Origin: a virus
DNA length: 29,016 nt
Virus record (IMG/VR): IMGVR_UViG_3300048929_000198
Span: 1-29,016 of that record
Direction: 5' to 3' (one strand)
The notes under the pieces: generated by a model
Seen by the model: only the letters and a program-made list of their open reading frames with translations
Told to the model about the DNA's origin: nothing
The model's database searches: none
Made by a program: the position numbers and the translations under genes
Part shown: in pieces, positions 1 to 29,016 of the stretch
Position numbering within the stretch: the stretch's first letter is position 1
How the letters are laid out: the number at the start of each line of letters is the position of its first letter

Positions 1-1
1 A

Positions 2-928
2 GGCCTGCTCGACGAAGACACGATCGACGAAGGTCTTGAGGAAGACGGCGACGGTGATGCCGACGCAGATGCCGAAACCGGCGCTGACAAGGGCCAGGAC
101 AAAGACGCCGGCGCTGAAAAGGGTGCCGATGGCGACGGTGAAGGCGACGGCGATGGCGAGGGTGACGGAGACGACAACACCGGCGCTGCAAATGACCAAG
201 CAGCAGCAGATGCTGCCGCCGCGGCTGAAGCGGCAGCAGCGACTGCGACCACGGCAGCGCAGCAGGACGGCCAGCAGCAGGACGCGTCGCAGAAGCAGCA
301 AGAGCGTGCTCCCTCGTGGCGCATCGATCCAGCGGTACCGGACAAGATCACAGCGCTGGACAAGCAGCGTGACGAGATCGTTGCGAAGTTCGACGATGGT
401 GAGATGACGGGCGCGGAGATGCGCGCGCAGCTGAAGCCGATCGAGACGGAGATCCGCCAACTCGAGACCAAAGTCATGGCGGCCGACATCGCGAAGGCAA
501 ACGCCATCGATCAATACCGCGACGTCACCATCCCGAATTTCATGTCAGCGCATACCGAGTATCAGCCGGGCACAATCCTGCACACGATGCTCGACGCAGA
601 GGTTCGCCGTCTTCAGCAAACCGCCACAAACCCGCTGAGCCCGAAGATCCTCGAGCAGGCGCACACGAATATCTCGTCGCAGGTCGAAAAGGCTTACGGC
701 GCGAAGAAGACGGCGGCCAAGCAGGACGCTCCGAAACCGAAGCCAGACGGTGCAGGCCGTCAGGTGCCGCCGACATTGGGGACCGTGCCGGCAGCGGATG
801 GCAATGACGCAGACGACGGCGGCGAGTTCGCCTGGCTGGATCGTCTCGCAAACTCTGATGTCGAGAAATACGAAACCGAACTCGCGAAACTCTCGGACGA
901 GAAGCGCGAGAGATATATGGCCGAATAG
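2..928 (+). CDS. Scaffold-like phage capsid assembly protein (5' partial)
   Basis: The frame is open from the left edge of the window to a TAG at 926-928, so the start lies outside; 308 residues are visible. The visible N-terminal third is extremely acidic and low in complexity (Asp-Gly, Asp-Ala and Glu-Gly runs at 41-175), then Ala/Gln-rich. From about nt 310 it becomes helical and charged, with heptad-like Leu/Ile spacing and a second Pro/Asp-rich linker near nt 730-830. It ends in a Lys/Glu-rich helix. An acidic head, a helical body and a charged C-terminal helix are typical of phage scaffolding proteins, and a small phage gene follows at once. No enzymatic motif is seen. The call rests on composition and position, not on a family signature. 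It could also be another virion-assembly protein. Confidence 0.55.
   Translation, partial: GLLDEDTIDEGLEEDGDGDADADAETGADKGQDKDAGAEKGADGDGEGDGDGEGDGDDNTGAANDQAAADAAAAAEAAAATATTAAQQDGQQQDASQKQQERAPSWRIDPAVPDKITALDKQRDEIVAKFDDGEMTGAEMRAQLKPIETEIRQLETKVMAADIAKANAIDQYRDVTIPNFMSAHTEYQPGTILHTMLDAEVRRLQQTATNPLSPKILEQAHTNISSQVEKAYGAKKTAAKQDAPKPKPDGAGRQVPPTLGTVPAADGNDADDGGEFAWLDRLANSDVEKYETELAKLSDEKRERYMAE
41..175 (+). repeat. Degenerate GAC/GGC hexamer tract encoding acidic Asp-Gly/Asp-Ala run
   Basis: This imperfect repeat of GAC-GGC, GAT-GCC and GAG-GGT type codons lies within the scaffold-like gene. It encodes an Asp/Glu/Gly/Ala tract of about 45 residues with almost no hydrophobic residue. The units vary, so the tract looks older and more diverged than the perfect repeat at the other end of the window. 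Confidence 0.7.
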
Positions 929-936
929 GAGCCTGA

Positions 937-1125
937 ATGTTGCGACTTGCCGTGAAGCTGGGGGATGCGGTGCGGATTGAGGGTTTCGGCCTGATCCACG
1001 TCGAAGAGAAGTCGGGGCGCAGCGTGCGCCTCGGCTTCGAAACGGATCAAGGTCCGATCACGATTATCAAGCGGGAAGACACTGAGGCCGCACTCACGCG
1101 TCGTCAGCAGCACATGGTCTATTAA
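937..1125 (+). CDS. csrA-like: CsrA-family RNA-binding regulator (phage-encoded, 62 aa)
   Basis: This 62-aa protein aligns by eye with CsrA/RsmA. It begins MLRL (CsrA MLIL, Leu4 kept) and has Gly9. It carries V30-R31-L32-G33 at the same positions as the VRIG of E. coli CsrA, and R46-E47-D48 where CsrA has the RNA-binding R44-E-E, after a two-residue insertion. The first-strand Arg6-Arg7 of CsrA is Val-Lys here. CsrA is a dimeric protein that binds GGA loops in mRNA leaders and controls translation and stability. The start is set by AGGAG at 927-931, which overlaps the stop of the scaffold-like gene and stands 5 nt before the ATG, so the two genes are co-translated. Inference: it targets either host mRNAs or phage late mRNAs. 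The call is made from pattern only; a diverged small beta-barrel protein of another family is the alternative. Confidence 0.7.
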   Translation: MLRLAVKLGDAVRIEGFGLIHVEEKSGRSVRLGFETDQGPITIIKREDTEAALTRRQQHMVY

Positions 1126-1138
1126 GCGGAGAGGCTGT

Positions 1139-1972
1139 TCACCCTCTGTATGGCACCATGGAAAGCTGGACCTGTACATTGTCATACTGAAGGTTCTGAA
1201 GAAGTAGCTTAACGCTCTTTTCATTGAGCAGAGGATGGGCGCTCGGTCCAATAGTAATTCGCGATATCGGCAGTTTTGCCGGCGCGTTTGTTTCAGTCGA
1301 TGATATGGGTGGTATAGCGAGAAAAGGCACCAGAAGGCCTTTTCGAGGAAAGAACCTCACGTCTCGCTGATTCTGCCGATCTCTGGTGATTAAAAACCGC
1401 CACTCTTTCTCTTCCCAGAACCCTTTATGTTTGATCCGAGGTGCCCGTCCGATCACGGCGTTAGCTGCTAATTCGGTCGGCGTGAGGCCCGGGGGGCCCA
1501 AGAGTTCATCAAAATCCGCCAAAACCACCTCGAGCAGGCCCTCAAGCCTGTGGCGGGCAGTAGGTTCGTCGAGATACTCAATTTCAGCAGGGGACCCTCC
1601 TGCGGCGTCAAACATCTCTTTCAATCGGCTACCTTGGAACGTGATGCTAATACCTTGTGTGCCACCGCCGTAACCACGCCACTGGCTGAGGAGATCAGGG
1701 TCCTTGCAGAACGAAGCCGCGAAAATAGAGGGAAGATTTTCTTCACTCAGTCCGTGCAGGATCTCTTCGCTGTATTGATAGTGTATCGACGGGCGGTTCT
1801 CTACGAACCGGTGCAGCACATCTTTCGCTATTCCGAACCCAAATAGTTCGGCAGTGTCATTGAGGTACAGGATGTTAGAGGCGCGGAGACCGCTGCATAA
1901 GATACTCTCCAAGGCATCAATCTTGGTGTAGTGAGTCAGATATTTTGGCACGCTTTCAGACACAACAGTCAT
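1139..1972 (-). CDS. DUF2971 family protein (probable moron)
   Basis: This 277-aa protein is of normal length for DUF2971. Seen motifs: an N-terminal L-T-H-Y-T (12-16) followed by an LESIL..GL helix; LNDTAEL at 37-43; S-F-C...LLSQWRGYG at 87-102 with a following GISITF strand; and FWEEKEWRF around 190-200. These are the hallmark blocks of DUF2971. The family's biochemical role is not settled. Relatives occur in mobile and accessory DNA, and some authors place them near the ADP-ribosyltransferase fold, which I cannot confirm from sequence. The gene runs against its phage neighbours, has its own 200-nt upstream gap (1973-2175), and is visibly richer in A/T at third positions than the structural genes. 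A weak promoter-like pair reads leftwards at 2016-2021 (TGGACA) and 1995-2000 (TAAATA), but the spacing is short. Inferred role: lysogenic conversion or competition factor. Confidence 0.75.
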   Translation of the reverse strand: MTVVSESVPKYLTHYTKIDALESILCSGLRASNILYLNDTAELFGFGIAKDVLHRFVENRPSIHYQYSEEILHGLSEENLPSIFAASFCKDPDLLSQWRGYGGGTQGISITFQGSRLKEMFDAAGGSPAEIEYLDEPTARHRLEGLLEVVLADFDELLGPPGLTPTELAANAVIGRAPRIKHKGFWEEKEWRFLITRDRQNQRDVRFFPRKGLLVPFLAIPPISSTETNAPAKLPISRITIGPSAHPLLNEKSVKLLLQNLQYDNVQVQLSMVPYRG

Positions 1973-2175
1973 CCGTCTTAAATTGTCAGCGGACTATTTA
2001 TGGTGCCGGATAGGTTGTCCAGTTAGATAAGCCCGAATTCGCGTTTCTGTATGCGATGTGTAGTCTTGAGCGCGCGAGAACGTCGAAAGCTTCGGGCTTT
2101 AATTTTATTCGTGAAGCTGTTATCAAATCTGACACCCTCACACGGCGCATGAGTGCCCTTCGCAAGGATTTCGCG

Positions 2176-2490
2176 ATGGCGCTCCCCTCTGTTCATATTA
2201 TCTGCGGCTTTGCAGGCGGCGACGGCAACCAGCCGACGTCGAAGCAGGCGCTTCTGCGGCTTCCTCAGTGGTCGGAGGAGCCTGCCACCAGCGTGCCAAC
2301 GACGAACGGCGCAGCTGATAACGGCGCGATGAAGCCGATCCTCCGCATCACCAACACCGTGGACATCTACCTGAGCGTCGGAAAAGCGCCGAACCCGGCG
2401 ATAAGCCCGCGTTTCGCTCTCCGCGCCTCCGACGCACCGCACGATATTTACGTGGAGCCAGGCGACAAGGCAGCTTGGGTGGCTGCATAA
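2176..2490 (+). CDS. Small phage virion protein (decoration or tail-associated, 104 aa)
   Basis: The frame is open from 2056, but the ATG at 2176 is preferred: AAGGA stands at 2164-2168, 7 nt upstream, and the preceding codons look non-coding. The 104-aa product is beta-rich. It has a Pro/Thr/Asn-rich N-terminal half, then an ILRITNTVDIYLSVG strand pair and a C-terminal DIYVEPGDKAAWV strand. This layout (repeated beta hairpins ending in a pGDK motif) recurs in small phage head-decoration or tail-adaptor proteins, but no named family is certain. Its TAA (2488-2490) overlaps the ATG of the next gene by one base (TAATG), so it is translationally coupled to the fibre gene. That suggests a structural partner or attachment role for the fibre. 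The alternative is an N-terminal adaptor of the spike encoded as a separate chain. Confidence 0.55.
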   Translation: MALPSVHIICGFAGGDGNQPTSKQALLRLPQWSEEPATSVPTTNGAADNGAMKPILRITNTVDIYLSVGKAPNPAISPRFALRASDAPHDIYVEPGDKAAWVAA

Positions 2491-4835
2491 TGGTGGGGCT
2501 GCGCGGCTCGATCAGGCTGCTTTCTACAACCGCATCGCTGAAGTCGCTTTCTCAGGATAGCCATAATGGTCCGGCGTCGCTGGGCCCAGCTATTGCGTCT
2601 ATTGCAGCAAACGCTATGGCTGGGACGCTCATCGCGGCAATCACTGGATTAGCAGCGGGAGAAACCATTGATGCGGTTATTCCCAACGACGGAAGGCTTG
2701 CCTTGGACAGCAGTCGCCGAAACCTGATCCTTGGCTTGAGCGCGATCTCAGCTGGCACAATCGCGGCAACTCTGACAAGCAGTGCCGGGCGTGCACTGGC
2801 AATGACGATTAGCGTGACTGCCTCTGCAGTCGCTCTGGACGCCCCAATCACGTCCACCAACGTCGCGAAAACCTACGCAGCTTGGTCGCCACACCGTGTT
2901 AACGACACCTATTCCGGGCCGACGATCCGGTTGAAGCGTCTCAGTGACAATGCCGAGATGGATTTTGCGCCGGGGCCAACAGGAGAGCTGAAGCCGGAAC
3001 AGGTCGACGCTTGGAGCCCTGCGGGCAATGAGGACGTCGTAACTGTCTACTCCACCATTGCCGGCGTGCCCAACTTGACGGCGCGAGGCACAGTCGCATT
3101 CCGTCGCTCAGGTATAGCACAGAGGTTCGGCACCAGCTTGGACCCAGTTACGGGTCAGCTCACCCGCTTGACCAACGAAAGTGGTCTTGGTCTTGATTTG
3201 GCAGGCGTTGGCGATCTGGTGACGTTAACGCCTATTAATGCGTCAGTCAGCACCAAGGGCATGAAGTTGTTCCAGCTGGCAAGTCTTCACACCCGGAAGA
3301 TTGCGAGCAGCGACACTACAGACCCAATAGGCGGAGGCAACAATACCCGCGAAAACCTCCTGAACTATGGCGCAAGCAACACTGCCCAGTTCTTGAGCTA
3401 CATGGGTGGCGGCACCTTCCTTGATGTCGGGCGTGTGCAAGCTGGAAATCAGCAAACGCAGCTCACCGGCAGAGGTGTGTCGAGATATGTTGCTCGCAGC
3501 CAAATGGTGACCATGGAGGTTGTCGACCTCGCAGGTTACAAGCAGATCGAGCATGGCAAGCGCGTTAAGAACGGTGCCTATGTCGCCGCCACTGCGTCTG
3601 CGATCGCGGCCGGCGATCTCGACAACAAGTACGTCGGTGTAGGCTGTGCGCTTTCAGGCGCGGGCGTGTTTGGTATGACCAGCCGGATGAACGGCATTTG
3701 GGGCGGTCTCATTCTGATGGAGGCCACCACTTCGGCAATTGAAGACTTCCTTGTTCAGGCGAAAATGTCAGCCATCGGTCAGGCCCATATGGTCATATCG
3801 AAAGCCGAATTGAACGCGATGACAGACGATGGAGTGAACTATGCCTTGGCCGATGCTGGGACCGGCCGCATCACAGGAAAAAACAGCAAGTTCACGTTGC
3901 AGCTCAACACCTCTGGAAGCACATGGGCATACGCTTACACACATCCAGAGCTTGGCGTAACAGGTCTACGAAGCCCTGATCTATCCACGCTCAATTCGTA
4001 TCAGGCGACCGATAATTACTTCTGGGATGCCATCAACGGCGGCGCCATCACCTTTGGCTTTACCGAAACGAACGCTCAGGCAACGAACCTCGCATGGCAA
4101 TTCGCGATGGCAGCAGGCAATCCTCAGTCAGACAATCGCGGCGACTGGTCTCTTGCCCTGGGCAACCACCACTCAACCCCCAATCTCGTAACAAAGCCTG
4201 CGGCATCGAGAGATCCGCAAGGGTTGGTTACGGGAAATAGAATGTATGCTGACGGAACTCAATTCGGATCGGTCAACTTCGATAGCGCAAAGGCGCAAGA
4301 GGACGGAAAATATGCGTACAACACACCTCACCGCTTGTTGGACCCGACAGCCGCAGACAACGCCGGTTACGTCTACACGCTAGCGACGTGGGCTAATCAA
4401 GACCCTAACGTACCTAAGAAACTGCGCGATCCAGTTTTCCCTGCCACTCCAGGCAATGTGACTTATCCCTTCAAAGTCGATCATCTATGCTTGCAGATCG
4501 CAACATGGGTACCGAACTCTTTGTTTGATCGCAGCGCACCTTACGAAACTCGAAAGCCTCACCTTTCGACGGCGTCAAACAGGTCATACGTCAGCGGCGG
4601 TGGGATATGTCCCCTTGGGCACGTCGATGGCTCGATCGCAATCGACGACACTGCGCCGGTTCGCGATGCTGACGAAGGCCACAGGATCCAGACACAGTTC
4701 TTTCAGTACCCGTGGCAGGGGGTCCGAGCTGGCCTCGATGTCGTGGACTTCGGCAAGAGATCACGGATGCCTTGGACGTTCGTGGAGGCGCAGAAGTTGC
4801 AAGTGAACAATTATAAGCGTTACGTAGGTTCCTAG
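2490..4835 (+). CDS. Tail fibre/tailspike with arabinofuranosidase-like lectin fold motif (781 aa)
   Basis: The ATG at 2490 is chosen because it overlaps the preceding stop (TAATG). A TTG at 2475 would extend the protein by five residues and is less likely. The 781-aa product starts with an Ala/Ile/Thr-rich region (about 25-110) with an Ig-like alternation of strands (VIPNDGRLAL, then LTSSAGRALAMTISVTA). At about residues 130-190 it carries YSGPTIRLKRLSDN and a following VVTVYSTIAG strand. This resembles the conserved YSG..I.vRRssDN...vt.wYDqsG segment of GH54 arabinofuranosidase-like and LamG-like domains, often used by phage receptor-binding proteins. The rest is Gly/Ser/Asn/Thr-rich with many aromatic residues, as expected for a secreted adhesin. 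It is probably the host-range determinant binding surface polysaccharide. Whether it cuts polysaccharide cannot be told from the sequence. Confidence 0.65.
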   Translation: MVGLRGSIRLLSTTASLKSLSQDSHNGPASLGPAIASIAANAMAGTLIAAITGLAAGETIDAVIPNDGRLALDSSRRNLILGLSAISAGTIAATLTSSAGRALAMTISVTASAVALDAPITSTNVAKTYAAWSPHRVNDTYSGPTIRLKRLSDNAEMDFAPGPTGELKPEQVDAWSPAGNEDVVTVYSTIAGVPNLTARGTVAFRRSGIAQRFGTSLDPVTGQLTRLTNESGLGLDLAGVGDLVTLTPINASVSTKGMKLFQLASLHTRKIASSDTTDPIGGGNNTRENLLNYGASNTAQFLSYMGGGTFLDVGRVQAGNQQTQLTGRGVSRYVARSQMVTMEVVDLAGYKQIEHGKRVKNGAYVAATASAIAAGDLDNKYVGVGCALSGAGVFGMTSRMNGIWGGLILMEATTSAIEDFLVQAKMSAIGQAHMVISKAELNAMTDDGVNYALADAGTGRITGKNSKFTLQLNTSGSTWAYAYTHPELGVTGLRSPDLSTLNSYQATDNYFWDAINGGAITFGFTETNAQATNLAWQFAMAAGNPQSDNRGDWSLALGNHHSTPNLVTKPAASRDPQGLVTGNRMYADGTQFGSVNFDSAKAQEDGKYAYNTPHRLLDPTAADNAGYVYTLATWANQDPNVPKKLRDPVFPATPGNVTYPFKVDHLCLQIATWVPNSLFDRSAPYETRKPHLSTASNRSYVSGGGICPLGHVDGSIAIDDTAPVRDADEGHRIQTQFFQYPWQGVRAGLDVVDFGKRSRMPWTFVEAQKLQVNNYKRYVGS

Positions 4836-4901
4836 CGAGGAATGCTTCGCCGTGGTATTGCCAATGACTGTCGCAGGTCAGTCGCTACGGTGGGAGATTT
4901 T

Positions 4902-6047
4902 ATGGAAGAGACACAGCGAGCAGCCGAGGTGCAGAAGATCTTCGCCGCGTTAAACGGTTTGATGACCGATGCAGCCGAGAGGGAGCAGCTTGATTGGACG
5001 GCCAACCATGGGTACGCCTCTTCTCTCGCCTCGATCGTGAGTAAATTCAAAAGCTCGCCGGTGACCTCACAGACAGTGAACGAACTGAACTTCGAGCTCG
5101 ATGTGCTTTCTAGGGAGTATATCGATGTAGTGGAGCGGGCAACGATCTCCGACGGTGATGCGACGTCTTCTTACTCCCTCAAGGAGGGGATTCGCGCGTT
5201 ACAGGATCACCTTTCCTATCTCGATCAAGAAAATATTATTTTTCATGTACCTGATCCCGAGACTGTCCTTCCGCCTCAACAAGCGATCGCGCCGTTCCAG
5301 TTTAAAGTAACTGAGACACAGGTTAGCCTCATCGAGCAGACCAATCATCCAAAAGATGGTTCCAGTGAGATAGCTCAAGCTGCACTCAGAGTGCTGTTAC
5401 GGGTGGCAGACGACATCCGAGAAGACCTAGCAAATTCTAACCACCCTCAAGTTCTGCGGGCTTTTATCCCCCTCCAAGAATCTTTGGTTGAAGAGAGGGG
5501 CGTAATCGAGACTGGCATCAACGCGACTATGTTTGACGCCCAAGTCAATGCGCGTAGCGATGAGATTTCCAGTGGCCTGCACGCTAGCCTAGCTGAATTT
5601 GCGCGCAGCACTCTCAATTACTGCGCACAGTTTCAGGATTGGCAGCTTTACGTCGATAACGTTACTGAGACCAGGCTTTCCGAAGAGGACTCTCAGAGGT
5701 TCACGAATATAGCTAAAGGCATGGCAGAAAGTTTGGCTTCGCAGCCTGCTGTCGATCCGCGTGTAATTGAAGCGCTAAGAACTGCTGGAGAGTGGGGCGA
5801 AACGATCAAAACACCTCAAGGCCGGGTGGGAGTTGCGAAAACTGTTCTTAATGTTGTCGCGGGCTGCTTCAATTTCGTAGTCAGGGCCCCCCTGAAAGAA
5901 ATTGCCAGTTCGGTTGTAAAGGAAGCCATTATCATCGGTCTCACTTATGCGATTACCAACTGGGGGCTGATGTTTAACGTACCCGACGGATCATGGCTAT
6001 TTCAGGCTGCCGATTTTATTCGCGAGATGCTCAAAGCGCTAAAATAG
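4902..6047 (+). CDS. Unrecognised 381-aa protein with hydrophobic C-terminus (probable moron)
   Basis: The open frame begins at 4842, but the ATG at 4902 has GGGAG at 4892-4896, 5 nt upstream, so 381 aa is preferred. I do not recognise a family. The protein is largely alpha-helical and acidic, with long amphipathic stretches. Near the C-terminus there is a run VVAGCFNFVVRAPL and then a hydrophobic segment around IIIGLTYAITNWGLMF that could be one membrane span or hairpin, ending in a basic helix. There is no signal peptide and no catalytic signature. Third-position A/T is visibly higher than in the structural genes, as in the DUF2971 gene. It sits alone between the fibre gene and the giant gene. 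A soluble helical sensor with a membrane-proximal C-terminus would fit an abortive-infection or superinfection-exclusion effector, but that is inference from context alone. Confidence 0.6.
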   Translation: MEETQRAAEVQKIFAALNGLMTDAAEREQLDWTANHGYASSLASIVSKFKSSPVTSQTVNELNFELDVLSREYIDVVERATISDGDATSSYSLKEGIRALQDHLSYLDQENIIFHVPDPETVLPPQQAIAPFQFKVTETQVSLIEQTNHPKDGSSEIAQAALRVLLRVADDIREDLANSNHPQVLRAFIPLQESLVEERGVIETGINATMFDAQVNARSDEISSGLHASLAEFARSTLNYCAQFQDWQLYVDNVTETRLSEEDSQRFTNIAKGMAESLASQPAVDPRVIEALRTAGEWGETIKTPQGRVGVAKTVLNVVAGCFNFVVRAPLKEIASSVVKEAIIIGLTYAITNWGLMFNVPDGSWLFQAADFIREMLKALK

Positions 6048-6131
6048 GCATGGAAGGGCTACTAACGTGCCGAAGTGGCTGGCCACGTCCTTCCAATTCA
6101 CCGTAGCGCAATCTATACCGGAACATCACGT

Positions 6132-6147
6132 CCGCGCATGAGTGCGG
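6132..6147 (+). terminator. Possible short hairpin upstream of the giant gene
   Basis: CCGCGC (6132-6137), loop ATGA and GTGCGG (6142-6147) form a 6-bp stem with one G-U pair, followed by CTTCTC. It lies in the 121-nt gap between the 381-aa gene and the giant gene and could be a weak terminator or a leader hairpin. It is too small to be certain. Confidence 0.25.
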
Positions 6148-6168
6148 CTTCTCGATAGGAGCCCACGC

Positions 6169-9100
6169 ATGCCAATCGTTATCGGACTCGGCGAAGATGC
6201 CGAGTGGAAAGACCCGCTCAACCTTTTTGGTGGCGAAGCACCGGGTCTAGCGCCTTCAACCGGTAATGTAGATCGACAAAAACCAGACCAGAATATGCGC
6301 GTTTCCATGCCTGAAGGCATGTCAGAGCGCGATTGGAATGACACCGTCAATACGGTGATTGCCGAGGCGGCAGGCGAGGGCGATGAAGGAATGGCGGGGG
6401 TGGCGCACGTCATTCAGAACCGTTCGAAGGTTCGCGGTCAGTCGATCGGGGATGTCGTCAGAGATCCAGACCAGTTCACCGGCTACTCCAAGCCGGGCCC
6501 GAAAGCACAGGAAGCCATGCGTGACCCGCAGATGCGGGCGAGGGCCGAGAATATCCTACGATCTGTCATGGCTGGAGAGGGTGACGATCCTACCGGTGGC
6601 GCGGACCATTATCACGCCGACTATGTGAGCCCGTATTGGGCAAAGTCTATGGTCGAGACCAAGCGCATCGGCAATCACCTCTACTACAATTCCAAGGCAG
6701 GCAATAAGCCGACCAGCTCCGAGACTGCGTTCGTTTCAGAGAATGATGGTTTGGGCCTATTGGGGCCGAAAGGCCAGTTTGGTGATATGCTGAAGGGTGA
6801 GCAGAAGTCCGACGTTCCCAACCCGAGCGGGAAGGGACTGGCGAGACTCGTCAGGGAGCCAGAAGAGAAAGAGAACAGCGGGGGCGGAAAGCTCAACTTC
6901 GTGCACCCCGGTCAGGAGAAGATTGCGCCGCAGTTTGCCGCGATCCTCACTGACACGTCGAAGGCCATGGGACGCGATATCACGATCAACTCTGGGTACC
7001 GGTCGCCTACTCATCGCGTGGAAGCGGCAAAGCCAGGCGGACCCGGCGAGCATTCGGATGGCACCGCGTCTGATATCTCGATGAAAGGCATGAGCGAAGG
7101 CGAACGCGCCAAATTGGTGCGCGAGCTATATTCCCGCGGTGCTCGTCGCTTTATCACCTACAAAAACAGCCCCGACATGCTCCACGTCGACATGAAGGAT
7201 CAGACGGGCAAGGGCACGCCTTGGTTCATGTTCGACAAGTCAGCCCGCAACATGCCGAACGCGCCGGCGTGGTTCAAGGAAGTGGCGGCAAATCCCGGCG
7301 AGGCGTCAGCATCCCGAGAAGCGATCGCATCTTCGCAGGGTGATGGTGGCGCCGCGGCCGGTACCGCGATCGTCATGGACGAGAATTACAAAGCTGGTGA
7401 CGCTTTCGGCCTCTTTTCCGGCACCACAAACCCCCTCGAAGCGGAGGCGAAGGCGACAGCCCAGGCAAGAACCGATGCCGCAGCAGCCGAGGCGCAGCGG
7501 ATCGAGCAAGAGCGCGTCGCGTCAGAAACAGCAGCCAACAATCGGACGGTTGATGCCCGCATAGCGGATGGCAAGGGTCGCTATGTGGCGGTCAATGAGA
7601 GCGAGCTTCCTGATTGGCAGAAGCAGTGGGACCAAAAGAACCGCTCGTCCGGCATCGTTGGCGATATCGTCCGGCGCTTCGGTATGGGCGCTGGTAGCAC
7701 CAGCCAGTCCATAAACAACCTCAATCGGCTTATCGTCTCCAAATTGCCGGGTGGCGACAGGATCAACGAGGCGCTCGATGGAATTGACCGCTGGTGGACT
7801 GGAAAGACCCAGAACGAGCAGACCCAAGAGAGTATCGATCGGATGTCTGGCAGTCTTTCGCCAGAAGGCGAGGCGGCTCGAGAGAAGAAGTGGTGGGACG
7901 AGGAAAACAAAACGCTCGGACCGGCATGGAAAGATCCGCGAAGCTATATCGGCACCATTGCTGAAAGCGCCCCGGCGACGATCGCCACTATGGCACCTTC
8001 GGGCCTGCTCGCTCGAGGCTCATTTATGGCCGCACGGGCAGCTGGCGCAACGGCAGAGGCCGCAGCAGCGACCGCCGCAAAGACAGCAACGATCGCCGGA
8101 GGCATCTCAGAAGGTCTTTTGGGCGGTGCAGATGCTGCTCTGTCAGTCAAACAGCGCATTGCTGAACTCCCGCGTGAGCAGCTCGTCGCCTCAGAGGCAG
8201 TGAAGCAGCTCGTCCAGGGTGGATTGTCGGAAGACGACGCCATCAAAGCGCTCAGTGAAGATGCCCAGGTGCAGGCCATGCTCACGGCTGGTGTCATCAC
8301 CGGAGCCTTCGGCGGTATGGGTGACCGTGCGCTCGCGAAGATCATCGCAGAAGGCGTAGAAGGAGGTATTGCTCGACGGATTGGCGTCGGTGCGGCGAAG
8401 GGAATGGTTGGCGAAGGCATCTTCGAAGAAGCGCCGCAAAGCGCAGGCCAGACCATCGCCGAAAACGCGGCGGTAGCGCGGGTGAAGCATGATCAGGATC
8501 TGACGGAAGGCCTGGGCGAATCCGTGGCGAGCGGTGTAGCAGCCGGTGGCGCAATGGGCGGCGGCATGGGTGCCGTGGGTGGCGTCGCTCGTCCGGCCGC
8601 AAGCAACACAGGCCCATCACCAGAGGTTGGGCAGGCAGCCCCGGAACCAACAGCGCCAGTCGAGCCAGATGACCGCGGACCTCTTCGTCGAGCAGCTGAT
8701 CACGGCCAGCAGCGCCAGGCAGACCGCGGGGCAGCCGCGAATGCTGGTGTCCCGATCGATGGCCGTCCCGGCGTCAAATCCACCGTGCGCGTCGAAGCTG
8801 AAGGCGTTACGCCTTTCATGGGCACCGTTGAAGGTTACGAGGGCGACGAGGCCGTCGTGGTCGATAGTGGAAGCGGGGAAGTCTATCAGGTGCCGTTGGC
8901 AAACCTGAGCGAGATTGCGCCTCCGGTCGCTGACTACCAGTATCCGGAAAAATCCCAGGACGGCATGCCTGAGCACTCGGCAGACCCGGCGCTGCAGCCA
9001 TTGCCGCCCATGTCGGCGGAGCTGACGTCAGAAATGCCGCCACGGTCCGAAGATATCCCCGCGACAGAGAAGCGCCCGACGAGGCCGCAGGCAGGCCAGC

Positions 9101-12100
9101 GCGTCATTGTTAATGATCCGGCAGCAGGCCGCTTCTCCGCCCGGATTGAGCGATATGAGAACGGTGGTACCGAGGCCGTTGTCGTCGATGACGAAGGCAA
9201 GCCTTATCAGGTGCCCCTCGAGTCAATGAAGGTCAACGGCCTGACGCCGGCGCAAGTCGAACAACAGGACCTCGAGCGTGATCCGCCCATCGAGCGCGAA
9301 ATCGGCGATGCAGGGCCGAACAGCCGAAAGATCGGCGACAAGACTGTCGTACTGCCGGATGAGAAGCACGCCGCGCTATACGACCTTGCCCGCGAACAGA
9401 TCATCGCCAAGAAGCTCGGCGGCACCTCTCAGATCGATATGGACAGCGTCTTGCCGCAAGAGCGCAAGCGGCTTGCGAACGAATTTCGCATTAAGGTGTC
9501 GGATCTGGCGACCTTGGCCGATGACTACCGGTACCGGGCAGAGCGAGCCGCTAAACAGGCGAAATCCAAGCTTCCGGTCAACATGCATGCGGTGAACGAT
9601 CGCTTGCTGAAACAGCGCCAATCAGCACTGGCGAAAGAGGCCGGTGAGGCACCGACACCGACCGCCGATGATGGCGCGACCTGGTGGGACGTTGATCTGA
9701 CCGCACAGGATCGCAAGGGCATTCTTGAAAAAGCGGGCGTCAAGCGCTCTGAGAGGCTGACTTGGGCCGGCATGACGCCGGGCATCCGGAAGAAGCTGAC
9801 CGACGTGCGGGACGCGCAGAGGGCTGCTTCGGAGGACGTCGAGACGCTGTCCGGGCAGAGCGATGTTTCTGCCAAAATGCAGGCCATTGCAGATGAAATC
9901 GGTCAGGATGATGGAGCTGTATATCCCGATCATGCGGAAGCGATGCAGGCTGACGCGGCTGCCAACATGGCGGCCACATCGCCAACCAACGATGGTTCAG
10001 AGCCCACTGAAGCGCAGAAGGAAGCCGGAAACTACAAGGTCGGGCGTCTGAAGTTGGGCGGCCTCGATGTCTCGATCGAAAATCCGGCTGGATCTACGCG
10101 AAAGGGCGTCTCCTCATCTGGTAAAGCATGGGCCGTCGAGATGAAGAGCCATTACGGCTACATCCGCGGTACCGTCGGTCGCGACAAGGACCATATCGAC
10201 GTCTTCGTTCGTCCTGGTACCGATGCGCTGGACGATTCCTCTCCGATCTTTGTCGTCGACCAGAAAGACCCCGCGCGCGGTCGTTTCGACGAGCACAAAG
10301 TGATGGCTGGTTTCGACAACGAAGCGCAGGCGCGTGCCGCATATCTCGAAAACTACACCGCTGACTGGAAGGGGCTGGGAGACATCACCCAGACCACGCT
10401 TGGCGATTTCAAGACGTGGTTGAAGTCCGGCAAGACTTCAGACCCTTTCGCACCGAAATGGTTTGCGTCACAGGAGAAGGCGGAGGGCTACGTCGCTAAG
10501 AACAAGATGGGCGAGACCCACGAGGTTGTTCAGAGAGGTAAGCGCTTCGAAGTTCTGGAGCGAGCGCGCACCACGCCAGCGGTCCGCAGCGGGAAAGGCA
10601 CTGAGCTTGATCCAAACGCTCATCCTTGGTCCGATGTTTGGGGGAGCGATGCCGATGCGGTCTCTGACGCGCTTAGCCGCATCACCAGCACCAACGGCGG
10701 CGACACTCCTATCTCGGATGCCGTTAAGGCGGACGTCGGCAACAAGGAACTGTTGCAGCTGATCGAGAAGCGTTGGGGTGAAGGCGGCGCAGGTGGCAAT
10801 CGCTACATGATCGAGACCCGCAAGGGACCGATCGTGACGATCACGCTGGAAAAGGACGAGGGCAACCAGCGTATCGTTCTGCGCGGCAAAGAACTGGCAG
10901 ATGCCATCCGCAAGGAGTTCGCTGTTTCGCTTGAGGACATGAAGCGTGAGGCTGCCGCTCGTGAAGAGAAGGTGGAAGCACCACAGCAGCCGAAACAGGA
11001 AGCCCCAGCGCAGCAAGAACAGGCTAAATTGAAGCCTAAACCCGCAGTCTCGGAGAACAAGCTTTTCACCGAAGACGCCGCTGCCAAGGCGCGCGAGTTG
11101 CTCCGAAAGAAGCTCTCTGGGAACACGCTGAACAGCGGCATTGACCCGGAATTGCTGCAGGCCGGTATTACGCTCGCCGGCTATCACATCGAAAAGGGTG
11201 CCCGCACCTTTGCCGCATATGCGTCCGCCATGCTCGCTGACCTTGGAGAAGGCGCGCGCCCGTACCTGAGATCGTGGTATATGGGGGTGAAGTATGACCC
11301 CCGCGCCTCGGCATTCGATGGGATGTCGAGCGCGGCAGAGGTCGAGGCCGCAGACGTCAACACCTTCACCGGAGAGACCAATGAACCTGAACAACTGGAT
11401 CGAGATGGGGCGCCAGCACTGGAAGGAGTTTCTGCCGAACCGGTACCGGGAGCTGAAAGCGGCCGGGACGCTGGACGAAGCACTGGAGACAGCAGCGGAG
11501 CAGACGTATCTGGAAGCCGACCAGCTGGAGAAGAACGGGTTCCAGGCGGACGAGGCGTGGCAGATGGTGAGGGAGAACTATCTCCTGTTGCCGCCGGAAG
11601 ACAGCCAGGCAACCGAAAGCCAGACGCAGACGTCGCAGGATCTGATGAGCGCAGCGAGAAGCGGGCAAAGGACGGTCGAGATCAGGTAGCTCGTACAGCA
11701 GCGGTTCCGGCGCAGCAGCGCCCATCCGATTACGTCATCACCGACGCTGACGGTCTGGGTGAGGGCGGTCAAAAGGCGAAGTTCCGTGCAAACGTCGCCG
11801 CGATCGAGTTGGTGAAGCAGCTCGACGAGCAGAAGAGACCAGCCACCCGCGACGAGCAGGCGGTTCTCGCTAAATGGGTCGGCTGGGGCGGCTTGCGAGC
11901 TGCTTTCCCGCGTGAAGATGGCAGTGTCGCCAAGGGCTGGGAAAAGGAAGCGGCGGAGCTGAAATCGCTGCTGACGAAGGAAGAGTATAGCGCCGCCGAG
12001 TCATCGACGAGGAACGCGCATTACACGTCGCCTGAAATCGTCGATGCAGCGTGGTCGATTGCGCAGCGCCTCGGCTTTAAGGGAGGCCAGGTGCTTGAGC

Positions 12101-15100
12101 CGTCCGTTGGAGCTGGAAACTTCCTCGGTCTGATGCCCGGTGAAGTGCGCGGCACTTCCCACGTCACCGGCGTCGAACTGGACCGGATCACGGGTAGTAT
12201 TGCCAAAAATCTTTATCCATCGGCAAACATTCAGGCCCCGATCGGCTTTGAGAAGCTGACCGTCCCCAATTCCTACTTCGATCTGGCGATCGGCAATCCG
12301 CCATTTGGCTCTGAAAAGCTCTATGACAAAGAGCGGACGCATCTCAACACGCTGTCGATCCATAATTTCTTCTTTGCCAAGGCGATCGAGACGCTGCGAC
12401 CAGGTGGCATCCTAGCGATGGTCGTTACAAACCGGTTCCTGGACGGCCAGTCAGCAGCAGCGCGCAACCTGATCCAATCCAAGGCGGATTTCATCGGCGC
12501 TATCCGCCTGCCGAATGACGCGTTCTTGAAGAACGCCGGTACCGAAGTCACAACGGACATCGTCATTCTACAGCGCAGAGAAGCCGGCGCAGCCCCGAAG
12601 GGCAGCGATTGGCTCGAAGTTGTCGATTATCGCGCCAGGAACGGCAACGTCGTACCTCTCAACAAGTATTTCGTCGAAAATCCCGACATGATGCTGGGCG
12701 AGTTCGGCGGCTACGGCTCTATGTACGGTCCCAACGAGCCCGCCTTGATCGCTCGAGGCGGTCAGAATACCGCGGCGGAGCTGGCGAAAGCTGTCGAGAA
12801 GCTGCCCCAAGACATCATGGGCGATACTGTGCCTGTGAGGGTGACAGAAACTGTCACGGTACCGGAAACAGTGGGCGACGTTCAGGTCGGCACGATGTTC
12901 TCCGCCCCGGACGGATCAATTCATCTCCGCACCCCTGATCACATCGGCCAGCCCACATCCAAGGCAGTCGATTTCGCCAACGAGACGGCGAAAGAGCGCG
13001 TCGCCGGAATGGTCCGAGTAAGGGATGCTTTCGCCAAGCTGAGACGCGCTCAGATCAGCGATACCGCCTCGGATCAGCAGATTGAAAACCTGCGAAAAAG
13101 GTTGAATACCTTCTACGATGCCTTTGTAAACAAACACGGACCTATTAACAGCGACGCGAACAAGCGTCTATTCCGAGACGATCCGACGTGGCCGCAAATC
13201 AGCGCTCTTGAGCAATCCTTCGACAAGGGTTTGAGAGCGGCACTTGCCAAAAAAACAGGGGAAAAGCCCCGCGCACCTACTGCAACGAAGGCGGCGATCT
13301 TCACGCGGCGGACGCAGCAGCCTTACAGACGCCCGACAAACGCCAGCAGCGCGAAGGACGCGCTTGCGACGATTCTCAATGATTATGGTCGGGTGAACCT
13401 CGAGGCCATGTCGGACCTATATGGCAAGTCGCAAGAAGCCATCGTGGAAGAGTTGGGGTCTCTGATCTTCAAGACGCCTGCGGGCGCCTATGAGACGGCA
13501 GACCAATATCTTTCCGGCAATGTGAAGCAGAAGCTTGCAGAGGCCGAACGCGCCGCAGAGCAGGATCCAGAATACCGCCGCAATGTGAATGCGCTGCGCG
13601 ACGTGATCCCAGCCGACATCGAGGCGATCGATATCGATGTGAAGCCAGGCGCTCCATGGTTGCCAGCGAACCATGTCGAAGACTTCATTGCTCACATCGC
13701 GCAGGCAGCGGTGAAGCCGCGCGCCTATTATTCCGTCGCGAATGCGAAGTGGGACCTCACGGTCTCGCAAGTCACGCCGGCGGCGCAGACACTTTGGGGG
13801 ACTGACAGAGCCGGCGTAGGGACCGTCCTGAGTGCCGTGATGAACGGTCAGACCATCACGATCTCCGACAGGACATCGGATGGCAAGTCCATCGTCGATC
13901 AAGCAGCAACCGATGCGGCCAATGAGAAGGTGGAGCGCGTAAAAGCCGAGTGGCGCAAGTGGCTCTGGCAAGACGACAAGCGCCGTGACGATCTCGCGCG
14001 GCTTTATAACGACACGTTCAATACCGACGTTATCCAGCAGTTCGACGGCTCGCACCTCACATTGCCGGGGAAGGTCGGCGACGACATCATCGAGCTTCGT
14101 CCAAGCCAGAAGAATTTCATCTGGCGCACTTTGCAGAGCGGTACCGCTCTTGCCGATCACACCGTGGGAGCGGGGAAGACATTCGCGGCGATCGCCTCGG
14201 TCATGGAGAAGCGCCGAACCGGCCAAGCCCGCAAACCAATGATGGTGGTACCGAACCATCTTGTCGGGCAGTGGGCAGCCGACTTCGTGCGTCTTTATCC
14301 AGGCGCTAAGGTGCTGGCAGCCACAAAGCAGGATTTTGAGAAGGAACGGCGGAAACGTCTTTTCGCTCGCATAGCCACCGGCGATTGGGACGCGGTCATT
14401 GTCGCTCACTCCTCATTCGGCAGAATCGGCGTTGATCCGAATTATGAGGCGAAGTTCATCCAGCAGCAGATGGATGATCTGGAAGCCTCGCTGGCAGAGG
14501 TACGGCGCGAGACCGGGCAGAAAAGCCGAAACGTGGCGCAACTCACCAAGTGGCGCGACAACCTGAAAGCCAAGATGGAGCGGCTGCTCGATTCCGGACG
14601 CAAGGATGACGGCCTTACCTTCGACGAGCTGGGCGTCGATGCGCTCTATGTCGATGAGGCGCACGAGTTCAAGAACCTTGCTTACTCGACATCGATGCAA
14701 CGCGTGGCTGGTCTCGGCAACATGGCCGGATCCTCAAAGGCCGCTGACCTCTACATGAAGTCCCGGTTCATCCTTGAAAAGACCGGTGGCAACAACCTGG
14801 TGTTCCTCACCGGCACTCCGCTGTCGAACACGATGGCCGAAATGTACACCGTCCAGCGCTATCTCGACGAGAAGGCGCTGCGGGCCATGGGCGTGGCGCA
14901 TTTCGATGCGTGGGCGCGTGTCTTCGGCGAAGTCGTCACTGATTGGGAATTGTCACCGTCCGGTCAGTATAAGCTCAATAGCCGCTTCTCCAAGTTTGTG
15001 AACGTTCCTGAGCTGATGCAGCGGTATCGCAGCTTCGCCGACGTCATCACCAACGACGACATCAAGGCGCAGCTTGCCGCACAGGGCAAGAAATTCCCTC

Positions 15101-18100
15101 TGCCAAAGGTCAAGGGCGGAAAGCCTACCAACATCGTAGTGGAGCGCTCCCCTGATCAGGCAGCTTACATCGGCGTGGGGCAGGCCGATGACGCCGGCAA
15201 CCTGGTGTTCCCGAATGGGTCTCTTGTATGGAGGGCCGAGAACCTGCCGAAGAAGGCCGAGAAGGGCAAAGACAACATGCTGAAAGTCATGTCGGACGCC
15301 CGTAAGGCGGCGCTCGATATGCGTCTGATCGACCCAAGCTATCCGGACCACCCAAAGTCGAAGATCCATCGCGCCGCAAACGAGATGACGCGGATCTACA
15401 AGGCGTCAAAAGAAGATCGCGGTACCCAGCTCGTCTTTATCGACTTGTCCACTCCCAAAAAGGAGAGGGTCAAGGAGCAAATACGTATACGTGACCTCAT
15501 GGAGCGCGCCGCTCAGGGTGATGAGGCGGCTATGGAAACGCTCGACAACATGTCCCCCGACGAGTTCCTTTCACTCGACAGCACGTTCTCCGTCTACGAT
15601 GACCTGAAGCAAAAGCTCGTCGCTCGCGGCATATCGGAAAGCGAAATCGCCTTCATCCACGATGCCAACACTGAGGCGCAGAAGGAGGAATTGTTCGGAA
15701 AGGTCCGTTCAGGCCGCGTCCGCTTCCTATTCGGCTCTACCGCGAAGATGGGCGCCGGTACCAACGTTCAGAACCGCCTCGTCGCGCTGCATCACCTTGA
15801 TGCACCGTGGCGTCCTTCCGACCTTGAACAGCGTGACGGGCGAGGGATACGCCAGGGCAATGAGCTATATGCTGCCGATCCGGAAGGTTTCGAGATCGAA
15901 ATCCTCCGCTATGCCACGAAGAACACGCTTGATGCTCGCCAGTGGCAGACCATCGAGGCCAAGGCGCGGTTTATCCAGCAGGTGCGCAAGGGTGATATGA
16001 AAACCCGCGAAATCGAGGACATAGCAGGCGAAGCCGCGAACGCCGCTGAAATGAAAGCAGCCGCTTCCGGCAATCCTCTCATCCTTGAGGAGATGGACAC
16101 GCGCCGGAAGCTCAGACAGCTTGAGGGCCAGTCTATCGAGCACGACCGTGAGCAGCATCGCGTGAAGGGCAAGATCAAGTCGCTCGAAGATGAAGCGGAC
16201 CGGTTGCAGCGTGGTCTCTCAAAGGTCGAAGCCGATGCCGATTTGGCGCGAAAGGTTCCCGAGGAGTTCGCCGGTACCGTTGGTGGTCAAACGTTTGAAA
16301 AGCGCAAAGACTTTGGCGCGGCCATCGTCGCGGCGATGCGAAAAGAGCTGATCGACAAGGAAGGCGTTCGCGAGATCGGCGAGTACGCCGGTTTCAAGGT
16401 CGGCATTGATCCTCTGGGATTTGGCAGAGCGTTCAACGTGACGCTCGAGGGCGCGCGGGAATACACTGTTCCAGTCGACGACGCTTCCGACGTCGATGCT
16501 GCTGGTCTCGCGCAGCGCATCATGAATACCGTGAAGCGCCTCGCAAACCAGCCAGCGATCGACAAAGAGCGCATCAGCGAGGCGAAAGCGCAGGTTCCCG
16601 CCCTTCAAAAGCAGATCGGCGCGTGGGAAGGCGCTCAGGAGCTTGCCGATACCGCCGCTCGCCATCGCCGGATTTTGGACGCGCTGAAGCCTCAGCCAAA
16701 GAGTGCCAAGACGTCGGTCAAGGTGGAAGCTGGTGATGTGGATGCCCCGATCGCGAACAAGCGTCCTGATCCTGTCGTTATAGCCATCGCCAATGATCTG
16801 CAAACCGTCGGCATACCGGCTGCGCCCAATAGCACGGCCATCTTCCAGTGGGCGAAGGACACGATCGCGCGTTTCGGCAAGTCGGGGCACGAGTATCTTA
16901 TGGCCGTCGACGACGATGGCAGCGTTGTCGAGTTCGGTACCGCCAAGAAGAAGGCCGCGACCGGAATCAACAACAAGCTGTATGGCGCATTGCTCAATCC
17001 AGATCGTCGCCTCGTTGTGTTCCACAATCACCCCAGCAACAGCCCTCTGAGTGTTGCCGATATCTCAATGATGGGGATGCCGGGACTTCACTCGGTCTGG
17101 GCATTTGGAGCGAACGGCATGCAGATGCGCGCCGTTCTCACCCCCGAGGCAGAGGCCGTGATGCGCGCCGCGGCAGATCCCAATCAGACAGTGAAGGCTT
17201 GGCGAGACACCTTGTCGTCGGCGCTTGAGCAAGTCGATGCATTCTTGCGCCCACTCGTCACCAGCGGCGTGATCGATGTGGAGGCTGGCAACGCTGCCTA
17301 TACCAACACGGCGGCAATTCTGGCTCAAAAGGCCGGGCTTATCGACATTTCCTCAAATACCAACTATGATACTTCCGCCATCGAGGGCTTGAATGCCAAG
17401 CTCGATAAATTGGCGGTCGCTCTGAAGGAACAGATCAGCGATGGCACAGCAGGCAGCACCGATAAGGGGATTTCACGACGACCCGCCCGCGACGTTCGAC
17501 ACGTTGCAGAAGTGGAAGGATTGGCACGCATCGGTGAGCCAATGGCCGGCACGCGATCCGGACCGGCAGGGCTATCTGAAACAGGCGCGCCAGATTATCA
17601 GAGAAAAGAGCGCCGTTCAGACAAACAGCCAGGACGAGTCGAAGGCGTAACCCAATCGCGCATCGTCGAGGAGCTGCGCGGTAAGCTGACCGATTTGCAG
17701 CCTGCGCTCCTGAAAACCATCCCCCTTAACTATTTCTCAGAACTTGCCCGTTCGAACATGACGGCGGTTGGCGACTATCTGCGCGTCAAGCGCTTGATGG
17801 ATGCCTTCAGGGGGAAGAAGCATGCCGAGGCCGATTCCGTAGCACAGGATTGGTTGAAATACACCCGTCTTGGGTTTGCCGGCAAAGACAAGGCCAAGGC
17901 GCAGGAACTTGCCGACCTGATGCATGACGCTACCCTCGCGGGTGTCGATCCAGCCGCTACGGACGACGAGACCAAAGCGCTCTCCGGGGATGACCACCTG
18001 CGCAAGCGTTTCATGGCGCTGCCGCCAAAGGGGCGGGAACTTTATGTGAAAGTCAGGGACGCGTATCGGGAGCAGTCGCAGGAGCTTGACGAAATACTGC

Positions 18101-20403
18101 TCGACAACGTCCGCAAGGCACAGCAGATCGCTGAGAAAAACGCCGAGGATCGTTACAAGCTCACGATGCAGAAGATCAAGGACGCTGGACTGACCGGCAT
18201 TGATCGCAAGAACGCCGAGGAAGATGCCACCAGCGCCTACAAGGCGGAGACGACGAAATCCCGATGGGCAGCGAAAGCCCGCCTGACCCGGATGCGCATT
18301 GCGTTCGAATCGAGCCGGGTGCAGCCTCCATATTTTCCTCTTGGCCGTTTCGGTCGGTATTTCGCGACCGTGCGGGACATCGATGGAAGGGTGCTGAGCT
18401 TCTCAAAGCACGAGACCGTCGCTGAACGCGATCGGATGGCGCGCGAGCTACGAGCTGAATATCCGGCCGGAAAAGTCGAAGTCGGTGTGATGGAAGCCAG
18501 CGGCGACATGCGCAAGGCTATGGATCCGCGCATCGTCGCAGAAATCGAGGAGATTTTGGGCGGCGCGAACATTGGCGGCGACGTCATGGATCAGATATGG
18601 CAGCGATACCTCGAGTCGATGCCAGACCTGTCTACCCGCAAGCGCTTCATCCACCGTAAGGGCACTGCGGGTTACAGCAAGGATGCACTGCGCGTCTTCT
18701 CCTCGCACATGTTCCACGCCGCCCACCAGATGGCACGCCTGAAATACGGCCTCGAGCTGCAGGAGCTGGTCAACAACACGGTTGACCAGGCGAAGGAGAG
18801 CGACGATCAGACCCGCGCCATGACGTTGGCGAATGAGCTTTCCAGCCGCCACAAGTGGGTGATGAACCCGACTGGCAGCAAGGTCGCTCAGACGATGACG
18901 AGCACCGCCTTCGTGTGGTACCTCGCTGCATCCCCCGGTGCCGCTCTGGTCAACATGACGCAAACTGTCATGCTTGGTCTGCCTATTCTGGCTGCCAAAT
19001 TCGGAGGCTTTAAGCAGGCAGCAGTAGCGCTCAGTAAAGCTTCCGCCGATTCTGTAGCTGGCAAGGGCAGTGTGGTGAGCGATCGCCTCGCACCGGACGA
19101 GCGGCGAGCGATGGACGCGTTCTACGAATCCGGGCTGATCGACAGAACACAAAGCCATGATCTCGCAGGGGTGGGCGAAACGGGTGTCGAGTACACGCCT
19201 CTCCGAGCAAAGGTGATGGAGAAGATTTCATGGGCTTTCCACCGCGCCGAGGTTTGGAACCGTGAGGTAACTGCACTCGCGGCCTACCGCATGGCTCGCG
19301 CTGAAGGTCAGAATATGTCTGACGCGATCGACACCGCTCACGATCTGACGTGGAAGACGCACTTCGACTATTCCAACAGCTCGAGGCCCGCCGTTCTGCA
19401 GAACGACTTCGCAAAGGTCGCTCTCGTTTTCCGTCAGCACAACATCAACATGCTTTACCGGGTGGCGCGCGACATCCACCAGTCGGTTAAGGGCGAAACT
19501 CCACAGGCCCGGCGCGAAGCCCGGTACCAGCTCGCCGGCGTCATGGGCATGATGGCAGCTATGGCCGGCGTGACGGGAACCATGGGCTTCAGCGTTGCTA
19601 TGATGATTGCGGGCGCGATCTTCGGCGATGATGACGACCCGATGGCGTTTGAAGATCAGTTCAAGGCCGATGTCGTCGATATCCTCGGCCCGCAGCTGGG
19701 GGGCGTTCTTCTCAACGGTGTGCCGGGGCATTATCTGGGCATCGACCTGTCATCCCGCATTGGCATGCCGGATCTGTGGTTCCGGTCGCCGACGAGGGAG
19801 CTGCAAGGCAAGGACGAATACCAGTATTGGCTATCGCAGAGCCTCGGCGCGACGGTCAGCCTGGGCGAGCAGCTCTACACCGGCTTCAAGGTCATGACGG
19901 ATGATGGAGACGTGGCGCGCGGCATAGAGATGATGGCGCCGAAGGCGGTTCGCGACCTGATGAAAGCCTATCGCTACTCGCAGGACGGCGTTGCGACGAT
20001 CGGTAAGGATCAGATCCTCGGTGCCGACCAGATCGACGCGACAGATATTGTCGCGCAGGCGATGGGCTTCACCCCCGCCAAGATTGCAGAGACGTGGGAG
20101 CGAAACAGCGCACTGAAGAACGCAGAGACCCGCGTCAAGCGCACCCGTCAAGCGTTGATCAACAGATGGGCGATGGCGACGATGGCGGGCGACAAGGAAG
20201 CTGCGGCAGAGGTGCTGGAGAGCATCAAGCGGTTCAATTCTCTCCCCGTTCACGCTGGTTTCCCGATCAAGGGCGAAACCCTCAAGCGCTCGATCCAGAC
20301 ACGTGCCACCAACGCGGCGAAGAGAGAAGATGGGGTTCTGATCGGCAACAAGGCGCTGGGAGCGTCGCTGAGAGAGCGGTTGGCCGATCCGGTCTATCGA
20401 TAA
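6169..20403 (+). CDS. Giant polyvalent PLxRFG protein: SleB-M15-InPase-methylase-SNF2-JAB fusion (4744 aa)
   Basis: The ATG at 6169 has AGGAG at 6157-6161 (7-nt spacing); an in-frame GTG at 6142 is less likely. Domains in order, by residue: SleB-like hydrolase 51-174; M15-like Zn peptidase 242-372; Ala-rich coiled coil about 430-480; Ala/Gly-rich hydrophobic region 601-811; two SH3-like repeats 872-916 and 977-1022; InPase 1288-1421; a conserved helical block 1631-1714; disordered linker 1 about 1735-1843; N6-adenine methylase 1852-2140; SNF2 helicase 2640-3290; coiled coil 3310-3360; JAB/RadC-like 3530-3690; disordered linker 2 about 3755-3830; PLxRFG region 3835-4744. This matches the polyvalent proteins described from phages and conjugative elements, thought to travel with the DNA into the new host and carry entry and anti-restriction functions. 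Here it is probably an ejected virion protein. The TAA (20401-20403) is followed by a terminator-like hairpin. Catalytic motifs of all enzyme domains look intact. Two other genes lie in its +1 frame inside the linkers. Confidence 0.92.
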   Translation: MPIVIGLGEDAEWKDPLNLFGGEAPGLAPSTGNVDRQKPDQNMRVSMPEGMSERDWNDTVNTVIAEAAGEGDEGMAGVAHVIQNRSKVRGQSIGDVVRDPDQFTGYSKPGPKAQEAMRDPQMRARAENILRSVMAGEGDDPTGGADHYHADYVSPYWAKSMVETKRIGNHLYYNSKAGNKPTSSETAFVSENDGLGLLGPKGQFGDMLKGEQKSDVPNPSGKGLARLVREPEEKENSGGGKLNFVHPGQEKIAPQFAAILTDTSKAMGRDITINSGYRSPTHRVEAAKPGGPGEHSDGTASDISMKGMSEGERAKLVRELYSRGARRFITYKNSPDMLHVDMKDQTGKGTPWFMFDKSARNMPNAPAWFKEVAANPGEASASREAIASSQGDGGAAAGTAIVMDENYKAGDAFGLFSGTTNPLEAEAKATAQARTDAAAAEAQRIEQERVASETAANNRTVDARIADGKGRYVAVNESELPDWQKQWDQKNRSSGIVGDIVRRFGMGAGSTSQSINNLNRLIVSKLPGGDRINEALDGIDRWWTGKTQNEQTQESIDRMSGSLSPEGEAAREKKWWDEENKTLGPAWKDPRSYIGTIAESAPATIATMAPSGLLARGSFMAARAAGATAEAAAATAAKTATIAGGISEGLLGGADAALSVKQRIAELPREQLVASEAVKQLVQGGLSEDDAIKALSEDAQVQAMLTAGVITGAFGGMGDRALAKIIAEGVEGGIARRIGVGAAKGMVGEGIFEEAPQSAGQTIAENAAVARVKHDQDLTEGLGESVASGVAAGGAMGGGMGAVGGVARPAASNTGPSPEVGQAAPEPTAPVEPDDRGPLRRAADHGQQRQADRGAAANAGVPIDGRPGVKSTVRVEAEGVTPFMGTVEGYEGDEAVVVDSGSGEVYQVPLANLSEIAPPVADYQYPEKSQDGMPEHSADPALQPLPPMSAELTSEMPPRSEDIPATEKRPTRPQAGQRVIVNDPAAGRFSARIERYENGGTEAVVVDDEGKPYQVPLESMKVNGLTPAQVEQQDLERDPPIEREIGDAGPNSRKIGDKTVVLPDEKHAALYDLAREQIIAKKLGGTSQIDMDSVLPQERKRLANEFRIKVSDLATLADDYRYRAERAAKQAKSKLPVNMHAVNDRLLKQRQSALAKEAGEAPTPTADDGATWWDVDLTAQDRKGILEKAGVKRSERLTWAGMTPGIRKKLTDVRDAQRAASEDVETLSGQSDVSAKMQAIADEIGQDDGAVYPDHAEAMQADAAANMAATSPTNDGSEPTEAQKEAGNYKVGRLKLGGLDVSIENPAGSTRKGVSSSGKAWAVEMKSHYGYIRGTVGRDKDHIDVFVRPGTDALDDSSPIFVVDQKDPARGRFDEHKVMAGFDNEAQARAAYLENYTADWKGLGDITQTTLGDFKTWLKSGKTSDPFAPKWFASQEKAEGYVAKNKMGETHEVVQRGKRFEVLERARTTPAVRSGKGTELDPNAHPWSDVWGSDADAVSDALSRITSTNGGDTPISDAVKADVGNKELLQLIEKRWGEGGAGGNRYMIETRKGPIVTITLEKDEGNQRIVLRGKELADAIRKEFAVSLEDMKREAAAREEKVEAPQQPKQEAPAQQEQAKLKPKPAVSENKLFTEDAAAKARELLRKKLSGNTLNSGIDPELLQAGITLAGYHIEKGARTFAAYASAMLADLGEGARPYLRSWYMGVKYDPRASAFDGMSSAAEVEAADVNTFTGETNEPEQLDRDGAPALEGVSAEPVPGAESGRDAGRSTGDSSGADVSGSRPAGEERVPGGRGVADGEGELSPVAAGRQPGNRKPDADVAGSDERSEKRAKDGRDQVARTAAVPAQQRPSDYVITDADGLGEGGQKAKFRANVAAIELVKQLDEQKRPATRDEQAVLAKWVGWGGLRAAFPREDGSVAKGWEKEAAELKSLLTKEEYSAAESSTRNAHYTSPEIVDAAWSIAQRLGFKGGQVLEPSVGAGNFLGLMPGEVRGTSHVTGVELDRITGSIAKNLYPSANIQAPIGFEKLTVPNSYFDLAIGNPPFGSEKLYDKERTHLNTLSIHNFFFAKAIETLRPGGILAMVVTNRFLDGQSAAARNLIQSKADFIGAIRLPNDAFLKNAGTEVTTDIVILQRREAGAAPKGSDWLEVVDYRARNGNVVPLNKYFVENPDMMLGEFGGYGSMYGPNEPALIARGGQNTAAELAKAVEKLPQDIMGDTVPVRVTETVTVPETVGDVQVGTMFSAPDGSIHLRTPDHIGQPTSKAVDFANETAKERVAGMVRVRDAFAKLRRAQISDTASDQQIENLRKRLNTFYDAFVNKHGPINSDANKRLFRDDPTWPQISALEQSFDKGLRAALAKKTGEKPRAPTATKAAIFTRRTQQPYRRPTNASSAKDALATILNDYGRVNLEAMSDLYGKSQEAIVEELGSLIFKTPAGAYETADQYLSGNVKQKLAEAERAAEQDPEYRRNVNALRDVIPADIEAIDIDVKPGAPWLPANHVEDFIAHIAQAAVKPRAYYSVANAKWDLTVSQVTPAAQTLWGTDRAGVGTVLSAVMNGQTITISDRTSDGKSIVDQAATDAANEKVERVKAEWRKWLWQDDKRRDDLARLYNDTFNTDVIQQFDGSHLTLPGKVGDDIIELRPSQKNFIWRTLQSGTALADHTVGAGKTFAAIASVMEKRRTGQARKPMMVVPNHLVGQWAADFVRLYPGAKVLAATKQDFEKERRKRLFARIATGDWDAVIVAHSSFGRIGVDPNYEAKFIQQQMDDLEASLAEVRRETGQKSRNVAQLTKWRDNLKAKMERLLDSGRKDDGLTFDELGVDALYVDEAHEFKNLAYSTSMQRVAGLGNMAGSSKAADLYMKSRFILEKTGGNNLVFLTGTPLSNTMAEMYTVQRYLDEKALRAMGVAHFDAWARVFGEVVTDWELSPSGQYKLNSRFSKFVNVPELMQRYRSFADVITNDDIKAQLAAQGKKFPLPKVKGGKPTNIVVERSPDQAAYIGVGQADDAGNLVFPNGSLVWRAENLPKKAEKGKDNMLKVMSDARKAALDMRLIDPSYPDHPKSKIHRAANEMTRIYKASKEDRGTQLVFIDLSTPKKERVKEQIRIRDLMERAAQGDEAAMETLDNMSPDEFLSLDSTFSVYDDLKQKLVARGISESEIAFIHDANTEAQKEELFGKVRSGRVRFLFGSTAKMGAGTNVQNRLVALHHLDAPWRPSDLEQRDGRGIRQGNELYAADPEGFEIEILRYATKNTLDARQWQTIEAKARFIQQVRKGDMKTREIEDIAGEAANAAEMKAAASGNPLILEEMDTRRKLRQLEGQSIEHDREQHRVKGKIKSLEDEADRLQRGLSKVEADADLARKVPEEFAGTVGGQTFEKRKDFGAAIVAAMRKELIDKEGVREIGEYAGFKVGIDPLGFGRAFNVTLEGAREYTVPVDDASDVDAAGLAQRIMNTVKRLANQPAIDKERISEAKAQVPALQKQIGAWEGAQELADTAARHRRILDALKPQPKSAKTSVKVEAGDVDAPIANKRPDPVVIAIANDLQTVGIPAAPNSTAIFQWAKDTIARFGKSGHEYLMAVDDDGSVVEFGTAKKKAATGINNKLYGALLNPDRRLVVFHNHPSNSPLSVADISMMGMPGLHSVWAFGANGMQMRAVLTPEAEAVMRAAADPNQTVKAWRDTLSSALEQVDAFLRPLVTSGVIDVEAGNAAYTNTAAILAQKAGLIDISSNTNYDTSAIEGLNAKLDKLAVALKEQISDGTAGSTDKGISRRPARDVRHVAEVEGLARIGEPMAGTRSGPAGLSETGAPDYQRKERRSDKQPGRVEGVTQSRIVEELRGKLTDLQPALLKTIPLNYFSELARSNMTAVGDYLRVKRLMDAFRGKKHAEADSVAQDWLKYTRLGFAGKDKAKAQELADLMHDATLAGVDPAATDDETKALSGDDHLRKRFMALPPKGRELYVKVRDAYREQSQELDEILLDNVRKAQQIAEKNAEDRYKLTMQKIKDAGLTGIDRKNAEEDATSAYKAETTKSRWAAKARLTRMRIAFESSRVQPPYFPLGRFGRYFATVRDIDGRVLSFSKHETVAERDRMARELRAEYPAGKVEVGVMEASGDMRKAMDPRIVAEIEEILGGANIGGDVMDQIWQRYLESMPDLSTRKRFIHRKGTAGYSKDALRVFSSHMFHAAHQMARLKYGLELQELVNNTVDQAKESDDQTRAMTLANELSSRHKWVMNPTGSKVAQTMTSTAFVWYLAASPGAALVNMTQTVMLGLPILAAKFGGFKQAAVALSKASADSVAGKGSVVSDRLAPDERRAMDAFYESGLIDRTQSHDLAGVGETGVEYTPLRAKVMEKISWAFHRAEVWNREVTALAAYRMARAEGQNMSDAIDTAHDLTWKTHFDYSNSSRPAVLQNDFAKVALVFRQHNINMLYRVARDIHQSVKGETPQARREARYQLAGVMGMMAAMAGVTGTMGFSVAMMIAGAIFGDDDDPMAFEDQFKADVVDILGPQLGGVLLNGVPGHYLGIDLSSRIGMPDLWFRSPTRELQGKDEYQYWLSQSLGATVSLGEQLYTGFKVMTDDGDVARGIEMMAPKAVRDLMKAYRYSQDGVATIGKDQILGADQIDATDIVAQAMGFTPAKIAETWERNSALKNAETRVKRTRQALINRWAMATMAGDKEAAAEVLESIKRFNSLPVHAGFPIKGETLKRSIQTRATNAAKREDGVLIGNKALGASLRERLADPVYR
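6319..6690 (+). other. Domain: SleB-like cell-wall hydrolase (giant protein residues 51-174)
   Basis: The pattern AEAAGEGDEGMAGVAHVIQN (65-84) followed by R85, then a V-V..P.QF segment, DPTGGADHYH and a final NHLYYN, is the Hydrolase_2/SleB layout (E-A.GE...G..AVA.vi.NR; QF; DPT.GA..Y). E66 or E70 would be the catalytic acid. SleB-type enzymes are lytic transglycosylases. In a virion protein this would help DNA cross the peptidoglycan, or it could serve lysis. Confidence 0.85.
6892..7284 (+). other. Domain: M15-like D,D-peptidase (residues 242-372)
   Basis: SGYRSPTHR, then GEHSDGTASDIS, then MLHVDMK match the Peptidase_M15_3 pattern. H295, D302 and H339 would be the zinc ligands and are all present. 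Members cut peptide bonds in peptidoglycan stems. The domain follows the SleB-like domain after a 70-residue linker, giving glycan-strand and peptide-cutting activities on one chain. Confidence 0.8.
7969..8601 (+). other. Ala/Gly-rich hydrophobic region of the giant protein (residues 601-811)
   Basis: About 200 residues are dominated by Ala, Gly, Ile and Met, with helices such as AGATAEAAAATAAKTATIAG and a terminal GGAMGGGMGAVGGVA stretch. In between is EGIFEEAPQSAGQTIAEN, a motif seen in large phage ejection proteins. The composition suits insertion into or passage through a membrane. Function is inferred. Confidence 0.5.
8782..8916 (+). other. SH3-like repeat A (residues 872-916)
   Basis: TVRVEAEG, F.GTVEGYEGDEAVVVD and YQVPLANL form a small beta-barrel-like unit. 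It is paralogous to the unit at residues 977-1022, with which it shares the AVVVD..G..YQVPL core. Such units usually bind nucleic acid or protein; here the role is unknown. Confidence 0.6.
9097..9234 (+). other. SH3-like repeat B (residues 977-1022)
   Basis: QRVIVNDPAAG.F.ARIERYENG precedes the same EAVVVDDEGKPYQVPLESM core as in repeat A, about 105 residues downstream of it. This is an internal duplication separated by a Pro/Glu-rich linker. Confidence 0.6.
10030..10431 (+). other. Domain: polyvalent-protein inorganic-pyrophosphatase-like (InPase, residues 1288-1421)
   Basis: The block starts NYKVGRL..GL.VSIENPAGS.R, continues HYGYIRGTVGRDKDHIDVFV, then FVVDQKD....FDEHKVMAGF and ends FKTWLKSG. 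D1339-x-D1341-x-x-D1344 reproduces the D-x-D-x-x-D metal-binding signature of class I inorganic pyrophosphatases. This fits the InPase family described within phage polyvalent proteins. It would hydrolyse pyrophosphate or a related phosphoanhydride; the true substrate is unknown. Confidence 0.85.
11371..11376 (+). promoter_or_regulatory. Shine-Dalgarno-like GGAGAG for the nested gene at 11381
   Basis: GGAGAG stands 4 nt (GGAG 6 nt) upstream of the ATG at 11381, well placed for internal initiation on the giant mRNA. Confidence 0.55.
11381..11689 (+). CDS. Nested gene in +1 frame inside the giant gene (102 aa)
   Basis: It lies wholly inside the giant gene, in the +1 frame, with ATG at 11381 and TAG at 11687-11689. 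The 102-aa product looks like a genuine folded helical protein. It begins MNLNNWIEMGRQHWKEF, continues with LKAAGTLDEALETAAEQTY and FQADEAWQMVRENYLLLP, and has a polar Gln/Ser/Thr tail. In this frame about 84% of third positions are G or C (86 of 102 counted by eye). In the overlapping giant frame the third positions of the same bases are only about 40% G/C and the product is a disordered Gly/Ser/Asp/Arg linker. So the nested frame carries the coding signature. I recall similar W-I-E...W.E..P...R.L small proteins beside phage polyvalent methylase genes, but cannot prove homology here. Function is unknown. The frame is open upstream to 11294, but that extension is not protein-like. Confidence 0.75.
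   Translation: MNLNNWIEMGRQHWKEFLPNRYRELKAAGTLDEALETAAEQTYLEADQLEKNGFQADEAWQMVRENYLLLPPEDSQATESQTQTSQDLMSAARSGQRTVEIR
11722..12588 (+). other. Domain: N6-adenine DNA methylase (residues 1852-2140)
   Basis: Motif I is VLEPSVGAGNF (1975-1985), which would bind AdoMet. Motif IV is NPPFG (2043-2047), the catalytic loop of N6-adenine methylases. Upstream are GEGG..AKFR and KWVGWGGLRAAF, the usual lead-in of phage and plasmid methylase-SNF2 proteins, and AHYTSPEIV precedes motif I. A likely role is protective methylation of incoming DNA (anti-restriction). Target specificity cannot be read from the sequence. Confidence 0.9.
14086..16038 (+). other. Domain: SNF2-type helicase/translocase (residues 2640-3290)
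   Basis: Walker A is VGAGKT (2666-2671), the DEAH box is VDEAH (2828-2832), motif III is LTGTPLSNT (2880-2888), and the C-terminal lobe has STAKMGAGTNVQNR and motif VI QRDGRGIRQGN (3221-3231). All motifs look intact, so the ATPase is probably active. SNF2 proteins move along duplex DNA. Coupled to the methylase, this would be an anti-restriction or DNA-remodelling engine. Confidence 0.92.
16756..17238 (+). other. Domain: JAB/RadC-like metalloprotease fold (residues 3530-3690)
   Basis: HNHPSNSPLSVADI holds the JAMM pattern: H3619, H3621, S3628 and D3631. It is preceded by KLYGALLNPDRRLVVF, as in RadC/MPN domains. The zinc-binding residues are kept, so an isopeptidase or peptidase activity is possible. 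It could process the giant chain itself or act on host proteins; neither is proven. Confidence 0.8.
17441..17650 (+). CDS. Second nested gene in +1 frame inside the giant gene (69 aa)
   Basis: ATG at 17441 and TAA at 17648-17650, in the +1 frame of the giant gene, the same phase as the first nested gene. The product begins MAQQAAPIRGFHDDPPATF and then forms Trp- and Arg-rich helices (LQKWKDWHASVSQW, YLKQARQIIREKS) before a polar tail. About 74% of third positions are G/C in this frame (51 of 69 by eye) against about 46% in the giant frame, whose product here is a disordered Gly/Arg/Ser linker. AAGGA at 17425-17429 is 11 nt upstream, longer than ideal, so initiation may be weak. Function is unknown. 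It sits just between the JAB-bearing block and the PLxRFG block, as the first nested gene sits between the InPase block and the methylase block. Confidence 0.65.
   Translation: MAQQAAPIRGFHDDPPATFDTLQKWKDWHASVSQWPARDPDRQGYLKQARQIIREKSAVQTNSQDESKA
17671..20400 (+). other. PLxRFG C-terminal region with hydrophobic segments (residues 3835-4744)
   Basis: The eponymous PPYFPLGRFGRYF lies at 4053-4065. It is preceded by long charged helices (about 3950-4040) and followed by a hydrophobic stretch at 4248-4276 (FVWYLAASPGAALVNM onwards). A stronger one lies at 4453-4486 (Met/Ala/Gly-rich), ending in an acidic GDDDDP turn. This 900-residue block is the standard C-terminus of PLxRFG phage proteins. 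A role in membrane insertion during ejection is inferred from composition. Confidence 0.8.
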
Positions 20404-20409
20404 CCGTTG

Positions 20410-20432
20410 GCGCCGTAAAAGCGGCGCTTTCT
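20410..20432 (+). terminator. Rho-independent terminator-like hairpin after the giant gene
   Basis: GCGCCG (20410-20415), loop TAAAAG and CGGCGC (20422-20427) form a perfect 6-bp G/C stem 6 nt after the giant stop, followed by TTTCT. The T run is short, so termination may be partial and allow read-through into the next gene. Confidence 0.5.
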
Positions 20433-20469
20433 CCCCACAACAAGAGCCGTGTTTTGTGATGAGGCGGTT

Positions 20470-20916
20470 ATGGATGAACGGCTAGATAAGCTGCAGGTCA
20501 ACTTGGAAATCTCGATGAAGGTTGTCCCTTCGCCGTTCTTGAGAGCTTTTGCCGGTACCGGACCAAAAAGACGGCGAGAGCTTATCGGCGCTCTAGAAAT
20601 CGGCCAGCGGTTGGCGAAGCCTGTCAGATACATGCACCGTGTTTACGAAGACGGGCGTGAAGTCGACGAGGCCGATCTGGCGGACTTTCTATACCACCAC
20701 CTCCAGGCTGTTCCGGATGAGCAGGCAAAGCGCGTCACGGACAAGAATGATGATATCCGCTCATCCGCGTTTAAGGAAATTGCAACGGCGCTGGTGAAAG
20801 CGATTTCTGCGAACTGGACGATCAAATACGAGCCAAAAACACTCGATCTGCCAGGGCAGGGGGTAAAATGGGACAGTGCAAATTCTCAGGGTGGCTTAGA
20901 ACGGGCTAAGGGTTAA
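20470..20916 (+). CDS. Hypothetical small phage protein (148 aa)
   Basis: The ATG at 20470 is preferred over a GTG at 20449 because GAGG at 20461-20464 stands 5 nt upstream and MDERLDKLQVNL is a natural helical start. The 148-aa protein is soluble and charged. It has an N-terminal strand region, a basic GPKRRRELIGALEIG segment, an acidic VYEDGREVDEADLADFLYHH segment and a helical middle, then a short C-terminal strand (WTIKYEPKTL) and a polar tail. No family is recognised. Placed right after the giant gene and its hairpin, it may be expressed by read-through. Its final 11 nt overlap the 3' end of the opposite gene. It carries one CGGTACCG copy at 20553-20560. Confidence 0.65.
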   Translation: MDERLDKLQVNLEISMKVVPSPFLRAFAGTGPKRRRELIGALEIGQRLAKPVRYMHRVYEDGREVDEADLADFLYHHLQAVPDEQAKRVTDKNDDIRSSAFKEIATALVKAISANWTIKYEPKTLDLPGQGVKWDSANSQGGLERAKG

Positions 20917-22243
20917 GGCCGATCGCCGTCTGACGGCTGCGAAGCTGCTCTTGCACAGCTTTCGGCCACTGCCATTCGGGAATGCCTGCATCGCTGAGCG
21001 CCGCGCCTATCCTTTCAGCAGGCACACCTTGTTCAAGTGCGGCGTTGGCCTGCGCCAGCGCTTGTTCCGGGCTTGGCGAGGTTGCCGCCTGGGCGTCACC
21101 GCTGGCTGCAGCCTTTGCTTTCATGTCTTCAAAGCGTCGGGTCACGTCTTCTTGAGCGCGTGGAGACACCCCTCCTATGGTCCGCGTTTTGGGCTGAGAA
21201 GTTGCTTCATCGTCTTTCTCCCGACGATCATTTGTTTTTGCGGGGGCCGCTTTCCCTTGAGCCTTCTGAACAGGTTTCCCGGTCGCCGTATCGACAAGCA
21301 CCTTCCGCTCTGTTTGAGGTTTAGCACCAACGCCAGCTAGGCCGACCTGACCGTCCCCACGTTGCAGTGAGACCTCTTGGTCGATCAGCTTTTCCTTCTC
21401 CTCTGCCGACATGTCGTCGAACTTCTTGTCGGTACCGCCCAGCCCACCGTCGAACCTTTTGCGCAATGATGTGATGGCGTCGCCGCGATGCTTGTTATCG
21501 CCAACGCCATATTGCTTATCGATTTTCTTCTTCTCTTCGTACTGGCGCAGCTCGCCGGCTTCTTTATCTGCCGCTGATCGAGCTGCTTTCTGGCTTTCCC
21601 ACGCTGCCTCGGGGTTTGCGAACCGCGCAATAACGTCGGGAATTCTTTCGTTGGGGACGTCAGAGTAATTTTCCTTACCATCCGCGCCGGTCGCATAGAT
21701 CCGCATACCGACCGCGGGGCCACCAGGCTCTCTCACGATGGGCTCATAACGGAGGCCTTTTAGCGGATTGTTGCCATACCCTTTCAGACCAGCAATTGTG
21801 ACGGTGTCATTGAGGGCGCCGGCATAATCGCCGGTTTGTGCTTTTGTAATAGCGCCGGCAAACAGGCGCGCGCCCGTTTTCGCATCCTCGGTTTCGCCCC
21901 ACTTCTGGACCCTATCTGCGTTTTCGATGTCACCATTTGCGAGATAGGTGTTTCTCATTTTGGGAAGAGCGAACTTGTTCCAGAACTGGTCGAAATCGCC
22001 TGGCTGCTGAGTACCCGCATTTACCTGTGCGTCGAACGTCGTCTTGGCATCGGCGTTGATTTTGTCGATCTCAGAGCGTTGCTCGATCACGCGGTTATAT
22101 TCGACGTCCTGCCGATCCGCCAAAACCTTTGCGCGATCGTCAGCGACCTTTTTCCGCTCCTCGTTTGCCCAGCCCTGCCGAATCTGCTGACCCTTGGCAA
22201 ACCCGTCCATGAATCCGCCCAAACCAATAGCGAAACCGCTCAT
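20906..22243 (-). CDS. Internal virion/ejection-type protein (445 aa)
   Basis: This 445-aa protein has a Gly-rich hydrophobic start (MSGFAIGLGGFMDGFAKG), then a long Arg/Asp/Lys-rich coiled coil (about 25-75). A compact middle follows (about 100-215), and then a highly charged Lys/Glu/Gln/Pro-rich disordered half with an Ala/Gln-rich C-terminus. A glycine-zipper-like start followed by coiled coil is common in podovirus internal or ejection proteins encoded next to the giant PLxRFG gene. Its ATG overlaps the stop of the S74 gene upstream (ATGA, 4 nt). No enzymatic motif is seen. It is the last gene of the minus-strand cassette and ends inside the opposite gene. Confidence 0.6.
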   Translation of the reverse strand: MSGFAIGLGGFMDGFAKGQQIRQGWANEERKKVADDRAKVLADRQDVEYNRVIEQRSEIDKINADAKTTFDAQVNAGTQQPGDFDQFWNKFALPKMRNTYLANGDIENADRVQKWGETEDAKTGARLFAGAITKAQTGDYAGALNDTVTIAGLKGYGNNPLKGLRYEPIVREPGGPAVGMRIYATGADGKENYSDVPNERIPDVIARFANPEAAWESQKAARSAADKEAGELRQYEEKKKIDKQYGVGDNKHRGDAITSLRKRFDGGLGGTDKKFDDMSAEEKEKLIDQEVSLQRGDGQVGLAGVGAKPQTERKVLVDTATGKPVQKAQGKAAPAKTNDRREKDDEATSQPKTRTIGGVSPRAQEDVTRRFEDMKAKAAASGDAQAATSPSPEQALAQANAALEQGVPAERIGAALSDAGIPEWQWPKAVQEQLRSRQTAIGLNP

Positions 22244-23403
22244 GCTGCTTTGTCCTTCTGATCTCTGACCGTGGGTACAGATCCTTTACGGGCTGGAGCT
22301 TCTGTGCCGCCCAGCCCAATAGCCTCGATAACCGCGTCCAGCTTGTTGTCGACGTCCTGGACGGCCTTCATGGTGATGCCGATCGCATCCTGCGCGGCGA
22401 TATTTTGACCGTCGCCCAAACCAGTCTGCTTGGTGAAGTCTTGGGCATAGGTGCCGATGTGGCGCCCTTCGTCAGCCACGCCTTCCTTGTAATCCCAAGC
22501 CTCAACAGGCATTGCCTTCAGCGCCTCGAGCGCTTCGCCGTCCTCGATAGTCTCTTTGTTCTCTTTCGCGTTCTCGTCGGATTTGAACAGCAGCCCACCG
22601 ATACCGCCCAAAAAGCTTCCGATCCCCTGAGCGCTGGCGGCGTTCATCTGCTGGTTCGTTTTCCACGCATCCAACTGCAAACCATATTGCTGGTTCAGTG
22701 TGCTTGCCTGACCGGCATAGCCCTGCATAGCGCCACTAAATCCAGAGTTCATGATGGTAGACGCAGCGAGCGATTGCCCGTTCGTCGCTTGGTTGCCAGA
22801 CAGAGCAGTACCGCTCGCTGCCACGCTACCGCCTGCGCCTGCTGCGGCTTGCGCTGGAAGGCCTTTGCCGAGGTTCACGACATCGGCCTTCAGGGCAAGG
22901 GCCTTGTCCCTCACGCCCTGTCTTGCTGTGTTTGCTGCGCCAGCTTCAGCAAGTGAAATACCGAGGTCTGAGGCCGCTTGCACGCCTGCGAACCGACCGC
23001 TTCCGGGTGTGACGCCCATCGAGGCGTTGGCGCGCTCTGTCGCTGCGCGGTTGGTCGCTGCCGCGGTCTGAACGTCGGCGCGCGCCTCCGCTGCTGCTTC
23101 CGCCTGTTTGGCCTCGGTCCCGTAATTCTTGGCCTCATTGATGAACTCGTCCTCAATGGGCTTGTAGACGCTCTCGTAGCGGGCTCGATCTTCTTTCGAC
23201 CATTTCGCCTGATCAGTCGCGAGGCCGAGCTGCTGTTCGGTGATTTTGTTGGTGAGGGCGTCCAGCTCTTTCTGACGACCCTCAGAAACCGCGAATGCAT
23301 CTTTCGCGAACGCAAGCCAGTTTTCACCGGTCTGCGCCTGCATGAGAGCCGCTTTGCCAATCTGAGGATCTGGTGCTGGTGCTGAATTGCTGCTTTTGCC
23401 CAT
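22240..23403 (-). CDS. Phage structural protein with C-terminal S74 intramolecular chaperone (387 aa)
   Basis: The N-terminal 270 residues are Ala/Gln/Gly-rich and helical, with few aromatics and a final Gly-rich GIGSFLGGIGGLLF segment. Residues about 273-365 form a Peptidase_S74-like domain: SDENAKENKETI, W-DYK-EG, RHIGTYAQDF, GDGQNIAAQDAIGITMKAVQDV. The autocleavage dyad S275-D276 is present. S74 domains trimerise the preceding fibre or spike, then cut themselves off. The upstream part lacks the beta-helix look of a fibre and resembles proteins found next to ejection genes in podoviruses. So this is a tail-tip, needle-like or ejection-associated component, not the adhesin. The ATG at 23403 follows an AGAAGG sequence. 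Confidence 0.7.
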   Translation of the reverse strand: MGKSSNSAPAPDPQIGKAALMQAQTGENWLAFAKDAFAVSEGRQKELDALTNKITEQQLGLATDQAKWSKEDRARYESVYKPIEDEFINEAKNYGTEAKQAEAAAEARADVQTAAATNRAATERANASMGVTPGSGRFAGVQAASDLGISLAEAGAANTARQGVRDKALALKADVVNLGKGLPAQAAAGAGGSVAASGTALSGNQATNGQSLAASTIMNSGFSGAMQGYAGQASTLNQQYGLQLDAWKTNQQMNAASAQGIGSFLGGIGGLLFKSDENAKENKETIEDGEALEALKAMPVEAWDYKEGVADEGRHIGTYAQDFTKQTGLGDGQNIAAQDAIGITMKAVQDVDNKLDAVIEAIGLGGTEAPARKGSVPTVRDQKDKAA

Positions 23404-23449
23404 GATGCTGCCTTCTGATGAGGGTCAGCGCTCATGCGCAATTTGCTAT

Positions 23450-23902
23450 CTATATATCGCGATGTCCGGTTTTTCCAGCGAAGCGTTCTGGTAGCCAGCG
23501 GCATTCTTCCCGCAACATACCGTAGACAATCAGATCTTCGCCGGCATCGCCTGCCTTGCGCATGAGACCTTCGCGCTTGAAGCCGAAATGCTCATTGAAC
23601 CGGATCGCATCGGCGTTGTTCACCGACACAAAGCTGTTGAGGCGAGGGTAGCCGAGTTGAAGAAATGGGTAGGCGAAAACCTTGATGATAAGCTCTCGTG
23701 TTATCCATCGCCGGCCGCCATCCGACACGACAGATACCCAACAGCCGCGGGTGGTGAAAGAATCGAAGACGACGATGCCGTGGACGTCCGCGCCGGTGCT
23801 TATAGCGATAGCTTTGGCGTCATCACGGAAGTGCAGCTTACCTCGGCTCGCTGCGAGCGCCACCAGCTCGTCATTTGGCGAGTAGACGACCTGCTTCGTC
23901 AT
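23450..23902 (-). CDS. GNAT-type N-acetyltransferase (phage)
   Basis: This 150-aa protein has a GNAT-like layout: a beta-rich first half (GIVVFDSF, CWVSVVSD), the helix RELIIKVFAYPFLQLG, the strand RLNSFVSVNNADAIRFNEHF and GFKREG, the usual N..A...E..GF...G of the acetyl-CoA-binding fold, then a final VYGMLREECRW strand. Small GNAT proteins are common in podovirus tail cassettes; their targets are unknown. It overlaps the upstream coiled-coil gene by 4 nt (ATGA) and is separated from the S74 gene by a 46-nt spacer. It is presumed active, though the Q/R-x-x-G-x-G/A loop is not obvious. Confidence 0.7.
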   Translation of the reverse strand: MTKQVVYSPNDELVALAASRGKLHFRDDAKAIAISTGADVHGIVVFDSFTTRGCWVSVVSDGGRRWITRELIIKVFAYPFLQLGYPRLNSFVSVNNADAIRFNEHFGFKREGLMRKAGDAGEDLIVYGMLREECRWLPERFAGKTGHRDI

Positions 23903-24141
23903 CGGATGAGCTTCCGTTGCAGGGCTTGAGCGACGGCGTTAAGCCGGTTCGATATTTCCTTGATGTCCTTCAGCAGCGCATTGAAGTCGTCTTGGGTCGG
24001 TGCCGCGGACACTTCTTTCGTCTTCACCTGCGCGAGCTGGAGCAACTCACGTAAGTCTTCCAGACGAACCGCTGCACGCTCTCGAGATCCAGAGCGCGAC
24101 CCGTCGAGCACTTCCAGTTTTTCGATGTGATTTGGCTGCAT
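23899..24141 (-). CDS. Small coiled-coil phage protein (80 aa)
   Basis: The start is either GTG at 24144, overlapping the stop of the previous gene (TAGTG), or the adjacent ATG at 24141. The ATG is better spaced from the GAGAG upstream. The product is helical: a basic RSGSRERAAVRLEDLRELL segment and a C-terminal heptad stretch (DFNALLKDIKEISNRLNAVAQ). It is co-translated between the propeller-like protein and the GNAT protein. No family is recognised; a tail or ejection cofactor is the likely role. Confidence 0.65.
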   Translation of the reverse strand: MQPNHIEKLEVLDGSRSGSRERAAVRLEDLRELLQLAQVKTKEVSAAPTQDDFNALLKDIKEISNRLNAVAQALQRKLIR

Positions 24142-24143
24142 CA

Positions 24144-25877
24144 CTAAACTCTCAGTTCATCGACAGAGGTCGCCAAAGATATGCTGCCGATCGGGATGTT
24201 GGACTGAACTGCTATCTCCCAGCAGCGCGCGTTTTTCGCGGCCAAGCGACATACCGAGCCGATTTTGTTGATGTTACCCACGAGTATCCCGTCGGCGTAA
24301 ACGCTGACATTGGCCGCCATGGGAGAAGGCAATGGCAACATCGGATCGCCGCCGACGGGATACTCGCCGAGCGCATGCTCATTGATTGCGGAACGGAGTT
24401 TACCAGATGCAAAGATCACATTGTTTTCAGCAGAAATTCTAGCAATCTCCGCTGCAATGCGCGCCTCATCGCTGGTGTCACTCACTGAGCCCTTGTCGAC
24501 GAGAATTGCTCCGAATGTACCTGGTCTAGGCATCCAGAACTCTTTCGACCGCCAAGAGAAGGGTTCTGGGAAACCAAAAGGATCATCGAAACGATAGATG
24601 TTCGTATCGCCAGGACGTTTGAAAAATAGCGCCGATGTCTCAACGTCAAAGAAAACAGCGTCAGCTGCTTCTCCTGAACGCTTAAGGAAAGGTTCGGCGT
24701 TGACGTTGACGAAAAGTGCACCCGCGGATCGATCTGCCACGGCATCCGTGATGTCGTAGAACATCAGATAGAGATTGCCGTGTTGAGCGCCGAGGGCAGT
24801 TTGAGGAGATAGAGCTTGCCAATCATCTCGGCGAAAAAGCTGCTCTGTAACGAGCGCTATTTCCCCCGTCGCTCTGACAGAAATGAGCCCGTCATTGCTG
24901 GGGTAGCAGATAGCGAAACCGAGATCGACAATTCCCCGCGCATTGATGCAGGGGAAGTTTGCTTCTAGCTTTACGCTCTGCATCGAGTCAGGGTGCGAGC
25001 CCGTCATCATGTACGGGTTCGCTTTCGTCAGCACGACGAGAACGGCACCAATCGATGCAATGCCAACCACGTCGCTGTCGCAAGTCAAAACATACTTTTC
25101 AGGCCACACGTGGGGGCGCCAAGGCTCGCAGAAATAGACGTCTCGACCAACGAATGCAGCCATCATCCCGTTGGGCATCGACGTTATGCCTGAGAGCGTG
25201 TCCTTCGGCTCGTCCCATCCGGCAGAAGGTAACGCTTCTTGAAAAGCGTCTACACCTACCTCATCGAGGAAATCGCTCGAAGAAACCGGCCTTTCTGCAA
25301 TGAAATAGAGGTATGTCCCGCTTGATCCCGTCTGTGAGCGGTAGATGCGCTGCCGAGTGATTGATCTACCTGCTGGGGCAGCTGCAAAGCCACTTAGCGT
25401 AACGGACTGTCCCGGCTTCCAGTCTAGAGCAGGAGACGCCGGGGAGGGTGCTGTCTCCTCTCCGAAGCTTGTTACAAACGTGTAGACATAGGTGCGAGTT
25501 TGAGTGTCGCCATTACCGGCTCCGCCAATGGTCGCTGTTAAGCCCGCGGAGGGGCGCGGGACGCGCAGCGGATACGTGATTCCTGCGACCCTAACTTTTG
25601 GAACCCCGTCACCAGTGAAATAGAGGCGATCTTGCGCCACCGGGCCGGGAACTGCATTGATTTCTTTGGGCCAAGACAACCACTGGTCTTGATGACGATA
25701 GATCGTCTTAGTCCCGTGCGCCACGGACTCGCCTGTCTTGAGCGATCCATTGATCGGGGTTAGTCCACCGTCGTCTAGCCGAACTCCAATAGCCTCAGTA
25801 GCCGCTGTTTCAGGCAAGAGACGCGGCAGTACGAGCGGCTTTTCACCTGCGAAGGCGGAGAGCGTGATGCGGGCCAA
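24144..25877 (-). CDS. Beta-propeller-like podovirus tail/virion protein (577 aa)
   Basis: The start is TTG at 25877, with GGGAG seven nt upstream; no better ATG lies nearby. The 577-aa protein is rich in short beta strands. It has a fibronectin-like segment around 120-205 (TYVYTFVTSFGEETAPSPAS, then RQRIYRSQTGSSGTYLYFIAE). It then has propeller-like blades: FVGRDVYFCEPWRPHVWPEK, DSDVVGIASIGAVLVVLTKA, PYMMTGSHPDSMQSVKLEAN, and VDLGFAICYPSNDGLISV. I recall this combination from conserved structural proteins of podovirus tail cassettes, where it is encoded beside DUF6682-type genes. No catalytic residues are evident. It is the largest tail component in this arm and is followed by a gene overlapping its stop. 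Confidence 0.65.
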   Translation of the reverse strand: MARITLSAFAGEKPLVLPRLLPETAATEAIGVRLDDGGLTPINGSLKTGESVAHGTKTIYRHQDQWLSWPKEINAVPGPVAQDRLYFTGDGVPKVRVAGITYPLRVPRPSAGLTATIGGAGNGDTQTRTYVYTFVTSFGEETAPSPASPALDWKPGQSVTLSGFAAAPAGRSITRQRIYRSQTGSSGTYLYFIAERPVSSSDFLDEVGVDAFQEALPSAGWDEPKDTLSGITSMPNGMMAAFVGRDVYFCEPWRPHVWPEKYVLTCDSDVVGIASIGAVLVVLTKANPYMMTGSHPDSMQSVKLEANFPCINARGIVDLGFAICYPSNDGLISVRATGEIALVTEQLFRRDDWQALSPQTALGAQHGNLYLMFYDITDAVADRSAGALFVNVNAEPFLKRSGEAADAVFFDVETSALFFKRPGDTNIYRFDDPFGFPEPFSWRSKEFWMPRPGTFGAILVDKGSVSDTSDEARIAAEIARISAENNVIFASGKLRSAINEHALGEYPVGGDPMLPLPSPMAANVSVYADGILVGNINKIGSVCRLAAKNARCWEIAVQSNIPIGSISLATSVDELRV

Positions 25878-25897
25878 TGATTATCTCCCTTCTTGCG

Positions 25898-26326
25898 CTA
25901 CGAGCTGGCGACCCACTCCGAAGGGGCTAGGATCTGCGCTGCGCGGGTCTCGCCAAAGAGGGTTAAAGCGATCTGCTGCAAGAGAGGCCATAACTCGTGA
26001 TCAGAGCGATATGACGAAGCAGATTCGAAGATTTTGCGTGTTCTCAGGTTTTGCTGCTCCATAGCCGTTCCGACGAGATCAGCCTCTGCCGGCGTCAGCC
26101 GTTCCCACAAATGAACCGGGTAAATGACTGCGACCATGTTTGGGCCTGGGTCAACGGGCGGTTCATAGGCAACCCACCCGCCATCCAAGGGTAGGAAGTT
26201 CTCACCGGGCTTCAAAGGGTAGACTGTGGTGCCCTCCGGATAAGAAGCGCGGATTTCTTCAGATGGTTCTGAGATCGTCTGCCAATATCCCACTTCAGGA
26301 TGATAAAATCCGTGTTCTTCGCTCAT
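25898..26326 (-). CDS. Tail-fibre accessory/assembly-type protein (142 aa)
   Basis: The N-terminus HGFYHPEVGYWQTISEP, then YPEGTTVYPLKPGENF and LDGGWVAYEPP, resembles the start of small proteins encoded directly after phage tail fibres. The second half is helical (LTPAEADLVGTAMEQQNLRT). An AGGAGAG overlapping the fibre stop region sets the ATG at 26326. Position directly downstream of the fibre supports a fibre assembly or tip-capping role. It carries no enzymatic motif, and a virion component remains possible. Confidence 0.6.
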   Translation of the reverse strand: MSEEHGFYHPEVGYWQTISEPSEEIRASYPEGTTVYPLKPGENFLPLDGGWVAYEPPVDPGPNMVAVIYPVHLWERLTPAEADLVGTAMEQQNLRTRKIFESASSYRSDHELWPLLQQIALTLFGETRAAQILAPSEWVASS

Positions 26327-26336
26327 CGGCGCTCTC

Positions 26337-27485
26337 CTAGATCTGTTCCCACCAAGACGTTAACCCAAGAAACGCGTTGCCCTGAGTGAGCCGGTAGTAA
26401 TGCCCTGGCGGGACAAGAAACATCGGATAGGCATAGTAGTATGTGGTGTCCGAGTTGACGATTTTTTCTGGTCTCGGCGGAGTGAACCACGTGTTCATGT
26501 TTGCGGAGATCTGACCTTCGCAGAACGAGTATCTTGCCCACCCGGCTGGCGCCACGGTAATGGCTCGACCTGTAGTGTTCTGATAGACGGTCCCCGCTTG
26601 GCGGTTTGCCACCACGTCCTGCCATATCTGATTGACGCCGAAGCTACCCGCAGCGATAGCTGCCTTGACTGCTGCTGCATCGGGAAACTTGTCCGCCACG
26701 CCGGCTTGTATTTGAGCCGCTGAAGCTTTGTTGCCGAGTCGTATGTCGTTGATCGTCGTTACGCCGGTATTGCGCGCTATTCGGAAAGGTCCATCGATAT
26801 ATGAACCGTCGTCGGAGAAGCGAAAGAAACCGAGATCCGACCCCACGTTTTCGCCTGCCTCGAGATCAAAAGCAGCGCCCATTTTCCATCGAAGCTTACC
26901 GCCTGTGGTTAAATGCAGCATCTTTTCGGCGCCAGCATTACCATCAAGTGCGAGCGGGGCTTTCATCGTGTCGCCCCCGGTCTTAGAAACCTTTCCGGCC
27001 AGCGCATTCAACATGGTGGTGGCAAAGTTGGGGTCGTTGCCCAACGCTGCGGCCAGCTCTTTGAGAGTGTCGAGGGCGGCCGGTGAGCTATCGACCAAAC
27101 TGGCAATCTTCTGCTCTACAAATTCGGTAATGGTGACTGTATCGGCCTTGCTGCTCAATGCGCTGTACGCGTCAGAGATGAGATTGATTAGCTCTCCCAG
27201 AGCCCCAGCCGTCATCCTGATATCAAGTCGAGATCCGGCCACGAAAGGTTTAGCAGTAGACCCGTCTTGTGCTCTCACGACGGTCAACGTGGCGTTGTTG
27301 CGTGAGGTGACGCGAACCACTTCAGTATTACCCGCCGCGTCGAGGATGGTGGCAGGATGCCAGTCGCCTTGAGCAAGCGCAGGGAACTTACCCGCGTCAC
27401 TGCTCTGGATCGTGAGCGTCGTGGCTTCTGATGTTATGGACGCTGCGAGGCTGGAAATAGCAAGGTTAGCGAGCTTGAGTGCCAT
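26337..27485 (-). CDS. Tail fibre protein (382 aa)
   Basis: Residues 1-95 are a beta-rich attachment-like domain (ATTLTIQSSDAGKFP, EVVRVTSRNNATLTVVRAQD). Around 115-165 is the classic phage fibre segment SSPAALDTLKELAAALGNDP followed by NFATTMLNALAGKVSKTGGD. The middle is a Gly-rich shaft and the C-terminal about 90 residues are aromatic-rich (NTWFTPPRPEK, YYYAYPMFLVPPGHYYR), probably the receptor-binding tip. Its ATG shares one base with the preceding stop (TGATG), and a GGGGAG precedes it. Together with the fibre at 2490-4835 the window encodes two different adhesins on opposite strands. Confidence 0.8.
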   Translation of the reverse strand: MALKLANLAISSLAASITSEATTLTIQSSDAGKFPALAQGDWHPATILDAAGNTEVVRVTSRNNATLTVVRAQDGSTAKPFVAGSRLDIRMTAGALGELINLISDAYSALSSKADTVTITEFVEQKIASLVDSSPAALDTLKELAAALGNDPNFATTMLNALAGKVSKTGGDTMKAPLALDGNAGAEKMLHLTTGGKLRWKMGAAFDLEAGENVGSDLGFFRFSDDGSYIDGPFRIARNTGVTTINDIRLGNKASAAQIQAGVADKFPDAAAVKAAIAAGSFGVNQIWQDVVANRQAGTVYQNTTGRAITVAPAGWARYSFCEGQISANMNTWFTPPRPEKIVNSDTTYYYAYPMFLVPPGHYYRLTQGNAFLGLTSWWEQI

Positions 27486-28111
27486 CAGTAATAGCTCCCC
27501 TTAGTGCGTGGGCGAGCGCCCTGTTGGCCTTTGGCGACTTTCATCGGGAGACTGTCGAGAAATGCGGCGAATTCGCTCTGCAGCAGCGTTCCCATCTGCG
27601 GGTTAGGTCCGGTGTCATCGGTCGGCAGCATGAGCACCCGGGCCGCGGCACCTTTCCCAATGTCCGTGCCGTATTTCTCGACGAGGAAGTCCGGAAGGGT
27701 GGATGCCGATCGCGACGGCTTTAGGATCAGCCGAACCTTCAATGTTCCCGCATTGTACGGAACGACTTGGATCACGCCGGGCTTGATCTGTGTGATGAAT
27801 CGAGATGTCGCGCCCGTTGGCTCCTCCGCATCCCAGCCGGGGAAATTCTCATCGAGCCATTCGGGTGTTTGAGGAGTGAGCGAGATGCCGTCGAGCGTCG
27901 CCGTTTCGATACGAACGATTTCAGCGTCCGCTACCGCCGTCAGAGCACTCCCTTCGTCATCGTCAATCGTGATCGAAGCACGCTCGCGCCAAAGATCGAC
28001 CTTCTCGCAGATATCGCGTGCCGCGTCACGAAGGTAGCGGACGGCAACAGGGTCAGAACAGTTCGGCGCGTGAATGAGGACTTCGGGGAGGAGGTCGTCG
28101 ATGTCGCGCAT
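27485..28111 (-). CDS. Phage tail connector/adaptor-like protein (208 aa)
   Basis: This 208-aa protein starts with DIDDLLPEVLIHAPNCSDPV and AVRYLRDAARDICEKVDLWR, which I recognise as the opening of small adaptor proteins common in podovirus and siphovirus structural cassettes. Strands around IVRIETATLDGISL and IQVVPYNAGTLKVRLILKPS and a C-terminal helix-turn region follow. It overlaps the DUF6682-type gene and the fibre gene by one base at each end, so all three are translationally coupled. The likely role is a head-tail or tail-fibre joint; no biochemical activity is expected. Confidence 0.65.
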   Translation of the reverse strand: MRDIDDLLPEVLIHAPNCSDPVAVRYLRDAARDICEKVDLWRERASITIDDDEGSALTAVADAEIVRIETATLDGISLTPQTPEWLDENFPGWDAEEPTGATSRFITQIKPGVIQVVPYNAGTLKVRLILKPSRSASTLPDFLVEKYGTDIGKGAAARVLMLPTDDTGPNPQMGTLLQSEFAAFLDSLPMKVAKGQQGARPRTKGSYY

Positions 28112-28815
28112 CAGCGCCTCCTATTCGGGTTTGCAGCGGATTCGACCTGCACCTTGATACCTACTGCGGTGGCAAACATCTGGTAGTGCGAAAGCGCTTT
28201 GTTAGGATCGCCAGCGATATCGTCCTTGGAGAAGGCCCTGAACAACACATAGTCGAGCAGTGGAACGGAGTACGGCTCCGGTAGGCCTGTCTCGACATCC
28301 CATGCGTCGAGCGTAGCCTCGTCCTTGTTTTGGAGAGGCGTCACGGCGGCAGGGAGGTACGATATCGCCACCTCGACAGTCCCGGTGCCGTCATTGCCAG
28401 GGTAAGAGTAGAACTCCAACGGCAAGTTCTCGTCGAATACGACTTGGCGCACTTCTTTGCGGAATGGTTGACCCGTAGGGCTGTGCCAGTTTGGCTCTTG
28501 CGCATCCAGCAGCGCTCGAGCTGCCGTCCGTATGACCCTGCCACCAATGCGGCTGGGGCCAGCGTCGACGAGATTGCGATTAACGCCGAGCAGCTGTAGC
28601 GGCGTCACGCCCTCAACAGTGCCGGGCAGCACATGGTGCGTCCCCGCGCTCAGCGAGAGGGGGGCCGTCATAGATGACGAAGATGGTTTTGCGAGGATGA
28701 CTGCCTTGACGGCTTCATTCAGCCAGGCTGCAAGCTCTGGGAGAGGCCAGCGCACATGCTTCTGGTCGAGGAGCTGGACGCTGGCGTTCTTAAGGATGTC
28801 TTTCGCCTTTGGCAT
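28111..28815 (-). CDS. DUF6682-type phage tail protein (234 aa)
   Basis: The start MPKAKDILKNASVQLLDQKH, then RWPLPELAAWLNEAVKAVIL, and further on LLDAQEPNWHS, FYSYPGNDGTG and VPLLDYVLFRAFSKDD...ALSHYQMF match the pattern I know for DUF6682 proteins of podovirus-like phages. These are encoded between the capsid and tail genes. The ATG at 28815 has no clear Shine-Dalgarno. It lies 3 nt after the stop of the preceding gene, so coupled translation is likely. Length is normal for the family and no truncation is seen. Role: tail tube or adaptor component, by context. Confidence 0.7.
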   Translation of the reverse strand: MPKAKDILKNASVQLLDQKHVRWPLPELAAWLNEAVKAVILAKPSSSSMTAPLSLSAGTHHVLPGTVEGVTPLQLLGVNRNLVDAGPSRIGGRVIRTAARALLDAQEPNWHSPTGQPFRKEVRQVVFDENLPLEFYSYPGNDGTGTVEVAISYLPAAVTPLQNKDEATLDAWDVETGLPEPYSVPLLDYVLFRAFSKDDIAGDPNKALSHYQMFATAVGIKVQVESAANPNRRR

Positions 28816-28818
28816 TGA

Positions 28819-29016
28819 TCACGCTTTGCTGGTTGCGCGGGCCTTTTTCGGCTTGACTACGGGGGCAGGAGCAACACCTTCTTCGGTGCCTTCGGTGCCT
28901 TCGGTGCCTTCGGTGCCTTCGGTGCCTTCGGTGCCTTCGGTGCCTTCGGTGCCTTCGGTGCCTTCGGTGCCTTCGGTGCCTTCGGTGCCTTCGGTGCCTT
29001 CGGTGCCTTCGGTGCC
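28819..29016 (-). CDS. C-terminal end of a phage protein with (Gly-Thr-Glu)15 tail (5' partial)
   Basis: An open minus-strand frame enters from the right edge and stops at TGA (28819-28821), giving 65 visible residues. The first 45 are a perfect (GTE)15 repeat, the last 20 are EGVAPAPVVKPKKARATSKA. The end is basic and Pro/Ala/Lys-rich, as in many small phage head or adaptor proteins encoded directly before DUF6682-type genes. What the upstream body encodes is not visible. Confidence 0.55.
   Translation of the reverse strand, partial: GTEGTEGTEGTEGTEGTEGTEGTEGTEGTEGTEGTEGTEGTEGTEEGVAPAPVVKPKKARATSKA
28882..29016. repeat. Perfect 9-bp tandem repeat, 15 copies, running off the window
   Basis: TTCGGTGCC is repeated 15 times without a single mismatch from 28882 to the end of the window. 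On the minus strand it reads GGC ACC GAA, giving Gly-Thr-Glu triplets in frame. Perfect identity implies recent expansion by slippage or gene conversion, and copy number may vary. The true array length is unknown because the window ends inside it. Confidence 0.95.

Follow-up and report, generated by a model that had tools for sequence, protein, structure and literature searches.

Two small genes nested out of frame at module borders of a giant polyvalent phage gene

A single giant phage gene of the polyvalent (DarB-like, PLxRFG) kind carries two small genes, A and B, that lie entirely within its open reading frame, are read in the +1 frame relative to it, and sit at the borders between its domain blocks. 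The gene was found in a 29,016-nt stretch of virus DNA (IMG/VR record IMGVR_UViG_3300048929_000198), which we call the window. Patterns of substitution among relatives confirm, as far as sequence comparison can, that A and B are real genes under selection. Ordinary copies of B directly behind separate MuF-JAB genes point to how one of the two borders may have formed.

Results

The giant gene and its setting

The giant gene is one frame that ends at 20403 and starts either at a GTG (6142; 4753 aa) or at an ATG (6169; 4744 aa). It is likewise a single ORF in all of its close relatives. An earlier note on this DNA had divided the protein into SleB-M15-SH3-InPase, methylase-SNF2-JAB and PLxRFG blocks, and the profile matches are consistent with those borders (Table 1; the first and last are called the N-block and C-block here). 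The JAB region aligns with MuF-JAB proteins at 38% over 97 aa (E about 3e-13). Unrelated enzymatic domains, LPD domains and PLxRFG are joined in one polypeptide, as in the DarB-like/PLxRFG class, and the gene lies among virion genes: in both the window and Atu_ph08 its neighbors encode virion proteins, and a gene with a tail-spike chaperone domain is close by. A DUF2971 gene is also found near the giant gene in the window.

Table 1. Positions of the giant gene, its domains, the nested genes and nearby genes in the window.
Feature	Position	Strand	Evidence
Giant polyvalent (DarB-like, PLxRFG) protein gene	6142..20403	+	ORF calling and profile matches
SleB-type cell wall hydrolase domain (PF07486), N-block	6373..6687	+	Profile match, E=1.8e-16
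Peptidase M15 domain (PF08291), N-block	6922..7191	+	Profile match, E=1.4e-5
Inorganic pyrophosphatase polyvalent domain (PF18823), end of N-block	10009..10425	+	Profile match, E=2.8e-56
Shine-Dalgarno-like site of gene A, GGAG	11371..11374	+	
Nested gene A, 102 aa, +1 frame of giant, ATG at 11381	11381..11689	+	Conservation, codon-position flip
N6-adenine methylase domain (PF07669), opens methylase-helicase block	12262..12489	+	E=3.2e-9
SNF2-related helicase domain (PF00176)	14131..14682	+	Profile match
Helicase C-terminal domain, after SNF2	about 15628-15858	+	Profile match
JAB (RadC-like) region	16582..17421	+	Matched by MuF-JAB proteins preceding stand-alone B
Shine-Dalgarno-like site of gene B, AAGGAA	17425..17430	+	
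Nested gene B, 69 aa, +1 frame of giant, ATG at 17441	17441..17650	+	Conservation, codon-position flip
Large polyvalent protein associated domain 39 (PF18858), opens C-block	17650..18210	+	E=8e-65
PLxRFG domain (NF032893), C-block	18328..20358	+	E=1e-276
DUF2971 gene near giant	1139-1972	-	
Gene with Peptidase_S74 tail-spike chaperone domain near giant	22240-23403	-	

Selection on the nested frames

The lengths of the A and B ORFs are ordinary. The giant gene contains 16 stop-free runs of at least 74 codons in the +1 frame, compared with a mean of 17.3 after codon shuffling, so ORF length is no evidence for either gene and the evidence has to come from conservation. When the giant gene was aligned by codon across 11 close relatives, the changes at positions 1/2/3 of its codons numbered 83/33/30 over A and 41/11/21 over B, against 1723/1043/6301 for the whole gene (Fisher P = 1.6e-32 for A and 4e-14 for B; each column was counted once, columns are not phylogenetically independent, and shared ancestry is disregarded in these P values, although the effect is large). 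A giant codon's position 1 coincides with position 3 in the nested frame. When these 11 relatives were scanned in sliding windows, position 1 exceeded position 3 only at 11344-11650 and 17464-17566, that is, over A and B, and in the rest of the gene substitutions fell mostly at position 3. The flip over A is repeated independently in the Erwinia, Klebsiella-like, Vibrio, L029 and POI1126 groups and the flip over B in the L029 group; the Bcep22 group shows one over the Bcep22-type nested gene. It is this shift of substitutions to position 1 that indicates selection on both small proteins. Assembly error is out as a cause of the nesting because independent isolates and metagenomes share both the open giant frame and the nested ORFs.

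Both genes also appear to have their own translation starts. B has a Shine-Dalgarno-like site in the window, and such a site is present 4-15 nt upstream of the A start in all 57 distinct phage loci, compared with 17 of 116 background +1-frame ATGs. We would expect both small proteins to be produced in free form. The earlier note's observation of one giant ORF with two small genes nested out of frame is thus borne out by conservation across relatives, and profile matches place both genes at module borders, as it had claimed. Its idea that the small genes serve as linkers of the giant while still being translated also fits, since both are under selection and the linker in the giant frame is little constrained except in staying open.

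Gene A across phages

Using tblastn and profile scans, we recovered gene A from 21 phage records and from some 64 viral contigs. It was present in all full-length close relatives examined, in searches that were seeded by A and so under-sample loci lacking it. The locus survey as a whole was seeded by A, B or the methylase-helicase, and blocks that are separate but diverged may escape it. In every intact giant locus A is in the +1 frame; the only exceptions are PBC5 and L056, which are discussed below. Across A in the 57 distinct phage loci, the giant frame has 0 stops in 5,960 codons, compared with 52 in 918 in the equivalent frame of stand-alone A-like genes (P=9e-47). Since the stand-alone genes contain stops and the giants have none, the long frame appears to be held open, and the giant is probably translated through A. 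We infer that the giant protein is made at full length.

AlphaFold predicted a confident helical domain for residues 1-70 of A (pLDDT about 85-90) followed by a loose tail. The giant-frame residues over the same DNA are rich in G/A/R/D/S and poorly conserved. Structure searches with the A model matched only PBC5's own protein, and in 398 Pseudomonadota genomes and in plasmids no free-standing phage-type A was found beyond the giants. A candidate for an in-frame A domain (G214/L116) was rejected as a coiled-coil chance match.

In the Erwinia phages the A frame is open for just 2 codons upstream of the ATG. The giant gene of Erwinia phage PEp14 (L009) contains two additional +1-frame ORFs that coincide with codon-position flips. 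One encodes 76 aa and has a GGAGG site (11763-11990); the other, of 69-76 aa (19908-20177), is in the place equivalent to gene B with a sequence unlike B. Equivalents of these ORFs are present in L008 and L011, giving three sequences in all, and they may be further nested genes.

A-like genes in distant giants and on plasmids

Distant giants, namely those of Pseudomonas 8P, BcepMigl, Pseudoalteromonas Y7, USP_18 and a Helicobacter prophage, carry a separately initiated +1 ORF, 90-134 aa long, directly ahead of the methylase domain. Proteins of the USP_18 type and Bcep22 type scored above all 20,000 shuffles against the A profile, as did the 8P nested protein against the plasmid profile described below; no relatives of the 8P ORF were found in viral contigs. 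Sequence support for the Y7 and Helicobacter ORFs was not significant, and in L085 and L087 the +1 ORF in the same place is without significant sequence similarity. No convincing nested A was detected in gut phages L083, L084 and L088-L090, the ICE-like L120, pTi L125 or the PRTRC plasmid L124. The methylase-helicase gene of L125 (pTiKerr27, 3183-8264) carries a lactate dehydrogenase annotation.

An A-like gene of 101-159 aa is also nested, again in +1, near the start of free-standing methylase-helicase genes of about 1,850-2,050 aa. These are found on conjugative plasmids of Burkholderia, Stutzerimonas and Methylovorus, in Campylobacter, and in one Pseudomonas genome (loci L121, L122, L123, L126 and L137). 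The methylase-helicase starts 94-136 nt upstream of the nested gene and, in four of the five loci, then encodes an F-D-F-rich motif. The nested plasmid gene shows the codon-position flip as well (P=5e-9). The annotated methylase-helicase starts of the L121 and L122 plasmids fall within the methylase homology, and the nested gene probably misled those start calls.

Stand-alone A-like genes, with no methylase-helicase in the stretch examined, occur in other Pseudomonas genomes and on small plasmids (L127, L129, L131-L136 and L138), where the frame equivalent to the methylase has 2-7 stops. Several of these (L131-L135, L138 and L129) overlap a preceding gene of 73-93 aa by about 11 nt; that gene has a weak match to DUF2857 (E 0.012), and integrative or mobilisation genes adjoin.

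When phage A and plasmid A-like profiles were compared with hhalign, the match was not significant with 3 plasmid sequences (P=0.12) and reached P=6e-4 with 14, in one comparison and with a probability of 28-33%. Three sequences (L086, L144 and L145) bridge the two sets. We base homology of phage A and the plasmid A-like genes on the weak sequence match, the bridging members, and the equal position and frame, taken jointly.

Order of events at border A

In a FastTree phylogeny of the methylase-helicases, plasmid enzymes with a nested A-like gene fall inside the phage clade (common-node support 0.98), so nesting either predates the giant architecture or does not depend on it. The tree of A-like proteins places the stand-alone copies as one group within the nested ones, with weak support and a long-branch root, and these copies are more likely to be escapes than ancestors. 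Border A is therefore best read as a module border at which nesting is not tied to the giant fusion, with A belonging to the methylase-helicase block and marking its start. The earlier proposal, in which fusion of the N-block took in an intergenic gene A, is not supported in that form, because A is already nested in free-standing plasmid methylase-helicases and the stand-alone copies appear derived. The N-block may have joined upstream of an already nested A, or may have been lost from the plasmids.

Gene B occurs separately behind MuF-JAB genes

Gene B, with two predicted helices, was initially found in Rhizobiales-type giants only. A profile search of whole genomes then turned up a B-like gene on its own, its ATG overlapping the TGA of a gene for a MuF-JAB head protein, and a scan of viral contigs yielded seven distinct loci with stand-alone B (L160, L161, L164, L165, L174, L181 and L182). 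In all seven, B lies directly behind a JAB-containing ORF of 514-641 aa, the MuF part of which is recognisable in most, and the distance from JAB stop to B start ranges from -2 to +20 nt. This is the separate state that the earlier note had predicted for relatives, found here at border B. Stand-alone copies are at least as diverse as nested ones, and the MuF-JAB proteins that precede them are short and diverse. Two other stand-alone B-like genes (L155 and L156) have no JAB neighbor.

The JAB ORFs of L165 and L181 are in the giant-type frame and end 20 and 5 nt inside B, respectively; in L165 that stop is the sole one in the giant-type frame across B. Most other stand-alone pairs have an ATGA overlap, with the JAB frame one step off the giant type. 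Over B as a whole, stops in the giant-type frame occupy 15 of 372 codons in stand-alone copies and 0 of 741 in nested copies (P=6e-8). The scan of viral contigs also added giants in which B is nested directly behind JAB, including three of other architectures (L163, L178 and L180). These have open stretches of 2764, 2587 and 3071 aa, respectively, in which JAB is followed by nested B and the further domains differ.

Border B thus fits a model of fusion through a small gene. The earlier note had proposed loss of stops plus frame matching, and L165 and L181, already in the giant-type frame, support this for B. For most JAB and B pairs, however, stop loss alone would be insufficient, since their frames differ from the giant type and a frame change would be needed as well. 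B is more aptly viewed as the JAB block's helper gene, through which the giant frame reads on toward LPD39/PLxRFG.

Split and decayed records

Comparison of gene order in relatives produced separate JAB and B genes but no relative with three separate blocks and A and B between them. The note's three-ORF fusion is supported at border B; at border A the module border stands, but the nesting is not tied to the fusion. The only record with split blocks is PBC5 (L002/L003/L026). Compared with its relatives, PBC5 is one base short in a run of G about 35-60 nt before A, and this shifts its N-block into the frame of A. We rejected this split as an ancestral state because a single missing base represents a frame break or a sequencing error. 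The missing base also produced a misleading 'endolysin' family that ends in A (phrog_938). Another record, L056, was considered as a stand-alone A beside a short methylase gene and was rejected as a decayed prophage remnant with scattered pieces of the giant gene. Its A frame looks intact, and it contains an inverted scrap of helicase.

Discussion

Comparison with known systems

The window giant has the domain set described for polyvalent proteins of phages and conjugative elements (Iyer et al. 2017, PMC5512222) and for the DarB-like virion proteins of Bcep22-like phages such as JC1 (PMC9144972) and of Atu_ph08 (PMC6630229): wall hydrolase, peptidase, InPase, methylase-helicase dyad, JAB/RadC, LPD39 and PLxRFG. 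Like the DarB-like genes of those accounts, it is located among virion genes. The JC1 member, gp69, was detected in virions by its authors (PMC9144972), and P1 DarB has been reported to be packaged in the virion and to protect against restriction. Within the open-access literature, the passages searched in PMC5512222, PMC9144972 and PMC6630229 make no mention of nested out-of-frame genes or of small genes linked to single blocks.

The closest precedent is the ShiLan-type out-of-frame HNH gene of actinophage methylases, which is likewise a hidden gene in another frame of a phage methylase gene that stays open, with the host frame predicted to be disordered (PMC11855218). That gene is a homing endonuclease located within the methylase; it is mobile, patchy in occurrence, and without a detectable ribosome-binding site (PMC11855218). 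In contrast, A and B are small helical proteins at domain borders, with Shine-Dalgarno sites, inheritance with their blocks, and stand-alone relatives. Weak matches to TnpV (PF14198), a small transposon-encoded protein, were obtained with 30 of 47 A proteins (best E=4e-4). The resemblance is below the family cut-off (window A scored 15 bits, the cut-off being 27) and is a lead only; we found no TnpV-like stand-alone relative beside a methylase-helicase, and 150 genomes yielded nothing usable. Rz1 within Rz is a known embedded phage gene, the lysis pair occupying one short gene. A and B are like Rz1 in being phage genes that are fully nested, out of frame and separately initiated. They are unlike it in that their host gene is a 14-kb fusion whose seams they mark.

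Proposed explanation and alternatives

We think it likely that the giant is made up of gene-plus-helper modules, A being the helper of the methylase-helicase and B that of JAB, with the seams read through in another frame. Both helpers would be old genes with translation of their own, A sitting at the 5' end of its methylase-helicase and B at the 3' end of its JAB/RadC-like domain. The giant mRNA would be translated from 6142 or 6169 while further ribosomes start internally at the A and B sites, and the seam DNA would do double duty, encoding a loose linker when read in the giant frame and a small helical protein when read in +1. At border B, loss of the JAB stop and matching of frames, with the PLxRFG block downstream, would give the giant arrangement; the direction of change would be from unfused to fused. 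In different architectures A goes with the methylase-helicase and B with JAB, which makes a role as partner or regulator of the adjoining block the most likely one. For example, each small protein may hold its block in an inactive or packageable state until it is ejected into the host.

A history of overprinting seems rather unlikely to us, although part of the evidence favors it. The giant, or a free-standing methylase-helicase or JAB protein, would have come first, A and B would have arisen de novo in loose linker, and the stand-alone copies would have escaped later. Nested A does look ancestral in the methylase-helicase tree, the stand-alone A-like branch lies inside the nested one, and long +1 ORFs are frequent in such GC-rich DNA. 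However, the diversity of stand-alone B, which matches or exceeds that of nested B and follows diverse short MuF-JAB proteins, is at odds with late escape, and the small proteins look ordered and helical where the giant frame is disordered and less constrained. With a young overprinted gene, order and constraint are usually distributed the other way round, which is a general expectation and not proof. That the ORFs are spurious, or products of assembly errors in a GC-rich gene, is practically negligible as an explanation: their lengths are within chance, but protein-level conservation, the position-1 flips and the independent assemblies all speak against it.

Two further readings concern A and B as elements or as extensions of other proteins. 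We regard it as very unlikely that they are mobile insertions comparable to the out-of-frame HNH elements (the ShiLan domain) that leave the frame of phage methylases unbroken. The layout is the same, an out-of-frame gene in a phage methylase gene with an open frame, and some actinophage methylases have a related gene free-standing just upstream (PMC11855218). Against this, no endonuclease or other homing domain was found in A or B with Pfam, PHROGs or NCBIfam, both genes are near-universal in whole clades and not patchy, their sites are domain borders and not a catalytic core, and they have Shine-Dalgarno sites where ShiLan has none. Hardly credible is a programmed frameshift into +1, by which A would form the last part of a truncated N-block product, the arrangement annotated for PBC5 and in phrog_938, and not an independent protein. 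The deposited PBC5 sequence does read from the N-block in frame into A, but it is short of one base compared with its relatives; moreover, the ATG and Shine-Dalgarno site of A are conserved in every distinct phage locus, and the short opening of the A frame in the Erwinia phages leaves no room for a slip site upstream.

Returning to the modules with helper genes, we would give an even chance to the broader proposition that giant proteins of mobile elements grow by read-through of helper genes, every block bringing a small partner that fusion turns into linker without ending its translation and the nested genes recording old borders, and that A and B are dedicated partners co-produced with a virion-packaged protein. 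Fusion proteins are normally thought to lose the material between the old genes. Here, the in-between genes persist within the fusion, read in a different frame, and some relatives still have separate parts, which makes this a rare case in which the route to a giant protein can be traced. A and B represent two conserved small-protein families that, in the phage and plasmid records examined, go unannotated where they are nested, and the overlap has apparently led to wrong methylase-helicase starts being called on plasmids. Since A is physically tied to an antirestriction methylase-helicase and B to a JAB domain, both can be tested as enzyme partners. In relatives the small genes also stand by themselves beside a separate part, which suggests growth of giant phage proteins by read-through of neighboring genes that are still in use.

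Follow-up and report, generated by a model that had tools for sequence, protein, structure and literature searches.

A small reading frame inside a giant gene

The window that we analysed, a 29-kb fragment of a virus record, contains one very long gene on the plus strand, in which two much smaller open reading frames (ORFs) are embedded out of frame. The features discussed below are the following.

6142–20403 (+): giant polyvalent DarB-like gene, a single ORF of 4753 codons with Pfam and PHROG matches, open in nearly all relatives
11371–11374 (+): GGAG, Shine-Dalgarno match for the nested gene (sequence; start conservation)
11381–11689 (+): nested gene, 102 aa, TnpV-like (+1-frame homologues, omega, stop avoidance, AlphaFold2)
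11690–12903 (+): start of the giant's LPD36-adenine methylase part, directly 3′ of the nested gene (conserved block; giant omega 0.10)
17425–17429 (+): AAGGA, which may be a Shine-Dalgarno match for the second nested gene (sequence)
17441–17650 (+): second nested +1-frame gene, 69 aa (synonymous trough, omega, stop avoidance, homologues)

According to Pfam and PHROG matches, the giant comprises Hydrolase_2, Peptidase M15, InPase, LPD36/N6-MTase, SNF2 helicase, and LPD39 domains, and it meets the criterion for a DarB-like polyvalent gene, namely a single chain that combines LPD36-MTase-SNF2 with further domains acting early in infection. Its relatives are either injected or part of the virion, and virions of phage JC1 have been found to contain the giant (PMC9144972). 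Polyvalent proteins and DarB were described in 2017 (PMC5512222), and the host gene, with LPD36-MTase-SNF2 alongside InPase and LPD39, belongs to the same kind; overlapping genes are not mentioned in that description, according to a text search. The LPD36-MTase part is common to 107 phage records. P1 darB, which begins straight at the methylase part, differs from the window's giant in that it has no nested ORF. As a side observation, the giant of Pseudomonas phage Itty13 (L020 7905–19163) is unannotated, opposite-strand ORFs having been called in its place.

The first nested ORF, read in the +1 frame relative to the giant, opens with an ATG at 11381, 6 nt after the GGAG, and closes with a TAG at 11687–11689, just as an earlier note on this DNA had described it. 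That note had also estimated by eye a third-position GC content (GC3) of about 84% in the nested and 40% in the giant frame, and our computation agrees: GC at codon positions 1, 2, and 3 of the nested frame is 0.60, 0.39, and 0.84, against a giant-frame third-position value of 0.39 across the same bases—the largest gap between the two frames anywhere along the 14-kb gene. Over these bases, the giant-frame residues are 83% G/S/D/R/P/A/E/Q, in line with the Gly/Ser/Asp/Arg linker proposed there. The nested frame is already open from 11291 and holds a further ATG at 11294; the start that is conserved and carries the Shine-Dalgarno match is 11381, not this upstream ATG.

GC3 by itself is not decisive, since a similar shift at 8.4–8.9 kb comes with a +1 frame that is not under selection; the deciding evidence is homology, together with stop avoidance and the selection seen in the two frames. 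We rejected the +1 ORF at 8546–8908 (+) as a gene because its +1 omega is near 1 despite the GC3 shift, and kept it as a negative control. It serves as a reminder that GC3 shifts in linkers rich in Ala, Gly, Arg, and Asp can mislead.

Selection in two frames and a probable internal start

Had the ORF arisen by chance, both its +1 GC3 signal and its open frame would be by-products of the Gly/Arg/Asp/Ala-rich linker encoded by the giant frame, a reading to which the similar but gene-less shift at 8546–8908 lends some support. The pattern of substitutions speaks against it. Across 74 related pairs and 73 codons, omega was 0.23 in the nested frame and 1.06 in the giant frame on identical bases, with 474, 368, and 1097 substitutions at nested codon positions 1, 2, and 3, i.e., 1097 of 1939 at third positions. 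A control stretch of 400 codons downstream behaved in the reverse manner (giant omega 0.10, +1 omega 1.02), and a sliding scan of the whole giant found the nested stretch to be the only one with a giant omega near 0.9. These omegas are counting estimates from non-independent pairs with a transition weight of 2; the difference from the control stretch is nonetheless large. Constraint on the giant frame alone, which the earlier note had named among its grounds for refutation, is the opposite of this outcome.

Moreover, in 63 distinct nested ORFs, 0 of the 668 NNY codons at which a final T would put a stop into the giant frame end in T, against 330 of 1337 elsewhere (loci were picked by similarity of the nested product rather than by an open giant frame, and one remnant was excluded). 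The absence of giant-stopping codons implies that both frames must remain readable, and the criteria for overlapping genes—purifying selection in the nested frame, both frames kept readable—are met. As far as these comparisons go, the giant's linker is under no selection of its own beyond staying open. Together with a conserved start, a Shine-Dalgarno match, and homologues across several phyla, the dual-frame result refutes a chance ORF on sequence grounds, and we give that reading practically no credence.

A Shine-Dalgarno match of at least 4 nt precedes all 60 of 60 distinct nested starts, as opposed to 21% of the other +1-frame ATGs in the same genes. The nested frame could instead be reached by programmed frameshifting and form an alternative C-terminus of the giant's N-half, as in Sinorhizobium phage PBC5, where a frame change upstream fuses the N-half with the nested domain in a single frame (orf33, 2185 aa; L016 5752–12309). 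PBC5 is a single record from 2001, though, and a sequencing error is possible behind the split. In many phages, including those of Erwinia and Klebsiella, a nested-frame stop lies 2–5 codons upstream of the ATG, which leaves almost no room for a frameshift fusion. Given these nearby stops and the Shine-Dalgarno match at every start, independent internal initiation at the nested ATG appears much more likely, and we consider frameshifting very improbable.

Nested coding, constraint, a conserved start, and selection for an open giant frame are accordingly all features that sequence evidence establishes; expression of the nested gene is inferred, as there are no ribosome profiling or mass spectrometry data.

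A family missing from phage annotation and its probable relation to TnpV

By tblastn, the nested product matched 21 phage records at 37–90% identity, among them records of Agrobacterium (89%), Sinorhizobium PBC5 (66%), and Ochrobactrum (47%) phages; in phages of Vibrio, Pseudomonas, Erwinia, Klebsiella, and Microcystis, identity is about 48–60% over a core of 70 residues. Further homologues reside in 64 IMG/VR loci and in 4 genome contigs. All lie in the +1 frame within a long open giant frame, except for PBC5 and a decayed remnant (L065), the latter having been considered as a stand-alone nested gene and rejected. Conversely, 77 of 78 LPD36-MTase loci (a set that overlaps with that of the nested homologues) possess a +1 ORF of at least 75 aa with the same end point, and 70 match the nested-family profile. 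A +1 ORF also occupies the corresponding place in the distant DarB-like phages BcepMigl, JC1, USP_25, Y7, 8P, and BKO1-TP3; comparison of diverged nested groups with the family gave an HH probability of 98.7%, the others being weaker. No match to the family was found in plasmids by tblastn, and its profile, run against 385 genomes of one bacterial class, retrieved the known locus only. The stand-alone homologue in related phages that the earlier note had sought did not turn up in close form among the homologues found; relatives that stand alone do so at the level of TnpV only.

None of the annotated relatives' records that we examined contains a separate CDS over the nested gene, which fits the suspicion that it had gone unannotated. 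The sole annotated CDS to include the nested domain is PBC5 orf33, a longer ORF that ends with it. This same orf33 underlies phrog_938, labelled ‘endolysin’, a label that we rejected for the nested gene because it stems from the PBC5 N-half. Gene callers discard ORFs lying inside larger ones, and consequently a gene family found in almost every giant of the clade is absent from phage annotation.

An AlphaFold2 model built from 59 sequences places helices at residues 3–17, 19–28, 31–51, and 56–67, with pLDDT above 90 up to about residue 70, a four-helix core (1–72), and a disordered tail; the folded helical product anticipated from the sequence is thus predicted for about residues 1–70. Neither of the two models that we compared had a significant match in the PDB (Foldseek), the only hit among viral models was PBC5 orf33, and a sequence search of solved structures with the nested product returned designed helices only, with no real match.

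The closest named family is TnpV (PF14198; Tn4451-type and related mobile elements). The window's ORF scores 17.4 bits against it, under the 27-bit gathering cut-off, and was for that reason not filed as a member; the best Pfam E-value among 17 nested relatives is 1.8e-4, and only a gut-phage gene (L100) exceeds the cut-off, at 86.8 bits. Profile against profile, the nested family matches TnpV with an HH probability of 74% (E 2.8e-5). Lengths are similar, and the helices of a TnpV model (26–38, 40–48, 52–78, then others) seem to follow the same order as in the nested protein, as judged without direct superposition. The nested family lacks the N-terminal strands and the C-terminal AEE..ELIY motif of TnpV, and its close members never stand alone. 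The profiles and predicted models together point to a probable but remote kinship between the family and TnpV.

Nesting in the +1 frame of polyvalent giants of at least 1500–2200 codons is also seen for some true TnpV genes, both in contigs of gut phages and on plasmids of Bacillota (Monoglobus, Cohnella); others stand alone, and 20 of 23 IMG/VR loci carry TnpV without a spanning giant. No TnpV above cut-off was present in 198 genomes of one bacterial phylum. In two Bacillota plasmid records (L183 5983–6333, L185 4992–5327), TnpV is annotated, and the spanning other-frame ORF of at least 2000 codons is absent from the gene table, which for these records (PLSDB) is incomplete.

Mobile elements are the typical setting of TnpV, and the nested gene may have originated as a selfish insertion, an out-of-frame gene tolerated by its host. 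The ShiLan phage methylase gene, which contains an out-of-frame HNH element, is a precedent of the same geometry (PMC11855218); TnpV is also present on Streptococcus suis elements that have inserted into snf2 genes (PMC9815147). Nearly every relative, however, has the gene at the same place, and no empty site is seen in the clade; nor is there a nuclease motif or a family match in Pfam, NCBIfam, or PHROGs, so that the criterion for a homing endonuclease is unmet. In both ShiLan and the window, a hidden out-of-frame gene has bases that are read as a loop in a methylase gene; the ShiLan element is a sporadic homing endonuclease, whereas the nested gene is near-universal, non-nuclease, and fixed in place. 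We therefore regard insertion of this kind as an unlikely account.

As a hidden gene, the ORF that the earlier note called overprinted is real; the direction may be reversed. Since the nested product looks TnpV-like, with relatives that are stand-alone or nested, and since the linker is not itself under selection except to stay open, the small gene may be the older frame, the giant's linker having been made by reading through it. Sequence comparison does not prove this order.

A second nested gene and the proposed role of the pair

A scan of the entire giant for loss of synonymous change and reversed omega yielded exactly two deep troughs, one at the first nested gene and one at 17302–17572. 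The latter covers a +1 ORF (17441–17650) with a product, DPPATFDTLQKWKDW...LKQARQIIREKS, that recurs in conserved form at 24 IMG/VR loci. There too, omega is lower in the nested (0.34) than in the giant frame (1.28), and giant-stopping codons are avoided (0 of 51). The end of this ORF coincides with the beginning of LPD39.

In Erwinia phages, the windows of lowest synonymous change are the first nested gene and a place roughly 6 kb downstream. This second-lowest region (about 18120–18180) overlaps a +1 ORF (L021 17908–18177) of different sequence, which may correspond to the window's second nested gene.

We are highly confident that 11381–11689 is a genuine +1 protein-coding gene, with its own Shine-Dalgarno sequence and ATG on the giant's mRNA; that it is expressed, and acts as a partner, is inferred. 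In the model that we propose, the giant mRNA would carry internal ribosome binding sites at which some ribosomes start, producing small helical proteins. Other ribosomes would stay in the giant frame and read the nested bases as a flexible, structureless linker that joins the N-terminal part (cell-wall hydrolase, pyrophosphatase) to the LPD36-methylase-SNF2 part. The nested product would be a four-helix protein of about 75 residues with a variable tail, a member of a large and hitherto unannotated family distantly akin to TnpV. Synthesised alongside the giant, it would bind the methylase-helicase part and act as its partner in assembly or packaging.

We propose this role because the nested gene is kept in cis immediately before the methylase-helicase module. 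A co-translated partner of that part is the most likely function, held only tentatively, as it is inferred from position alone; the existence of stand-alone TnpV genes and of a P1 darB without a nested ORF argues against it. The product might instead share nothing with the giant except the mRNA and act independently, e.g., in DNA binding, as an excisionase-like factor, or in anti-defence. On the basis of similarity to lambda Xis, an excisionase-like function was postulated for the TnpV of Tn4451 (PMC3158075), and stand-alone TnpV genes would suit such a role. Set against this, the close family never stands alone and always occurs in cis with the methylase-helicase module, and we judge independent action possible but rather unlikely.

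Out-of-frame nested phage genes are already known, as Rz1 in Rz and the ShiLan HNH element attest. Like the nested gene, Rz1 is a complete out-of-frame gene inside another with its own start; those are small lysis genes, whereas the nested gene encodes a soluble helical protein and lies within an injected polyvalent gene of 14 kb. In the literature searched, coverage of which is incomplete, we found no report of a nested gene that is near-universal in polyvalent genes. Long-conserved out-of-frame gene pairs are, to our knowledge, rare in large DNA phages, and they offer a strong test case for two proteins sharing bases.

The gene lists for a large phage group have probably missed the nested gene and at least one more. 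As the scan yielded a second one at once, more nested genes probably await in other giants. Extending the partner reading, we can imagine—as a conjecture that is somewhat short of even—that the polyvalent anti-defence genes carried by phages and by conjugative elements are nested operons, in which small helical +1 genes (at least two in the window) placed before specific domains encode the partners of those domains, and in which linkers arose by read-through of pre-existing small genes. The mechanism of the injected methylase-helicase is, as far as we know, poorly understood, and the nested products may be its missing partners.

What the first reader, a model, noticed from the sequence alone, without database searches (positions are those of the whole stretch)
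17441..17650. A second nested gene in the same relative frame, in the second linker
A 69-aa ORF in the same +1 phase, with Trp/Arg-rich helices and a plausible start, sits in the other major disordered linker of the giant protein. G/C at third positions is about 74% in the nested frame versus about 46% in the giant frame (counted by eye). Two independent cases at two domain boundaries make chance less likely.
Basis: partly seen in the sequence, partly recalled or inferred. Interest (0 to 1): 0.72.

Follow-up and report, generated by a model that had tools for sequence, protein, structure and literature searches.

The report
Hidden partner gene inside giant gene
Inside one enormous phage gene, a second small gene is written in a shifted reading frame; it is a real, conserved gene that elsewhere sits as an ordinary gene right behind the same enzyme domain, so it is probably that enzyme's dedicated partner.

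Summary
The 69-codon ORF at 17441-17650 is real and conserved, although its length proves nothing: synonymous shuffles of the giant gene give about ten such ORFs in this phase, and ten are seen. Evolution settles it. In four groups of relatives the giant frame's wobble positions are nearly frozen here while the nested frame's wobble positions change fastest. All 18 viral and 7 genomic loci of two scans keep it in the same +1 phase; all 28 nested copies examined have an ATG start (L271, outside that set, has none). They follow genes ending in a JAB/JAMM metalloenzyme domain, 8 of 10 tested being MuF-like phage head proteins. In a scan by JAB motif, 33 of 33 close JABs with enough downstream sequence carry the small gene, but only 58 of 169 of all JABs. 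In the giants the JAB frame reads on through it into LPD39. So a JAB-partner gene pair had its second gene overprinted when the JAB protein was extended. By position the product resembles the immunity protein of MuF toxins; inhibitor is my leading guess, adaptor the main rival. No expression data exist here.

The parts
17441..17650 (+). nested gene, 69 aa, +1 phase inside the giant gene; small partner protein of the JAB domain
   Evidence: homologues nested and stand-alone
17425..17430 (+). Shine-Dalgarno-like AAGGAA, 10 nt before the nested ATG (a long spacing)
   Evidence: read; duplex energy -5.7 kcal/mol; mean of 28 nested starts -6.2 against -3.5 for 523 control ATGs (spacing not scored)
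16810..17439 (+). JAB/JAMM domain plus C-terminal helices, in the giant frame; ends directly before the nested ATG
   Evidence: alignment A5: E28, H72, H74, S81, D84 invariant in 27; model pLDDT 94; best solved fold is a JAMM protein, E 0.015
17650..18210 (+). LPD39 domain in the giant frame; begins at the last base of the nested stop codon
   Evidence: PF18858, E 8e-65, giant residues 3837-4023
6142..20403 (+). giant DarB-like polyvalent protein gene that hosts the nested gene
   Evidence: relatives annotated DarB-like antirestriction

Best explanation
17441-17650 is a genuine protein-coding gene nested in the +1 frame of a giant phage gene. Its product is the dedicated small partner of the JAB/JAMM domain encoded directly upstream. 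The ancestral arrangement is an ordinary gene pair, JAB protein then small protein, the JAB domain often being the tail of a phage head (MuF-like) protein. When the JAB reading frame was extended downstream to add LPD39 and further domains, it read through the small gene in the other frame. The small gene was kept, with its own ATG and ribosome site, and the giant protein's linker is the by-product. Mechanism (inferred): the giant protein is made for packaging and injection, and the small helical protein is translated separately from the same mRNA, binds the JAB region and holds it inactive in the producing cell, as immunity proteins are thought to do for MuF toxins. Shown: conserved coding, phase, start signals, neighbourhood with close JAB domains. 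Inferred: translation, binding, inhibition, the direction of evolution.
For: Coding: differences per site at giant codon positions 1/2/3 are 0.183/0.010/0.052 in the nested core against 0.113/0.062/0.432 over giant residues 1720-4750 (close group); the three highest pos1/pos3 ratios of 150 sliding windows (60 codons each) overlap the nested ORF. The reversal repeats in four groups, ratio 1.65-3.0 inside, 0.08-0.66 in the flanks. Nested-frame identity exceeds giant-frame identity in 85 of 91 pairs of 14 sequences. Phase: 18 of 18 viral loci and 7 of 7 genomic loci, many of them near copies, nested in the same phase. Initiation: 28 of 28 nested copies have an ATG, 26 of them with SD energy -5.0 or lower against 32.5% of 523 controls; in three (L034, two copies in L074) a stop codon abuts the ATG, which excludes frameshift entry from upstream. 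Stand-alone forms. Linkage: small-gene hits within 900 nt downstream of 84 of 207 JAB domains, 0 on the opposite strand and 0 of 169 upstream; among loci new in the JAB-motif scans with JAB E<=1e-20 and >=500 nt downstream 33 of 33, or 29 of 29 distinct, 29 of 33 with the first profile alone. Ten related giants show neither this JAB nor the small gene in the stretches fetched. One natural JAB-small in-frame fusion, L153. MuF toxin genes are followed by small ORFs taken as immunity genes (PMC5576092, passages and section 8).
Against: No expression, binding or activity data. Linkage falls with distance from the window's JAB: 51 of 68 at E<=1e-15 and 58 of 169 over all new JAB-motif loci with >=500 nt downstream. 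The JAB profile was built from linked cases and the second small-gene profile was trained on loci of these same scans, which favours the high figure; at least three of the 33 (L256, L259, L289) lie on contigs already in hand. Two small genes (L077, L078) have no JAB in the stretch held. Only 21 of 44 un-nested pairs have the 4-base start/stop overlap. The fusion in L153 speaks more for a permanent subunit than for a removable inhibitor. One nested copy, L271, has no ATG near its start. The window's SD-like site is 10 nt from the ATG, and L081 and L075's second copy have weak sites. For the window against L022, L020 and L099 the giant frame is the better conserved. In 14 of the 31 distinct nested loci the JAB frame runs off the stretch held.
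Confidence: 0.85

Rival explanations
1. Same nested gene and same partner, but the small protein is a loading chaperone, adaptor or permanent subunit that folds the JAB region or brings the head/ejected protein into the capsid, not an inhibitor.
For: In-frame JAB-small fusion L153; 8 of 14 JAB ORFs tested carry a MuF head domain; small two-helix protein; two and four copies in G391 and G404.
Against: Position and size match the small ORFs behind MuF toxins that are taken as immunity genes; tandem copies also resemble extra immunity genes; ten giants without the JAB domain show no copy, so it is not a general loading factor.
Confidence: 0.33
2. The small protein is the substrate of the JAB enzyme, which cleaves it or its conserved DPPSPF segment.
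For: JAB proteins of known function cut protein tails (PMC3482391, passages); conserved extended N-terminal DPPSPF-like segment.
Against: RadC-like JAB domains are argued in print to lack the groove for a protein tail and to act on nucleic acids or nucleotides (PMC5512222, passages); a substrate need not be encoded directly behind the enzyme.
Confidence: 0.1
3. A chance open frame with no product: conserved only because the giant linker or an RNA element is conserved.
For: ORF length is as expected by chance, 10 seen and 10.2 +/- 2.1 expected.
Against: Codon-position pattern of the nested frame in four groups; stand-alone homologues outside any host gene; ATG in 28 of 28 copies examined.
Confidence: 0.03
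4. The nested frame is reached by ribosomal frameshifting, giving a giant protein truncated after the JAB domain with the small domain as its tail.
For: In many members the nested frame is open for tens of codons upstream of the ATG; L153 shows that a JAB-small fusion can exist; L271 has no ATG.
Against: A stop codon abuts the ATG in L034 and in two copies in L074, and lies five codons before it in the window; the open stretch before the ATG varies from 0 to 104 codons, whereas an ATG is present in all 28 copies examined.
Confidence: 0.04

Closest known systems
MuF polymorphic toxins and their downstream small (immunity) ORFs (PMC5576092, passages and section 8)
   Same: small ORF under 150 aa directly behind the gene for a C-terminally extended MuF head protein; 8 of 14 JAB ORFs tested here carry PF04233
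   Different: toxicity and neutralisation untested; here the small gene can lie entirely inside the effector gene; the JAB extension is not named in the passages read (that paper's Ct_MAD domain may be it, not checked)
RadC/JAB domains of polyvalent phage proteins (PMC5512222, passages) and Tox-JAB toxins (PMC3482391, passages)
   Same: JAB motif E, HxH, S, D; giant multi-domain protein thought to be injected
   Different: Pfam RadC scores stay below its cut-off; the passages read mention no small partner gene for the polyvalent RadC/JAB domains, and for Tox-JAB-2 an NTF2-fold immunity protein unlike this hairpin
Nested same-strand overlapping genes (e.g. Rz1 inside Rz in phages; recalled) and the phase-1 bias of long overlaps (PMC2542354, abstract)
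   Same: complete nesting, own start, phase 1
   Different: here un-nested relatives in the same order show stages: adjacent, short overlap, nested at the 3' end, nested inside a giant
DarB-like giant proteins of PBC5-like phages (Atu_ph08, PMC6630229, section 3.11)
   Same: the host gene of the nested ORF belongs here
   Different: no nested gene is annotated in the four records fetched with it or mentioned in the section read

Membership tests
Protein-coding nested overlapping gene | selection acts on the nested frame's codons | tested here: met
Protein-coding nested overlapping gene | conserved start codon and ribosome site | tested here: met
   ATG in 28 of 28 copies examined; mean SD energy -6.2 against -3.5 in 523 controls (many copies are near relatives, spacing was not scored, and where several in-frame ATGs lay near, the one with the best SD was taken). 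In the wider set one of 31 distinct nested loci, L271, has no ATG
Protein-coding nested overlapping gene | translated product detected | not testable with these tools
   no expression data
MuF toxin immunity gene | small ORF directly downstream of the effector gene | tested here: met
   44 of 76 distinct loci un-nested, 21 of these 44 with a 4-base start/stop overlap; the window's copy is nested instead
MuF toxin immunity gene | effector harms cells and the small protein neutralises it | not testable with these tools
   bench work needed
MuF toxin immunity gene | present with the toxin domain and absent without it | tested here: inconclusive
   10 of 10 giants without the JAB show none in the stretches fetched; 33 of 33 close JABs have it, but only 58 of 169 over all new JAB-motif loci
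JAB/JAMM metalloenzymes | E, HxH, S, D metal-site residues and fold | tested here: met
   invariant in 27 of 27; top solved fold PfJAMM1, probability 1.00 but E 0.015; JAMM and deaminase proteins follow
RadC (PF04002) | score above the Pfam cut-off of 22.1 bits | tested here: not met
   16.4, 13.8 and 13.2 bits in three of 14 JAB ORFs, not listed for the other 11 nor for the window's giant
Any named small-protein family | match in Pfam, NCBIfam or PHROGs | tested here: not met
   best E 0.022, 0.026, 0.031 over 17 members

The most novel reading that the evidence does not exclude
A phage effector (JAB) and its antidote form a widespread, undescribed pair carried by head and giant injected proteins. 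In the giants the antidote gene is overprinted inside the effector's own gene, so that neither can be lost, recombined away or expressed without the other.
Probability: 0.42. Interest if true: 0.85.

Novelty: new variant of a known kind. Interest (0 to 1): 0.75.

Why it matters
Fully nested bacterial and phage genes are hard to prove. Here un-nested relatives in the same order suggest how one arose, and which gene is the older. It also exposes an unannotated protein family tied to a JAB enzyme that phages may package and inject, which makes the function of that JAB domain directly testable (JAB alone against JAB with partner). None of the four annotated records fetched with it lists the gene.

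Tried and rejected
ORF length as evidence: rejected by synonymous shuffles.

Named families for the small protein: Pfam, NCBIfam and PHROGs gave only chance-level matches. Solved structures: no convincing match by sequence or fold. Plasmids: no convincing match. Phage records: only Atu_ph08, PBC5 and Ruegeria phage 45A6 hold convincing matches; I take the Streptococcus, microvirus, mycobacteriophage, Rhodococcus and Helicobacter phage hits as chance. The stand-alone form of L076 found nothing in phage records, and the form from G404 no relative in viral contigs.

Second search route for close JAB loci returned 8 contigs, all already known.

A first count of 4-base overlaps (30 of 44) only asked whether the JAB stop was TGA behind A, G or T; it is withdrawn. 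The recount with the start codon in place gives 21 of 44.

How often nesting arose: a quick tree of 82 JAB rows (72 different) needs 5 changes between nested and not; well-supported branches force only one. Several rows sit on long branches, so the number of origins is left open.

Hits of the DNA motif scan: 4 of 26 (L090, L091, L101, L104) were dropped as unrelated before counting; L090 and L101 match the profile weakly (E 2e-3).

Not followed: 14 of the 24 LPD39 records were not fetched for that test (four of them are Atu_ph08 and PBC5); the weak matches in G032, G142 (second place), G146, G176, G197, G483 and G650 were not examined. Literature one search was badly framed (one term sufficed, 544,346 papers) and tells almost nothing.

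Full report
What was reported. The ORF, its phase and its third-position G+C (73.9% against 45.7% in the giant frame) are as stated. It fills the stretch between the last helix of a JAB region (modelled to about 17436) and LPD39 (from 17650).

Chance. Length alone says nothing. The +1 phase of this gene holds 10 ATG ORFs of 69 aa or more; 300 shuffles of synonymous codons give 10.2 +/- 2.1, and this very ORF survives in 93 of 300.

Homologues in the same place. tblastn of the product against 50,697 phage records found Agrobacterium phage Atu_ph08 (89.6%, E 8e-33), Sinorhizobium phage PBC5 (51%, 1e-4) and Ruegeria phage 45A6 (36%, 0.4; 2e-4 from the PBC5 protein), each in the +1 phase of a giant gene behind the same domain. 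A scan of viral contigs gave 18 loci and one of genome contigs 7 loci; all 25 are nested in the same phase in an open giant frame. They are not 25 independent cases: several are near copies, and PBC5 and 45A6 products occur again among them.

Selection. In this phase the giant's wobble base is the nested second base, and the nested wobble base is the giant's first base. Among close relatives the differences per site at giant positions 1/2/3 are 0.113/0.062/0.432 over residues 1720-4750 but 0.183/0.010/0.052 in the nested core. The same reversal appears in four groups that share no sequences (A, B, C, D: 1.81, 2.00, 3.00, 1.65 inside; 0.08 to 0.66 in the flanks), though group C rests on two contigs and about five differences and D on three sequences; a mixed set of distant members gives 1.43 inside, 0.82 and 0.54 outside. 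In 85 of 91 pairs of 14 sequences the nested product is more alike than the giant frame over the same bases; the window against L022, L020 and L099 are among the six exceptions.

Initiation. All 28 nested copies examined have an ATG shortly before the conserved segment. The mean energy of pairing with the 16S tail is -6.2 kcal/mol, against -3.5 for 523 other +1 ATGs in six giants; 26 of 28 reach -5.0, against 32.5% of the controls. Spacing was not scored, many copies are near relatives, and where several in-frame ATGs lay near, the best was taken. In three copies (L034 and two in L074) a stop codon abuts the ATG, and in the window a stop lies five codons upstream; this speaks against frameshift entry. 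In the wider set one nested copy, L271, has no ATG, only GTG codons.

Stand-alone relatives. Searches of 397 and 385 whole genomes and a DNA-motif scan of viral contigs (22 of 26 hits judged real, 12 nested and 10 not) gave un-nested forms. In L076 the small gene begins in a 4-base overlap with a Phage_Mu_F gene whose tail is a JAB domain, and is followed by a tail-completion gene. In L074 four copies lie in a row, each in the +1 phase of an overlapping ORF; L075 has two copies inside a JAB ORF.

Linkage with JAB. With one profile for the JAB core and one for the small protein, every small gene that I accept among the loci, except L077 and L078, lies 226-379 nt downstream of a JAB core on the same strand, apart from the extra copies in L074 and L075, which lie further on. 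Ten related giants (of 24 records) show neither this JAB nor the small gene in the stretches fetched, which reach 8 kb upstream of LPD39. To sample without using the small gene, viral contigs were scanned for the JAB motif. Over 207 JAB domains, 22 of them from the small-gene scan, 84 have the small gene within 900 nt downstream, none on the opposite strand, and 0 of 169 upstream. Among the loci new in these scans with at least 500 nt downstream, the count is 33 of 33 for JAB E<=1e-20 (29 of 29 distinct; 29 of 33 with the first small-gene profile alone), 51 of 68 for E<=1e-15 and 58 of 169 for all. The JAB profile was built from linked cases, the second small-gene profile was trained on loci of these scans, and at least three of the 33 lie on contigs already in hand, so the first figure is favoured; the decline with distance is real or reflects missed, diverged small genes. 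In 76 distinct loci the arrangement is nested +1 in 31 (in 14 of these the JAB frame runs off the stretch held), un-nested phase 2 in 29, un-nested phase 1 in 14, un-nested phase 0 in 1, and one in-frame fusion (L153 read). Of the 44 un-nested pairs, 21 have a possible start in a 4-base overlap with the JAB stop.

How it arose (inferred). The JAB protein of un-nested pairs stops about where the small gene starts; in the giants the same frame reads on. Intermediate overlaps (4, 17, 25, 38 nt), nesting near the 3' end (L074, L275) and nesting within giants all exist. This fits loss of the upstream stop and extension over the next gene, one of two routes considered by Sabath and co-workers (PMC2542354, abstract), who also report that long phase-1 overlaps outnumber phase-2 ones. 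On this view the small protein is the older text and the giant's linker the newer. A quick tree of 82 JAB rows needs five changes; strong branches force only one, and it is not rooted.

What it does (inferred). The JAB region models at pLDDT 94 with E28, H72, H74, S81 and D84 invariant in 27 sequences; the best solved fold is the archaeal JAMM1 (probability 1.00, E 0.015), with deaminase-fold and other JAMM proteins next. Pfam's RadC model scores below its cut-off. The small protein (the L076 member) models as an extended start and two helices, pLDDT 82. Of 14 JAB ORFs tested, 8 carry Phage_Mu_F (8 of the 10 un-nested ones), one a portal and an Acb1 anti-CBASS domain, one PBECR3, one ddrB-ParB with Peptidase_M15; three gave no domain above a cut-off. 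MuF and polyvalent proteins are thought to be packaged and injected (PMC5512222, passages). [quoted passage not shown] From this I infer that the small protein restrains the JAB enzyme in the producing cell. The fusion L153, a single metagenomic case that a sequencing error could mimic, leans to a permanent subunit instead. I put inhibitor at about one half and adaptor or subunit at about one third.

Novelty. Literature searches (one search was uninformative) gave listings, several capped at 8 to 10 rows; I read passages or sections of four papers and one abstract. None of this described the nested gene or a JAB-linked small family; most subscription papers are not covered. The kind (nested gene, effector with neighbour gene) is known; the family and the overprinted arrangement appear new.

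Noticed in passing
   Followed up: partly
L003:1125-7718: In the PBC5 record the upstream half of the giant gene is annotated as a separate gene whose frame runs into that of the first nested ORF, so the giant appears frameshifted or split there.
   Followed up: no
L074:6463-8254: Four copies of the small gene in a row, each overlapped in the same phase by another ORF; the three downstream ORFs are short and two resemble the tail of the JAB protein, as if tail and partner had been duplicated together.
   Followed up: partly
L153:342-2189: Natural in-frame fusion of a JAB protein with the small domain at its C-terminus.
   Followed up: partly
L082:2046-4763 (minus strand): Portal protein fused to an Acb1 anti-CBASS domain and a JAB domain, followed by the small gene.
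   Followed up: no
L078:8050-8241 (minus strand): Orphan small gene in a bacterial contig, with no JAB in the 16 kb held and nucleotide-sugar epimerase genes nearby.
   Followed up: no
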